Shown here one piece after another: positions 1 to 52,106 of a stretch of 52,106 nucleotides of DNA. Made by a program: the position numbers and the translations under genes. Each line of letters starts with the position of its first letter. Position 1 is the first letter of the stretch. The DNA comes from Candidatus Harrisonbacteria bacterium RIFCSPHIGHO2_02_FULL_42_16. GTDB taxonomy: Bacteria > Patescibacteriota > Minisyncoccia > UBA6257 > 02-FULL-45-10c. The notes under the pieces were generated by a model. The model was not told where the DNA came from. It did no database searches and saw only the letters and a list, made by a program, of their open reading frames with translations. The stretch spans positions 1-52,106 of the forward strand of contig MHJG01000021.1 in NCBI GenBank assembly GCA_001818695.1, in the 5' to 3' direction.

Positions 1-1293
1 GAGACCAACGATTGCCGACGTCGCGAGGAAATAGGCGATGGTTAGCAGAATGATTTTTGCCCCTGCGTTTTTTTCCCGCTCATTTTTTAAATACTTTAAA
101 AAACCGATTACAAATAGAATACTTATAAAAATCCAGGTTATTCGCCCAATAATAATAACCATTCCCGGTCCAGTAATAAGCTGCCGGATATCCTTAATAA
201 GTTCCAATGGCGCATTAAAAAGCAAAGCAACGGCGGAGATTTTAGCGTCGAAATTTTTTTGATATCCGAGGGCCCGGAGGATATCTAAGTAGCCATCGTG
301 GGTAAAAAATGTTGCGGTGGTGATGCCGAAAGATTTTATTAAGCCAATCGGATTTTTTTTAAGTTCTTGCCAAGAGGGCTCCAGGAGAACCGATTGGTTT
401 TTAGTGGCATACACTAATTCCAAACCCCGACCTAATTTTTCTTCTCGATCCAACCATTGTTTTTGAGCTTCGGCGAAGCTCACATTTCTTTCTAAAGCGA
501 TGGCAGATGGAACTAAATGCATATAGAGATTTCTTATCGGTTGAATGCTTAATTTCGAGGTGTTAAAGACGATATAATTTCTATATAGCCAAGGCGAAAG
601 TATCAGAAAGAAGATGCCGATGAAGAGCGCGAGTTGGCGGGCAATTTTTTTTGAAAATTCGTTTTTGAATTGCCATAAAATAAAAAGCGAAAATAAAATC
701 GGCAGATATTGGACCGTGGGCCTGGTTAGCGTTGCCAATCCCAAATAAATTCCGGATAAAATAATGTCGTGATAACCCAGATTTTTTAGGTACCGTAGAA
801 AATAAAGCAAGGCCGCCAAGAATAAAAGCGTAAATAATATTTCGGCTATTAAAATAGCGGAGAAATAGACGGACAGCGGTTCTAAAATTAGCGCTATGGC
901 TACCGCCCAATTAACGCCGGGATGTTTAGTAAAATATTGGCTTATTCGCCAGCCCAGAATAGGAATAACACTCGCTAATATTATTTGCGCTATAAGGACT
1001 GATTGATAGTTTTTAAAAACATAAACTAAACTTGCTATAAAGAGCGGATAAAGCGGCAGACGTTCCGCCTGGGGAGTAAATGTAAATGGGATTGATGCGG
1101 AATGTTGGGAAAACCCCTGCCCGGCTAATAAACTTTCAGCTACGGTGAGATAACCATCAGGCGCCGCAATTGCTGAGGATGGAATTTTAGCAATGGGTCC
1201 GTAATTAAGATAAAGAAATAAAATTCTGATGGCCATTGCCGCCAAGAATATTATTAAACCTATTTTGTATTGATGGTTATTGGTTTGAGGCAT
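1..1293 (-). CDS. GT-C family membrane glycosyltransferase, C-terminus cut off by the window edge
   Basis: The minus-strand frame opens at an ATG (1291-1293) and stays open to base 1, giving 431 residues without a stop, so the C-terminus lies outside the window. The N-terminus has one membrane helix, then an extracytoplasmic loop with APDGYLTVAESLLAGQGFS near residue 45. The acidic residue followed by a tyrosine and a glycine-rich LxxGxG segment is typical of GT-C transferases of the ArnT/PMT type, which move sugars from a polyprenyl-phosphate carrier. Many further hydrophobic helices follow. It is the last gene of a minus-strand run with the two SDR genes upstream (18 bp gap). Acceptor and donor cannot be told from sequence. 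The family call is by pattern recognition; a different polytopic membrane family is possible but less likely. Confidence 0.72.
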   Translation of the reverse strand, partial: MPQTNNHQYKIGLIIFLAAMAIRILFLYLNYGPIAKIPSSAIAAPDGYLTVAESLLAGQGFSQHSASIPFTFTPQAERLPLYPLFIASLVYVFKNYQSVLIAQIILASVIPILGWRISQYFTKHPGVNWAVAIALILEPLSVYFSAILIAEILFTLLFLAALLYFLRYLKNLGYHDIILSGIYLGLATLTRPTVQYLPILFSLFILWQFKNEFSKKIARQLALFIGIFFLILSPWLYRNYIVFNTSKLSIQPIRNLYMHLVPSAIALERNVSFAEAQKQWLDREEKLGRGLELVYATKNQSVLLEPSWQELKKNPIGLIKSFGITTATFFTHDGYLDILRALGYQKNFDAKISAVALLFNAPLELIKDIRQLITGPGMVIIIGRITWIFISILFVIGFLKYLKNEREKNAGAKIILLTIAYFLATSAIVGL

Positions 1294-1311
1294 TAATTAA
1301 CAAAAATTAGT

Positions 1312-2037
1312 TTATTGGAATAACTTGATCAGGGCCGCATACCAGCTATCTGGCAAAAAGCCGGATCTGGAAATCAGAGTTGACCAAAAGGGAATGTAAT
1401 ATACTGATTTTTTTGTCCGCATCACTTTTTTAATTGCCGATGCGGTGTATTTTTTAGAGGCGACAATAAATGATTTTCTGGCATTCCAGATTTCTGTCGC
1501 TACCGGACCTAAATAGATTGTGGAAAATATAATATTTTTATTTCGATATATTAAGTCGAACCCCCGAAAGGCTATTCCTAAAGCCGCCTTACTTGGCGGA
1601 TAGCTGATACTTCTGAAGGTTGGTTTTAATGCGGCGACCGAAGACAGGGCGATGAATTGTCCAGCGCCCCGTTCTAAAAATGCCGGTAAAAATGCCTGGA
1701 CGAAATTTAAGGATCCATAAAGGTTTATATCAATTGTCTTTCTAAAGATTTCATAATCAAATTCTTTATTGATTCGATCCAAATAAACGCCGGCCGCCAA
1801 GAAAACGATATCCGGAGAAAAATTATTCCGTTTCATTTCCTCGGCAATTTTTAATGCCTCGTTTTCCATACTAACATCGCCGGCAGTATAAAAAAATAAA
1901 TCCCCCAGTTCTTTTTTAAGGTCATTCAGCAGATTTTCTCTTCGGGCTACTCCCCAAACCGCGTGTCCGTCTTTTACTAATTGTTTTGCCAGTTCTCGTC
2001 CAATGCCGGAGGAAGCGCCGGTAATAAGAATTTTCAT
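1312..2037 (-). CDS. Short-chain dehydrogenase/reductase (SDR), downstream copy of a tandem pair
   Basis: A 241-residue classical SDR. The NAD(P)-binding TGASSGIG lies at residues 6-13, the catalytic serine sits in the SSVAAL stretch, and the catalytic Tyr-x-x-x-Lys is in YPPSKAA. It is probably cytoplasmic and acts on a hydroxyl or keto group of a small substrate. The first 59 residues are identical to those of the neighbouring SDR at 2050-2784, while the rest is clearly diverged, which points to recent gene conversion or partial duplication. It lies 12 bp after that gene and 18 bp before the GT-C gene, so the three are probably co-transcribed. The substrate is unknown; the neighbourhood suggests glycan or lipid-carrier metabolism. 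Confidence 0.85.
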   Translation of the reverse strand: MKILITGASSGIGRELAKQLVKDGHAVWGVARRENLLNDLKKELGDLFFYTAGDVSMENEALKIAEEMKRNNFSPDIVFLAAGVYLDRINKEFDYEIFRKTIDINLYGSLNFVQAFLPAFLERGAGQFIALSSVAALKPTFRSISYPPSKAALGIAFRGFDLIYRNKNIIFSTIYLGPVATEIWNARKSFIVASKKYTASAIKKVMRTKKSVYYIPFWSTLISRSGFLPDSWYAALIKLFQ

Positions 2038-2042
2038 AAAAT
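1861..2042. repeat. Direct repeat, copy A (5' end of downstream SDR gene)
   Basis: These 182 bases match 2608-2789 with one difference (A at 2002 against G at 2749). The repeat covers the first 59 codons of the SDR at 1312-2037 and a few bases upstream of its start. Outside it the two genes are much less alike. Confidence 0.95.
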
Positions 2043-2049
2043 AAGATAG

Positions 2050-2784
2050 CTATCGGAATAATTCTGTTAAGGCTATGTACCAACGGTCCGGCAGAATGCT
2101 TAGGCGGGACATAAAAGTCGACCGGAAAGGGATATAATATACAGATTTTTTAGTTTTCATAACCTTTTTAATGATTATTGACGCTATTTTTTCTTTGTCG
2201 GAAACCACAAAAGATTTTTTCGCATCCCAAATTTTTGTTGCTACGGGCCCTAAATAAATTGTAGAGAAGTTAACGTTTTGTTTTCTATAAGCGAGAGCTA
2301 GCCCCCGAAAGGCAATTCCTATGGCGGCTTTACTGGCGGGATAGCCAATGCCGCGCAAGCTTGGTTTTAAAGCGGTGGTAGAAGAAATCGCAATAAACTG
2401 GCCAGAATGTTTTTGAAGAAATCGAGGCAGAAAGACGTCAATAAAATTTAAGGCGCCATATAAATTTATATCCACCGTTTTTTTAAAGATTTCATAGTTT
2501 AATTTTAATTCTGGACCGATGTCTTTCAAAAAAGCGCCCGCCGCCAAAATAATAATTTCCGGCAAAAATCCCACCCTTTTCATTTCTTGATATGCCGCGA
2601 GAACTTGGTTTTCCATACTAACATCGCCGGCAGTATAAAAAAATAAATCCCCCAGTTCTTTTTTAAGGTCATTCAGCAGATTTTCTCTTCGGGCTACTCC
2701 CCAAACCGCGTGTCCGTCTTTTACTAATTGTTTTGCCAGTTCTCGTCCGATGCCGGAGGAAGCGCCGGTAATAAGAATTTTCAT
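2050..2784 (-). CDS. Short-chain dehydrogenase/reductase (SDR), upstream copy of a tandem pair
   Basis: A 244-residue classical SDR from the ATG at 2782-2784. An in-frame start 48 bases further upstream exists, but it would add a 16-residue tail before the conserved MKILITGASSGIG opening that the paralogue at 1312-2037 starts with, so I reject it. It carries the TGASSGIG cofactor loop, a serine in SSTTAL and YPASKAA as the active-site Tyr/Lys. It is first in the minus-strand run and diverges from the GT2 gene at 2846. Its 5' part is near-identical at DNA level to the paralogue. The substrate cannot be predicted. Confidence 0.84.
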   Translation of the reverse strand: MKILITGASSGIGRELAKQLVKDGHAVWGVARRENLLNDLKKELGDLFFYTAGDVSMENQVLAAYQEMKRVGFLPEIIILAAGAFLKDIGPELKLNYEIFKKTVDINLYGALNFIDVFLPRFLQKHSGQFIAISSTTALKPSLRGIGYPASKAAIGIAFRGLALAYRKQNVNFSTIYLGPVATKIWDAKKSFVVSDKEKIASIIIKKVMKTKKSVYYIPFRSTFMSRLSILPDRWYIALTELFR

Positions 2785-2789
2785 AAAAT
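2608..2789. repeat. Direct repeat, copy B (5' end of upstream SDR gene)
   Basis: Partner of 1861-2042, in the same orientation and offset by 747 bases. It ends five bases beyond the start codon of the SDR at 2050-2784. Confidence 0.95.
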
Positions 2790-2821
2790 TGATTAGTGAT
2801 TTATATTTTAGTATTATTAAG

Positions 2822-2827
2822 TATAAT
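2822..2827 (+). promoter_or_regulatory. -10 box for the GT2 gene
   Basis: A perfect TATAAT lies 18 bases before the ATG at 2846, in the divergent gap between the minus-strand SDR run and the plus-strand run. No good -35 box is seen at 17 bases. The predicted leader is about 12 bases and has no Shine-Dalgarno site. Confidence 0.45.
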
Positions 2828-2845
2828 ACCATTTTGGGTATATCT

Positions 2846-3586
2846 ATGAATGCACTTCGACCGGAAATTTCTGTGGTAATACTTTGCTATCGAGCGGAAG
2901 ATTTTACCCCCATATTTGTCTCCCAAGTGAAAAAAGTTTTAGAAGCTCGTAAATTAAATTACGAGTTAGTTTTAGTTGGGAACTATAATTCTCAATCTAA
3001 CGATCGGACGCCCAAAATTGTCCAAGAGCTCGCTGCTAGAAATTCCAAAATTCAGGCGGTCGTAAAAGAAAAAATGGGAATGATGGGGTGGGATATGCGC
3101 ACCGGCTTAGAAGTTGCGACGGGTGATTTAGTGGTAGTGATTGACGGCGATGGCCAAATGCCGCCGGAAGATATCATAAAAGTGTATGATAAATTAATCA
3201 GCGGCGGATATGATATAGTAAAAACCTATCGCGATTTAAGATTTGACGGCAAGAAGCGAGTATTTATTTCTCGGGTATATAATTTATTTTTGCGGACTCT
3301 TTTCCCAAAAGTAAAAATTCGTGATGCCAACTCCAAGCCGAAAATTTTTACCCGCGAGGCGCTTAAAAAGTTGCAGTTAATGACGAATGATTGGTTTATT
3401 GACGGGGAAATAATTATTAAGGCCAGTTATCTCAATATATCCATTGGTGAAGTACCGACTAATTTTTATCTTAACAAAAATCGGGCCTCCTTCGTACGAA
3501 CGGCGACAATTTTTGAATTTATAAAAAACCTTATCTTATATCGTTTATATCGACTCCGGATATTTTTGAATAATGCTAATAAATAA
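2846..3586 (+). CDS. Glycosyltransferase family 2 (dolichyl-phosphate mannose synthase-like)
   Basis: A 246-residue GT-A fold transferase from the ATG at 2846. A longer open frame starts at 2750, but it runs back across the divergent gap into the SDR gene on the other strand. The EISVVILCYR opening is the first nucleotide-binding strand, and DGDGQMPPED near residue 105 is the metal-binding DxD-type motif found in DPM1-like transferases. There is no C-terminal membrane anchor, so it is a soluble or peripheral enzyme that probably charges a polyprenyl phosphate with a sugar. This would supply GT-C transferases such as those at 1-1293 and 4458-6191. The stop overlaps a possible ATG of the following methyltransferase. 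Confidence 0.85.
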   Translation: MNALRPEISVVILCYRAEDFTPIFVSQVKKVLEARKLNYELVLVGNYNSQSNDRTPKIVQELAARNSKIQAVVKEKMGMMGWDMRTGLEVATGDLVVVIDGDGQMPPEDIIKVYDKLISGGYDIVKTYRDLRFDGKKRVFISRVYNLFLRTLFPKVKIRDANSKPKIFTREALKKLQLMTNDWFIDGEIIIKASYLNISIGEVPTNFYLNKNRASFVRTATIFEFIKNLILYRLYRLRIFLNNANK

Positions 3587-3590
3587 TTTT

Positions 3591-4454
3591 ATGGAAAATG
3601 AAAAATTACGTCAAGCGCTCCGTTGTTTAGATTGCCAAGGAGAATTGGAAGCAGTAGGCGATACCATCCAATGCCGAAAGTGCTCAAGGCAATATTCTAA
3701 AATTGGCAATTCGATTATTTTTAATAAACCTAAAGAGTTTTCTTCCGAAGAAAAGAATAATACTGATTCTCTAGTTTTTAAAATTAAAAATCAATTTAAA
3801 AAAAGCCCAAAATTATTCACGCTTTTGCACCATCTTATTTATCCGGTAGTGGGGAAGAGCTCAAAGAAATTTGTTAAAAGTTTGCCCCCTGGTGCCTTAA
3901 TAATTAATTTAGGATCCGGGGTTATGAGTATTAGCCCCCGAGTGATTGATGTGGATTATGTGCCGTATGCCAATGTATCTATTGTGGCTGACGCGCATCA
4001 ATTGCCATTTAAAAATGAATCAGTGGATGCGGTTATTGCGGAACATTTGCTGGAGCATTTATCTGATCCGGATAAAGCAGTTGCTGAAGTTAAGAGAATT
4101 TTAAAGCCCAATGGCTTAATTTATATTTTGACTCCATTTATGCTGGGGTTTCATTCTTCTCCGAATGATTATTACCGCTGGACCACGGAAGGCCTGAGGG
4201 AGTTGTGGAAAGATTTTGACCTGGAAAAATCGGGTGTCGCCATTGGGCAGACTTCCGCTATGACAATTTTGATAATTGACTGGCTTTCCAGCCTTTTATC
4301 TTTTGGGAGTAAAATTTTATACCAAACTTGGCTGCCAATTTTAATGGTATTTTTAATACCGATTAATTGGTTGGATTTTATATTGTCACGTTATAAATTT
4401 TCTTCTAATAATGCCCTGGCTTTATATTTTATCGGAAGGAAAAAATCAAACTAA
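3591..4454 (+). CDS. Class I SAM-dependent methyltransferase with N-terminal zinc-ribbon segment
   Basis: 287 residues from the ATG at 3591; an ATG at 3573 is also in frame and would overlap the GT2 stop. The N-terminus has two CxxC pairs (LRCLDCQG and CRKCSRQY), a Trm112-like zinc ribbon often found before glycan or lipid methyltransferases. A class I SAM fold follows: INLGSG as motif I, VADAHQLPF, and EHLLEHLSDPDKAVAE with ILKPNG, as in Methyltransf_11 proteins. The C-terminal 70 residues are hydrophobic (LPILMVFLIPINWL) and may sit on the membrane. It lies between the GT2 and GT-C genes, so a glycan or lipid-linked sugar is the likely acceptor. Confidence 0.8.
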   Translation: MENEKLRQALRCLDCQGELEAVGDTIQCRKCSRQYSKIGNSIIFNKPKEFSSEEKNNTDSLVFKIKNQFKKSPKLFTLLHHLIYPVVGKSSKKFVKSLPPGALIINLGSGVMSISPRVIDVDYVPYANVSIVADAHQLPFKNESVDAVIAEHLLEHLSDPDKAVAEVKRILKPNGLIYILTPFMLGFHSSPNDYYRWTTEGLRELWKDFDLEKSGVAIGQTSAMTILIIDWLSSLLSFGSKILYQTWLPILMVFLIPINWLDFILSRYKFSSNNALALYFIGRKKSN

Positions 4455-4457
4455 CCC

Positions 4458-6191
4458 ATGCTTAATTCCATGAATTCTTGGGAAAAATATGCGGTGGTTT
4501 TGTTAAGTATTGCAATCGGAGTTTTAATCATTGCTCCCGCAGCTTATTTTCGTTATTGGGATGGCGGATATAAGGGCGCAGATTTTTTTGGATCCGGCAA
4601 TGAAGATTTCTATTTAGCCCAAATTCAGGAAATTTATGACGGCCATTGGTCGTTGGGAAATGTTTATCTGGCGGAAGGGAAGAATGATCCCTATGTGCAG
4701 CAGCCATTGCCAGCAATGATGGTTGCGTTCCTGGGAAAAATTTTAGGAGTGTCGTCTCGGGATATTAATCTCCTAACTAAGTTTTTATTTCCGGCAATTT
4801 TAACGGTTATTGCCTACCTATTCTTTTCAAATGTGTTTGGCCGTAAAGATATCGCGATAGTCATGACCGGGTTCGTGATGCTGGTTCAGGCATCCTGGAT
4901 ATTTCTGAATCCGTCGGCTTGGCTGCCGTTTTTTTTAAAGGGGGAGTTTGTTGGCGTTAACCATAATTTCATTAGTTATGCCCGGCCGATTAATCCGCAA
5001 ATCAGCTCCCTATTCTTTTTCGGATACCTCTTATGCGCCTGGAAGTTTTTATTCGGCCAGCTTTCTCAAAAGTCAGAAAAAATATACGGAATCGCCGGTG
5101 CCATTATCTGGGGATTGTCTTTTTATGTTTATTTCTTTACCTTTTCTTTTTTATCAGTATTGAATGGAGTATTATTGCTTTGGTTTGGGTATGCCAAAGA
5201 TTGGCGGCAGTTAAAAAAAATGCTGCTGGTTTCCGCCGGGGCGTCGCTATTGGCCTTGCCTTATCTCTTGCATCTCCTAAAAATGATGCAGTCTCCTTGG
5301 TATATTCAATTAACTCGGCGATTGGGCATGGCGGATACCCGCCAATTTATTTTTAGCCGGGTCTGGTGGGGAGTAACGGCGCTTTTCCTGTTGCTTTATT
5401 GGGGATCTCGCGAGGTAAAGATTTTTATTTTAGCTTTTCTGGCTACAGCATTTATAGTTACTAACCAACAGATGCTTACTGGAAAGACCTTGTCGCTTCC
5501 CGCCCACTATCATTGGTATTACATTGCCCCGATCGGCGGAGCAATATTGATTTACCTTTTCTTTTCCTACTTTGAAAAAATTGTTCCTCTTTGGGCATCT
5601 CGGGCGGCGATGATTTTATTGTTAGGTTTATTTTTCTATGCCGGAATTTTATATCAAAAAACTTCTTATCTTCTCGGAAAAGAGTGGGCAATATCATCTC
5701 AAAGATACGCCCCGGTGTTTTCTTGGCTGGAACAAAATATTTCAAAAGAAAGCTCAATTTTTGCCAATCAAGATTTATCTAATCTTATTCCGGATTACAC
5801 CCGGCATAATGTCTATCGAGGCACCGGCGATACTTTAATAAGCGAAGAAAGGCTAAAACACCCTCTTTATATCTATTTTTACCTTAATGGCGTTACAAAA
5901 GATTCGGCCGGAGATTATTTTTATAATAACCGGAATCCCATTGGGGCGGAGATTTTCGGCCAATATTACCGCCAAAAAAACGGCTGCTATGGCTGTTTCA
6001 GCGACGATATTCTTAATACTTGGATTTCCGAGTATCAAAGTTTTTTAGAAAAGGATTTTGTCACCGAGCTTAAAAAATATCCAGCGGATTATGTTATTTG
6101 GGACAAAGCACAAAATCCAGAGTGGCGGTTGGATCGTTTTTTTACCGACAAAACGTACGAAGTAGATAACTTAGTAATCTTTAAGATTTAA
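4458..6191 (+). CDS. Polytopic membrane protein, GT-C glycosyltransferase-like
   Basis: 577 residues with about 11 hydrophobic helices. After the first helix (about residues 12-32) comes an acidic extracytoplasmic loop with FFGSGNEDFYLAQIQEI, which resembles the catalytic loop of GT-C enzymes. Helices fill the middle, and a soluble C-terminal domain (about residues 415-577) carries aromatic and acidic residues, including the pair of cysteines in NGCYGCFSDD. The gene starts 3 bp after the methyltransferase stop. Its stop overlaps the stop of the convergent methyltransferase gene by 11 bp. I recognise the general architecture only; no donor or acceptor can be named. Confidence 0.65.
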   Translation: MLNSMNSWEKYAVVLLSIAIGVLIIAPAAYFRYWDGGYKGADFFGSGNEDFYLAQIQEIYDGHWSLGNVYLAEGKNDPYVQQPLPAMMVAFLGKILGVSSRDINLLTKFLFPAILTVIAYLFFSNVFGRKDIAIVMTGFVMLVQASWIFLNPSAWLPFFLKGEFVGVNHNFISYARPINPQISSLFFFGYLLCAWKFLFGQLSQKSEKIYGIAGAIIWGLSFYVYFFTFSFLSVLNGVLLLWFGYAKDWRQLKKMLLVSAGASLLALPYLLHLLKMMQSPWYIQLTRRLGMADTRQFIFSRVWWGVTALFLLLYWGSREVKIFILAFLATAFIVTNQQMLTGKTLSLPAHYHWYYIAPIGGAILIYLFFSYFEKIVPLWASRAAMILLLGLFFYAGILYQKTSYLLGKEWAISSQRYAPVFSWLEQNISKESSIFANQDLSNLIPDYTRHNVYRGTGDTLISEERLKHPLYIYFYLNGVTKDSAGDYFYNNRNPIGAEIFGQYYRQKNGCYGCFSDDILNTWISEYQSFLEKDFVTELKKYPADYVIWDKAQNPEWRLDRFFTDKTYEVDNLVIFKI

Positions 6192-6969
6192 GATTTGTCC
6201 GGGAAGCCAACGATTTTTTTAAGAATTTTTTTATCGGTGAAGGTATTTTTGTTAAAAGAAGATAGGCGCCATGAATACTGTAAAGAAAACCGCTTTTTAG
6301 CTGAGTGAATCTTCCGGCCATCCGTTCGCTTAAGGTATTATTATCGCATTTTTGCGCATACGTGATGCAGCCGGCAAGGCGGATATTTTTAAAATTTCTG
6401 GAACCATATATTAAGTCCGCCACGGCTTTTTTTGGCCCCGGAAGCCCGTGCAGGGGTTTGCCGCTCAATATCCCCAACATTGAAGGATTGGTGCTATTCA
6501 GGGCAATTGTACCCCCCCTTATCAGATGCTTTGACCAATTTATTATCAGATTTTTTGTAAGTTCATGGTCATGGTAGTTCGCATCTATAAAAATAAATTC
6601 AATCGGCAGATTCCAATTTTTAACTGCGTCTTCAGCGGTGCTAATCACTGGTATTACTAACGAAGCTGCGCCGGCGGCACGGATGTTATTAGTAAATTCA
6701 TTGAAGGTCCAAATTTTTTGACCCGGTCGTTGATGATCCGGGCTGCCGGTATGCGGATCAATGGCATAGACTTTTACTTGCTTTCCTTCTTTGGAGCCAA
6801 GCGCCAAGCAGATTGTGGAACGTCCTTTCCATGACCCAATTTCCACGATAACGCCCTTATTCGCGCAGTTTTTTGCTGTTGAGTAGAGAAAATGATTTTC
6901 TATATCTGAAAGCCATCCGTCAATCCCTTCAATTTTTTGCTCAACATTTTCCCAACCAGGTTCAGTCAT
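6181..6969 (-). CDS. Class I SAM-dependent methyltransferase (Methyltransf_24 / cephalosporin hydroxylase-like)
   Basis: 262 residues. Motif I is VIVEIGSWKGRSTICLAL, followed by VYAIDPHTG as the acidic strand-2 loop and IEFIFIDANYHDHE as the post-II motif. This pattern is typical of the Methyltransf_24 group found in polysaccharide and rhamnose O-methylation loci. It overlaps the upstream gene by four bases (ATGA), so the two are translationally coupled. Its 3' end overlaps the convergent gene. The likely role is methylation of a sugar hydroxyl on the glycan; the target is unknown. Confidence 0.78.
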   Translation of the reverse strand: MTEPGWENVEQKIEGIDGWLSDIENHFLYSTAKNCANKGVIVEIGSWKGRSTICLALGSKEGKQVKVYAIDPHTGSPDHQRPGQKIWTFNEFTNNIRAAGAASLVIPVISTAEDAVKNWNLPIEFIFIDANYHDHELTKNLIINWSKHLIRGGTIALNSTNPSMLGILSGKPLHGLPGPKKAVADLIYGSRNFKNIRLAGCITYAQKCDNNTLSERMAGRFTQLKSGFLYSIHGAYLLLTKIPSPIKKFLKKSLASRTNLKS

Positions 6970-8495
6970 ATTGTTGTAGTTGGTTTTAAATATAATTTTG
7001 ACGCGATTAAATCTATAAAAAAAGAAATTTCTTTTTCATGTTTTTCCATTTGCCCGCCGCCTTCCACGTCCCAAATTTGGGCGAGATCCAGTTCGGTGCT
7101 TTCTTTATAAATTGCGGCAATTAAATTGAGAAGCGCTTGCTCGTCATATTTAAAATTTTCCAGCTGGCTTTTCACGATTTCCGGTAGAGTTTCAATTGCG
7201 ACGCATTTTTTAACCATTGGCATGGCATTATAAAAAACATTTCCGAAAGTGATTACCGGTTTTTTTAGCAGCACTCCTTCCCAGGCGGCGGTGCTGGTAA
7301 TGGCGACAATCAATTTTGAATTTTTAATCAGTTCAAAATTTGAGGTTTCGGGATGAATCAGTTTTACGTTAGGGATTTTTTTAAGCTGTTTATAGAAAGC
7401 TCGTGTCCGGTAGCCGAACATTGCCGGATGCTCTTTGACATATAATTTAAAATGGATTGGCAGGGAACGGGCAGTTTGTTTAATGACCCAAAGCTGGTCA
7501 TTATAAAAAGGAGCAAAAAGCGTATGGGACATTTCTGGTTCAAGCTGTAGCGGAAAAAGGGCGTAGTCTTCTTCGGTAACCGCATCATAAAGGTCTTCAA
7601 AGCCGATTAGAATCCGGACTTTTCTTTTCAGGCGATCCCAGAAATAATGCCAGGGCTTAACTACGATGTAATCATCCCGATGAGGATTAAATATGTAATC
7701 CGTCCAGATTTTTACTGCCCAACGGATTGAAGTGAAAATATTTTGCGGCAGCAGAAAGCTGAATTGTTTTTTGCGGTTAATCGGTCTTTCTTTTGGGCTG
7801 TCTTTTTTTGAATGCGGTTGGGGATTATCGCGGAATTGGTTCAAGAAATTTTTTGCCAAATCCAGTTCTTTTGGATAGGCGTTTTCATTGGTCTGTAGTT
7901 CTTCAAATATTTTTTCAACATAGCTTAAGGTTCCGTATTCTTCAGTAATGGTATATCGCGGCCCGATTCTCGCGGTTTGGATAAAAAAAGTTTTAACGCC
8001 CATTTTTTTAGCCACTTGGTAGACCAGCATAGTGCTTATGTCTGCCAAAACAGAAATTATCAGAAAATCTGGTTTTTCCTCTTTAAAAAATTTAATAATC
8101 GCTTTTGCTTTTACCTGGACCACCCGCATCATTTCTTTATGGGTGTATGGCGGAGTGTCGTGCGGATATTCCCGGAGAAACAGCCCGTAACGTACGATCC
8201 TATCGTTTTCAATGTAGGGCCACAAATTAGGCAAGCCATATTCTTTTTCTAATTGATTAAGATAGCCAACATCCAGCGGTTCATTGGCGTAAGTTTTGTG
8301 GATGTCCTGGTCTAATAAAATATCGGAATATTCAAAATCTTTCTGGCTTTGCAGAAATTCAAAACTGGAACGCAAATCAGTATAAGCGCAAAATTGGTTA
8401 ACGCCATATTTTTCTTTTAGCAAAACAGCCATAGCGTGGCCGATATATGCGAACCTTCTTTGTAAATATAGGCATCCTTTGAGATTTTGTGGCAT
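6966..8495 (-). CDS. Capsule polysaccharide synthesis-like protein (KpsC/KpsS-type GT-B fold)
   Basis: 509 residues. The C-terminal half carries ALFPLQLEPE, then LYVKEHPAMFGYR and a SKLIVAITSTAAWEGVLLKKP segment. The Y-V-K-E-H-P motif and the T-x-x-W-E-x-x-L-x-x-K-P motif are shared with the genes at 47609 and 49101 and are typical of Capsule_synth (PF05159)-like proteins. Known family members (KpsS, KpsC) are CMP-Kdo transferases. The N-terminal half is a Rossmann-like domain around residues 120-190. The ATG at 8493-8495 lies shortly after a TATATT box (8507-8512, minus strand), so the leader is very short. The gene is coupled to the downstream methyltransferase by a 4-bp overlap. Confidence 0.68.
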   Translation of the reverse strand: MPQNLKGCLYLQRRFAYIGHAMAVLLKEKYGVNQFCAYTDLRSSFEFLQSQKDFEYSDILLDQDIHKTYANEPLDVGYLNQLEKEYGLPNLWPYIENDRIVRYGLFLREYPHDTPPYTHKEMMRVVQVKAKAIIKFFKEEKPDFLIISVLADISTMLVYQVAKKMGVKTFFIQTARIGPRYTITEEYGTLSYVEKIFEELQTNENAYPKELDLAKNFLNQFRDNPQPHSKKDSPKERPINRKKQFSFLLPQNIFTSIRWAVKIWTDYIFNPHRDDYIVVKPWHYFWDRLKRKVRILIGFEDLYDAVTEEDYALFPLQLEPEMSHTLFAPFYNDQLWVIKQTARSLPIHFKLYVKEHPAMFGYRTRAFYKQLKKIPNVKLIHPETSNFELIKNSKLIVAITSTAAWEGVLLKKPVITFGNVFYNAMPMVKKCVAIETLPEIVKSQLENFKYDEQALLNLIAAIYKESTELDLAQIWDVEGGGQMEKHEKEISFFIDLIASKLYLKPTTTI

Positions 8496-8521
8496 GAAAT
8501 TACTTTAATATAGGATGATTA

Positions 8522-8715
8522 GTTATATAAATATAACATTAGAGAATGAAAAGGAGTTATGTCCGGCACTACAACTGCGACAAGAGTAATTTAATGTGTT
8601 GGGATAAAATTAGATAAACTATGTTTAATATCAAGGTCAAATTAAATTATAATCGCGAAGCCCGGTGTTACAATAATAATTGTGACGCCGGACAGTCGCA
8701 GTTGTAGCACCGGGT
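8522..8715 (+). promoter_or_regulatory. Structured leader with competing helices before the pyruvate kinase/ATP sulfurylase fusion
   Basis: The gap holds a GTTATATAAAT promoter-like box at 8522-8532 and a TATAAT at 8648-8653. Three helices are readable. (1) 8563-8581 pairs with 8695-8713, 17 of 19 bp, including CTACAACTGCGAC with its exact complement. (2) 8561-8567 GTCCGGC pairs with 8687-8693 GCCGGAC. (3) 8661-8667 CCCGGTG pairs with 8708-8714 CACCGGG and encloses a 7-bp hairpin at 8668-8685 with loop AATA. Helices 1 and 3 use the same bases just before the ATG at 8716, so they exclude each other. An 11-codon frame (8559-8594, MSGTTTATRVI) covers the left arm behind AAGGAG, but the spacing of 2 bases is poor. 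No known riboswitch class is recognised. Confidence 0.45.
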
Positions 8716-10947
8716 ATGGTTAAAAAAATCGTCACTTTAGGGCCAGCTACTAGAACTGAAGAGATGCTGAAGAAAATGAAAGATCGCGGAGTGGATTTTG
8801 TCCGGGTGAATATGTCTCATTCCAGCTTGGAAGATTTGGAATATTTTATTTCGTTGGCTAAAAAAGTCGGCTTGCAATTCATCATTGATACACAGGGATC
8901 TCAAATCAGAAGCGGCGATTTGGCAGAAAAATCTTTTTTGCTTGAAGAAAATGAAGAAGTTAAAATTCACGCTACTCCTATTAGAGGCGATCGAAATAAC
9001 ATTTCTTTAAATCCGGGCGAAATTGTTTCCCAGCTGGAAGAAGGCGATATTTTGCGTCTGGATTTTAATGGCTTAATTTTGCAGGTTGTTGATACCACTA
9101 CATTAGATCGCGGCTATATTATTGCTCGAGTGATTAGTTCTGGCATGCTTGGCAGAAATAAAGGCGTAGTAGTGGATTCTTGGAATGGACGGACTTATGA
9201 TATTCCAGCCCTTACCCCAACGGATTATCAATCTATTGCTATTGGATTGCGGGAAGGGATTGGCCACATTGCCGCTTCTTTTATGCGTTCCGGGGCTTTT
9301 GTGGATGAAGTGAGAAGAGCTACTAATAATTCCATGAAAATAATTTCTAAGTTGGAATGCCTGGATGGGATGAATAATCTTAATGAAATTATTGAAAAAT
9401 CGGAGTATCTTTTGATTGACCGGGGAGATTTAAGCAAGGAATTGCCGGTGGAAAAGCTTCCGTTTATCCAGAAAATTATTATTGAGCGCGCTCGAAAAAA
9501 GGGAAAAGAAGTTTTTGTTGCCACTAATCTTTTGGAAACTATGGTTCATAACCGAAGGCCGACTCGGGCAGAAGTGCAGGATGTGGTTAATACCATTGTA
9601 GATGGCGCGGCAGGGCTTGCTTTAGCATCGGAAACCGCTATTGGAGAATACCCAATTGAATGTATTAATATGTTGAATCGTTTCATTGGTCAAGTTCAGG
9701 AAAATGTGAATGTAAAAGAATTGCGCGCTAATGGCAATCTTTTAGTAAGCCAGTTGGAAGTTAAAGATTTCATTCTAAAATCTTTTTCCTTCTCCAATTT
9801 AGTCCAGCCCCACGGAGGAAAATTAGTTTATCGGATTATTCCTCTGCCGGCGCCGGAATATTTAGAAAAACTTCCTAAAATTAATCTTAATCAAAATCAA
9901 CTAATGGATGTTGAGCAAATTGCTCTTGGCACTTTCAGCCCCTTGGAAGGATTTTTGGGGCGGGAAGATTTGGAAAGCGTATTAAATACCACCCGGCTTA
10001 AAAGCGGAGTTATTTGGCCGATTCCGATTGTTTTGGATGTTTCGCATAAAGACGCAGAGCCATTAAAAGTTGGCAGCGAGGTTGCATTAACAGATTCTGG
10101 CGGGCAGCCGTTTGCCATTCTTCATTTGGCAGAAAAATATGATTTTGATAAAAAAGAGCTGGCGGAAAAATTATACGGGACACTGGATGAAAAACATCCA
10201 GGAGTGAAAATAGCCATTTCGCTTCAGCCGGTTTTTTTGGCAGGAAAGATTGATTTTTTTAAACGTTTCGATAGAGAAAGTAAAAAATATGAATTATCGC
10301 CGAGGCAGACCAGGCAGATTTTCCGGGAAAGGGGCTGGTCTACGGTTGTTGGTTTCCATACCCGGAATGTTATCCATCGCGGGCATGAATTTATCCAGCT
10401 ACGCGCTTTAGAACAGGAAGCCTGCGATGGATTGCTGGTGCATCCGGTTGTCGGAGCAAAAAAACCGGGAGATTTCCATACTAAATATATAATGCAGAGT
10501 TATCAGAAAATGATGGATAGTTTTTATCCAAAGAATAAGGTTATTTTGGCGGCTTTTAATACTTATTCCCGTTATGCCGGCCCTCGGGAAGCGATTTTCA
10601 CCGCTCTTTGCCGGAAGAATTTCGGTTGCAGCCATTTTGTGGTTGGCCGGGATCATACCGGAGTCGGGAAATTTTACGATCCGCATGCTTCGCAAAAGAT
10701 TTTTGATTCTTTCCCGGATATCGGAATAAAGATAGTGAAATTGCAGGCAATTTATTCCAAAACTAGAAATACTTATATTGCATCTCCAGAGGAAGCTATG
10801 GGTGACGAGATTATTGATATCAGCGGAACGCAAGCGCGGACCATGCTAGTGCGGTCTGAATTTCCACCTGCCTGGTATATGCGTCCGGAAATCGCTGAAG
10901 ATATTATTCAGGCAGTTAAAAACGGAGAAGAAGTATTTGTAAAATAA
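8716..10947 (+). CDS. Pyruvate kinase / ATP sulfurylase (sulfate adenylyltransferase) fusion protein
   Basis: 743 residues with two enzyme modules. Residues 1-335 are a pyruvate kinase barrel with its B domain: RVNMSHS (29-35), DTQGSQIRS (58-66), SKLE with the catalytic Lys/Glu (211-214), RGDL (236-239), the ATNLLETM threonine loop (269-276) and ASETAIGEYP. The usual pyruvate kinase C-terminal domain is absent. After a linker, residues 360-520 match the PUA-like N-domain of ATP sulfurylase and 521-743 the catalytic domain, with HTRNVIHRGHE (548-558), GRDHTG (644-649) and ISGTQARTML (702-711). ATP sulfurylase makes APS and pyrophosphate from ATP and sulfate; pyruvate kinase makes ATP from PEP and ADP. 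The TKGPE motif reads TQGSQ, so kinase activity needs testing. A sulfotransferase follows. I know of no described enzyme with this layout. Confidence 0.93.
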   Translation: MVKKIVTLGPATRTEEMLKKMKDRGVDFVRVNMSHSSLEDLEYFISLAKKVGLQFIIDTQGSQIRSGDLAEKSFLLEENEEVKIHATPIRGDRNNISLNPGEIVSQLEEGDILRLDFNGLILQVVDTTTLDRGYIIARVISSGMLGRNKGVVVDSWNGRTYDIPALTPTDYQSIAIGLREGIGHIAASFMRSGAFVDEVRRATNNSMKIISKLECLDGMNNLNEIIEKSEYLLIDRGDLSKELPVEKLPFIQKIIIERARKKGKEVFVATNLLETMVHNRRPTRAEVQDVVNTIVDGAAGLALASETAIGEYPIECINMLNRFIGQVQENVNVKELRANGNLLVSQLEVKDFILKSFSFSNLVQPHGGKLVYRIIPLPAPEYLEKLPKINLNQNQLMDVEQIALGTFSPLEGFLGREDLESVLNTTRLKSGVIWPIPIVLDVSHKDAEPLKVGSEVALTDSGGQPFAILHLAEKYDFDKKELAEKLYGTLDEKHPGVKIAISLQPVFLAGKIDFFKRFDRESKKYELSPRQTRQIFRERGWSTVVGFHTRNVIHRGHEFIQLRALEQEACDGLLVHPVVGAKKPGDFHTKYIMQSYQKMMDSFYPKNKVILAAFNTYSRYAGPREAIFTALCRKNFGCSHFVVGRDHTGVGKFYDPHASQKIFDSFPDIGIKIVKLQAIYSKTRNTYIASPEEAMGDEIIDISGTQARTMLVRSEFPPAWYMRPEIAEDIIQAVKNGEEVFVK

Positions 10948-10967
10948 ATTATTTTTAATTGATTAAG

Positions 10968-11933
10968 ATGAACAAGGAAAGAAAATTGAAAATTGGCAGC
11001 CGAGCGCCGCTAGTTAAAAATTTACTCTTGGTGGAGGGTCCGTCGCGAGCCGGAAAGTTTGTGTTAGCGAACGTTATAACTGGGTTTCGTGGCGTGGAAC
11101 CGATTCAATATTACGATCTTTTGGAACATCTGCCATTTTTGGAAAAAATGGGGTTTATTGAGAAAAAAGCGGCTCAAGAGCTTATTCGCGCCACGATTGA
11201 TACCCATAGTTTTGAAATGCTGCTTGGCCGGGGATTTAATTACCGGAAGGACGATCTATCCTCAATTTTCAACCATCCATCGTATAAGCAGTATTTAAAA
11301 CGGGCGAAACAGTCAGACTGGGATGCCGCATGGAAAAAATTCCAAAAAGAAAAACCGTATAGTTTGTATGTGGCTCATGAATTGATGCCGAATATAGAAA
11401 TTTATTTTGAAATGTTTCCGGATATAAAAGTTATCAGTTTGCAAAAAAGTCCGGTTGATTTAGTTAATGCCTGGTTGGAAAAACATATAGCAGGACGTTT
11501 TGGCACCGACCCCAGATTGATGAATATTTTATTGAATCATAAAAACGGGCCAACGCCATGGTTTGTAAACGGCTGGCAAGGAGAATATAACCAGCTTTCG
11601 GAAACTGATAGAACTATTAAAGCAGTTCTGCATATCCAGGATATGTACCAGAAAGCTTATAAGAAATTGCGTCCGGCGTGGAAGAAAAAAATACTAGTTC
11701 TTCGGTTTGAAGATGTGCTTTTTGACACTGTCAAAACGGTGAAAAAAATAGGCAAGTTTTTAAAACGTGACACTTTGCCGGGAATAAAGAAAATCTATAA
11801 GAATCTTATTCTTCCTCGACCCGCCCACCTTGCTTTTCGGGAGGAAATGATAAAGAAAATTAAAAAGACCGCTTCGTCGAAATATATAAATTTATTAATA
11901 GCAGCTGAAACGCGATATTGCTCTAAAAATTAA
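10968..11933 (+). CDS. Sulfotransferase family protein
   Basis: 321 residues from the ATG at 10968; a TTG nine bases upstream is in frame but less likely. EGPSRAGK (residues 23-30) matches the 5'-phosphosulfate-binding loop of PAPS sulfotransferases. KVISLQKSPVDLVNAWLEK (about 154-172) matches the 3'-phosphate-binding strand and helix, although the usual Arg-Asp-Pro is Lys-Ser-Pro. LRFEDVLFD (about 245-253) is the downstream family motif. It lies 20 bp after the ATP sulfurylase fusion, so sulfate activation and transfer are probably co-expressed. The acceptor is presumably a glycan hydroxyl. No APS kinase is in the window, so the source of PAPS is not shown here. Confidence 0.75.
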   Translation: MNKERKLKIGSRAPLVKNLLLVEGPSRAGKFVLANVITGFRGVEPIQYYDLLEHLPFLEKMGFIEKKAAQELIRATIDTHSFEMLLGRGFNYRKDDLSSIFNHPSYKQYLKRAKQSDWDAAWKKFQKEKPYSLYVAHELMPNIEIYFEMFPDIKVISLQKSPVDLVNAWLEKHIAGRFGTDPRLMNILLNHKNGPTPWFVNGWQGEYNQLSETDRTIKAVLHIQDMYQKAYKKLRPAWKKKILVLRFEDVLFDTVKTVKKIGKFLKRDTLPGIKKIYKNLILPRPAHLAFREEMIKKIKKTASSKYINLLIAAETRYCSKN

Positions 11934-11977
11934 GAATATGCTATTATTGTTTTAACTTTTTATTTAGTAATGCAGTT

Positions 11978-11983
11978 TATATA
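11978..11983 (+). promoter_or_regulatory. -10 box touching the start codon (apparent leaderless start)
   Basis: TATATA lies three bases before the ATG at 11987. A transcript starting 6-8 bases after the box would begin at or within the start codon. No Shine-Dalgarno site is present. Confidence 0.4.
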
Positions 11984-11986
11984 TAC

Positions 11987-13222
11987 ATGAGCACAGACCC
12001 TAATAAGATTAAAAAAGTGGAAGGCGAGACGATGGCAACATTCCGGACGGAAAATCCTTCGCAATATTTTTCACATAAAAGCGAAAAAGAATATAACGAT
12101 TACGTTAAAAAATTTGAATTTGTTTATCGAGAACTCTTTAAGTTTCCTCCGCAAATGTTTCGTGGGGCGGAATTGATTGATTTTGGAGCCGGTACTGGAG
12201 AAAACACAGTTTATCTCGCCAATTGGGGCGCTAAATGCACGCTGGTAGAAATGAATCCGGACGCATATGCTATCTCAAAGGAAGTATTTAAAAAATATGC
12301 TAAGAACTTTAACAGCCAGACATTTATTTGTTCTTCAATTTTTGATTATAATCCGACCGATGACAAAAAATACGATATTGTCCGTTGCGGAGGCGTGCTT
12401 TCGCATACTGCGGCCAAGGAGCTGGCTTTCCAGAAAATTGCCGGTTTGGTTAAGCCGGGAGGTTTTCTTATTTTTGGTGATCCGAACAAAGCCGGCGGTT
12501 TCCAGAATATGCTTCAGCGTTTTGCGGTTTATCATTTTGCCAAAACGCCGGATGAAATGGCGGATGTTTCCGAATTTCTTTTCAAAGAGGATATTGATCG
12601 GAGCGTGAAATTTATTCCCCGCACCCGCCGCGCCATTATTTTTGACCGGTGGGTTATTCAATCACAAGACGACCCTTCGGTGGCGGAAGTGATGGGTTGG
12701 ATGAATAAAGGTGGTTTGCGGCTATATTCCGCGTATCCTTCGTTCTCGCTTCCTTTATTGGGCGATTCCACGCATCATCAACCGAATTTTAACGCTGAAT
12801 CTGCCTCGGTTGCCAATCATGCTGTGCTTGCCGAATTAGTTTGGATGCTCAAAACCGATGCAGACAGCGAGGCCTTTCCGAAATTGATGAAAAAATTAAA
12901 CCAATTCGGAGACGCTTTTAGAGGACTTACTTCTTATACGGCTAATTTAAATAAAAATACCCAGCTTGATGCCGGTCGTTTTCAGGAATTGTCGCGCGAA
13001 TTAGTTCAATCTGCGGATACGTTGGATGATTTTCTCCAGCCAGTTAGGGATAAATTGCTTATAATACTTAAAGAAGCCGATGAATTTGTCAGTTTGGTAC
13101 AGAAATCAGATTTAAAGAGAGTCCGCGCGTTTATTGAAAAAACCGAAGTGCTTTTTAGGGGAATGCTTGGCCTCCGGCACGTGGATTTTATTGCTTATAA
13201 GCCAAAAGAAAATGAAAATTAA
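11987..13222 (+). CDS. Class I SAM-dependent methyltransferase with long C-terminal extension
   Basis: 411 residues. Motif I is ELIDFGAGTGENTVYLA (about 62-78), followed by CTLVEMNPDA as the strand-2 acidic loop and IAGLVKPGGFLIFGDP. The first 60 residues contain a conserved-looking ENPSQYFSHKSEKEY lead-in. The C-terminal part (about 210-411) is alpha-helical and charged and I do not recognise it. It overlaps the amidinotransferase start by 11 bp, so the two are coupled. An amidinotransferase next to a methyltransferase resembles the pair that makes creatine in animals, but the glycan setting makes modification of an aminosugar more likely. Confidence 0.75.
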   Translation: MSTDPNKIKKVEGETMATFRTENPSQYFSHKSEKEYNDYVKKFEFVYRELFKFPPQMFRGAELIDFGAGTGENTVYLANWGAKCTLVEMNPDAYAISKEVFKKYAKNFNSQTFICSSIFDYNPTDDKKYDIVRCGGVLSHTAAKELAFQKIAGLVKPGGFLIFGDPNKAGGFQNMLQRFAVYHFAKTPDEMADVSEFLFKEDIDRSVKFIPRTRRAIIFDRWVIQSQDDPSVAEVMGWMNKGGLRLYSAYPSFSLPLLGDSTHHQPNFNAESASVANHAVLAELVWMLKTDADSEAFPKLMKKLNQFGDAFRGLTSYTANLNKNTQLDAGRFQELSRELVQSADTLDDFLQPVRDKLLIILKEADEFVSLVQKSDLKRVRAFIEKTEVLFRGMLGLRHVDFIAYKPKENEN

Positions 13223-14342
13223 TAGCCATAACGAGTGGGATAAATTAAGAGAAATTATTGTCGGCCGAGGCGATGGCCACGCCAATTTAGTTTTTCCGCA
13301 TGGGCCGGTAACCGAAGAATTGCTCCATAAAGCGATGGCGCTTGCCAAAGAGGCCTTTCCGCAATGGCTGACTGATGAAATTAACGAGGACCTGGACGGG
13401 CTTTCCGATGTTCTGAAATCTTTTGGAGTCAAGGTGTATCGCCCAGATTTGTCTTCCAATAATAAATTTTTTGCCACTCCTTATTTTAGCGCGGTTGGCG
13501 ACCATATTTATAATATGAGGGATTTGAATTTAGTCGTCGGCAATAAAGTGGTGGAATCGCCGTCGCAGGAACAGTACCGTTATTTTGAAACAATGGGCCT
13601 TTATCCGATCTGGTATGAATATATGAAAGAAGGATTTACTTGGATTTGCGGCCCGAAACCGAAAGTTCCGGGAGATCATATGATGATTTATACCGCAAAT
13701 GGAAAAGACGGATATGATGACGGACAAAAATACATCAAGTTAAAAGAGGACGAGATTTTATTTGAAGCCGCTAATACAGTTCGTCTTGGACGGGATTTAT
13801 TGTACTTAGTTTCTCGATCCGGCAATTATCTTGGCGCCAAATGGTTGCAAAGCGTTTTGGGCGATGAATATCGGGTTCACACCACGGATAAGATCTATCG
13901 CTCCAGCCATATTGATTCCACAGCGCTAGCTTTAGCCCCCGGAGTAATTCTTTTAAATGGCACGCGGGTCAATGAAAGTAATTGTCCGGAAATTTTAAAG
14001 AAATGGAAAAAAATATATTTTACCGATATCGTTGCGACGCCGGAGCGAACGTTGAAGTTTCACGAAGAAGTCAGGAAACCAGTTTATCAGAAGCTTTTAG
14101 AAATGGGCGTCAATTCCGGCATAGATTCGGTCAGTTCTCCTTGGATAGGAATGAATGTGCTCTCGATTGATCCGAAAACGGTGGTAGTTGATAAAATCCA
14201 AGTTCCGCTGATCAAGCTTTTTGAGAAAAACGGATTTACCGCTATCCCGATCAGTTTCCGGCACTCTTATTACATGGGCGGCATCCATTGCAGCACTTTA
14301 GATACAGTTCGGGACAGCAGGTTAGAGAGTTACACCGACTAA
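13212..14342 (+). CDS. Amidinotransferase (glycine/inosamine-phosphate amidinotransferase family)
   Basis: 376 residues from the ATG at 13212, which overlaps the previous stop; a start at 13134 would add 26 residues unlike the family. Enzymes of this family (AGAT, StrB1) move an amidino group from arginine to an amine through a cysteine intermediate. The catalytic Cys is C360 in GGIHCSTLDTVR, and the His is H233 in SSHIDSTALALAPG. FEAANTVRLGRDLLY (184-198) matches FDAADFIRAGRDIF of AGAT, but the catalytic Asp is Glu here (E185). SGNYLGAKWLQSVLG also fits the family. The expected product is a guanidino compound, probably a guanidino sugar given the neighbours. A TA-rich palindromic region ending in a T-run follows. 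Confidence 0.88.
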   Translation: MKINSHNEWDKLREIIVGRGDGHANLVFPHGPVTEELLHKAMALAKEAFPQWLTDEINEDLDGLSDVLKSFGVKVYRPDLSSNNKFFATPYFSAVGDHIYNMRDLNLVVGNKVVESPSQEQYRYFETMGLYPIWYEYMKEGFTWICGPKPKVPGDHMMIYTANGKDGYDDGQKYIKLKEDEILFEAANTVRLGRDLLYLVSRSGNYLGAKWLQSVLGDEYRVHTTDKIYRSSHIDSTALALAPGVILLNGTRVNESNCPEILKKWKKIYFTDIVATPERTLKFHEEVRKPVYQKLLEMGVNSGIDSVSSPWIGMNVLSIDPKTVVVDKIQVPLIKLFEKNGFTAIPISFRHSYYMGGIHCSTLDTVRDSRLESYTD

Positions 14343-14458
14343 AATTATTCTAATTGACCTAATTATTCTAATGAACCTAATGAATGTCTAATTTCTAATG
14401 ACTAAAAATTTAGACATTAGTCATTGGGATTTGATTAGAATAATTAGACTAATTTTTT
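14343..14458 (+). repeat. TA-rich repeat and palindrome block ending in a T-run (possible terminator)
   Basis: AATTATTCTAAT occurs at 14343-14354 and again at 14361-14372. CTAATTATTCTAAT (14359-14372) has an exact inverted partner at 14434-14447. Inside lie AATGTCTAA (14383-14391) and AATGACTAA (14397-14405), each with an inverted partner, TTAGACATT and TTAGTCATT. TTTTTT at 14453-14458 touches the next ATG. It could act as a terminator, although the stems are AT-rich and weak, or be a dispersed repeat. Confidence 0.6.
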
Positions 14459-15418
14459 ATGTATTACAATAAACTTCCGCACGGAATAATGTTTCATCAT
14501 TTTCATAATGAAAAATATATTCCTAGCCGGGGATCTATTTCCGGTGATGACCTTAAAAAACTTTTGGAATATATTGGAATTGAAAGATTCCTTTCCCCTG
14601 ATGCTTGGCTGGAAAAACTGGCAAAAAAAGAACTGAAAAATGCAGATATTTGCCTGACTTTTGATGATGGTTTATTATCCCAGACAGAGGTTGCTTTGCC
14701 GGTTTTGGAACATTTCAAATTAAAAGCGTTTTGGTTTGTTTATTCCAGTGTTTTTGAGGGTAAGTTGGAGAATATGGAAATTTACCGGCTTTTTCGGACA
14801 AGATATTTTAAAAAACTGGACGATTTTTACGAATTGATATTTAAGAAAGTTTTCGAAGCGGGATTTTTAGAAAAAGCCTATCCAGCGAAAGAAAAAGAAG
14901 TGGTCGGAAAATTATTAGATTCCTTTCCGATGTATTCTTTGAATGATGCCAGATTTATTTATATCCGGAATAACGTATTGGGAAAAGAAAATTATGAAAA
15001 ATTCATGGATTCCTTGCTGGAAGAATTCGGGGTGGATAAATTTGAATTGGCGAAGCATTTATGGATGTCTGATAATGATTTGCATTATTTGAATGATAAC
15101 GGCCATGCAATCGGATTGCATTCCTATTCCCACCCTACTTTGATGGCTGAATTGTCTTATCGGCAGCAATTGAAAGAATACCAAGAGAATTTTCGTCATT
15201 TAAAAAAAGTTTTAGGCGAAGATCCGATTTCCGCTTCCCATCCGTGCGATTCTTATAACAGCGATACCTTAAAGGTTTTGAGAGAGCTGGGAATTCGATT
15301 GGGATTCCGGGCGAATATGTTTCCCAAACAGCCGGGCGGTCGCCTCAATGATAGTAATCTGGAGATTGCAAGGGAAGATCATTCGAATATCATGGCGACT
15401 TTGAAGGGCAAAAAATAG
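14459..15418 (+). CDS. Polysaccharide deacetylase (NodB/CE4-like)
   Basis: 319 residues. LTFDDG (66-71) is the NodB motif 1 with the catalytic base and metal-ligand aspartates. LHSYSHPT (about 220-227) supplies the HxxxH metal-binding histidines, and the beta-strand order otherwise fits a CE4 deacetylase. There is no signal peptide, so it probably acts in the cytoplasm on a precursor; several sugar-locus CE4 proteins are cytoplasmic. An insertion of about 110 residues separates motifs 1 and 2. The start codon follows a T-run with no ribosome site. It lies 11 bp before the HisF-like gene. De-N-acetylation of a sugar could free an amine for the amidinotransferase just upstream; this is an inference. 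Confidence 0.78.
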   Translation: MYYNKLPHGIMFHHFHNEKYIPSRGSISGDDLKKLLEYIGIERFLSPDAWLEKLAKKELKNADICLTFDDGLLSQTEVALPVLEHFKLKAFWFVYSSVFEGKLENMEIYRLFRTRYFKKLDDFYELIFKKVFEAGFLEKAYPAKEKEVVGKLLDSFPMYSLNDARFIYIRNNVLGKENYEKFMDSLLEEFGVDKFELAKHLWMSDNDLHYLNDNGHAIGLHSYSHPTLMAELSYRQQLKEYQENFRHLKKVLGEDPISASHPCDSYNSDTLKVLRELGIRLGFRANMFPKQPGGRLNDSNLEIAREDHSNIMATLKGKK

Positions 15419-15429
15419 TTCTATATTAG

Positions 15430-16188
15430 ATGAAAAATATTCGCATTATGCCCCGTTTGGATATTAAGGGTCCGAATGTGGTAAAGCCGGTGCATACTGA
15501 AGCTTTGCATGTTGTTGGAGATCCAAAAGAATTGGCTCAGCGGTATTATCAGCAGGGGGCGGATGAAATTATTTATATGGATATTGTTGCCAGCCTTTAT
15601 GGCCGGAATTTGGATTTTGATTTACTGCGTTCGGTTACGGAAAATATTTTTGTTCCGGTAACCGTCGGCGGCGGCATCCGCACTATTCATGACATTAATA
15701 ATGCCCTGCGCGCCGGCGCGGATAAGGTGGCGATTAACACTTACGCGATTCACCGACCGGAGTTTATTTCCGAAGCGGCAAAAGAATTTGGCTCCCAATG
15801 CATTGTTTTATCTATTGAAGCTAAAAAACAAAGCGACGGCTTTTGGGAGGCTTATACTGATGGCGGCAGGGAGTCCTCCGGCTTGGATGCGATTGAATGG
15901 GCGAAACGCGGATTGGAATTGGGAGCCGGAGAATTAATGATCACCTCCATTGATCAGGATGGGACCGGTCGAGGTTATGACCTGGATTTGATTAAGAAAA
16001 TTACCAGCTTCGTTTCTGTACCAGTTATTGTTTATGGAGGCGCCGGGAATCAAGAATCTTTTTTAAAAGTTATCAATGATGGCGGGGCAGATGCGGTAGC
16101 TGCGGCTTCAGTATTTCATTATCGTAATTTATCCATTCCTGGCGTTAAAAAATTTTTAAAAATTAACGGCATTAATGTTCGAACATGA
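15430..16188 (+). CDS. HisF-like cyclase/synthase subunit of a sugar amidotransferase system
   Basis: 252 residues, clearly HisF fold: VGGGIRTIHDINNALRAGADKVAIN and a D-x-x-G-x-x-x-G segment (DQDGTGRGYDL). In histidine synthesis HisF uses ammonia from HisH. Here it sits with HisH and a PseA/WbpG protein, as in O-antigen clusters (hisH2-hisF2-wbpG), where the set makes acetamidino or amide sugars. The catalytic Asp11 is kept, but the second catalytic acid, Asp130 of histidine HisF, is Glu130 in the sequence SIEAKK. No other histidine gene is present, which also argues against a role in histidine synthesis. It overlaps hisH by 4 bp. A TATATT box lies 2 bases before the ATG. Confidence 0.88.
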   Translation: MKNIRIMPRLDIKGPNVVKPVHTEALHVVGDPKELAQRYYQQGADEIIYMDIVASLYGRNLDFDLLRSVTENIFVPVTVGGGIRTIHDINNALRAGADKVAINTYAIHRPEFISEAAKEFGSQCIVLSIEAKKQSDGFWEAYTDGGRESSGLDAIEWAKRGLELGAGELMITSIDQDGTGRGYDLDLIKKITSFVSVPVIVYGGAGNQESFLKVINDGGADAVAAASVFHYRNLSIPGVKKFLKINGINVRT

Positions 16189-16823
16189 ATAAAACAAAAA
16201 TAACCATTGTGGATTACGGAGTCGGCAATTTATCCAGCTTAAAAAAGGCCTTTAAATTTTTTGGCATGGAAGCGGATATTTCAGAAGATCCGCAATCAGT
16301 TGAGCGGGCCGATGCTGTTGTTCTTCCAGGAGTCGGATCTTATGAAGCGGGCATGCGGGGCTTAAAAGTCAGGGGATTGGTTGATGCTGTCAGGGGGGCG
16401 GCAGAAAAAAATAGGCCGATGCTGGGAATTTGCCTCGGCGCTCAGTTGTTATTAAGCCAAGGATTAGAATTCGGAGTTTTTAATGGACTGGATATTATTT
16501 CTGGAAAAGTTGTGCGTTTTCCAGATTTGGAGAATAATGAAAAAATACCGCAAATCGGGTGGAATGGAGTTTGTCCGCTTAAAGACCAAACTTGGCAAAA
16601 AACCATTTTTGATTCTCTGTCGGAAAATTTTAACGCCTATTTTGTACATTCATATATTTTTAATCTTGATAATAAAGAAGATATGCTGGGATTAACTAAA
16701 TATGGCGGTTATGAATTTTGTTCAGCTTTTAAGAAGGGAAATATTTATGGTTGCCAATTTCATCCGGAAAAAAGCGGCCCAGCCGGATTAAAAATTATTA
16801 AAAATTTTATTGATTTAATATGA
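16185..16823 (+). CDS. HisH-like glutamine amidotransferase subunit
   Basis: 212 residues, class I glutaminase. The nucleophile is Cys83 in GICLGAQLLL, and the His/Glu pair is H193/E195 in CQFHPEKS. PGVGSYEAGM and NAYFVHSY are typical HisH segments. It releases ammonia from glutamine and passes it to the partner HisF barrel. It overlaps hisF (4 bp) and the PseA/WbpG-like gene (4 bp), so the three are translationally coupled and probably form one complex. As with the HisF-like gene, the context points to amidation of a sugar and not to histidine. Confidence 0.9.
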   Translation: MNKTKITIVDYGVGNLSSLKKAFKFFGMEADISEDPQSVERADAVVLPGVGSYEAGMRGLKVRGLVDAVRGAAEKNRPMLGICLGAQLLLSQGLEFGVFNGLDIISGKVVRFPDLENNEKIPQIGWNGVCPLKDQTWQKTIFDSLSENFNAYFVHSYIFNLDNKEDMLGLTKYGGYEFCSAFKKGNIYGCQFHPEKSGPAGLKIIKNFIDLI

Positions 16824-18085
16824 AAGCTAAATACGGATTGCCGGACGGGATAAAGTTTTGCAAGCGGTGCGTCATGCCCAATACACGCCCATCTTCTTCA
16901 AATGAATATCAGCATACCATTGCCCGCCAGCACAATTTTCTAAAATTTGATCAGGAGGACGTTTGTTCGGCCTGCCGGTTTTGCGAGGCCAAGGACAAAA
17001 TTATCAATTGGGAAGAGCGGGAAAAAGAATTAGTGAAGCTCCTGGATAAATACCGGAGCAGTGACGGTTCCTACGACGTTTTAGTGCCGGGCAGCGGCGG
17101 CAAGGACAGCGTTTACGCTTCTTACCTTTTAAAATACAAATACGGCATGCATCCATTGACCGTGACGTGGTCCCCGCATTTGTATACCGATATTGGCTGG
17201 AAAAATTTTCAGAGCTGGCTTCATCGCGGCGGCTTTGATAATTATTTATTTACCCCTAACGGGAAAATCCACCGATTAATTACTAGAAATGCTTTTATAA
17301 ATTTACTGCATCCTTTCCAGCCGTTTATTTTCGGTCAGAAAACTTTCGCGGTAAAAATGGCGGCGCATTTTAACATTCCACTAGTATTTTACGGAGAAAA
17401 TCCCGGCGAATACGGCGCCAATATTTCCATTAATCAAAATAAATTTGATTCAGACCCCCAGTCCAAGGAAGCTAAAGTCGGCGGATCTTCCGGCCATCAG
17501 GTTAATTTTATTGATAAAAATTTGAAGCCCAATGAGATTTTCTTGGGCGGGAAATCAGTATCGGATTATCTTAAGGAAGGGGTTTCTTACGGCGACCTTA
17601 GCCCGTTCTTGCCGCTGAATTCCGATTTAGTTAAAAATAAAAATATTGAATTCCATTTTTTGGGATTTTATATTAAGTGGGTTCCTCAGGAATGTTATTA
17701 TTTTGCAGTCAAACATACCGGTTTTGAAGCCAACCCGGTCAGAACCGAAGGAACTTATTCCAAATACAACAGCATTGATGATAAAACTGACGGTTATTTT
17801 TACTACACGACTTACATTAAATTCGGTTACGGCCGAGCAACTCAGGATGCCGCTCAGGAAATTCGGAATCACCATATCACCCGAGATGAAGGCGTGGCGC
17901 TGGTTAAGCGATTTGACGGAGAGTTGCCGAAAAAATATTTGCCGGAATTCCTGGACTACATCAGCTTATCCGAAAAGGAATTTTTAGAAATCATCGATTC
18001 ATTTCGAGACGATCATATCTGGAAAAAGGTTAATGGTGAATGGAAATTGCGGCATACGGTTTGGGGCGGCGGAACCGATGATTAA
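16820..18085 (+). CDS. N-acetyl sugar amidotransferase (PseA/WbpG family)
   Basis: 421 residues. The PP-loop ATP pyrophosphatase motif SGGKDS is at 92-97. Two cysteine clusters (C14/C17 and C49/C52/C55) form the zinc or iron-sulfur knuckle seen in this family. WbpG in Pseudomonas and PseA in Campylobacter need this protein to convert an acetamido group to an acetamidino group on a sugar. It activates the carbonyl with ATP, and ammonia comes from the HisH/HisF pair directly upstream. The gene overlaps hisH by 4 bp and is followed 19 bp later by a CMP-sugar synthetase. This supports an amidine-bearing nonulosonic acid. The exact sugar is not known. Confidence 0.9.
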   Translation: MKAKYGLPDGIKFCKRCVMPNTRPSSSNEYQHTIARQHNFLKFDQEDVCSACRFCEAKDKIINWEEREKELVKLLDKYRSSDGSYDVLVPGSGGKDSVYASYLLKYKYGMHPLTVTWSPHLYTDIGWKNFQSWLHRGGFDNYLFTPNGKIHRLITRNAFINLLHPFQPFIFGQKTFAVKMAAHFNIPLVFYGENPGEYGANISINQNKFDSDPQSKEAKVGGSSGHQVNFIDKNLKPNEIFLGGKSVSDYLKEGVSYGDLSPFLPLNSDLVKNKNIEFHFLGFYIKWVPQECYYFAVKHTGFEANPVRTEGTYSKYNSIDDKTDGYFYYTTYIKFGYGRATQDAAQEIRNHHITRDEGVALVKRFDGELPKKYLPEFLDYISLSEKEFLEIIDSFRDDHIWKKVNGEWKLRHTVWGGGTDD

Positions 18086-18094
18086 ATAAACCAT

Positions 18095-18100
18095 TATTAT
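18095..18100 (+). promoter_or_regulatory. -10 box touching the start codon of the CMP-sugar synthetase
   Basis: TATTAT lies four bases before the ATG at 18105, in a 19-bp gap. No Shine-Dalgarno site is seen. This is another candidate leaderless start inside an otherwise operon-like run. Confidence 0.35.
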
Positions 18101-18104
18101 ATAT

Positions 18105-18827
18105 ATGAAATCTAAAAAAGTTTTAGTAGTTATCCCGGCTCGGGGTGGTTCTAAGCGGATTCCTAATAAAAATATTCGGAATTTTTTAGGTAAGCCGCTC
18201 ATTGCTTATACAATTAAGCAGGCATTAAAAGTCCCATTTGTGGATCGGGTGATTGTGGATACTGATTCCCCTAAAATTGCCGCTTTTGCCAAAAAATATG
18301 GGGCTGAAGCGCCATGGTTGCGTCCCGCGCATTTGGCCGCTGACAAGTCTAAGGTTATAGACGCCTTAACATATCTTCTTCAGCGTTTAAATAAAGAAGA
18401 GGGCTATCAGCCGGACTACTTGTTGTTATTACAAACTACTTCGCCGCTTAGGGAGTTAAAAGATATCCAAGCTTGCTGGAAATTGATGCAGAATTCTGAT
18501 GCCACTACGGTTTTGACTGTTTCTACCACTCATCCGCAACTTTACTATTTAGATAAAGATAAAAACTTATCTTTAGCTAATAGAATTGTAGTTAATCATA
18601 GCAATACCCAGGCTTGGCCGCCGGCTTACCTTTTAAACGGCTGTTTTGTTTATATAGTGAAGGTGTCAGCGCTTTTGAAAGAGCAGGCAGTTCTTACCAA
18701 AAATACTAAAGCAGTTATCTGCGATAAATGGCGGTCGGTGGATTTGGATAATCCGGAGGACTGGGCACTGGCAGAATTGCTGTATAAAAATAGAAAAGCG
18801 ATTGCTAAAAGAATTAAAAATATATGA
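18105..18827 (+). CDS. neuA: CMP-nonulosonate (acylneuraminate) cytidylyltransferase, copy 1
   Basis: 240 residues. IPARGGSKRIPNKNI near the N-terminus is the CTP-binding loop of NeuA/LegF/PseF enzymes. Further family marks are RVIVDTDSPKIAAFAKKYGAEAPWLRP, LLQTTSPLR and DLDNPEDW. It couples CTP to the anomeric hydroxyl of a nonulosonic acid and releases pyrophosphate, giving the donor for glycosyltransferases. It overlaps the following oxidoreductase by 4 bp. A second member is at 37102-37818, which suggests two activated acids or one redundant step. Which acid each uses cannot be read from sequence. Confidence 0.88.
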   Translation: MKSKKVLVVIPARGGSKRIPNKNIRNFLGKPLIAYTIKQALKVPFVDRVIVDTDSPKIAAFAKKYGAEAPWLRPAHLAADKSKVIDALTYLLQRLNKEEGYQPDYLLLLQTTSPLRELKDIQACWKLMQNSDATTVLTVSTTHPQLYYLDKDKNLSLANRIVVNHSNTQAWPPAYLLNGCFVYIVKVSALLKEQAVLTKNTKAVICDKWRSVDLDNPEDWALAELLYKNRKAIAKRIKNI

Positions 18828-19849
18828 ATAAAAATAGCCACTTAAGATTTTTTATAGTTGGTTTGGGTTCTATGGGCAAGCGGCGAATTCGCAATCTTTA
18901 TGCTAATAGCGAAAAGGATATTGTTGGTTTTGATATCCGTCCAGACAGAAACAAAGAAGCGCAGGAAAAGTATGGCATAAAAGTGGTTGAAAATTTTAAG
19001 GATGTGTTGCCGGAGAATTTTGATGTTTTGATTATTTCTACCCCCCCTGAGGCGCATGGTGATTATATCCGTTTTGCCATTAAGCACAAAAAACATTTTT
19101 TTGTGGAACATCCGGTTTTTGACGACGGCTATCAGGATATTTTTGCCGAAAAGCGGCGGAAAGATTCTATGATCGTCATGGCTCCTTCCTGCACCATGCT
19201 TTTTTATCAGCCGGTCAAAATGATAAAAAAGATTTTAGATGATGGGAAAATCGGAAAAATCTTGGCGTTTCAATATCATATGGGGCAATATTTGCCGGAT
19301 TGGCATCCGTGGGAGGATTATCGGGATGTGTATTTCTCTAAAAAAGAAACCAGCGCCTGCCGGGAAATGTTGCCGTTTGAGCTTATTTGGCTTAATTCAG
19401 TGATGGATTCCCGGGTGGCGGAAATAGCTGGAACAATCACTAAAGTTTCTAATTTGGACATGGATGCGGATGACATTGCGTTAGCAAATGTAAAATATGA
19501 AAACGGGATTTTCGGAAATATTATTATTGATGTTATTTCTCGGAAACCGTTTAGGACTTTGCGGGTTTTGGGTTCTGACGGTATTTTGGATTGGGAGAAA
19601 TTCAGCCATAGCATTGTCGTTTATGATGCCAAAACCAAGCAATCCGAAACAACCACTATTCCTCAAGGGCATCTGGAGCCGGGCTATGTGAATCCGGAAG
19701 AGCAGTACATTGAGGAAATAAAAGCATTTCTGGATACGATTGCCGGGAAGGGGAAGTATCCGCATTCTTTTGAAGAAAATTTGCATAATTTGAAAACTTT
19801 GTATGCCCTTGAAAAGGCGTATAAATCCAAAACATATCAATCAGTATGA
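18824..19849 (+). CDS. Gfo/Idh/MocA family NAD(P)-dependent oxidoreductase
   Basis: 341 residues. The Rossmann loop IVGLGSMGKRRIRNL is at residues 11-25. The family EKP motif appears as VEHP (94-97), so the usual lysine is histidine. The C-terminal alpha/beta domain holds the MDADDIALANVKYENGIFGNI segment common to sugar oxidoreductases. It probably oxidises or reduces a sugar hydroxyl or keto group. It overlaps the CMP-sugar synthetase upstream and the cupin downstream by 4 bp each, so the three are coupled. In nonulosonic acid clusters such oxidoreductases tailor the sugar; the substrate is unknown. Confidence 0.83.
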   Translation: MNKNSHLRFFIVGLGSMGKRRIRNLYANSEKDIVGFDIRPDRNKEAQEKYGIKVVENFKDVLPENFDVLIISTPPEAHGDYIRFAIKHKKHFFVEHPVFDDGYQDIFAEKRRKDSMIVMAPSCTMLFYQPVKMIKKILDDGKIGKILAFQYHMGQYLPDWHPWEDYRDVYFSKKETSACREMLPFELIWLNSVMDSRVAEIAGTITKVSNLDMDADDIALANVKYENGIFGNIIIDVISRKPFRTLRVLGSDGILDWEKFSHSIVVYDAKTKQSETTTIPQGHLEPGYVNPEEQYIEEIKAFLDTIAGKGKYPHSFEENLHNLKTLYALEKAYKSKTYQSV

Positions 19850-20253
19850 AAGTGGTTCGTAAAGAAGAAATAAACAAATTTTTAGAGCGAGAGCCGGTTG
19901 TCGGAAAAAAGATGCTGGAGCCGCTGCGAACTTTAGTTTTGGCGAAAGAATTGCCATTTGGAATCGTGGAGGATTTTGAGGTTAAAGAAAGCGAAGCGGA
20001 AGTTCATAAGCATGAAGGTGATTTATGGCTTTGCCTTGAAGGGGAGGTGGAATTTACTTGCGGTGGCGAGTTGGTGGAATCATGGATTAGAGATGGCTCT
20101 AACGGCAATGAGCTTGGCGGAAAAGATATTAAAAATGGCCAAAAAGTGGTTTTAAAGTCGGGCGATTGGCTTTGGATTCCGCCAGGCGAACCTCACCTTC
20201 ATCGCGCGAAATTAGCGCGAATGGTTGTTGTGAAAGTTCCGAATTGGTCTTAA
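19846..20253 (+). CDS. Cupin-domain protein, copy 1 of 3
   Basis: 135 residues. The conserved N-terminus (VRKEEINKFLE, then KKMLEPLRTL and ELPFGIVED) is shared with the genes at 37823 and 38319. Cupin motif 1 is EVHKHEGDLWLCLEGE with both histidines, and motif 2 is GDWLWIPPGEPHLH, so a metal site of the usual type is likely. Single-domain cupins bind sugars or act as epimerases, isomerases or dioxygenases. All three copies sit near nonulosonic-acid genes, so a sugar substrate is plausible, but no reaction can be assigned. The start overlaps the oxidoreductase stop by 4 bp. Confidence 0.75.
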   Translation: MKVVRKEEINKFLEREPVVGKKMLEPLRTLVLAKELPFGIVEDFEVKESEAEVHKHEGDLWLCLEGEVEFTCGGELVESWIRDGSNGNELGGKDIKNGQKVVLKSGDWLWIPPGEPHLHRAKLARMVVVKVPNWS

Positions 20254-20287
20254 TCCCAATTCGAGTTTGTATAGTAATTTAAGCGAG

Positions 20288-20432
20288 CTACCCATCTGTC
20301 GTGCGGCAATTTCGGAGGCGCTAAAAGCACGGTTCGAGCACATAAAATTTATGTGCTCGGTTTTAGCGCTGAGACATAGGAGCTGTTTCGCGCTGGCGGG
20401 ACAGACTCCGGTGCCGGTAGGCAGATAGGTAG
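20288..20432. repeat. Nested palindromic element upstream of an EamA transporter
   Basis: Four nested inverted pairs: 20288-20298 with 20422-20432 (10 of 11), 20313-20317 CGGAG with 20406-20410, 20318-20326 GCGCTAAAA with 20361-20369, and an inner 12-bp perfect stem, 20335-20346 with 20348-20359 (CGAGCACATAAA, 1-base centre). The stretch looks richer in G+C than its surroundings. It ends just before a strong promoter. It could be a small non-autonomous repeat or a structured RNA. It codes for no recognisable protein. Confidence 0.6.
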
Positions 20433-20444
20433 TGAGCGACGGAG

Positions 20445-20473
20445 TTGACAGCTGATTTTTTTGTGTGTATACT
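20445..20473 (+). promoter_or_regulatory. Strong sigma-70-type promoter of the EamA transporter gene
   Basis: TTGACA (20445-20450), a 17-base spacer, then TATACT (20468-20473). The predicted leader is about 30 bases with a GGGAGG ribosome site at 20500-20505, five bases before the ATG at 20511. Confidence 0.75.
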
Positions 20474-20510
20474 TTTATCAATCTTTGATAATTGAATCTG
20501 GGAGGGATGA

Positions 20511-21407
20511 ATGCCCTGGCAAGTACCGGCTGTTCTGACGATTTTGATTGCTTACATATTCCAGTCATTTTTAATTAAAAAAGTTGCTAATGCGCCCGGA
20601 AGAGCGAGAAATCTGGTTCTTCAGTATTTTTTTGCCGCTACTTTAATTTGGCTTTTCGTTATTATATCAGATCTTTTAGGATTGATTAAATTTGGCATTG
20701 ATACAAGGATGCTGATGGTTACCGGGATTTGTTTGATCAATGCATTTGCCTGTTACGCCCATTGGCGGGCGACGGCGATTAATATGGCTGTTACTTCGGT
20801 TTCCACTTGGGCCGACGATTTAACCAAAATGTTTCTTGGCTATCTGTTTTTGCACGAAGGCCAGTATTTAAATCCAACATTGGGGCTTGGCATCTTGTTT
20901 GTTTTCGGATCAGTATTGATTTTTGCTCTTGCTAAAAATTCTCTTCAGGGAATTAGCAGTCAAAATCTCGGGAGAATTTATTTATGGATTGGTTCTTACA
21001 GCCTTATCTGGGGAGGATTGGGCTTCTTGATGCGTTATTTGGCTCTTGGCGGAATGTTATGGTGGCAATTTCTGATTTCCTGGTATTTAGGGTCATTTAT
21101 CGGGTCTTGCATACTATTTCTTTTTTCCGATGATGTGGAACGAGGCGTTAATGTCCCACTGAAAGAGTCTGTTCGGGGTCCGTTAATGTTATCTTTTTGT
21201 ATTGTTGCATCTTTGGGAACTTCTTATTGGACCAATTCTTTGGCGCCGATAGTTGTTACCACCCCGGTTTTCCAGGTTTCGGAAATGATATTCCCGACTC
21301 TGATTGGATTATATATCTATAATGAAAAAAAGAATTTTAACTGGCTTGGCTGGGTGGCAATGGGTTTAGGATTAGTCGGTGGTTTGATAATTGCTTTTAG
21401 TTTCTGA
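20511..21407 (+). CDS. EamA/DMT-type membrane transporter
   Basis: 298 residues with about ten hydrophobic helices in two similar halves, the EamA (drug/metabolite transporter) layout. The mid-protein HWRATAINMAVTSVSTWADDLTK segment and the C-terminal VTTPVFQVSEMIFPTLIGLYI segment are conserved-type helices. Members of this superfamily move sugars, amino acids or undecaprenyl-linked sugars across the inner membrane. It has its own TTGACA/TATACT promoter and a GGGAGG site that fixes the ATG at 20511. A weak terminator follows. Together with the genes at 21579, 38869 and 42158 it makes four EamA-type modules in the window. The substrate is unknown. Confidence 0.78.
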   Translation: MPWQVPAVLTILIAYIFQSFLIKKVANAPGRARNLVLQYFFAATLIWLFVIISDLLGLIKFGIDTRMLMVTGICLINAFACYAHWRATAINMAVTSVSTWADDLTKMFLGYLFLHEGQYLNPTLGLGILFVFGSVLIFALAKNSLQGISSQNLGRIYLWIGSYSLIWGGLGFLMRYLALGGMLWWQFLISWYLGSFIGSCILFLFSDDVERGVNVPLKESVRGPLMLSFCIVASLGTSYWTNSLAPIVVTTPVFQVSEMIFPTLIGLYIYNEKKNFNWLGWVAMGLGLVGGLIIAFSF

Positions 21408-21409
21408 CT

Positions 21410-21436
21410 CCGTCCTGTAATGGGGCGGATTTTTTA
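21410..21436 (+). terminator. Likely rho-independent terminator after the EamA gene
   Basis: Stem CCGTCC (21410-21415) with GGGCGG (21423-21428), including one G-T pair, followed by ATTTTTTT. Confidence 0.55.
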
Positions 21437-21484
21437 TATACTGAAATAGTTTATTAAAATTACAGCTTTTGGGTTGTGGAGTGG

Positions 21485-21526
21485 GCATATCCAAGTGCTA
21501 CGCTATGGCGTAGCACTTGGATATGC
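21485..21526. repeat. Perfect 19-bp hairpin between convergent EamA genes
   Basis: GCATATCCAAGTGCTACGC (21485-21503) and its exact complement (21508-21526) enclose the loop TATG. There is no T-run on the plus strand. It lies between the two converging EamA transporter genes and may stop read-through from either side or stabilise 3' ends. No homologous copy is seen elsewhere in the window. Confidence 0.8.
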
Positions 21527-21578
21527 GAAGCTTGGAATATAAAGAAACCACGGCTGTAAGGCCGAGAAGTTTTATTTA

Positions 21579-22412
21579 TCAGCGGGCTAATAAGAATAAT
21601 CCGAAAACCAGTGCCGAGCCAATAAGTAATTTGTGGACTAGATGTTTTTCTTGAAAATAGCTGTGGCCGGAAATGATTCCAGCTAAAAGGGATGCGGTTC
21701 TTTCTGCCGCCATGGCAATGCCGGGATTCCCGAAAGAAATCGCAAAGGCGCCAAAGATAGAAGCGATGCCGCTTATAAATCCTTGTCCGAAAAATATCCT
21801 CTGTTTTAAAAAGACCAGCGGATTTTCTTTCGCCTTCCACTGGGCCATAAAAAATAAATAAATCAGCAAAATAGCGATAATCAGCATTTCTTCCGCCTCC
21901 ACTGAATTAAAATGGGTGATGTTGTATTTAAAGAGAGAAATGGTGGCTACGGCATTGACAGCGGTAAAAATCGGATACCCGACGTCTTTTAAATTAAAAA
22001 TTTTAAAAAGAAAAATAGATCCGAAAACTAGGAAAATTAAACTGATTCCAAACCATTGGATTGGGCTGACGGTAAACCCAATCAGGAAGTCCACGATTAA
22101 AAGGAGCGGAATGGTGAGATTTCTGACTATCGCGTAAGTGCTGCGTTCTGTTTTTGTAATCGCTAACAGCATTGCATGGGTTTGGATGATTTCTAAAAAT
22201 GCCCGGAGCGTAAAAGTGGGCAGAGAAGCCAGATTGAAGATAAAACTATTTCGCCAATAAGCAATAGCTGTAAAGATTAGCATTCCAAAAAGAAAATTAA
22301 TGAATCCAGCCGAATACATGCTAATTTTTTTCTGGTCGGTTTGGAATTTGATAATTGACGTTGGAATTTCGCTGATAAAACTTCCTAATGAAGCAAAAAG
22401 TACGGTAAGCAT
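21579..22412 (-). CDS. EamA/DMT-type membrane transporter
   Basis: 277 residues with about nine to ten hydrophobic helices. NPGIAMAAERTASLLAGIISGHSYFQEKHLVHKLLIGSALVFGLFLL at the C-terminus matches the last EamA helices, and SIIKFQTDQKK in the N-terminal cytoplasmic loop is charged. It converges on the EamA gene at 20511 and diverges from the GT-B-like gene at 22488, with whose -35 box its start codon almost overlaps. No Shine-Dalgarno site is seen before the ATG. It probably moves a small organic solute or carrier-linked sugar; nothing in the sequence shows which. Confidence 0.74.
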   Translation of the reverse strand: MLTVLFASLGSFISEIPTSIIKFQTDQKKISMYSAGFINFLFGMLIFTAIAYWRNSFIFNLASLPTFTLRAFLEIIQTHAMLLAITKTERSTYAIVRNLTIPLLLIVDFLIGFTVSPIQWFGISLIFLVFGSIFLFKIFNLKDVGYPIFTAVNAVATISLFKYNITHFNSVEAEEMLIIAILLIYLFFMAQWKAKENPLVFLKQRIFFGQGFISGIASIFGAFAISFGNPGIAMAAERTASLLAGIISGHSYFQEKHLVHKLLIGSALVFGLFLLAR

Positions 22413-22420
22413 AAGAAAAG

Positions 22421-22449
22421 TTGACTTTTTTGAGTTTATTGTTTAGTAT
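22421..22449 (+). promoter_or_regulatory. Promoter of the GT-B-like gene at 22488
   Basis: TTGACT (22421-22426), 17 bases, TAGTAT (22444-22449). AAGGAG (22475-22480) lies seven bases before the ATG. The spacer and -10 closely resemble those of the promoter at 43656-43684. Confidence 0.7.
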
Positions 22450-22487
22450 ACCTTTTAGTAATCGAAAAATCCAAAAGGAGATAGAAA

Positions 22488-23558
22488 ATGCGGAAACTGC
22501 GGAAACTGCGGTTAGCGGTTGTTTCTAAAGATAACGGTGATACCAAGATGCTTTTGCCGATTGCGCGGGAAGCGCGCCAGCTTGGCCATAAAGTGATTAT
22601 TTTAGCCGAAGGCGTCGGGGTTGACCATTATATCAAGCAAGGAGTAAAAACTTTTTTCCGAGACGTTTCAAATCCTGATCCGAAAACTGATTTTGATCTC
22701 GAGTTTTTGTTAAGCATGGCAAAGCCCGATGCAGTGCTCGTAGGTTTCCCTGGCCCGAACAATCTTTCTGGGAAAATCAGCGCGGTTGCGAATGATATGG
22801 GCATACCACTGATTGGCGTGGAAGATTATTGGGGAGGCGTAAAAAGATATTTGGAATTCAAATATTCTTTGCTGCTTACCATTGATGATTACGCGGCGGA
22901 GATAGCTAGGAATGCACTGGGACCAAAAGTTCCGATTTCGGTGATTGGGAATCATGCAGTTTCCGGTTTAGATTATCGTTCTCCAGAAGCTGTGCTGGCG
23001 GGTATGGAAGAATTGAAAAAAAGATTTAACCAAGTTTTTGTTTTTGGCGGCGGGGGAGGCAAGCACACTACCGAAGAATTGAAATTATTGGTGCCCTCGC
23101 TTCAAAAAACTCCTGGCAATTGGTGCCTGGTTCCGCGTTATCACCCGAATCTTAAAAAGAAATTAGCTGAAGAAATAGGAGACCAGCGCACTTTTCAGGA
23201 AGTCTGGGATGAACTTTTGCTTCCGCTTGGCGATCGGGTTGTCCGCCTGGATGCTGGGAATAGCGATGACATGGCAGTAGTTTCCGATGCGTATTTTTCC
23301 GGATTGGGATCGTCTATGAATACGGCGATTTATTCCGGGAAGCCGACTATTGCGGTGGTGACTGCCGCAACTATGGAAGCGATTCGCGATTCCAAACTTG
23401 ATGCGGTTCCGGCAGTGGAGCTTGGCGGAGCCAAAACTCTTACGGAAGTCCAAGATTTGCAGCCGCTTCTTGTTCCTCCAAATGATGAAGTCCGGAAGAA
23501 ATTCAAGCCGCTGGATGCGAATCTGGCAGTCAGGAAAATAGAGAAATTGTTATTTTAA
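22488..23558 (+). CDS. Putative GT-B-fold glycosyltransferase-like protein
   Basis: 356 residues. The first half is a Rossmann-like domain (RLAVVSKDNGD, then ARQLGHKVIILAEG and DAVLVGFPG). The second begins after PISVIGNHAVSGLDYRS, with VFVFGGGGG and AYFSGLGSSMNTAIYSGKPTIAVV, where a sugar nucleotide would sit in GT-B enzymes. I do not recognise a named family. The gene at 43722 has the same layout, including the GNH motif at the domain junction, and nearly the same promoter, so the two are probably distant paralogues. It is followed by a strong terminator, so it is a single-gene unit. A glycosyltransferase or 2-epimerase-like role is inferred from fold and place only. Confidence 0.6.
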   Translation: MRKLRKLRLAVVSKDNGDTKMLLPIAREARQLGHKVIILAEGVGVDHYIKQGVKTFFRDVSNPDPKTDFDLEFLLSMAKPDAVLVGFPGPNNLSGKISAVANDMGIPLIGVEDYWGGVKRYLEFKYSLLLTIDDYAAEIARNALGPKVPISVIGNHAVSGLDYRSPEAVLAGMEELKKRFNQVFVFGGGGGKHTTEELKLLVPSLQKTPGNWCLVPRYHPNLKKKLAEEIGDQRTFQEVWDELLLPLGDRVVRLDAGNSDDMAVVSDAYFSGLGSSMNTAIYSGKPTIAVVTAATMEAIRDSKLDAVPAVELGGAKTLTEVQDLQPLLVPPNDEVRKKFKPLDANLAVRKIEKLLF

Positions 23559-23567
23559 TTATAATTT

Positions 23568-23593
23568 CCCCTTCAAAATTGAAGGGGATTTTT
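23568..23593 (+). terminator. Rho-independent terminator
   Basis: Perfect stem CCCCTTCAA (23568-23576) and TTGAAGGGG (23579-23587) with loop AA, followed by ATTTTT. It ends the single-gene unit at 22488-23558. Confidence 0.85.
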
Positions 23594-23631
23594 GTTGAAA
23601 CAATCACCTAATTTTATTGGTTTTAAATTGA

Positions 23632-24687
23632 ATGAAATCAATTTTTATAGGAAAGAAAAAAGTTAATTACGGCTTAAGGCCGTTTATAGTTGCGGAAGCC
23701 GGGGTGAATCATAACGCGCGGCTGGATTTGGCACTTCAGCTGATTGACGCGGCGGCTTATGCCGGCGCGGATGCAGTAAAGTTCCAGACCTTCCGGCCGA
23801 ATCAGGTAGTGACTGCTGCCGGCGAGATGGCGGATTATCAAAAGCGGAATTTAGGAAAATCTGAAAGCCAGCTCGCAATGGTGAAGAAATTAGAATTGGC
23901 GGAAAAACATTGGCCAAAACTGGTTGAGCGCGCTAAAGAGCGGGGAATTATTTTTTTCTCAACGCCTCACGGGCACATTGATTCGGCCGATTATCTTCAG
24001 CAAAAATTGAAAGTGCCGGCGTTTAAATTTGGTTCCGGCGATTTAACTAATATTCCTTTGTTGGAGCATGTTGCGAAATTTAAAAAGCCGATGATTCTTG
24101 GCACTGGCATGGCTGATTTAGAGGAAGTGAAAGAGGCAGTGGAGGCGATTAAAAAAGCCGGCAACAGTCAGATTGTGGTTTTGCATTGCACGACTGATTA
24201 TCCGCTTGCTCCAGAAAATGTGAATCTTCGCGCCATGCAAACCATGATGAGAGAACTGGGGGTTTTAGTCGGTTATTCCGACCATACGCTTGGGCCGCAA
24301 ACTGCTGTGATGGCAACTGCTATGGGTGCCTGCATGATAGAAAAACATCTTACGTTGGATAATAATCTGCCCGGTCCGGACCATGTGGCTTCCATGGAAC
24401 CGATGGAATTTAAAGAAATGGTTAAACAAATTGAAAAAGCGGCGGCTATTTTAGGCAGTTCGCAGAAGAAATTATTGAAATGCGAGAAGCAATATGTTTC
24501 GGTTGCGAGGAAAAGTCTGGTAACCGCAAATAAAGTTAAAAAAGGAGAAAAATTCACTTTGAAGAATTTAACTGTCAAGCGTCCGGGCAACGGTCTGCTT
24601 CCGAAACGGCTGAAGGAAGTGGTAGGCAAGCGGGCAACTAAAGCGATTCCAAAAGATACTGTATTGACCGAAGAAATGATAGGGTAA
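23632..24687 (+). CDS. neuB: N-acetylneuraminate/legionaminate synthase-type enzyme (NeuB family)
   Basis: 351 residues. The TIM-barrel domain has FIVAEAGVNHNARLDLA at residues 18-34, DAVKFQTF (47-54), GSGD, VVLHCTTDYP and VGYSDHTLG, all typical of NeuB/LegI/PseI. The C-terminal about 65 residues are the antifreeze-like SAF domain (KSLVTANKVKKGE to LLPKRLKEVVGK). The enzyme condenses phosphoenolpyruvate with a six-carbon N-acylated sugar to give a nine-carbon acid. With the NeuC-type epimerase at 25714 the route is sialic or legionaminic-like. The sugar specificity is not readable. It is followed by a terminator shared with the convergent phosphatase gene. Confidence 0.92.
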   Translation: MKSIFIGKKKVNYGLRPFIVAEAGVNHNARLDLALQLIDAAAYAGADAVKFQTFRPNQVVTAAGEMADYQKRNLGKSESQLAMVKKLELAEKHWPKLVERAKERGIIFFSTPHGHIDSADYLQQKLKVPAFKFGSGDLTNIPLLEHVAKFKKPMILGTGMADLEEVKEAVEAIKKAGNSQIVVLHCTTDYPLAPENVNLRAMQTMMRELGVLVGYSDHTLGPQTAVMATAMGACMIEKHLTLDNNLPGPDHVASMEPMEFKEMVKQIEKAAAILGSSQKKLLKCEKQYVSVARKSLVTANKVKKGEKFTLKNLTVKRPGNGLLPKRLKEVVGKRATKAIPKDTVLTEEMIG

Positions 24688-24698
24688 AAATAAAAACA

Positions 24699-24719
24699 GC
24701 ATCTTTTAAGATGCCGTTT
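24699..24719. terminator. Bidirectional terminator with a stop codon in its loop
   Basis: Stem GCATCTT (24699-24705) and AAGATGC (24708-24714), with a T-run to the right (CGTTTTT) and an A-run to the left (AAAAATAAAAACA) that serves the minus strand. The TAA of the convergent PP2C gene (complement of 24706-24708) sits at the loop. Confidence 0.8.
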
Positions 24720-25617
24720 TTGAATTTGAAAATTCAATGGCTATAGCAGTTGCTTCAGTATGGGTGATATAAGTCTTTTTTTCATTTTCTCTTTCCCATT
24801 TTCTTTTTGCAAAAAGAATATTTTGAAGGCCGCCATTCCTATAAGTTTCCAGAAGATATTTTTTCATTGATTCATCACTTTCAAATTTTTTGCGGTCAAT
24901 TAATCCGTCAGTAAAAAGCAGCAGCAATTTCAATGAAGATTTCGGCAGCTGGGTGTAAAACCAGGATTTTTCTAAATCCGGCTGGCCATTCAAAAGTCCG
25001 AAACCACCTGGTGATTTAGGATTATTAATATTTTTCTTTCTCTGCTTAATCAAGACAGGAAGATACTTATCCCAGGCGGCAGCGCGCGCTGCTGAAAGAT
25101 CGCCTCCATTTTCTTTCAAAGATTTTTCCTGGAATTGTCGGAAGAGGTTGTCTCCCCGTTGATCATGATTTAAGACTTGGTCTTTGGTTAAACTGGTTGT
25201 GCCATCAGCATTAACCCAAAAAGCATAGCTGTCGCCGGCTTGCATAATTTCAACAGTTTCGCCGGATAATCTGGCTGCTGCAAAAGTTGCTCCGGCAAGA
25301 TTAGCGCTATCCTTAAGAGACATTCGCATTTCTGTTAGTTGGAGCTTGGCAATGCTTTGGTTAGTAATCATTAATAATTTTTTAAGGTCAGCATTGGCAT
25401 CGGATGAATAATGTTGCAAGCTTTCACTGGCGGTTTTTACTAAAAGTGCGCCGCTGCTTAATTGTTTTTCACCATAGCGTTTTTTCGGGCTAGCTTTGCT
25501 GTATGGCGTGCTGACGCCGTCAAAAACAGCAAAAATCGGGGGAGAAATAACCAAGCCGTCTTCTTGATCTTCAGCAGTTCCGATTTCAGATACAAGCTCC
25601 AGTTTTTTATAGAGCAT
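24706..25617 (-). CDS. PP2C-type serine/threonine protein phosphatase
   Basis: 303 residues with the PP2C metal-site motifs in order: AVFDGVST (about 29-36), NLAGATFAAARL, MQAGDSYAFWV, LLLFTDGLI and TEATAIAIEF at the end. The usual DGHGG is DGVST, as in bacterial PP2C proteins with divergent motif 2. There are no membrane segments, so it acts in the cytoplasm on phosphoserine or phosphothreonine proteins. No kinase is in the window. It has its own TTGCCA/TATAAT promoter and a perfect AGGAGGT ribosome site, so it is an independent unit inserted between neuB and neuC. It may regulate this locus or the whole cell. Confidence 0.78.
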   Translation of the reverse strand: MLYKKLELVSEIGTAEDQEDGLVISPPIFAVFDGVSTPYSKASPKKRYGEKQLSSGALLVKTASESLQHYSSDANADLKKLLMITNQSIAKLQLTEMRMSLKDSANLAGATFAAARLSGETVEIMQAGDSYAFWVNADGTTSLTKDQVLNHDQRGDNLFRQFQEKSLKENGGDLSAARAAAWDKYLPVLIKQRKKNINNPKSPGGFGLLNGQPDLEKSWFYTQLPKSSLKLLLLFTDGLIDRKKFESDESMKKYLLETYRNGGLQNILFAKRKWERENEKKTYITHTEATAIAIEFSNSKTAS

Positions 25618-25651
25618 CCCACCTCCTATTTAATTATTAGTTGCTGGAAGT

Positions 25652-25680
25652 ATTATAAGATATTTTGATTGATTTGGCAA
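25652..25680 (-). promoter_or_regulatory. Promoter of the PP2C gene
   Basis: On the minus strand, TTGCCA (25675-25680), 17 bases, TATAAT (25652-25657). The ribosome site AGGAGGT is the complement of 25621-25627, three bases from the ATG at 25615-25617. Confidence 0.78.
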
Positions 25681-25704
25681 TAACTTTATAAATAATAATT
25701 CAGT

Positions 25705-25710
25705 TATATT
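25705..25710 (+). promoter_or_regulatory. -10 box touching the neuC start codon
   Basis: GTTATATT, with TATATT at 25705-25710, lies three bases before the ATG at 25714. No Shine-Dalgarno site. Probable leaderless start of the long run to 34235. Confidence 0.5.
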
Positions 25711-25713
25711 TAT

Positions 25714-26868
25714 ATGTCTAAAAAGAAGAAAAAAATCGCCTATGTGTCCGGGACACGCGCGGATTACGGATTGATGACCTCAATTTTAAAAGCCATTGAT
25801 AAAAGCCCTAAATTGGAACTGTCTTTGTATGCTACTGGAATTCATTTGATGCCGAAATTTGGCGAAACTGCAAAGGATGTGAAAGGGGAATTTTCTCAAA
25901 CTAAGCGAATACCAGCAGTTTTTGAAAGTGATGACCGTTTAGGAATGGCCAAATTTTCCGGAGAATTTTTACAGAAATTAGTAAATGAATTTAATAAAAA
26001 CCGCCCGGATTTTGTGCTTACTCTTGGAGACCGTCCGGAGATGCTCGCGGTAGCCGTTGCTTGCCTATATTTAGGTATTCCTACCGGACAGATTTCGGCC
26101 GGTGACCGCAGTTTTACCGTGGATGAATTGGCGCGCCATGCCATTACCAAATTATCCTATTTGCACTTCCCGGCAACCAAAGAAGCCGCTAATCGGGTTA
26201 TTAAAATGGGTGAAGAAGCTTGGCGCGTGCATACGGTCGGAGCTCCGGGGTTGGATGTAATTTTAAATGAAAAACTGCCAAGCAGGAAAGAGGTGGAAAA
26301 TTATTTGAATTTGAAACCGGGCGGAAAATTCATTTTGTTGACCCAGCATCCGGTCAGCGAAGAATGGAGGGAATCAGGAAAACAAATAAAAGAAACACTT
26401 GCCGCTCTTAAAAAATTTAAATTTCCGATAGTGGCGACTTATCCTCACGCTGATGCCGGCGGGTTAAAAATTATTAAAGTTTTAGAAAAAGAAAAAACCA
26501 ACCCGCTTTTTAGAATATTCCCCAATGTTCCTTATAAAATGTTTTTAGCTTTACAAAGAGAAGCGGCGGTTTGGGTTGGGAATAGCAGTGGCGCAATTGT
26601 TGAGTCCTCTTCTTTTAAAACGCCGGTGGTAAATATCGGCATCCGTCAACTTGGGCGCCAGCATGGCGATAATGTGATTAATGTTGGTTATAATAGTAGA
26701 GAGATTGCGGTAGCAATTGAAAAATCTTTGCACAATAATAAATATTTAAAAAAACTATCCGCAATTAAAAATCCTTACGGCGATGGCAGAACAACAAAGA
26801 GAGTTATCCGCGTGTTGGAGCAATTAAAATTAAACGTCGCTTTGCTGAAAAAACAAATTACTTATTGA
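25714..26868 (+). CDS. neuC: UDP-N-acetylglucosamine 2-epimerase, hydrolysing type (NeuC/LegG family)
   Basis: 384 residues of the GT-B-like 2-epimerase fold. VSGTRADYGLM (residues 9-19) is the NeuC signature, followed by LGDRPEMLA and AGDRSFTVDELARH, LTQHPVSEEWRE, TYPHADAGG and VGNSSGAIVESSSF with TPVVNIG. Hydrolysing members release UDP and give ManNAc or a 6-deoxy-diamino analogue, the six-carbon substrate of NeuB. Presence of NeuC rather than PseG argues for a legionaminic or sialic route over pseudaminic. It leads a plus-strand run of eight genes with small gaps or overlaps. Confidence 0.92.
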   Translation: MSKKKKKIAYVSGTRADYGLMTSILKAIDKSPKLELSLYATGIHLMPKFGETAKDVKGEFSQTKRIPAVFESDDRLGMAKFSGEFLQKLVNEFNKNRPDFVLTLGDRPEMLAVAVACLYLGIPTGQISAGDRSFTVDELARHAITKLSYLHFPATKEAANRVIKMGEEAWRVHTVGAPGLDVILNEKLPSRKEVENYLNLKPGGKFILLTQHPVSEEWRESGKQIKETLAALKKFKFPIVATYPHADAGGLKIIKVLEKEKTNPLFRIFPNVPYKMFLALQREAAVWVGNSSGAIVESSSFKTPVVNIGIRQLGRQHGDNVINVGYNSREIAVAIEKSLHNNKYLKKLSAIKNPYGDGRTTKRVIRVLEQLKLNVALLKKQITY

Positions 26869-26883
26869 TATTGGAAATTATTT

Positions 26884-27861
26884 ATGAAAGGAGAAAATAA
26901 AAAAACGTTTAAAAAAAATTTTAACATTTTAATTTGTTCCGGCGGGAAGCGGGTCGACCTTATAAAAGAGTTTCGGCGCGCTTTGAACGGTCGGGGGCGG
27001 GTAGTGATTACGGATGCCAATGATTTGAATGCCGGCAGATTTTTTGCCGACGATTTCTTTAAAGCGCCCCGACTTAATGATAAGAATTATCTGTCTTTTA
27101 TTAAGAAAATTATTAAAGAAAATCAGATTAAAATTCTATTTTCGGTTATTGACCCGGAACTTCTTTTTTTAGTCAAATATAAAAAAGAACTTGAAGGGCT
27201 CGGGGCAAAAGTTTTAATCAGCTCTCTTTCTTCTGTAGAAACTACTAATGATAAGCGGAAAACTGCCAAATTTTTCCAAAAGATTAAAATTCTTACTCCT
27301 AAAATTTTTAAATTTAATGAAGTTAAAAAATACCCGGTTTTTATCAAGCCGTATGACGGCAACGGCAGTAAGTTTGCTTATTGCGCCAATAATTTTCAAG
27401 AATTGGATACTTTCAGCAGAATCGTTCCTAATCCAATTATTACGGAATTTATTCCGGGGCAAGAGTATACCATTGACTGCCTTTCTGATTTTTCCGGGGA
27501 AATTATTAATGTGGTTCCTCGTAAAAGATTAGAAGTGAATAATGGCATTGCCGTAAAATCGGTAGTGGATTTGAATCCGGCAATTATTAGCGACGCCAAG
27601 AAAATACTTAAAGCGCTAAAGGTGGAGGGACCAGCTACAATTCAATTAATAAAATCGCCGGCCGGCAAGAGGTATTTTACTGAGGTGAATCTTAGGTTCG
27701 GCGGCGGCGTCATGCTGGGAATAAAAAGCGGAGGCAATTTCCCCGGGAAAATTATTAATATGCTGGGCGGTAAACAACTCAAATTTTCCAATAATTCAGT
27801 TAAGGACAGTTATTCTATGGTCGCTTATTTAGACCATCAATTTTATTATGAAAAAAATTAA
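26884..27861 (+). CDS. ATP-grasp ligase (carbamoyl-phosphate-synthase-like)
   Basis: 325 residues. The N-terminal pre-ATP-grasp Rossmann domain has ILICSGGKRVDLI (residues 15-27) and SVIDPELLFL. The ATP-grasp core follows, with YPVFIKPYDGNGSKFAYC as the nucleotide lysine and glycine loop, and a FTEVNLRFGGG segment holding the metal-binding Glu and Asn. Such proteins in sugar loci join a carboxylate to an amine or to ammonia using ATP. It overlaps the following HAD gene by 14 bp. A second ATP-grasp module sits in the fusion protein at 28543. No acetyltransferase (LegH type) is present, so an amide-forming ligase could act on the sugar amine instead; this is speculative. Confidence 0.78.
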   Translation: MKGENKKTFKKNFNILICSGGKRVDLIKEFRRALNGRGRVVITDANDLNAGRFFADDFFKAPRLNDKNYLSFIKKIIKENQIKILFSVIDPELLFLVKYKKELEGLGAKVLISSLSSVETTNDKRKTAKFFQKIKILTPKIFKFNEVKKYPVFIKPYDGNGSKFAYCANNFQELDTFSRIVPNPIITEFIPGQEYTIDCLSDFSGEIINVVPRKRLEVNNGIAVKSVVDLNPAIISDAKKILKALKVEGPATIQLIKSPAGKRYFTEVNLRFGGGVMLGIKSGGNFPGKIINMLGGKQLKFSNNSVKDSYSMVAYLDHQFYYEKN

Positions 27862-28522
27862 AGCGATAGTTTTTGATTTGGATGACACGCTTTTTTTAGA
27901 AAATTTATTTCGAAGGAGCGGATTTAATTTTATTGCAAAAAAGTTAAATAGAGCGGGGATTTCCGTAACGTCTAAAAAAATTTTTCAAATGTCCAAGCAA
28001 TATCCCAAAACTTTGTTTAACGAAATCGTTTTTCGTTATCACCTTTCTTATTCACCAGAAGATCTTCTCGGTTGGTATCGGAATCATCCGCCGAAAATTC
28101 GCGCCTATCCGGGAGTGAAACTATTGTTAAAAAGATTGAAAAGGGAATATAAGTTGGGGCTTCTGACTGATTACTTCCATCAAACTCAAGTTAACAAAGT
28201 TAAGGCGTTAGGCATTGGAAAATTTTTTGATTCTATCGTGTACACGGATAATATTAGGGCCCCGAAACCGGCAACTTTGGGATTTAGAATTTTAAAAGAA
28301 AAATTTGGCTGTCAGAATGGCCAGATTATCTATATAGGCGATAATGAAGAAAAAGATTTTGTGGGCGCCAAGAAGGCCGGTTTTATTACCGTCAAATTTA
28401 AAAACCAAAAAGGATTTTTTTATGGTCGTAAAGGAAGATCTCCAATGCACAATCCCCACTTTGAAATTAAGGGGTTAAAAGATGTTTTTAAGATATTAGC
28501 GGAACTAAATTGCTGTATATAG
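27848..28522 (+). CDS. HAD-superfamily hydrolase (phosphatase-like)
   Basis: 224 residues. VFDLDDTLF near residue 8 is HAD motif I with the nucleophile and acid aspartates, LLTDYF is motif II and YIGDNEEKDFVGAKKAG is motif IV. The lysine of motif III is in APKPATLGF. The helical cap at residues 20-95 is of C1 type. It probably removes phosphate from a sugar phosphate or small metabolite. Its start overlaps the end of the ATP-grasp gene, so the two are coupled. Confidence 0.82.
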   Translation: MKKIKAIVFDLDDTLFLENLFRRSGFNFIAKKLNRAGISVTSKKIFQMSKQYPKTLFNEIVFRYHLSYSPEDLLGWYRNHPPKIRAYPGVKLLLKRLKREYKLGLLTDYFHQTQVNKVKALGIGKFFDSIVYTDNIRAPKPATLGFRILKEKFGCQNGQIIYIGDNEEKDFVGAKKAGFITVKFKNQKGFFYGRKGRSPMHNPHFEIKGLKDVFKILAELNCCI

Positions 28523-28542
28523 GGTTGTAAAAATAAAAATAC

Positions 28543-30222
28543 ATGAATACCCAGCGCCAAATTCTTTTTGAAGACAATCACATTCATTCTCTTTATAGTG
28601 ACGGTAAACATTCCATAGGGGAATTGTTGGAATATAATCATTTTCATGATCAATTGGATCTCACGATTTCAGATCACGTCAATAAGGAAACTGATTGGTT
28701 TCCAAAATATATTGAAGAAATCAAGCAGTATCGCAAGCAATATCCGCAGTTTGCGATTCGTATCGGTTGTGAAGTTAAAATTCTTGAAAATGGCACCTTG
28801 AACACGAGAAAGGATATTTTAGATGCCGCGGAAACGGTAATTGGAAGTGTACACCATTTTTTCAATATTAAGTCCCTAAATAAGGAAGAACTTCTGGAAA
28901 AAGAATACGAATTGACTAAAATGCTGGCTCGGAATCCGGATATTGATATTTTGGGTCACCCATTCAGTATGATTGAGCGTTTTTATAAGCAAGCCCCGCC
29001 GGTTGAGTATGTGGAAATGGTGTATCGGTTATGTAGGGAAAATGGCATTAAGTTTGAATTTAATCCTAAGCATGCATTAGGACCGGTTCGGGAATTGGTT
29101 GTGAAGGAAATCGCTAATGGGAATATTAATAATTTTTCGTTTGGCAGTGATGTGCATGAGCGTTGTAATGAAATCGGCGATGCGGCATTAGCATTAGCTA
29201 AGCCAATTACGGTATTCGTCACCGGTGCCGGCGCCGGCGTTGGACAAAGTATTTTGAAGTCCCTCCAGCTTTCTAAGGTTAAAACGCGGGTTATTATCGG
29301 AGATATCAGTCCGCTTGCCACCGGTCTTTATCGGGCGCAGGTCGCGTATATTATTCCTCTTGCGGACGATCCGGCTTATTTGGCGGCGCTGGAAAAAATT
29401 TGCAAAGCAGAGCAGGTTGATATGCTTTTGATCGGTACGGATGTTGAATTGATTATTTTTGCCAGTAATAAAGAAGCTTTTGAGAAGACAACCGGCACTC
29501 GAGTGATTGTAAGTGATTCCGAAGCAGTGGCAATTGCAGATGATAAGTGGAAAACCGTTGGATTTTTAAAATCCCATGGTTTTCCCTATGTTTATTCAGC
29601 GCTTGCTGATAATGCGGATTCGTTTATTAAAAATGCCAAATGGCCTGTTATCGTTAAACCGCGGATTGCGGCGCGATCGGTCGGGTTTCAAATTATTCCG
29701 AATGAAGCAGAATTGCGGTCCGCGCTCCAAAAAGACCCCAACCTCATTATTCAGGAATATCTTTCCGAAGAAGACGAGGAATACACCTGTGGCGCCTTTT
29801 TTTATGAAGGAGCGTGTTATGGAGTGACGGTAATGAAGCGCTGGCTTCGGAATGGTGATACTTACAAAGCGATTGTGTGCCGGGAACCAGAGATGGAAAA
29901 GTTTATTAAAGCCGTCGGGACAGATTTGCGAATTATTGGCCCCTGCAATTTTCAGCTTCGTAAATCTGGCGGCGAATTCAAAATTTTTGAGATTAATTGC
30001 CGTTTTTCTGGTACGACCGGAGCGGCAAGCGCGCTCGGATTTAACGTCACAAACGCATTATTGCAGAAAATATTTTTTAATCGGCCGCTTCATCCGCTTG
30101 CGATTCGAGATGCATATATATTCCGATATTGGAACGAGGTTTTTGTGCCGCCAGAAGAAGTGGCTTTACTGGCCAAGCGAGGCAATCTGGAAGAATCACG
30201 CTCCGATACTAATTTATTTTAA
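28543..30222 (+). CDS. PHP-domain phosphoesterase / ATP-grasp fusion protein
   Basis: 559 residues in two modules. Residues 1-215 are a PHP domain with a full metal-ligand set: H13/H15 (DNHIHSLYSDG), D44/H45 (SDH), E77 (GCEVKI), H104/H105 (SVHH), H139 (LGHP), and D203/H205 (GSDVH). PHP proteins are usually phosphoesterases, such as histidinol phosphatase. Residues 221-559 are a complete ATP-grasp ligase: GAGAGVGQSILKSL, GDISPLATGLYRA, the lysine loop WPVIVKPRIAARSVG and FEINCRFSGTTG with the metal Glu/Asn. The two activities would suit removal of a phosphate followed or preceded by amide bond formation on one substrate. The protein lies between the HAD and aldo/keto reductase genes. I do not know a described enzyme with this order. 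Confidence 0.85.
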   Translation: MNTQRQILFEDNHIHSLYSDGKHSIGELLEYNHFHDQLDLTISDHVNKETDWFPKYIEEIKQYRKQYPQFAIRIGCEVKILENGTLNTRKDILDAAETVIGSVHHFFNIKSLNKEELLEKEYELTKMLARNPDIDILGHPFSMIERFYKQAPPVEYVEMVYRLCRENGIKFEFNPKHALGPVRELVVKEIANGNINNFSFGSDVHERCNEIGDAALALAKPITVFVTGAGAGVGQSILKSLQLSKVKTRVIIGDISPLATGLYRAQVAYIIPLADDPAYLAALEKICKAEQVDMLLIGTDVELIIFASNKEAFEKTTGTRVIVSDSEAVAIADDKWKTVGFLKSHGFPYVYSALADNADSFIKNAKWPVIVKPRIAARSVGFQIIPNEAELRSALQKDPNLIIQEYLSEEDEEYTCGAFFYEGACYGVTVMKRWLRNGDTYKAIVCREPEMEKFIKAVGTDLRIIGPCNFQLRKSGGEFKIFEINCRFSGTTGAASALGFNVTNALLQKIFFNRPLHPLAIRDAYIFRYWNEVFVPPEEVALLAKRGNLEESRSDTNLF

Positions 30223-30224
30223 TT

Positions 30225-31076
30225 ATGATAATTTCTACTAAAAAAACAAAGGTTTTGGAACTGCCAGTGCTCGGATTAGGCACTTATCGTATTGGCGGCG
30301 ACCATGAGCGTGATTTGCATAATGATGACGATGGTCAGATACAAAGCATACGAAAAGCTCTTAATGCGGGGATTAAGCATATTGATACGGCAGAATCATA
30401 CGCCGCAGGCCACGCTGAAATGCTTATCGGGAAGGCAATAGCTGACTTTGACCGTAAAGATCTTTTTATTACGACAAAAGTATCTCGGCGCCACCATCAT
30501 TATAAAGATGTGTTAGAGTCAGCGCAGGCGAGTTTGGCGCGGCTTGGAATTCCGTACCTTGATTTATACCTTCTTCATGCTCCACACCCGGAAATTCCAT
30601 TTAGAGAAACGTTTAAAGCCATGAATGAATTAGTGGAAAAAGGAACGGTACGTTTTATCGGAGTCAGTAATTTTACGGCTGTTCAACTGGAGCAAGCGAA
30701 GCAGTATAGTCAATATCCCATTACTTGTAATCAAATTCATTACAGTTTATCGGCGCGGGACTATGAACGAGATGGTACGCTGGAATACTGCCGCGCTAAT
30801 GGAATATTAGTAGTCGCCTATCGAGCTATGGGTGATGAGGGGACGCCGGCAGTAGGATGGAGCCTTCTTGAAGAAATGGCGAAGAAATACAGGAAAACCG
30901 CAAAGCAAATTGCTTTGCGATGGGTGATTCAGCAGCCGAATGTGGTCGGGCTGGCTAAAATGATCCAGCCACAGCATCTTCAGGAAAATCTTGATGCGTT
31001 AACGTGGGAGCTTGCTTCCGAAGACATGGAACGGCTCACCGATGATTTTCCAATAGGAGTAACTATTAACCGTTAA
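30225..31076 (+). CDS. Aldo/keto reductase
   Basis: 283 residues, the usual AKR length. The TIM-barrel opens with LPVLGLGTYRIGG, and the catalytic tetrad is visible: Asp and Tyr in HIDTAESY, Lys in FITTKVS and His in LYLLHAPHP. VRFIGVSNF, CNQIHYSL and VAYRAMG fit the family, and IALRWVIQQPNVV leads to the C-terminal cofactor loop. It reduces an aldehyde or ketone with NADPH. Only two bases separate it from the fusion gene upstream. In this run it may act on a keto sugar or on a small building block; the substrate is unknown. Confidence 0.88.
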   Translation: MIISTKKTKVLELPVLGLGTYRIGGDHERDLHNDDDGQIQSIRKALNAGIKHIDTAESYAAGHAEMLIGKAIADFDRKDLFITTKVSRRHHHYKDVLESAQASLARLGIPYLDLYLLHAPHPEIPFRETFKAMNELVEKGTVRFIGVSNFTAVQLEQAKQYSQYPITCNQIHYSLSARDYERDGTLEYCRANGILVVAYRAMGDEGTPAVGWSLLEEMAKKYRKTAKQIALRWVIQQPNVVGLAKMIQPQHLQENLDALTWELASEDMERLTDDFPIGVTINR

Positions 31077-31089
31077 AAAAACTTAATTT

Positions 31090-32370
31090 ATGAAAAAATA
31101 TCCGATTGCAAAACCATATATTAAAATTAAGAAAGAATGGAAACGGCTAACATTTTCAGGTGATTTAAGAAATACTTTAATGCCAACTAATAGTATTTAT
31201 AAAAAAGATGTTAGTGGGGAGACGGTAATGGCTGGCGGCATAACTATGCCAGTTTTTGCTAAAGTAGGAGATACGCTGATGATTCCGGATTTTGCGAAAG
31301 AAGAAAAATATGTTTTGGAAGTTTTGCGTTCCGGAGTTTTAAGCATTGGTTCAAAAGTGGAAGCGTTTGAGAAAAAATTTGCTAATTTTGTCGGTACTAA
31401 ATATGCTTGCGCGGTTTCAAGCGGCACAGCCGGACTGCATTTAGTGATGATTGGCGCTGGCATCGGGCCGGGCGATGAAGTGATTACCAGCCCGTTTTCT
31501 TTCGTGGCTTCCGCAAATTCTATTTTGTATATGGGAGCCAAGCCGGTTTTTGCTGACATTGATCCGGTTACTTATAATATGGACCCGGTGAAAATTGAAA
31601 AAAAAATCACTAAAAAGACCAAAGCGATTTTAGTTGTTCATATTTTCGGCCAAGCGGCGGACATGGTTCCGATTATGAAGCTGGCTAAAAAATATAATTT
31701 AAAAATTATTGAAGATGCCTGTGAAAGTTTAGGCGCAACTCATAAAGGAAAAAAAGTTGGCACTTTTGGCGAATCATCGGTCTTTGCTTTTTACCCCAAT
31801 AAGCAAATAACTACCGGCGAAGGAGGCATGATTGTAACTAATGATAAAAAATTGGATAAATTATTTCGCAGTTTGCGGAATCAGGGACGATCGGAAAATA
31901 TGCAATGGCTTGATCATGAGCGACTTGGCTATAATTACCGGATGGACGAATTGAGCGCGGCGGTCGGATTAGCGCAGATAGAAAATATTGATTTTTTGCT
32001 TCGTGAGCGCAAGAGGGTTGCGGAGTTTTATAATAAATTTTTATCTCCTTACCAAGATTTATTGCAGGTTCCCGAAATAGCGGATTTTAATACCCATACT
32101 TGGTTTGTTTATGTGGTGTTATTAAAAAATAAAAATCGGGATGAAATTATCAGGCAATTGGCAAATAAAGGAGTCGCCACCAAACCCTACCTGCCTTCCA
32201 TCCACCTTTTTTCTTTTTATAAGGAACTTTTCGGCTATAAAGAGGGTGACTTCCCGGTTTCAGAAAATGTTAGTAATAGAGGATTAGCATTGCCGTTTTA
32301 TATCGGTTTAAAAGAATCAGACATAAAATACATTTGTGAAAAATTAGTAAAAATTTTATCTAATGGTTAA
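31090..32370 (+). CDS. DegT/DnrJ/EryC1/StrS-type sugar aminotransferase (LegC-like)
   Basis: 426 residues. PLP-enzyme marks: SGTAGLHLVMIGAGIGPGDE (111-130), the Asp binding the cofactor nitrogen in KIIEDACESLG, and the catalytic K238 in FYPNKQITTGEGG. It adds an amino group to a 4-keto sugar nucleotide. The DegT-like opening KYPIAKPYI (3-11) is followed by about 55 extra residues before MIPDFAKEEKYVLEVLRSG, which is where family proteins normally begin their core. An ATG at 31228 behind GGGGAG could be a shorter start. Its stop overlaps the dehydratase gene by 8 bp, so the keto sugar maker and its aminotransferase are coupled. Confidence 0.88.
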   Translation: MKKYPIAKPYIKIKKEWKRLTFSGDLRNTLMPTNSIYKKDVSGETVMAGGITMPVFAKVGDTLMIPDFAKEEKYVLEVLRSGVLSIGSKVEAFEKKFANFVGTKYACAVSSGTAGLHLVMIGAGIGPGDEVITSPFSFVASANSILYMGAKPVFADIDPVTYNMDPVKIEKKITKKTKAILVVHIFGQAADMVPIMKLAKKYNLKIIEDACESLGATHKGKKVGTFGESSVFAFYPNKQITTGEGGMIVTNDKKLDKLFRSLRNQGRSENMQWLDHERLGYNYRMDELSAAVGLAQIENIDFLLRERKRVAEFYNKFLSPYQDLLQVPEIADFNTHTWFVYVVLLKNKNRDEIIRQLANKGVATKPYLPSIHLFSFYKELFGYKEGDFPVSENVSNRGLALPFYIGLKESDIKYICEKLVKILSNG

Positions 32371-33418
32371 TAATATTTTTAAGGGAAAAGCTATTTTGGT
32401 AACTGGCGGGACCGGGTCTATCGGTTCGGAAATTGTGCGCCAACTTCTTAAATATGAGCCAAAAGTGGTCAGGGTGTTTGCCCGCCACGAAGACCGCCAT
32501 CACCAAATGATGCAGGAATTCGGCCTTACTCCGGAAGCCAGCCCGCAACCGCTCCGTTTCATTATTGGAGACATTCGGGATAAAGACCGCTTGCGGATGG
32601 CAATGGAAGGCATTGACATAGTATTCCATGCAGCTGCTTTAAAACACGTGCCGATGGCAGAATACAATCCTTTTGAAGTGGTTAAGACCAATGTGGTTGG
32701 CACGCAAAATGTCATTGATTTGGCAAGAGATTTGGGGGTAGAAAAAGTTATTAATATTTCTACCGATAAAGCGGCGAATCCGGTCGGTATTCTCGGGGTT
32801 TCCAAATTGATGGGCGAGAAATTAATTCTTGCTTCGTATTATTATAAAGGCGACAAAAAGACTCAATTTTCATCTGTTCGTTTCGGAAATGTTTTGGGCA
32901 GCCGGGGCAGTATTTTGCCGGTATTAAAAAAACAAATCTTCGAAAGCGGCTTTGTGAAACTTACCGACCCGAAGATGACCAGATTTTTTATGACTATACC
33001 GCAGGCTGTGAATTTAGTTTTGAATGCGGCCCGCCTTAATCAGGGACAGGAAATTTTCGTTTTAAAAATGCCTTCGGTAAGAATTGGAGATTTGGCAAAA
33101 GCCGCCATCCAATATTACGCGCCTCTTGCGGGTAAAAAACCAAAAGAAATAAAGATTCAGCTTATCGGGAAAAGGGCGGGAGATAAAGATCATGAAAGTT
33201 TATTGGCGGACCATGAATTGGATATGGCAATGGAAACGGAGGGAATGTATATTTTAACCCCCAATCATAAAGTGGTTGGTTTAGAATATAAAAAGAATTA
33301 CCCAAACGCTTCAAGGTTAAAAGAAAAAAACCGGCATTATTTATCTAATTATGCGCCCAAGCTGTCCAGTGCTGAACTGGCAATCCTTATAAAAGAAGTT
33401 GATTTGCATCAAGTGTAA
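32363..33418 (+). CDS. UDP-N-acetylhexosamine 4,6-dehydratase (CapD/FlaA1/PseB-type SDR)
   Basis: 351 residues, extended SDR. NAD loop VTGGTGSIG (13-21), HAAALKHVP (89-97), STDKAANP (133-140) and SKLMGEK (147-153). The family removes water across C4-C6 of UDP-GlcNAc, giving a 4-keto-6-deoxy sugar for the aminotransferase upstream. In FlaA1/PseB the catalytic tyrosine lies 10 residues after the Thr of TDK and in WbpM it is Met; here the position is Leu144, with Lys148 kept. The dehydration itself relies on Asp/Lys residues, so it may still work. It is the likely first committed step for the NeuC/NeuB branch. Whether it inverts C5 cannot be read from sequence. Confidence 0.87.
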   Translation: MVNNIFKGKAILVTGGTGSIGSEIVRQLLKYEPKVVRVFARHEDRHHQMMQEFGLTPEASPQPLRFIIGDIRDKDRLRMAMEGIDIVFHAAALKHVPMAEYNPFEVVKTNVVGTQNVIDLARDLGVEKVINISTDKAANPVGILGVSKLMGEKLILASYYYKGDKKTQFSSVRFGNVLGSRGSILPVLKKQIFESGFVKLTDPKMTRFFMTIPQAVNLVLNAARLNQGQEIFVLKMPSVRIGDLAKAAIQYYAPLAGKKPKEIKIQLIGKRAGDKDHESLLADHELDMAMETEGMYILTPNHKVVGLEYKKNYPNASRLKEKNRHYLSNYAPKLSSAELAILIKEVDLHQV

Positions 33419-33431
33419 GTAGATTAAATTT

Positions 33432-34235
33432 ATGAGATTAGAAAAAAAAGTTGCAATTATAACTGGCGGAAGCAGCGGGCTTGGAAGGGGTATGGTTTCT
33501 TGTATGGCAAAAGAAGGGGCGACGGTAGTTATTGCTGATCTTAATAAAAAACAAGCGGAAGAAGTGATTAGATCAGAAGTGGAATCTCGGGGGGCAAGGG
33601 GATTGGCGCTGGAAGTAAATGTTACCGAAGAGTCAAAAATAAATGAGTTGGTGAAAAGAGTGATTAGTGAATTCGGGAAAATAGATATTTTGGTGAATAA
33701 TGTTGGCATTTCTGGAAAACCGGGATTGCCGTTTACGCGGAATACTGAGGAGGATTGGGATTTAGTATGGGATGTTAATGTTAAGCCGATTTTTTATGCC
33801 GCCAAAGCGATTGCGCCGCATTTTCAGGAACGGAAAAGCGGGAGAATCATTAATTTGTCGTCAATTGCCGGCTATATGCCGGGACGAATGAAGCCGCCGT
33901 ATAGCGTATCCAAAATGGCGGTAGCGAATTTCACTCAAATTCTTGCGCATGAATTCGCACCCTATGGCGTTACAGTGAATGCGATTGCCCCTGGATTAAT
34001 CTGGACGCCGCTTTGGGAGCGACTAGCGGATCAGTTGCAGAAAACTTGGCCAGACCAGTATGCTAATATGAAGCCGCGGGAAATTTTTGAAAAACGGGTT
34101 TCAGAATTAGTTCCATTAAAGCGGGAGCAAACACCGGAAGATATTGGTTGGGCGGCGGTTTTTCTTGCTTCCGACGAGGCAAAAAATATTACCGGGCAGA
34201 TTTTGTTTGTAGATGGCGGAGCGATAATGCGTTAA
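33432..34235 (+). CDS. Short-chain dehydrogenase/reductase (FabG-like)
   Basis: 267 residues. TGGSSGLGRG (about 12-21) is the cofactor loop, followed by NNVGISG, SSIAGYMPG with the catalytic Ser, and YSVSKMA with the Tyr and Lys. The C-terminus ends LFVDGGAIMR, typical of FabG-type SDRs. It catalyses NAD(P)-dependent oxidoreduction of an alcohol or ketone. It is the last gene of the run starting at 25714 and is followed at once by a terminator. The resemblance to PtmA-like oxidoreductases of legionaminic loci is positional only. Confidence 0.88.
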   Translation: MRLEKKVAIITGGSSGLGRGMVSCMAKEGATVVIADLNKKQAEEVIRSEVESRGARGLALEVNVTEESKINELVKRVISEFGKIDILVNNVGISGKPGLPFTRNTEEDWDLVWDVNVKPIFYAAKAIAPHFQERKSGRIINLSSIAGYMPGRMKPPYSVSKMAVANFTQILAHEFAPYGVTVNAIAPGLIWTPLWERLADQLQKTWPDQYANMKPREIFEKRVSELVPLKREQTPEDIGWAAVFLASDEAKNITGQILFVDGGAIMR

Positions 34236-34266
34236 AAACCGATCTTGCAAGATTGGTTTTTCTTTT
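34236..34266 (+). terminator. Rho-independent terminator after the NeuC-SDR run
   Basis: AAACCGATC (34236-34244) and GATTGGTTT (34251-34259), with one G-T pair, loop TTGCAA, then TTCTTTT. It starts right after the SDR stop codon. Confidence 0.8.
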
Positions 34267-34335
34267 GAAAGTAACTAATCCCAGTAAAAATTAGTTATAT
34301 TTTTTAGTTTCAAATCTATCTTTGAAGGAGATATG

Positions 34336-35121
34336 ATGAACAAAAAAGAAAAAGAAATAGTAGCCTTAGTTACTAGAATGCGTGACCAATATGGGGTGAC
34401 CGGTTTGAAAGCGGAATTTGAATCCGAAGGCACTCGTTTTGAAGAATTATTGCGATTGAAAGATATCACCTCGCGTTCTGGCGTGCATCTTACTCTTAAA
34501 ATCGGCGGTCCGGAAGATGTTTGGGGGATTCAGCAGGCGCGCCGGATTGGCGTTTCCGGCATTGTTGCCCCGATGATTGAAAGCGCTTATGCGCTGAGTA
34601 AATTTATTGATGCCGTCAATAAACATGTGCCGGAAGACGAGCGAGAAGATGTTACTATTGCTTTTATGATTGAAACTGTTCAAGCCCATCAAGATTTTAA
34701 TTCTATGCTGAAATTGGGATTAGCTTATGGTCTTAAACATATTACTATTGGACGCGTTGATCTTGCCGGCTCTCTCGGTCTTTCCAGAAAAGAAATTGAT
34801 TCTCCGCGAATGGCGGAATTAGTAACTGTTATTTTCGGGGATGCGCGAAAGCATAGTTTTGGCACAACGCTTGGCGGAAGCATTGAAGCTGGTAGCCGTC
34901 CGCTGATTGAAAATTTGGTTGCCAATAATTTACTGGATCGTTTTGAAACCAGGAAAGTAGTATTTGATGCTAAGCGGGGATTGGAATCTTTTGATGAGGC
35001 AGTTAGGAGCGCGCATCAGCTGGAGCTTTTGTGGCTGGAAAATAAATCCCGTATGCATACTCATGCGGCTGAGGAAGATGCGTCTCGCATCACTATGCTT
35101 CGCAAGCGAGTACAGCAATGA
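34336..35121 (+). CDS. HpcH/HpaI-family aldolase
   Basis: 261 residues from the ATG at 34336. AAGGAG at 34325-34330 is five bases from this ATG but only two from the ATG at 34333, which favours the later start. The barrel shows LKAEFESEGTRFEELLRL, GVSGIVAPMIES, FMIETVQAH with the metal-binding Glu, and TIGRVDLAGSLGL with the Asp ligand, as in class II pyruvate aldolases. Such enzymes join pyruvate to an aldehyde to give a 2-keto-3-deoxy acid, or cleave it. The stop overlaps the next dehydrogenase by 4 bp. Here it probably builds or trims a sugar acid; direction and substrate are unknown. Confidence 0.78.
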   Translation: MNKKEKEIVALVTRMRDQYGVTGLKAEFESEGTRFEELLRLKDITSRSGVHLTLKIGGPEDVWGIQQARRIGVSGIVAPMIESAYALSKFIDAVNKHVPEDEREDVTIAFMIETVQAHQDFNSMLKLGLAYGLKHITIGRVDLAGSLGLSRKEIDSPRMAELVTVIFGDARKHSFGTTLGGSIEAGSRPLIENLVANNLLDRFETRKVVFDAKRGLESFDEAVRSAHQLELLWLENKSRMHTHAAEEDASRITMLRKRVQQ

Positions 35122-36104
35122 ATCTTAAAGAAAAACCAGTGATTTTGGTGGCAACGCGGGGTTTTTGGAATGAAAGAGAATTGGCAAACCAGGAAATTTT
35201 AAAAAATCAATTTGAGATGGTGCAATTTTCCGATATGAAAGTTTCAGCAGAAATTGCGCAAAGAACAGTTGCTCTGGTGGTTGGCGATGCGCTGGTTGAC
35301 AGGAAATTTATGGATCTGTTCCCGAATCTTAAAACTATTGCGCGGAATGGAACCGGATATGACAATCTGGATCTTGCCGCCGCTCGTTCTAAAGGAATAA
35401 CGATTACTCGGGTTTCGGGCCTTAACGCAAAACCAGTCAGCGAATTTGCATTAGGACTTATTTTGGCGCTTTCCCGTAATGTTCTTCCTATGCATGAGAA
35501 TATGCTGAAGGGAGTTTGGCAAAAGAGGTGCGGGAAATCTTTGTCTGAAATGACTGTTGGGATTATCGGGCTCGGTTCGGTCGGGCTTTTGCTGGCTGAA
35601 AAGTTGCATGCGCTGGGTGTCGGGAAGCTTATTGGCTGGAACCGATCTCGGCGACCTCCGGTTCTGAACGCAGAGGATAAATACGGATTAAAATTGGCAG
35701 AACTTCCTGCGGTGATGTCCGTTAGCGATGCTGTAGTGGCATCAGTTTTACTTACTCCGGAAACTGTCAATTTAATCGATAAAAATCTGCTTTTATTGAT
35801 GAAGCATGATTCATTTTTCGTGAATATTTCCCGTGGAGCAGTTGTTGACGAAGAAGCACTTTCGGAATTGGTAGTTGCGGGGAAAATTGGCGGAGTGGCG
35901 TTGGATGTTTTTTCCGCCGAGCCGCCGTTTGGCCAGCCCTTTATAAAAAAACTTATGGAATATGGGAAAAATGGCGGCAATGTTATTTTATCTCCCCATA
36001 GTGCCTTTTGGACTAAAAGCACGGAGCATGAAATTGTTTTGAAAGTTGCCCAGAATGTAGTGGATGTTTTGGAAGGAAAATTAGAAAATGCAGAAATTAT
36101 ATAG
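35118..36104 (+). CDS. D-2-hydroxyacid dehydrogenase (SerA-like), copy 1
   Basis: 328 residues. Substrate domain first, with the GTGYDNLDLAAARSKGI segment, then the NAD domain VGIIGLGSVGLLLAEKLHALG, NISRGAVVDEEAL with the catalytic Arg, and LSPHSAFWT with the His. ALDVFSAEPPF supplies the Glu. The family reduces 2-keto acids to D-2-hydroxyacids or the reverse. It is coupled by a 4-bp overlap to the aldolase upstream, which makes 2-keto acids, so it could act on that product. A terminator follows. A paralogue is at 41230. Confidence 0.86.
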   Translation: MNLKEKPVILVATRGFWNERELANQEILKNQFEMVQFSDMKVSAEIAQRTVALVVGDALVDRKFMDLFPNLKTIARNGTGYDNLDLAAARSKGITITRVSGLNAKPVSEFALGLILALSRNVLPMHENMLKGVWQKRCGKSLSEMTVGIIGLGSVGLLLAEKLHALGVGKLIGWNRSRRPPVLNAEDKYGLKLAELPAVMSVSDAVVASVLLTPETVNLIDKNLLLLMKHDSFFVNISRGAVVDEEALSELVVAGKIGGVALDVFSAEPPFGQPFIKKLMEYGKNGGNVILSPHSAFWTKSTEHEIVLKVAQNVVDVLEGKLENAEII

Positions 36105-36105
36105 A

Positions 36106-36131
36106 ATACCCGTTAAACTCGGGTATTTTTT
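36106..36131 (+). terminator. Rho-independent terminator after the aldolase-dehydrogenase pair
   Basis: ATACCCG (36106-36112) and CGGGTAT (36120-36126), loop of seven bases, then TTTTT. Confidence 0.85.
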
Positions 36132-36158
36132 ATTACTATTTTTGGTTTTTTAGGGTTA

Positions 36159-36164
36159 TATAAA
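36159..36164 (+). promoter_or_regulatory. -10 box touching the cyclase-family start codon
   Basis: GTTATATAAAT with TATAAA at 36159-36164, four bases before the ATG at 36169. No Shine-Dalgarno site. Same layout as at 40059 and 25705. Confidence 0.5.
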
Positions 36165-36168
36165 TATT

Positions 36169-37089
36169 ATGAGCAGTACAAAAGATAATCTTAGTGAAAA
36201 AGAAGTTCTTAGTTATTTGGATTCTTTGAGTAATTGGGGGCGTTGGGGGAAAGAAGATGAACTGGGAACTGTTAATTTTATAAATCCGGAAAAAGTTAAA
36301 AAATCTTTATCTCTAGTGAAGGATGGAGTTTCTGTTTCTTGCAGCCGCCAAATTTCCAGTTCAATAAGGCCGGATATGAAAACTCAAGCCATTCGCTATA
36401 TGGTTGACAGCGGCGAAGGGGGGCGGAAAGCTTTGGAATTTATTGGAATGGTTTTTCATGGAAACAGCATTACGCATATTGATAGTCCGGCGCATTATTT
36501 TTGGAAAGGAAAGATGTATAATAATCGGCCGGCGGATTTGGTTAGTTCGCGGGAAGGCGCGCAAGCCAATGATGTGGAAGTTTTGAGAAACGGTATTGCT
36601 ACCAGAGGCGTGTTATTAGATGTTGCTGCAGCAAAAAATAAAAAATGGCTTGATGCCGGAGAAGAGATTGCAGTTTCGGATTTGGAAGCGGCGGAAAAAT
36701 TAGCCGGAATCAAAGTTCAATCCGGAGACGTGCTTTTAGTGCGAACTGGAAATTATCAGCGGCTTTTAGAAACAAAAGAAGTATTGGAAATTTCAAAAGA
36801 ACCAGGATTAAGCGTCGCTGTCACGCCATGGCTTCATAAACGAGAAATTTCTGTTGTTGGTTCTGACACAGCTAACAGCAATAACAGCAACCAATATCAA
36901 AATATCAGCAACCCATTTCATGTTATTTCATTGGTGAGCATGGGGCTTTGGATTTTAGATAATGCCAATCTTGAAGAATTAGCTAAAGTTTGCGAAGAAA
37001 AAAAACAATGGGAATTTTTGATTACCATCAATCCTTTGCGGCTTAAAAATGTAACTGGCTCGCCAGGTAACCCAGTGGCTATATTTTAA
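36169..37089 (+). CDS. Cyclase/kynurenine-formamidase-family metal hydrolase
   Basis: 306 residues. HGNSITHIDSPAH (about 98-110) matches the HxxTHxDxPxH metal-binding motif of the cyclase family (PF04199), which includes bacterial kynurenine formamidase. GDVLLVRTGNYQ and VVGSDTANSN are typical later strands, and the HVISLVSMGLWILDNANLEELA segment carries the last conserved region. The enzymes hydrolyse amide or lactone-like bonds. No tryptophan-degrading gene is nearby, so a sugar-acid lactone or N-formyl/N-acyl sugar is a more natural guess here. It has a leaderless-type start and lies 12 bp before the second CMP-sugar synthetase. Confidence 0.78.
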   Translation: MSSTKDNLSEKEVLSYLDSLSNWGRWGKEDELGTVNFINPEKVKKSLSLVKDGVSVSCSRQISSSIRPDMKTQAIRYMVDSGEGGRKALEFIGMVFHGNSITHIDSPAHYFWKGKMYNNRPADLVSSREGAQANDVEVLRNGIATRGVLLDVAAAKNKKWLDAGEEIAVSDLEAAEKLAGIKVQSGDVLLVRTGNYQRLLETKEVLEISKEPGLSVAVTPWLHKREISVVGSDTANSNNSNQYQNISNPFHVISLVSMGLWILDNANLEELAKVCEEKKQWEFLITINPLRLKNVTGSPGNPVAIF

Positions 37090-37101
37090 GTTGTATTATT
37101 A

Positions 37102-37818
37102 ATGCATGTTTTAGCTTTAATCGGCGCTCGTTCCGGATCAAAAGGAGTGCCGAATAAAAATATAAAATTGCTTGGCGGAAAGCCGTTGCTGGCTTGGGTG
37201 ATTGAAGCCGCGAAAAAATCAAAACACGTTAATCGGGTGGTTGTTTCCACTGATTCGGAAGAATACGCGAAAGTTGCGCGGGAATGGGGCGCGGAAACTC
37301 CATTTTTGCGTCCGGCGGAATTATCTGGAGATAAGTCCACAGATTTTGATTATGTGAATCACGCGGTAAATTGGCTTAGGGAAAATGAAAATTATCAGCC
37401 GGATTTAGTGGTGCGCGGTATGCCGACTGTGCCTTTTCAGCAAGCTAGTGATTTTGACGGCGCCGTGGAAGCGCTTTTAAATGACCCGGAGGCGGATTCT
37501 TCTATTGTAATGGCGCCGGCAAGCCAGCATCCAGGGAAAGCGTTAAAATTAATTCCAGATGGCAATGGCGGGGAATTAGTAGTTGGCTATATTAGTGGCG
37601 ACCCGAAAGATGCGGCGCCACTTCTTAGGCAGGGATACGCAAAAGCTTATTTTCGCGCTAATTTAGTCGCTTTCCGGCCTCACATACTTTCCAAATTCAA
37701 TTCCATTACCGGAGAACGGATTCGGCCTTATATTGTCCCTCAAGATCGGTCCGTGGATATTGATTCGCCAATTGATTTTGTAATTGCGGAAAAACTTATG
37801 GAAGAATTAAAATTCTAA
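37102..37818 (+). CDS. CMP-sugar-acid (acylneuraminate-type) cytidylyltransferase, copy 2
   Basis: 238 residues. LIGARSGSKGVPNKNI is the CTP-binding loop, followed by RVVVSTDSEEYAKVAREWGAETPFLRPAEL and a VDIDSPIDFVIAEKL end. These are marks of NeuA/KdsB-like enzymes of the acylneuraminate group. It is only distantly like copy 1 at 18105 and sits among aldolase, dehydrogenase and dehydratase genes, so a different ulosonic acid substrate is possible. Four bases separate it from the cupin downstream. Confidence 0.86.
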   Translation: MHVLALIGARSGSKGVPNKNIKLLGGKPLLAWVIEAAKKSKHVNRVVVSTDSEEYAKVAREWGAETPFLRPAELSGDKSTDFDYVNHAVNWLRENENYQPDLVVRGMPTVPFQQASDFDGAVEALLNDPEADSSIVMAPASQHPGKALKLIPDGNGGELVVGYISGDPKDAAPLLRQGYAKAYFRANLVAFRPHILSKFNSITGERIRPYIVPQDRSVDIDSPIDFVIAEKLMEELKF

Positions 37819-37822
37819 TTTG

Positions 37823-38248
37823 ATGAGTAACTGGGTTTTGGTAAAAAAAGAAATTATAGAAGAAACTTTGAGAGCCGAGTCTAAACAGGGTAAGGGTTTG
37901 GTTGAACCATTAAAATCTTTGGCAGCAGAAAAAAATCTGCCATTTAAAATTTTAGAAGATAAAGAAGTGGTCAACGAAGCAGAGGTGCATCGGCATGAGG
38001 GTGATCTTTGGCAGTGTTTAGAGGGTGAAGTAACTTTTATTTGCGGCGGAGAATTAGTGGAGCCAAAAGCAAAGCAAAATCCAGACGGCACCTTGGATGA
38101 GCGGGAATGGAAAGGAAAAGCAATCCAGGATGGCACAGAAATGGTTTTGCGGCCGGGTGATTGGCTGTGGATACCGCCAGGAGTAGCGCATCAGCATAAT
38201 TGTAAAGGAATTGCCAGAATGTTTATTATTAAAATTCCAAAAGTTTAA
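37823..38248 (+). CDS. Cupin-domain protein, copy 2 of 3
   Basis: 141 residues from the ATG at 37823; the TTG just before is less likely. It shares VEPLKSLAAEKNLPFKILEDKEV with the other two copies. Cupin motif 1 is EVHRHEGDLWQCLEGEV with both histidines, and motif 2 is GDWLWIPPGVAHQHN. A metal site is therefore likely. It is paired with the CMP-sugar synthetase, as copy 1 is with the NeuA/oxidoreductase pair, so the cupin probably serves the same pathway step in both branches. The reaction is unknown. Confidence 0.76.
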   Translation: MSNWVLVKKEIIEETLRAESKQGKGLVEPLKSLAAEKNLPFKILEDKEVVNEAEVHRHEGDLWQCLEGEVTFICGGELVEPKAKQNPDGTLDEREWKGKAIQDGTEMVLRPGDWLWIPPGVAHQHNCKGIARMFIIKIPKV

Positions 38249-38251
38249 AAC

Positions 38252-38280
38252 TTGATTTTTTAGCGGTATTTTTATACAGT
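38252..38280 (+). promoter_or_regulatory. Promoter of the third cupin gene
   Basis: TTGATT (38252-38257), 17 bases, TACAGT (38275-38280). TAGGAGG at 38304-38310 lies eight bases before the ATG at 38319. Confidence 0.6.
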
Positions 38281-38318
38281 ATATTTAATCTTTGAAATAA
38301 GAATAGGAGGACTAAGAA

Positions 38319-38762
38319 ATGCTAGAATTAATAGTTGGAACAGTGGTAGTTAGAAGCGAAGAAGTGAAAAAGTCACTTGAAAGCATTCCTGTTCAAGGGA
38401 AAAAGCTTCTCGAACCTTTAAAGTCTATTGCGACCCAACACGATTTGCCCTTTAACATTTTGGAAGACAAGGATGTTAGCGATAATCTTGCCGAGGTGCA
38501 TGCAGTTGATGGAGATCTGTGGCTTTGTTTAGAGGGAGAGGCGGTTTTTACTCTCGGCGGAGAGTTGGTGGATCCCTACGAGGTAAAAAGGCGTGACGGA
38601 GTTTCTGATTCAAGGGAATTGAAAGCAAAGAAAATTCAGGGCGGCACTAATACGGTGCTTAAGTCAGGAGATTATCTTTGGATTCCTCCTGGCGTGCCTC
38701 ATGTGCATAACGTACCAACTGGCGTTGCTCGTTTGGTGATTATTAAGATTCCTAAAGTGTAA
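38319..38762 (+). CDS. Cupin-domain protein, copy 3 of 3 (altered metal motif)
   Basis: 147 residues. The shared N-terminus is VRSEEVKKSLES, then LLEPLKSIATQHDLPFNILEDKDV. Cupin motif 1 reads EVHAVDGDLWLCLEGEA, so the second metal histidine of the HxH pair is valine. Motif 2, GDYLWIPPGVPHVHN, is intact. It may bind metal differently or be a non-catalytic partner of copies 1 and 2. It is a single-gene unit with its own promoter, an AGGAGG site and a terminator, unlike the other copies, which lie in operons. Confidence 0.76.
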   Translation: MLELIVGTVVVRSEEVKKSLESIPVQGKKLLEPLKSIATQHDLPFNILEDKDVSDNLAEVHAVDGDLWLCLEGEAVFTLGGELVDPYEVKRRDGVSDSRELKAKKIQGGTNTVLKSGDYLWIPPGVPHVHNVPTGVARLVIIKIPKV

Positions 38763-38777
38763 TAACATAAGGAAACT

Positions 38778-38801
38778 CCACGGACTAAAGTCCGTGGTTT
38801 T
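38778..38801 (+). terminator. Rho-independent terminator after the third cupin
   Basis: CCACGGAC (38778-38785) and GTCCGTGG (38790-38797), loop TAAA, followed by TTTTA. Confidence 0.85.
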
Positions 38802-38823
38802 AGTAAGATATTTCGGTATATAA

Positions 38824-38855
38824 AAAATCGCGGTTTGTGAACCGCGATTTTAATT
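38824..38855. terminator. Bidirectional terminator between cupin 3 and the convergent EamA gene
   Basis: AAAATCGCGGTT (38824-38835) and AACCGCGATTTT (38840-38851), loop TGTG. A-rich left and T-rich right flanks allow use on both strands. Confidence 0.85.
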
Positions 38856-38868
38856 TTATTGAACATCA

Positions 38869-39966
38869 CTAAAATCCCAGATATTCAATTTTTGTAGAAA
38901 GGCGAGCTGGCAGTCCGTCCATAGAAATCAGGATTACTCCTAAAATGATCAGTATGGCTGCCCAAAATCTTTTTTTAAATTCTTCTTCTTTCAATAATTG
39001 TCCGCCGAGAATTACGCTGGCAAGTATACTGATTCTTTTTAGCGTTCCAACATATGATACAAATGCTTTGTTAAAAACCGGTTGCATAAGGATCATTCTT
39101 GCCACAAAAATGGTTCCTATCAGGCCGGTATAAATCATTACTTGGCCGCCATAAAGGCAATTTCGGAAATTTTGTTTTTGCTCTTCATTAGCATCCGGAT
39201 GCCAGTGATAAATTATTAAGTAGGTTAAGGAAAGTATCGCTGTCATGGTCATTTGGCCGAGCACCATGCCTTGGAGATTAATCCCCCGCCTGACAAAAAG
39301 GCCATCAAAGAGAAGCCCGATAGTTCCCATGGCCGCTGATCCTAGCGCCAAAGAAACAACAATGGATTTATTCATTTCCGCCCGCTGTTCTGGCGTTTGA
39401 TCGTTTAAGCCGACTTTGGTTAAATTCCATAAAAGTCGCAATCTTTTAATTGGACCCAAATAATCGTACCAATATTCTGGCGCTTTTTCCCAGGTCAGTA
39501 CATAAGAACCCAAGATCATTAAACCGATTCCAGCGCACCCTACTTTACTGGGATATTCTCCAAGAAGAAGCGCTAATCCGCTAATAAGACCAGGAGTCAT
39601 TGCTTGGAGAGGTTGAGTTAGAGACACCTCGCCCTTATCCAGAGAAAGAGCCTTGATATTGAGAAATTGGATAATAGAATTAGCAGCGGTGCCGCAGAGG
39701 ACTGCAAGCCAGTATTTTGGGAGTATCGGCGGCAAGGTAAGGCCCCACGCTAGAATATATACTAATCCAAATAGTAGGGTTGCGGACACAAAACTTAAGA
39801 TAGCTACTTGGAGCGATGAAACCATTCCGCCCTTGATTTCAATGCCGAATGAACCAACGTGAATATTTCCTCCTTTTAGAATAAGTCGTTTGACTACTGC
39901 TTCAACCGCAATTAAGATTGCTCCTAAAGACATTGGCAGAATTACTGTCAGCCAGACGAGATTCAT
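38869..39966 (-). CDS. EamA/DMT-type membrane transporter (long form)
   Basis: 365 residues with about ten hydrophobic helices and a charged cytoplasmic loop near residues 170-200 (WEKAPEYWYDYLGPIKRLRLL). GEVSLTQPLQAMTPGLISGLALLLGEYPSK is a typical EamA helix pair, and the C-terminus has KRISILASVILGGQLLKEEEFKKRFWAAILIILGVILI. It has its own TTGACA/TATACT promoter and an AGGAG site eight bases before the ATG, and it diverges from the dehydratase run at 40067. It is likely to export or flip a sugar-related compound; the substrate is unknown. Confidence 0.76.
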   Translation of the reverse strand: MNLVWLTVILPMSLGAILIAVEAVVKRLILKGGNIHVGSFGIEIKGGMVSSLQVAILSFVSATLLFGLVYILAWGLTLPPILPKYWLAVLCGTAANSIIQFLNIKALSLDKGEVSLTQPLQAMTPGLISGLALLLGEYPSKVGCAGIGLMILGSYVLTWEKAPEYWYDYLGPIKRLRLLWNLTKVGLNDQTPEQRAEMNKSIVVSLALGSAAMGTIGLLFDGLFVRRGINLQGMVLGQMTMTAILSLTYLIIYHWHPDANEEQKQNFRNCLYGGQVMIYTGLIGTIFVARMILMQPVFNKAFVSYVGTLKRISILASVILGGQLLKEEEFKKRFWAAILIILGVILISMDGLPARLSTKIEYLGF

Positions 39967-40004
39967 ATCTTTTTCTCCTATTAAGATTTTAGAAAACTAT
40001 AAAA

Positions 40005-40033
40005 AGTATATCAAAGTAATGAAATTTTGTCAA
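40005..40033 (-). promoter_or_regulatory. Strong promoter of the EamA gene at 38869-39966
   Basis: On the minus strand, TTGACA (40028-40033), 17 bases, TATACT (40005-40010). AGGAG (complement of 39975-39979) lies eight bases from the start codon. Confidence 0.8.
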
Positions 40034-40058
40034 AACAAATTGTGAGATATTTAAGTTA

Positions 40059-40064
40059 TATAAA
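40059..40064 (+). promoter_or_regulatory. -10 box touching the dehydratase start codon
   Basis: GTTATATAAATT with TATAAA at 40059-40064, two bases before the ATG at 40067. The divergent region is shared with the minus-strand EamA promoter. Confidence 0.5.
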
Positions 40065-40066
40065 TT

Positions 40067-41242
40067 ATGAAAATAACTAAAGTAGAAGCTCTGCATTGCG
40101 ATGCCGGCTGGCGGCCATGGACTTTTGTAAAAATTTCCACTGATGAAGGTTTAGTTGGCTGGAGCGAATGCTCTGATTCTCATGGTTCGCCGCGCGGCCT
40201 TGAGGGAGTAATAAAAGATTTAAGTGCCTTACTAGTTGGGCAAGACCCGCGTTTAGTGGAAAAATTATATTGGCTGATGTATTCGCGGACTCGGCAGAGT
40301 CCGGGAAGCATTATCCAAAAAGCGATCGGCGGCATTGAAAACGCGCTTTTGGATATTAAGGCCAAAGCACTGGGCGTGCCGGTTTACGAACTTTTTGGCG
40401 GTCCGGTGCGCGATAAAATTCCTTTGTATTGGTCTCATTTTGCTACTTCCCGAGTTAGGGATGCGGCTGCCATCGGCAAGCCGCAAATGCAGTCGCTCAG
40501 CGAGTTAAAAGAGTTGATTAAAGAAGTAAGATCTTCTGGTTTTAAGGTTATCAAGCCAAAAGTAGCTTTTTTTGGCGACAAGCCGGAAATCTATATGGCG
40601 GGTTTTGCCAAAAGCGACGGCTGGCCGGAATTAAATATTGATAATTCTAAAATGAAAGCCATTGATGAGTGGGCTGGCGCTCTTCGCGATGCGGCTGGCG
40701 ATGACATTGAAATTATCCTTGATCTTAATTTTAATTTTAAAACCGAGGGATATATTAAAATCGGCCGGATGTTGGAAAAATATAATCTGATGTGGTTGGA
40801 GCTGGATTCTTATGATCCGGAGGCGCTTCGGCTGATTCGGGACTCAGTAAAAATTCCAATTGCTTCTGGCGAGGATCTTTACGGCGCCAGGCAGTATCGC
40901 CCTTATCTGGAACGGCACGCCATGGATATTGTTATTTCTAATCCAACTTGGAATGGATTTCTCCGGACTAAAGAAATTGCGGCTATGGCAGAACTTCAGG
41001 AAATGAATTTCGCGCCGCATAACCATAATGGGCATTTGGCGACTTTTATCAGCGCCCAGCTTTGCGCGGTGATTCCTAATCTTCGCATTATGGAATTGGA
41101 TGTGGAAGATGTGCCTTGGCGGGATGAAGTGGTTACTAATGTTCCAAAGATTGTTAATGGCCAGATGGAACTCCCGAAAGGGCCAGGCTGGGGAACCGAA
41201 GTAAATGAAAAAGCTTTGAAACAGCATCCATGGCCAAAATAA
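40067..41242 (+). CDS. Mandelate racemase/muconate lactonizing-type enzyme (sugar-acid dehydratase-like)
   Basis: 391 residues of the enolase superfamily. The N-terminal capping domain ends near residue 120. The barrel has FKVIKPKVAF with a K-x-K-like pair, ILDLNFNFK with the first metal Asp, a second acidic residue in MWLELDSYDPEAL and a third in ASGEDLYGARQY. The catalytic-type His region is NFAPHNHNGHLATFIS. These fit the mandelate racemase subgroup, most of whose known members dehydrate sugar acids to 2-keto-3-deoxy acids. That product class matches the aldolase and hydroxyacid dehydrogenases nearby. It overlaps the downstream dehydrogenase by 13 bp. The exact sugar acid is unknown. Confidence 0.83.
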   Translation: MKITKVEALHCDAGWRPWTFVKISTDEGLVGWSECSDSHGSPRGLEGVIKDLSALLVGQDPRLVEKLYWLMYSRTRQSPGSIIQKAIGGIENALLDIKAKALGVPVYELFGGPVRDKIPLYWSHFATSRVRDAAAIGKPQMQSLSELKELIKEVRSSGFKVIKPKVAFFGDKPEIYMAGFAKSDGWPELNIDNSKMKAIDEWAGALRDAAGDDIEIILDLNFNFKTEGYIKIGRMLEKYNLMWLELDSYDPEALRLIRDSVKIPIASGEDLYGARQYRPYLERHAMDIVISNPTWNGFLRTKEIAAMAELQEMNFAPHNHNGHLATFISAQLCAVIPNLRIMELDVEDVPWRDEVVTNVPKIVNGQMELPKGPGWGTEVNEKALKQHPWPK

Positions 41243-42165
41243 TTCTCACTACCACTCCGTCGTTTTCTAATACCATTGCCCGTTCTCCGGATCTTGCGGA
41301 ATTTTTAGATGAGCGTGGCTGGCGGGTTGTATTAGATGAGCGGCTTATTTCGCCGCTTTCTTTTAATGCCGGGGAGGTAGTAGCGATGGTGGCAGGAGCT
41401 TTGTTGCCGGTTGGCAGAAAAGAACTTTCCCAATTCCCGAATCTTAAAGTGGTAATGCCTTTTGGGGTTGGGCTGGAACATATTGATATTTCAGTGTTGG
41501 AAGAGCGGGGGATTCCATTAAAATTTTTTCCTGGTATTAATAAGCTTGCGGTCGCCGAATTGACGATCGGTTTTATTTTTACTTTGACTCGCAATATCGT
41601 GCCATTTGCTAACGATATGAGAGAGGGTAAATGGAAGCGCGCGATGGCAACTCAAGTTTCCGGGAAAACGCTTGGCATTGTTGGTTTAGGAAATATTGGG
41701 AAAGAAGTAGCGAAAATGGCGCGGCATTTAGGAATGCGGGTATTCGTAAATGACGTGGTATATGATGAAGAGTTTCTTAAGGGTATTGGCGCGGAAAAAT
41801 CAGAACTGGAAATTTTGCTCCAAAAAAGTGATATAGTAACTTTTCACGTGCCGCTGACGGATATTACAAACCAAATGGTTAATGAGAAATCATTATCTTT
41901 ATTAAAGCCCGGAGCTTTTTTAATCAATACTTCGCGCGGAGAAGTAATAGATGAAGAGGCATTGCTCGCGGCAGTTGAGTCGGGGAAGGTCGCGGGCATT
42001 GCTTTAGATGTATTTTCGGAAGAGCCGCCATTTAATAATGAAGTTCTTAAGCGCCTTATTTCGCATCCGAAAGTTATTGCCATGCCGCATATTGCTACTT
42101 TTACTCCGGAGACGCAATATGTAGTTGCCAAAAAAATTTGCGAGGAGTTGGTTAATTATGAATAA
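41230..42165 (+). CDS. D-2-hydroxyacid dehydrogenase (SerA-like), copy 2
   Basis: 311 residues, starting at the ATG inside the end of the dehydratase gene. NAD loop GIVGLGNIGKEVAKMARHLG, NTSRGEVIDEEALL with the catalytic Arg, ALDVFSEEPPF with the Glu, and MPHIATFTPET with the His. The substrate domain has FGVGLEHIDISVLEERGI. It is related to copy 1 at 35118 but clearly diverged. Coupling to the enolase-type dehydratase suggests that it acts on a 2-keto acid made there, or on the hydroxyacid feeding it. It overlaps the fusion gene downstream by 8 bp. Confidence 0.86.
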   Translation: MAKIILTTTPSFSNTIARSPDLAEFLDERGWRVVLDERLISPLSFNAGEVVAMVAGALLPVGRKELSQFPNLKVVMPFGVGLEHIDISVLEERGIPLKFFPGINKLAVAELTIGFIFTLTRNIVPFANDMREGKWKRAMATQVSGKTLGIVGLGNIGKEVAKMARHLGMRVFVNDVVYDEEFLKGIGAEKSELEILLQKSDIVTFHVPLTDITNQMVNEKSLSLLKPGAFLINTSRGEVIDEEALLAAVESGKVAGIALDVFSEEPPFNNEVLKRLISHPKVIAMPHIATFTPETQYVVAKKICEELVNYE

Positions 42166-43654
42166 TTTTTTAAATACTTTCAGGGATGGTAAAAAAATTA
42201 TTGGCGAGGAATGGATGAAATGGGCTTTTGGCGAAGCAGTTTGTAAAACCGGAGCTAAATTGCTTCAGAAATCAGTTGGTCAGCTTAGTTCCACTTTTGG
42301 CCATATTTACGCTGCCACTTTAGTTATTGGCTTGTTTCAGGTTATTTATGCAGTCAGTCGGGGACTGTTTGATAAATCTTTAAGCAGTATTCTGGATGCC
42401 CCAAAACATATTCTTGGATCCATTTTTTACGGCGTTACTTTTTCGGTTGCCACCATTCTTACTTTTTTGGTTTTTGCCAATGGCGGCGATGTGGGGGTCA
42501 ATACTTTAATTGTTACTTTATCTATAGTGCCGGGAGCCTTGATTGATTATTTATTTTTTGGCAATAGTTTAAATCTCCGGAAAATTTTAGGCATTACCGT
42601 AGCAATAATAGCGGGATATGTGGTTTTGGGCCTTCCATCTTTATCCGGGATTTCTAATTTGCCTCTATGGGTTAATTTGTCTTTTGCGGTGATGTTGATT
42701 TTGGCGGTTATTCAGGGCATTGCCAAATGGATTAAAGAATCTCATCCCTTAACCTTAAATTTTTGGGGAGGCCTCGCAACGGTTTTAGTTTCTTTACTGG
42801 GATTACGGTGGCTGGGGCAAACCGGTTTCTTATTTGATTTTTCCTTAGCGATGCAGAAATTTTGGCTGATTTCAGGAGGAGTCGGCTTATTTTTTATCGG
42901 CGCTTGGATTTTTAATCTTTTAAGTTATAAATATGGCGCTTTTATTGCTTTTAAAAATTTAATAACTAATAGCAGCTATCTTATTATGACTATGGTTTTG
43001 GGAGTTTTATTTTTTGGCGAACCGGCGACTTTATTCAAGCTAGGCGGAATCCTAGTTTATTTATTAGCTTTTGTGTTATTTGACGATAAATCTTGGGCAA
43101 TGATAAGGTTTATTTTTCCTAAAAGAGCGATATTTTTTTCTAATCAAGAATTGGCAGAAAAATTAAAAAAAATTAAATTGCTGGCCTTGGATTTTGACGG
43201 CGTTTTAACCGATGGCTTTGTTTACATTGATCAGAATGGGAAAGAAACCGTGCGTTGCAGCCGGAAAGATGGCTTAGCAATTGAAATGCTGAAAAAGTTT
43301 AATATTAAACCCTATGTCATTTCTAAAACTGTTAATCCGGTGGTGGCTGCCCGCTGTAAAACCTGGAATATTGAATGTTCTCAGGGTGTCGGAGAGAGTG
43401 GCGGTAAGGCGGAAATTTTAAAGAGAATTACGGCAGAAAACGGATTTTCGCAAGAGGAAGTTGCTTATATGGGCGATGATTTAAATGATGAGGAGGCGTT
43501 TCGGGTGAGCGGGGTAGCCATTACAGTTGCGGACGGCCATTCTAAAATAAGGTCTAATGTCGATTATGTAACGAAAGCGCGGGGCGGCGAACATGCTGTC
43601 CGGGAAGTTGTGGAACTCGTTTTAATTGCTCAGGGGCATGATGTAAAATTTTGA
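42158..43654 (+). CDS. EamA-type membrane domain fused to a KdsC-like HAD phosphatase
   Basis: 498 residues from the ATG at 42158 behind GAGGAG; a TTG start 33 bases upstream is less likely. Residues 45-310 form about ten hydrophobic helices in an EamA-like arrangement. Residues 337-498 are a KdsC-type phosphatase: LALDFDGVLTDG (about 342-353) with both aspartates, the motif II strand PYVISKT, the lysine in GGKAEIL (K417) and YMGDDLNDEEAF (437-448). KdsC removes phosphate from Kdo-8-phosphate; related domains act on N-acylneuraminate-9-phosphate. The fusion could dephosphorylate a sugar acid at the membrane face of a transporter. It is coupled to the dehydrogenase upstream by an 8-bp overlap. 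Confidence 0.85.
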   Translation: MNNFLNTFRDGKKIIGEEWMKWAFGEAVCKTGAKLLQKSVGQLSSTFGHIYAATLVIGLFQVIYAVSRGLFDKSLSSILDAPKHILGSIFYGVTFSVATILTFLVFANGGDVGVNTLIVTLSIVPGALIDYLFFGNSLNLRKILGITVAIIAGYVVLGLPSLSGISNLPLWVNLSFAVMLILAVIQGIAKWIKESHPLTLNFWGGLATVLVSLLGLRWLGQTGFLFDFSLAMQKFWLISGGVGLFFIGAWIFNLLSYKYGAFIAFKNLITNSSYLIMTMVLGVLFFGEPATLFKLGGILVYLLAFVLFDDKSWAMIRFIFPKRAIFFSNQELAEKLKKIKLLALDFDGVLTDGFVYIDQNGKETVRCSRKDGLAIEMLKKFNIKPYVISKTVNPVVAARCKTWNIECSQGVGESGGKAEILKRITAENGFSQEEVAYMGDDLNDEEAFRVSGVAITVADGHSKIRSNVDYVTKARGGEHAVREVVELVLIAQGHDVKF

Positions 43655-43655
43655 T

Positions 43656-43684
43656 TTGACCAGCCGGAGTTTATTTGATAGTAT
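43656..43684 (+). promoter_or_regulatory. Promoter of the GT-B-like gene at 43722
   Basis: TTGACC (43656-43661), 17 bases, TAGTAT (43679-43684). TAGGAGG (43707-43713) lies eight bases before the ATG. It is strikingly like the promoter at 22421-22449, down to a shared GAGTTTATT in the spacer. Confidence 0.72.
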
Positions 43685-43721
43685 ATTTTTAGTTCAGTGA
43701 ACTTAATAGGAGGCAGCAAGG

Positions 43722-44843
43722 ATGCCTGAAAAGCGGGTAGTGCTGGTTGGCGGGATGGCCGCGCCTTCTAAGGCATTTGGCATGGTAAAATTGCGGCTGG
43801 AAGCCGAGGGCTGGCAAGTGGATGCTTTTCTTGGCGGCGGCAAGCCGATTCCGGCAACTTTGGATGAAATGCTTGCGGCAGTGGAAAGAGCCAGTGTTAT
43901 TTTGGTGGGTATGTCTGTTCCGGCAGAGCAATCTAAAGAAGAGTTGCTAGTTGCGCAAAGGGCAGTGGAACTTGGCAAACCGCTGGGTTTATATGCTGAT
44001 ACTTTTGGGGCCTGCAAGCGAACCCATTTTTCCCCTCTTCGGGACAAAGCTAATTTAGTTTTCGTTCTGAATGAAAATGAAAAGCATAACGCGGAAGGAG
44101 TATTTAAAAATTCCAAAGTGGTAGTTTCTGGCAATCATGAATGGGAAGACGCGTCATTTCCGAGATTTTCTCGAGAAGAGATGCGGGCGAAGCTTGGCAT
44201 TGCTGATGATGAGAAGCTTCTTTTGTTGGCTGGTCATAAATCAGTTTCGATCACTGCTTTTCTTTTAATGAGCGTGGTGCATGCGGTTAATCAGCCACTT
44301 TTAAGAAATAGAAAATTGAAAGTGATTTTAGCGCCGCATCCTGGCGATGGTGTTTCGCCTAAAGTTTATGCCGAACCCGTGCTTTATACAGGTGTGCCGG
44401 TGATCATTGTTACTAAAGAAAAGACATATACAAGGAAAGAAGTGTCTGGTAAGGAACCAGAATTGGAAGAGCGCGATGGCGGTCTTTCCAGTTCTGACCT
44501 TCTGCCGGCTGCAGATCTTTTAGTGGAATCTGCTTCCACTTTTTGTCAGGCCGCAGCAATTCAAAGAATTCCGGTCGTAAGTGTTTTAAGTGAAGTTTCT
44601 AAGAGGCGGAATGTTCTTGTATTTGGCCAATGGGATTGGGAACCAGTACTTCAAGGAGTAGCAAAAGAAGTGTATAGCGATGTGAATAATCTTGATAGGG
44701 TAATATATGATTTATTAAATCCAGATGTGCTTTATTGTATTGGGCTCCGGCAAAAAAGACTTTATCCCGGTTTTAAAGAAAAAGGAGAATTTGCCAAAAG
44801 GATTGTTGATGCCATGAATGACATCCTGTTTATGAAGAAATAA
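43722..44843 (+). CDS. Putative GT-B-fold glycosyltransferase-like protein
   Basis: 373 residues. An N-terminal Rossmann-like domain (RVVLVGGMAAPSKAF, then VILVGMSVPAEQS) is followed at about residue 135 by SKVVVSGNHEWEDASFPRFS and a second domain with LLLLAGHKS, VILAPHPGDG and LVESASTFCQAAAIQRIPVVSVLSE. The order of domains and the GNH junction match the gene at 22488, and the two have near-identical promoter layouts. No named family is recognised. It is a single-gene unit with its own promoter and terminator. A glycosyltransferase or sugar-nucleotide enzyme is the best guess. Confidence 0.58.
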   Translation: MPEKRVVLVGGMAAPSKAFGMVKLRLEAEGWQVDAFLGGGKPIPATLDEMLAAVERASVILVGMSVPAEQSKEELLVAQRAVELGKPLGLYADTFGACKRTHFSPLRDKANLVFVLNENEKHNAEGVFKNSKVVVSGNHEWEDASFPRFSREEMRAKLGIADDEKLLLLAGHKSVSITAFLLMSVVHAVNQPLLRNRKLKVILAPHPGDGVSPKVYAEPVLYTGVPVIIVTKEKTYTRKEVSGKEPELEERDGGLSSSDLLPAADLLVESASTFCQAAAIQRIPVVSVLSEVSKRRNVLVFGQWDWEPVLQGVAKEVYSDVNNLDRVIYDLLNPDVLYCIGLRQKRLYPGFKEKGEFAKRIVDAMNDILFMKK

Positions 44844-44857
44844 AATTTGTTCAATAT

Positions 44858-44885
44858 CCGCCAAGTCTGACTTGGCGGTTTTTAT
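44858..44885 (+). terminator. Rho-independent terminator
   Basis: CCGCCAAGT (44858-44866) and ACTTGGCGG (44870-44878), loop CTG, followed by TTTTTATTTATTTT. Confidence 0.9.
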
Positions 44886-44907
44886 TTATTTTATATTTGT
44901 TTTCTGA

Positions 44908-44913
44908 TATAAT
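44908..44913 (+). promoter_or_regulatory. -10 box for the 2OG-oxygenase gene
   Basis: A perfect TATAAT lies 18 bases before the ATG at 44932, the same spacing as at 2822-2827. No clear -35 box and no ribosome site. Confidence 0.45.
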
Positions 44914-44931
44914 TATTTTAATAAAATTTTT

Positions 44932-45771
44932 ATGAATAATCCTAATGAAATGAAATCGTCTTTTTCCAAGAGTTATATGGAAAAAGCTGAAAAGAAAATT
45001 CGCTTTACTCCGCTTTGGTTTAAGATAAAGTTGTCCCGTTATATTGGAAAATTCCGCCAATACCAAAGATTATTATCGCGTCGCCAGCCGCCGGTTCTTT
45101 CCGCCAAGCCGGAAATTACTTCTAATTTAGAAAAAGCCGCTGCTCATTACCGAACGCATGGCTGGGCTTATATCCAGAATATTTTATCAGAAGAATTCCT
45201 CAAAGAAGTTATTCAAAATTGGCCAAAGAAATTTTATTTTGATCCGCCCAATACACTGGCTAAAAGTTACGATGCCGGATTCCATTGGGGTTATGGCCGG
45301 CCGCTGGATTTTAAGCGCTTTGACCCGCATAATCAGAATCCAATAGTCACGAAATTTTTGAATTATTTGCGGTCGTTGGAGTTTTCCAAACGCGTCACTG
45401 ATTTTGTCGGTATTAACAAAGAATTTGTCTGCTATTCTTTGACTATGAATCAGGCCTGTACGGGCACGCAGGTGGTTCCCCATAAAGATGGGATCCAGGA
45501 TGATCCGCGGGCGCGGGCAGATATTAATATTGTATTTTTTGTAAATGGCGCTGGGGGGAAAAATTCCGGAAATTTATCCCTGTTTAAAGATCGTGAAGGG
45601 AACGAACCTATTGTTGAGCCGGATAATTTAAAAAATGCTTGCTTGATTTATGACACTATGGCGGATTTTTATCATGGGTTTAAGCCAGTGGCCAGAGGAA
45701 AATTCCGCTGGGCAATTATTTCTGAATTTACTGAAAAAAGTTTCGTGGAAAAATACTTAGAAAAAGCTTAA
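44932..45771 (+). CDS. 2-oxoglutarate/Fe(II)-dependent oxygenase (phytanoyl-CoA dioxygenase-like)
   Basis: 279 residues. The double-stranded beta-helix iron site is visible: H184 and D186 in VVPHKDGIQDD, and H248 in DFYHGFKPVARGKFRWAI, followed by arginines R256/R259 that can bind 2-oxoglutarate. The first 60 residues are basic and unlike the core. Such enzymes hydroxylate or epimerise small molecules, including sugars in antibiotic pathways. It lies after a strong terminator and 53 bp before the ABC exporter gene, in the glycan export part of the locus. Hydroxylation of a lipid or sugar is plausible; the substrate is unknown. Confidence 0.78.
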   Translation: MNNPNEMKSSFSKSYMEKAEKKIRFTPLWFKIKLSRYIGKFRQYQRLLSRRQPPVLSAKPEITSNLEKAAAHYRTHGWAYIQNILSEEFLKEVIQNWPKKFYFDPPNTLAKSYDAGFHWGYGRPLDFKRFDPHNQNPIVTKFLNYLRSLEFSKRVTDFVGINKEFVCYSLTMNQACTGTQVVPHKDGIQDDPRARADINIVFFVNGAGGKNSGNLSLFKDREGNEPIVEPDNLKNACLIYDTMADFYHGFKPVARGKFRWAIISEFTEKSFVEKYLEKA

Positions 45772-45814
45772 TTTGATTAGTTTTTTTAGATAACTCATTG
45801 ATAAGAGTAGGGGT

Positions 45815-45820
45815 TATATT
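45815..45820 (+). promoter_or_regulatory. -10 box touching the ABC exporter start codon
   Basis: GGGGTTATATTAGTC with TATATT at 45815-45820, four bases before the ATG at 45825. No Shine-Dalgarno site. It supports 45825, not the TTG at 45798, as the start. Confidence 0.5.
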
Positions 45821-45824
45821 AGTC

Positions 45825-47612
45825 ATGGTAACTATTTTCCGGCAACTAATTGATTTTTTGCGTCTAATTCTCCGGGTTTTTAAGGGTTATAAGAAAAATA
45901 TTGCCGCTATGGCAATTTTCGGTTTAATTGTCAGCGCTTTGGAGGGGGTAGGAATCAATTCCATTATCCCACTTTTTTCTTTTATAGATAATCAGCCGTC
46001 TGCTGCTTCTGATATCATTTCGCGCTCAATTCAAAAAATATTTTTTTACGCGCACATTCCTTACACAATTTTTTCTTTATCAGCTTTCATAGCAATTTTA
46101 TTTATTGCAAAAGCGGCTGTTTATTTCAGCAATCAATATTTGGTGAGCCATACCACTGCTAATTATGAGAAAAATACCAGAATTGCCTTGCTCCGCGCCT
46201 TTCTTCAGAGTAATTGGCCTTATCTGGTGCGTCAGAAAATCGGAAATTTTGACCAGATTTTAATTACCGATTTAGGGCATGTTGCCGGCCTTCTTTCCCA
46301 TATCAGTTTTTTTATTTTTATCCTTTTTAATTTTTTAGTTTACAGTTTTTTAGTTGCCAATATATCTTGGACAGTGGCTGGAATCGCCTTTTTATTCGGC
46401 ACAACTTCTTTTTTATTTTTTAGGCCAATTTTTTTAAAGACCAGATTGGCGGTTGCTGATACGGCCAGGCAATCTAAGGAATTAGGCCATTATATAAATG
46501 AAAGCTTGATAGGCATGAAAACTATCAAATCCCTTTTCGCGGAACTGCCGGTTTTGAAAAATGGAATTGGCTATTTTGATGATTTGAGAAGATTAAAAAT
46601 GAGGGCAGAAATATTAAAAAGCATCATTGATGCCTCGCTTCAGCCAATCGGGGTTTTATTTATCATCGGATCTTTTCTTTTTTTGCATAAAACTTCCTCA
46701 ATTAATTTGGCTTCTTTTGCGGTCGTTGTCTATGCCATTAATAAAGTGTTTGTAAATATCCAAACCATCCAATCTGAAGCGCATCTTTTTAACATGCGTA
46801 TTCCGTATCTTACTAGTGTTCTTCGTTATCAAGAAGAGACTCTTAAGCAAAGAGAGGCAGACAGAGGAAAACAATCTTTTATTTTTAAAGATCGGCTGGA
46901 ATTTAAAAATATGGGTTTTTCTTATGATGGCGGCCAGCAGGTGTTTCAGGAACTTAATTTTAATATTTCTAACGGAGAGATGGTTGGTTTAATCGGCGCT
47001 TCGGGAGTCGGTAAAACCACTTTGGTAGATATTTTGCTTCGGCTTTTAAAACCGCAAAAAGGACAAATCTTTCTTGATAAGCAATTTATTGAAGATATCC
47101 GGCTTAGGGATTGGAGAAAAAAAGTCGGATATGTTTCCCAGGATATTTTTTTGGCAAACGACACTATTTTTAATAACATCCGTTTTTTTGATGAATTTAT
47201 AAGCAAAGAACAAGTAATTCAGGCCGCTAAAATGTCCCATAGCTGGGATTTTATCCAGGATTTGCCGGAAAAATTTGATACTGTTGTTGGTGAACGGGGG
47301 CTGCGGCTTTCTGTTGGTCAGCGGCAGCGGATTGCCCTTGCTAGGGTCTTGGCGCGGAATCCGGAGATTCTAATTTTAGATGAAGCTACCAGCGCCTTAG
47401 ATAACGAGTCAGAAGCGGCGATCCAAAGATCCATTGAAAGTTTAAGGGGCAAAGTAACGGTGATTGCCATTGCCCATCGTTTATCCACTATTTTGGATTT
47501 TGATAAAGTAATGGTTTTGAATGATGGCAAAATTGTTGAACAAGGAGCGCCAAGAGAATTGTTAAAAGACACCAATTCTCAATTTTATAAAATTTATACC
47601 TTAAAACAATGA
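45825..47612 (+). CDS. ABC-type exporter, membrane and ATPase domains fused (MsbA-like)
   Basis: 595 residues from the ATG at 45825; an in-frame TTG nine codons upstream is less likely. Six membrane helices fill residues 20-310. The ATPase domain has Walker A GASGVGKTT near residue 392, LSVGQRQRIALARVL near 495, Walker B ILILDEATSALD near 516 and the switch histidine in AIAHRLS. It works as a dimer and moves lipids, lipid-linked sugars or peptides outward. The 3' end overlaps the capsule-synthesis-like gene by 4 bp, so it probably exports the glycan or its lipid carrier made by this locus. Confidence 0.9.
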   Translation: MVTIFRQLIDFLRLILRVFKGYKKNIAAMAIFGLIVSALEGVGINSIIPLFSFIDNQPSAASDIISRSIQKIFFYAHIPYTIFSLSAFIAILFIAKAAVYFSNQYLVSHTTANYEKNTRIALLRAFLQSNWPYLVRQKIGNFDQILITDLGHVAGLLSHISFFIFILFNFLVYSFLVANISWTVAGIAFLFGTTSFLFFRPIFLKTRLAVADTARQSKELGHYINESLIGMKTIKSLFAELPVLKNGIGYFDDLRRLKMRAEILKSIIDASLQPIGVLFIIGSFLFLHKTSSINLASFAVVVYAINKVFVNIQTIQSEAHLFNMRIPYLTSVLRYQEETLKQREADRGKQSFIFKDRLEFKNMGFSYDGGQQVFQELNFNISNGEMVGLIGASGVGKTTLVDILLRLLKPQKGQIFLDKQFIEDIRLRDWRKKVGYVSQDIFLANDTIFNNIRFFDEFISKEQVIQAAKMSHSWDFIQDLPEKFDTVVGERGLRLSVGQRQRIALARVLARNPEILILDEATSALDNESEAAIQRSIESLRGKVTVIAIAHRLSTILDFDKVMVLNDGKIVEQGAPRELLKDTNSQFYKIYTLKQ

Positions 47613-49087
47613 GATTGTTTTTAGTTTGGACCGAAAAGGGGGCGGCCATGGGGCACCTTATATCGGAATTGCAAAAAAACGGACACGAGATCGTTTATTG
47701 GCTTGGTTATGATGGCGCTGATGAATTTAAGTCGCCCAAAACCATTTTCCATTCTTATCGGGATGCTATAGAGGTTAAGCCGGCGTCGGGCGTTGATGTT
47801 TCCACGTTTTTACCGCCGGAAAAAGATTTGCTTGAAAAACTCTATGAAGCGGAATCTTTAACTCTAACTATGCTGAACCTTTTCTTTTTTAAAGATAGCG
47901 TCAGCGAGCGCAAGCATCGTTATTATAAGATGGTTTGGTATTGGCTTGGAGTATTAAAAAAATATCAGCCAGATGCGTTAGTGCTTTCCTATATTCCCCA
48001 TTATTCCTATGATTTTGTTTTGTATTCTCTTGCCAAGCTTTTGGGTATTAAAGTCCTTACTTTTGTGGATACCAGAATCCCAGGCCGATTACTGCCATTA
48101 AAAGATTTTTGGCAGGGGAGCGAACGGTTGAAAAGAGAATTGAGCAAGAACAGCAAAAAAAATTTCAGTTCCGGAGATTTGGCCGAAGACATCCGAAAAT
48201 ATTATTTGAAGATTACTGATAAAAATTTTAATGAGATGCCAGACAACCTTAAATTTTTAAAGAGCAAGCATTCGCTTTGGCATCGCCTGGTTTCTCAAGA
48301 AGTTTCCGACAGCATTAAAAATGGCACGATTTTCAGGAAAGCGACCGGTTATTTGTGGCGGATGTGGCGGAACGGCGAATATGGGCGTTTAGCCAAAAAA
48401 TTAATTCTTCAGATTTCTTATTTGATCAGGGATAATGCCAAAAAAGAATACCGGCGCTGCGAGCAGCCTCCAAACTGGTCTAAAAAATTTATTTATGTTC
48501 CATTGCAGGTTCAGCCGGAATGTTCCACTAGCCCCCAGGGCGGCATTTTTGCTGACCAGATTTTAATGCTGGAAACGCTTTCTGCGGCTTTGCCTAAAGA
48601 TTGGGTTATTTACGTGAAGGAGCATCCGATCCAGTGGCTCCGTTTCGGTTTAGAATTTTCCGGATATAAATACCGCGGTTATTACGAGCAAATTTCCAAA
48701 ATTAAAAATGTTAAGATTGTTCCGATAGAAACCAGTTCTTACAAGTTAAATCACGAATCGCAGGCAGTGGTTACGATTACTGGAGCTGCCGGCTGGGAAG
48801 CGACATTATGGGATAAGCCGGCGATGATTTTCGGTTATCCCTGGTATTGGGATTGTCCGGAAATTTTTCATGTTTCCGATACAGATTCTTGCCGGCAAGT
48901 ATTTGAAAAAATATCCGCCGGCTTTAAGCCGGATCAGCAGAAGGTGATTAATTACCTCAAGGCTTTAGAACAGTCTTCCATCCACGGATATAATGCGGAT
49001 TCTGCTGGTTTTGGTTCGGGATTGTCCAGAGATGAAAGTATGGAAAATATTGCTGATTTTATCGTTGCCGAATTAAAAAATTTATAA
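47609..49087 (+). CDS. Capsule polysaccharide synthesis-like protein (KpsC/KpsS type), tandem copy 1
   Basis: 492 residues. An N-terminal Rossmann-like domain (LFLVWTEKGAAMGHLISELQKNGHEIVYW) leads to a C-terminal domain with IYVPLQVQPECSTSPQGG, WVIYVKEHPIQW and AVVTITGAAGWEATLWDKPAMIFGYPWY. The Y-V-K-E-H-P and G-W-E-A motifs match Capsule_synth-like proteins. Coupled by 4 bp to the ABC exporter and followed 13 bp later by a paralogue of the same layout. It is probably a GT-B transferase adding a sugar or ulosonic acid during capsule or glycolipid assembly. Confidence 0.72.
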   Translation: MRLFLVWTEKGAAMGHLISELQKNGHEIVYWLGYDGADEFKSPKTIFHSYRDAIEVKPASGVDVSTFLPPEKDLLEKLYEAESLTLTMLNLFFFKDSVSERKHRYYKMVWYWLGVLKKYQPDALVLSYIPHYSYDFVLYSLAKLLGIKVLTFVDTRIPGRLLPLKDFWQGSERLKRELSKNSKKNFSSGDLAEDIRKYYLKITDKNFNEMPDNLKFLKSKHSLWHRLVSQEVSDSIKNGTIFRKATGYLWRMWRNGEYGRLAKKLILQISYLIRDNAKKEYRRCEQPPNWSKKFIYVPLQVQPECSTSPQGGIFADQILMLETLSAALPKDWVIYVKEHPIQWLRFGLEFSGYKYRGYYEQISKIKNVKIVPIETSSYKLNHESQAVVTITGAAGWEATLWDKPAMIFGYPWYWDCPEIFHVSDTDSCRQVFEKISAGFKPDQQKVINYLKALEQSSIHGYNADSAGFGSGLSRDESMENIADFIVAELKNL

Positions 49088-49100
49088 TTTATTTAAATTC

Positions 49101-50555
49101 ATGCGCTTAATTTTCTTAGGTTGGTCAGGCAAGGATTTGGGAATGCTGGAAGTACCCGAAAAGTTAAAAGAGCAAGGTCATGAAATTGTTTATTGGACTG
49201 GGTTGAGTTCCGAACTTGAGGTCGTTAGGCCTAAATTCCCTAATACTATTTTTCAGAGCCACTTAGATGCCAGCTTTGCTATTCCGCCCAAAGAACTCGC
49301 TGACAATGATTTTTTGCCGCCGGGACAGGATTTACTGAATAAATTATCGGAAACCGAATCGTTGGTCTTAACTATGATGAATAAAAGATTTGAACATTTA
49401 TCCGTTAGTGAAAGAAAAAATTTTTATTATCATCTAATTCAATATTGGAATGGCGTATTAGAAAAATTCCAACCAGATGCGCTAGTTTTTCCGGTTGACC
49501 CTCATACTGTCTATGATTTTGTGGCTTACGGCCTGGCCAAACTTGCTGGCATTAAAACTATCAATTTCATGCTGACCAGAATCAGCGATCGGATTTTACT
49601 TATGTCCGATTTTAAAACTGGCAATCCGGATTTAAGGCGGGCGATGGAAAATAATCAGAAGAAAAATTTTTCTATCACTGATTTATCTAAAGATTTGCAG
49701 GATTATTATAATAATCAAATAAAGCATAAAACCAAGCTCTTTCTTGCGGATATCAAGTATCAGAAAAAACAATATACATTTTTAAATGTGTTTAAAATAA
49801 AACTACTCGCTTTTCTCGGGATGATTCGGCGGAGAACTTGGCTTAGAGATATTTCGGCTTTTTTTAAAAATAGAATCGGGGACACTCCACAGAAGGAATA
49901 TTCGCGGCATCAAATTGATCCGGATTGGTCTAAAAAATATATTTATGTCGCGTTGAATTACCAGCCGGAAGCCACCTCCAGTCCTTTAGGGGGAATATTC
50001 GTTGACCAACTTTTGATGCTGGAGGTTTTAGCGGCTAGTTTGCCGAATGATTGGCATCTTTATGTTAAAGAACATCCTCTTCAATGGCAGATTCGTGGCC
50101 ACAGCTATTCCCACTACCGTTATCCGGGTTATTACACCGAGATTAGTAAATTGAAAAACACCTATTTAGTGCCCTTAAGCGCCAATACCTATGATTTAAT
50201 TGATAATGCGCAGGCGGTTGCCTGTGTTAATGGCACAGCCGGTTGGGAGGCAATTTTAAGGTCAAAGCCGTCTTTAGTTTTTGGTTATTCTTGGTATCGG
50301 AATTGCCCGGGGGTTTTTGAGATTGACGGAGCGGCGTCCTGTAAAAAAGCAATGGAAAAGATAAAAAGCGGCATTCTTAAAAATAGCCATCAGGATATTA
50401 TTAATTATCTTGCGGCTTTTGAAAAAGTCAGTATTCGCGCTTATACCGATGAGTATTTGCGAGAGGCGGTTAAGATAAGCATTTCGGAAAGCGTTCAAAA
50501 TTACGTTGAGGCAATTTCCGCCGTGCTTTGGGCGCAATCTAATCGAAAGGAATAA
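49101..50555 (+). CDS. Capsule polysaccharide synthesis-like protein (KpsC/KpsS type), tandem copy 2
   Basis: 484 residues, paralogue of the gene directly upstream: LIFLGWSGKDLGMLEVPEKLKEQGHEIVYW, then IYVALNYQPEATSSPLGG, WHLYVKEHPLQW and CVNGTAGWEAILRSKPSLVFGYSWY. It keeps the same order of motifs but is clearly diverged. In both, the catalytic-type residues expected for the family lie in the C-terminal half. Its stop overlaps the stop of the convergent GT-C gene by 17 bp. Successive, different sugar additions are the simplest explanation for two copies. Confidence 0.72.
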   Translation: MRLIFLGWSGKDLGMLEVPEKLKEQGHEIVYWTGLSSELEVVRPKFPNTIFQSHLDASFAIPPKELADNDFLPPGQDLLNKLSETESLVLTMMNKRFEHLSVSERKNFYYHLIQYWNGVLEKFQPDALVFPVDPHTVYDFVAYGLAKLAGIKTINFMLTRISDRILLMSDFKTGNPDLRRAMENNQKKNFSITDLSKDLQDYYNNQIKHKTKLFLADIKYQKKQYTFLNVFKIKLLAFLGMIRRRTWLRDISAFFKNRIGDTPQKEYSRHQIDPDWSKKYIYVALNYQPEATSSPLGGIFVDQLLMLEVLAASLPNDWHLYVKEHPLQWQIRGHSYSHYRYPGYYTEISKLKNTYLVPLSANTYDLIDNAQAVACVNGTAGWEAILRSKPSLVFGYSWYRNCPGVFEIDGAASCKKAMEKIKSGILKNSHQDIINYLAAFEKVSIRAYTDEYLREAVKISISESVQNYVEAISAVLWAQSNRKE

Positions 50556-52106
50556 TTTCTACCCGGTAGATATCTTTTATGTCTTTCAGCATTTCGGGTT
50601 CATTGCGGAGAACCTCTGATTTTTTTATTTTAAGCCAGTTTTTAACTGTGGTAATTTCCCGTTTAGCTCTGGAAACAATTTCAACCTTAACAACTTTTTT
50701 CGCCGGATTAAAGCCCGGAGAAAAAAATTTTATATTATCCGGATTAGAATAATAGTTTTTAACCGGATCGTGTTCTTCCCTGGCAGCGAATTTAAACTTC
50801 TCTTTTGGGAAAGCGCTTTGGATATACCCAAAATATTCTTCCCCGCGCACATTTCGGTTTTGCCAATTGGCCCCCATTTTATCGTAGAAAATTAAGGAAG
50901 TGGCGTTTATAATTGTTTCGTTTTTAGTTTCTTTTAAACTTTCTATGATGGCTTTTTGTTTATACCAATCCATATCTTGGGTGTAATAATTGAAAATGGT
51001 AAAGGTAGAGAATGAGGATAAAAGTATTACTTGAACCATGGTTTGCCAGCGATCCTTTATAACGGCGATGACTGCGCCTAAAATTATTAAGGAAGACCCA
51101 AGCGGCAAAAGAAGGGCGTGTCGCATGGCAAATCCATGGCCAAAAATATGAGGTATCTTGTCTACCAAAAAATAAGGAATTACTCCCAAAATAAATAAAA
51201 ATAAACCAGCGGTCAGATATTGTTTGGGCTGGAAATCCGCCCCCTCTTTTTCATTAGAAAGAATATTTTTGGTTAGAAAATAAAATAAACCGACGATAAT
51301 TATCAGAATCCCCGAAAATATTTTTCTTGGGAGAATGCCCAGTGGCGCCAGAATTGGCCAAAAAAATCCATAAACTATATTTTGCCAGATATTTTGGATA
51401 TAGGTTAATAAGTTATTTGGAAGAATGATTTGGTTATAACCCTCATAACCGTCAGTGGGTTGGCCAATCGTTACTTTTAATAGGCCGAAGATTAACGGCA
51501 GGATTATAAAGAAAAAATGTTTTTTGCTGAAATCATATAGTAAAGATAGGAATGGCCGCCCAAGATTTTCCTGCCGATATAATAACAAAAGCATTCCTAA
51601 AAATCCCAAATAAAAAACTAAAAAGGAATTTGTTTCGAAAGAGAGAAAAAATAAAATCCAAGCCAAAAGATAGCCGGAGTATTTAATAAATTTTCCAGCG
51701 GATTTTTGAGCGGTAAAATATAAAAATATTGCTAAAAAGAAAATTGCATTGCTAATTGAATAGCGCAAAACTATTTGTATAATTTTGACTAAATAAATTG
51801 GTATTAACATAAAGCAGGCGGATATAAAAAATGCCCGATTTTGGCGCAATGCCAATTTTTGGCGGAGGATTCCGTACAAGAAAAGTCCGGCTAATAGCCA
51901 GCTTATAAAAGAAAGGAATTTCATAAAGAAAATCGGATTATTAGTTAGCCACGCCATTTTATATAGAAAATAGATAGAAAAAAGTTTTCCTTGGCTTAGC
52001 AAGTACCATAGGAGCGCATAATTTTTTTCTTCGAGGAGCGGTATTATAGCCCAATCATCCCAATAAATTCCTCGGCTAAGGAGAAGAAGAAAATTTCCTA
52101 TTGTAT
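50539..52106 (-). CDS. GT-C-like polytopic membrane protein, N-terminus cut off by the window edge
   Basis: The minus-strand frame is open past the right edge. Upstream of a misleading in-frame TTG at 52000-52002 the frame continues and reads LSRGIYWDDWAIIPLLEE. The WDDW-type acidic loop after a first helix is typical of GT-C proteins and must lie near the true N-terminus. About eleven hydrophobic helices follow, and the last 140 residues form a soluble domain with FGYIQSAFPKEKFKF. It overlaps the convergent capsule-like gene by 17 bp at the stops. Sugar donor and acceptor are unknown; a polymerase or ligase role is also possible. Confidence 0.7.
   Translation of the reverse strand, partial: TIGNFLLLLSRGIYWDDWAIIPLLEEKNYALLWYLLSQGKLFSIYFLYKMAWLTNNPIFFMKFLSFISWLLAGLFLYGILRQKLALRQNRAFFISACFMLIPIYLVKIIQIVLRYSISNAIFFLAIFLYFTAQKSAGKFIKYSGYLLAWILFFLSFETNSFLVFYLGFLGMLLLLYRQENLGRPFLSLLYDFSKKHFFFIILPLIFGLLKVTIGQPTDGYEGYNQIILPNNLLTYIQNIWQNIVYGFFWPILAPLGILPRKIFSGILIIIVGLFYFLTKNILSNEKEGADFQPKQYLTAGLFLFILGVIPYFLVDKIPHIFGHGFAMRHALLLPLGSSLIILGAVIAVIKDRWQTMVQVILLSSFSTFTIFNYYTQDMDWYKQKAIIESLKETKNETIINATSLIFYDKMGANWQNRNVRGEEYFGYIQSAFPKEKFKFAAREEHDPVKNYYSNPDNIKFFSPGFNPAKKVVKVEIVSRAKREITTVKNWLKIKKSEVLRNEPEMLKDIKDIYRVEIIPFD

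Follow-up and report, generated by a model that had tools for sequence, protein, structure and literature searches.

A pyruvate kinase-ATP sulfurylase fusion in surface-glycan loci of Patescibacteria: a candidate PEP-powered arm of sulfate activation

The window, a 52,106-nucleotide stretch of DNA from Candidatus Harrisonbacteria bacterium RIFCSPHIGHO2_02_FULL_42_16, carries a single uninterrupted forward-strand frame of 743 codons that encodes a pyruvate kinase (PK) barrel followed by an ATP sulfurylase (Sat) (Table 1). Pfam matches cover residues 3 to 317 (PF00224; E 5e-67, 226.8 bits against a cut-off of 30), 364 to 516 (PUA_2, PF14306; E 1e-46) and 524 to 732 (ATP-sulfurylase, PF01747; E 9e-73), and the C-terminal half exceeds both of the curated NCBIfam cut-offs for Sat, NF003166 and TIGR00339 (427 against 387 bits and 351.9 against 322.95 bits, respectively). 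The whole-protein equivalog for PK, TIGR01064, gave 280.7 bits, under its cut-off of 306.4, because the C-terminal domain of PK is missing; an APS kinase (APSK) domain was sought in the protein and is absent. The original prediction, that a PK barrel lacking its C-terminal domain and a full Sat lie in one chain, was confirmed by the open reading frame and by Pfam. AlphaFold applied to PK-Sat (four sequences) returned an unusable model (pLDDT 48, pTM 0.35).

Table 1. Coordinates of the PK-Sat gene, its domains and motifs, and neighboring features in the window
Feature	Position	Strand	Basis or remark
PK-Sat fusion protein, 743 aa	8716..10947	+	ORF, Pfam, full-length relatives
PK barrel with B domain (PF00224), without C-terminal domain	8722..9666	+	
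TQGSQ, residues 59-63, in place of TKGPE	8890..8904	+	T-[EQ]-G-[SA]-Q in 14/14 members covering the site
PUA-like N-terminal domain of Sat (PF14306)	9805..10263	+	Pfam
Sat catalytic domain (PF01747)	10285..10911	+	Pfam
His548, in place of Gln of the Sat QxRN motif	10357..10359	+	His in 13/13 fused Sats, Gln in 9/9 other Sats compared
Thr629, in place of His (GPREAxxHA)	10600..10602	+	Thr in 13/13 fused Sats, His in 9/9 other Sats compared
Sulfotransferase-family gene (putative)	10959..11933	+	11 bp downstream of PK-Sat
Surface-glycan genes surrounding PK-Sat	15430..33418	+	HisF/HisH-like pair and amidotransferase-like protein, CMP-sugar synthetase, NeuB, UDP-GlcNAc 2-epimerase, Polysacc_synt_2

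The product of the gene immediately downstream of PK-Sat has weak Pfam sulfotransferase matches that fall below cut-off, and a close homologue lies above it (Sulfotransfer_1, 40 bits against 22). A profile built from five homologues and a fold model of low confidence (pLDDT 56) both matched almost exclusively PAPS-dependent sulfotransferases, and taken together these matches suggest a diverged protein of the sulfotransferase family. The glycan gene set listed in Table 1 is of the kind usual for nonulosonic-acid synthesis. Elsewhere in the window, a tandem pair of short-chain dehydrogenase genes at positions 1312 to 2832, nearly identical in their N-terminal parts, looks like a recent duplication.

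The fusion occurs in at least 12 independent assemblies, and because of this recurrence we rejected, as an explanation of the long frame, the joining of two frames by a sequencing or assembly error. Relatives were found in nine other patescibacterial assemblies, in one NC10 genome, and in Sinorhizobium and Ensifer. Identity is 54 to 60% for the copies from Giovannonibacteria (L004, with which G411 was counted as one), Falkowbacteria (L005, cut off by a contig end), NC10 (L003) and seven further patescibacterial genomes, and about 42% across 99% of the length for those on the closed megaplasmids of Sinorhizobium chiapasense and Ensifer adhaerens. The fusion is rare in the sampled class and phylum: among 384 class genomes there were seven carriers beyond the window genome and two carriers of the PK alone, and 380 phylum genomes yielded one additional carrier. 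A search of viral contigs returned only a short Sat fragment, and phage records gave matches to PK alone, mostly in unannotated records. Each half of the protein forms one clade in its own tree (support of 100/100 for the fused PKs and 98/97 for the fused Sats). No paper describing PK-Sat was found in the open-licence full-text literature that we searched for the fusion or its parts; the architecture thus appears undescribed in that literature, and domain databases may list it.

Most relatives have an APSK close at hand. Six (L005, L030, L031, L032, L033 and L036) are PK-Sat-APSK triple fusions, and a separate APSK gene lies directly downstream of PK-Sat in L004, L034, L077 and L078, so that APSK is found in the same chain or the next gene in 8 of the 10 Patescibacteria with PK-Sat; the downstream APSK gene of L034 (positions 10322 to 11698) is itself fused to a Sulfotransfer_2 domain. 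The NC10 copy has no attached APSK, and a separate canonical Sat-APSK is encoded about 6 kb upstream. Two loci, L037 and L038, encode a PK alone; both nest within the fused PK clade, and the Sat half has therefore probably been lost there. The stand-alone PK of L038 has as neighbors a sulfotransferase-like gene, a TauE-type permease and, at positions 12921 to 13679, a CTP_transf_like nucleotidylyltransferase fused with APSK, a possible substitute for Sat. No convincing APSK was found in the window genome (91% complete, as far as assembled) or in G425 (98% complete, one contig), both of which have PK-Sat; in G402 (98% complete), where the PK stands next to sulfotransferases, neither Sat nor APSK was found. 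In G402 the PK lies next to a sulfotransferase at L037 positions 8208 to 10149. Two APSK candidates were rejected: L013 in the window genome, a generic P-loop protein that scored 24 bits, and L048 in G402, an adenylate kinase in the secY operon.

All copies examined sit in polysaccharide or sulfation loci. Sulfotransferase genes adjoin or lie near the copies in the window, L003 to L005, L030 to L035, and the PK-only loci L037 and L038; none was identified near L036 or near the rhizobial copies. Genes of the inositol-monophosphatase family (Inositol_P) neighbor the fusion at L030 and L036, and the best score of the L036 product is to CysQ, yet it remains below the CysQ cut-off. CysD/CysH-type genes (PAPS reductase and CysD) were sought in 11 genomes, and none scored above cut-off, which makes sulfate reduction unlikely; no PF00719 (family I) pyrophosphatase was found in the same 11 genomes. 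The nearby sulfotransferases, the inositol-monophosphatase-family neighbors and the missing PAPS reductase and CysD indicate that the product is likely to be PAPS for the sulfation of surface glycans rather than for sulfate reduction. Glycan loci throughout, and the CMP-sugar synthetase or sugar nucleotidyltransferases close to the PK-only genes of L037 and L038, might suggest that the PK half regenerates UTP or CTP for nucleotide-sugar synthesis and not ATP for sulfate activation, but PK is physically joined to Sat (and APSK), its regular neighbors are sulfotransferases and APSK, and we regard nucleotide-sugar supply as highly improbable.

The PK half retains nearly all of the residues that bind PEP, metal and nucleotide in PK. 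The claim that TKGPE had become TQGSQ while the catalytic Arg, Lys, Glu and Asp were kept was borne out by residue comparison: the window protein reads DTQGSQIR where PykF reads DTKGPEIR, and it keeps Arg30, Asn32, Ser34, Lys212, Glu214, Asp238 and Thr270. We scored 13 PK ligand residues (R32, N34, S36, H37, D66, T67, R73, K156, K220, E222, G245, D246 and T278 in PykF numbering), of which 11 are invariant across all members and two, G245 and T278, are replaced only in L034; this far exceeds the background, in which 56 of about 330 columns are invariant (P 8e-8). For the rhizobial pair, a simple counting method at fairly diverged synonymous sites gave a dN/dS of 0.030 in the PK half against 0.091 in the Sat half, and these values point to strong purifying selection on the PK half. 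A fusion that occurs only once and carries a dead kinase, one of the two outcomes that would have undone the original prediction, is contradicted by the recurrence, the kept residues and the apparent selection, all of them evidence from sequence. We also consider it quite unlikely that the PK half serves as a scaffold or PEP sensor of weak catalytic activity through which the energy state of the cell gates Sat; such a role would suit the missing regulatory C-terminal domain and the changes at several canonical residues, but the residues for Mg, PEP and phosphoryl transfer hardly vary even at about 42% identity, and in the rhizobial pair evolution is slower in the PK half than in the Sat half.

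Family-specific changes in the PK half, beyond the motif in Table 1, comprise Ala to Asp at window residue D235, beside the Mg/PEP site, and Gln to Asn at N271. The nucleotide-site residues Asn32, His35, Arg65 and Lys149, which we take to be the counterparts of the known PK nucleotide contacts, are invariant in the family, and we know of no PK that phosphorylates a ribose 3'-OH. The altered motif, D235 and the two genomes that have PK-Sat and a sulfotransferase without APSK could be read as signs that the PK half phosphorylates an acceptor other than ADP, most interestingly APS, in which case PK-Sat would need no other enzyme to make PAPS from PEP. We find this reading very unlikely, for the presumed nucleotide contacts are conserved, APSK accompanies PK-Sat in most of its patescibacterial hosts, and Gln at residue 117 has a precedent in the branch of the K+-independent crenarchaeal PKs. 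At this position (rabbit numbering), Glu marks K+-dependent and Lys K+-independent enzymes, and a crenarchaeal branch inside the K+-independent cluster has Gln, Ser, Val and other residues (PMC4374775). Because the changed motif includes residue 117, altered K+ dependence would be the simpler reading of TQGSQ and a better explanation than a new acceptor; the motif, which the original prediction had put forward as a hint of such an acceptor, argues only weakly for one, given that residue 117 sets K+ dependence and that the nucleotide contacts are kept.

The Sat half has active-site changes of its own, which the original prediction did not mention. QxRN and GRD are characteristic substrate-site loops of Sat (PMC3779200), and the window protein has HTRN for the first and GRDHT for GRDHA in the second, with RN, HxxH and GRDH retained. 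The Gln-to-His replacement marks the fused Sat clade and is retained in Rhizobiaceae, and GRDHA has become GRDHT or GRDHS across the fused Sats. We give very little credence to the idea that the remodeled PK and Sat sites together constitute a one-chain, PEP-dependent synthase of PAPS, or of a related nucleotide, where APSK has been lost, with PK acting on APS or another nonstandard acceptor.

Sat converts ATP and sulfate to APS and PPi and so yields PPi and not ADP, and ADP is released in the APSK step, in which APS becomes PAPS. Since it is APSK and not Sat that releases ADP, the recycling of ADP for PAPS synthesis fits better than a supply of ATP to Sat alone; the original prediction of a PEP-driven ATP source tied to sulfate activation accordingly keeps its core, which is favored by the recurrence, the context, the kept residues and the selection, and loses its narrower form, in which the ATP would serve Sat only. 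We think it probable, although some way from assured, that PK-Sat is the arm that activates sulfate, powered by PEP, in a module for the sulfation of surface glycans, and that its PK recycles the ADP of APSK. The fusion, its recurrence, its gene context, the conserved catalytic residues, purifying selection and the single clade formed by each half are direct observations on which this proposal builds; from them we infer catalytic activity, exchange of ADP and ATP between the domains, and PAPS as the end product. Sat would make APS from ATP and sulfate with release of PPi, and APSK, in the same chain or the next gene in most relatives, would turn APS into PAPS and ADP. The attached PK would then use PEP to convert this ADP to ATP, so that ADP stays scarce and ATP plentiful in the vicinity, and the regenerated ATP would return to both activating steps, while PAPS would pass to the neighboring sulfotransferases. 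Removal of ADP would relieve a dead end at APSK, which becomes locked in a complex with ADP and APS (PMC3734648), and would help to draw the uphill Sat reaction forward; a PAPS cascade in vitro, in which APSK was likewise trapped with ADP and APS, needed PK and PEP (PMC9885120). The window genome and G425, with no convincing APSK, offer ADP recycling no obvious local partner, and the same model would have none in those two genomes or in G402 unless a gene was missed or PAPS is made in another way. The family-specific changes in the PK and Sat active sites likewise weigh against the model, as does the rarity of a second PK in the genomes that carry this one, which leaves some room for a glycolytic role.

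An alternative that we consider unlikely holds that the PK half is simply the glycolytic pyruvate kinase of the cell and that its fusion to Sat couples the two functions little. Nine of the 10 class-level genomes with a fused-family PK have no other PF00224 match, as this reading would predict, but 243 of 368 class genomes have no PK at all (125 have at least one), so that the absence of a second PK is common. Furthermore, the fused PKs form a distinct clade, every copy examined lies in a polysaccharide or sulfation locus, and the window genome encodes a mini-PK elsewhere, flanked by genes for enolase and phosphoglycerate mutase. This mini-PK (L002, positions 1240 to 2034; G000:C9) is 264 aa long and lacks the B and C-terminal domains; short PKs like it, mostly of 262 to 314 aa, occur in about 20 class genomes.

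Published Sat fusions join the enzyme to APSK, APS reductase or pyrophosphatase (PMC2275785). The bifunctional PAPS synthases and bacterial Sat-APSK proteins (NF004040/PRK05537) have the same Sat-APSK order as the six triple fusions, but these relatives add an N-terminal PK, the fused Sat has His for Gln in QxRN, and the window copy lacks APSK. The Sat-pyrophosphatase fusions of stramenopiles and haptophytes are alike in that a helper enzyme attached to Sat should pull the uphill reaction, by removing PPi in their case, whereas in PK-Sat it is ADP that would be removed, with PEP (PMC2275785). In vitro PAPS cascades with PK and PEP bring together the same activities, namely, Sat, APSK and PK/PEP followed by a sulfotransferase, but as engineered separate enzymes with an added pyrophosphatase, whereas the fusions described here are natural (PMC9885120). 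Canonical PK (TIGR01064, PykF) shares the barrel, the B domain and the catalytic residues with the fused PK, which differs in lacking the C-terminal domain, in carrying T[EQ]G[SA]Q and D235, and in forming a separate clade.

An ATP-regenerating enzyme fused to Sat would represent a new cellular way of driving sulfate activation, with PEP paying, and PK-Sat(-APSK) resembles a natural version of the trick by which biochemists drive PAPS synthesis. PK-Sat offers a case in which the recycling of a cofactor within one chain can be tested directly, and possibly a ready-made catalyst for enzymatic sulfation; it also provides evidence that some Patescibacteria with very small genomes invest in sulfated surface glycans. 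The copies in cultivable Ensifer and Sinorhizobium open the fusion to genetics. These copies lie in a conserved rhizobial megaplasmid locus (L077 and L078, 10.5 to 21.2 kb) that contains PK-Sat, APSK, a Wzy_C polymerase/ligase, a PqqD-domain protein and a nucleotidyltransferase, and the opposite strand of this locus bears long tandem paralogues.
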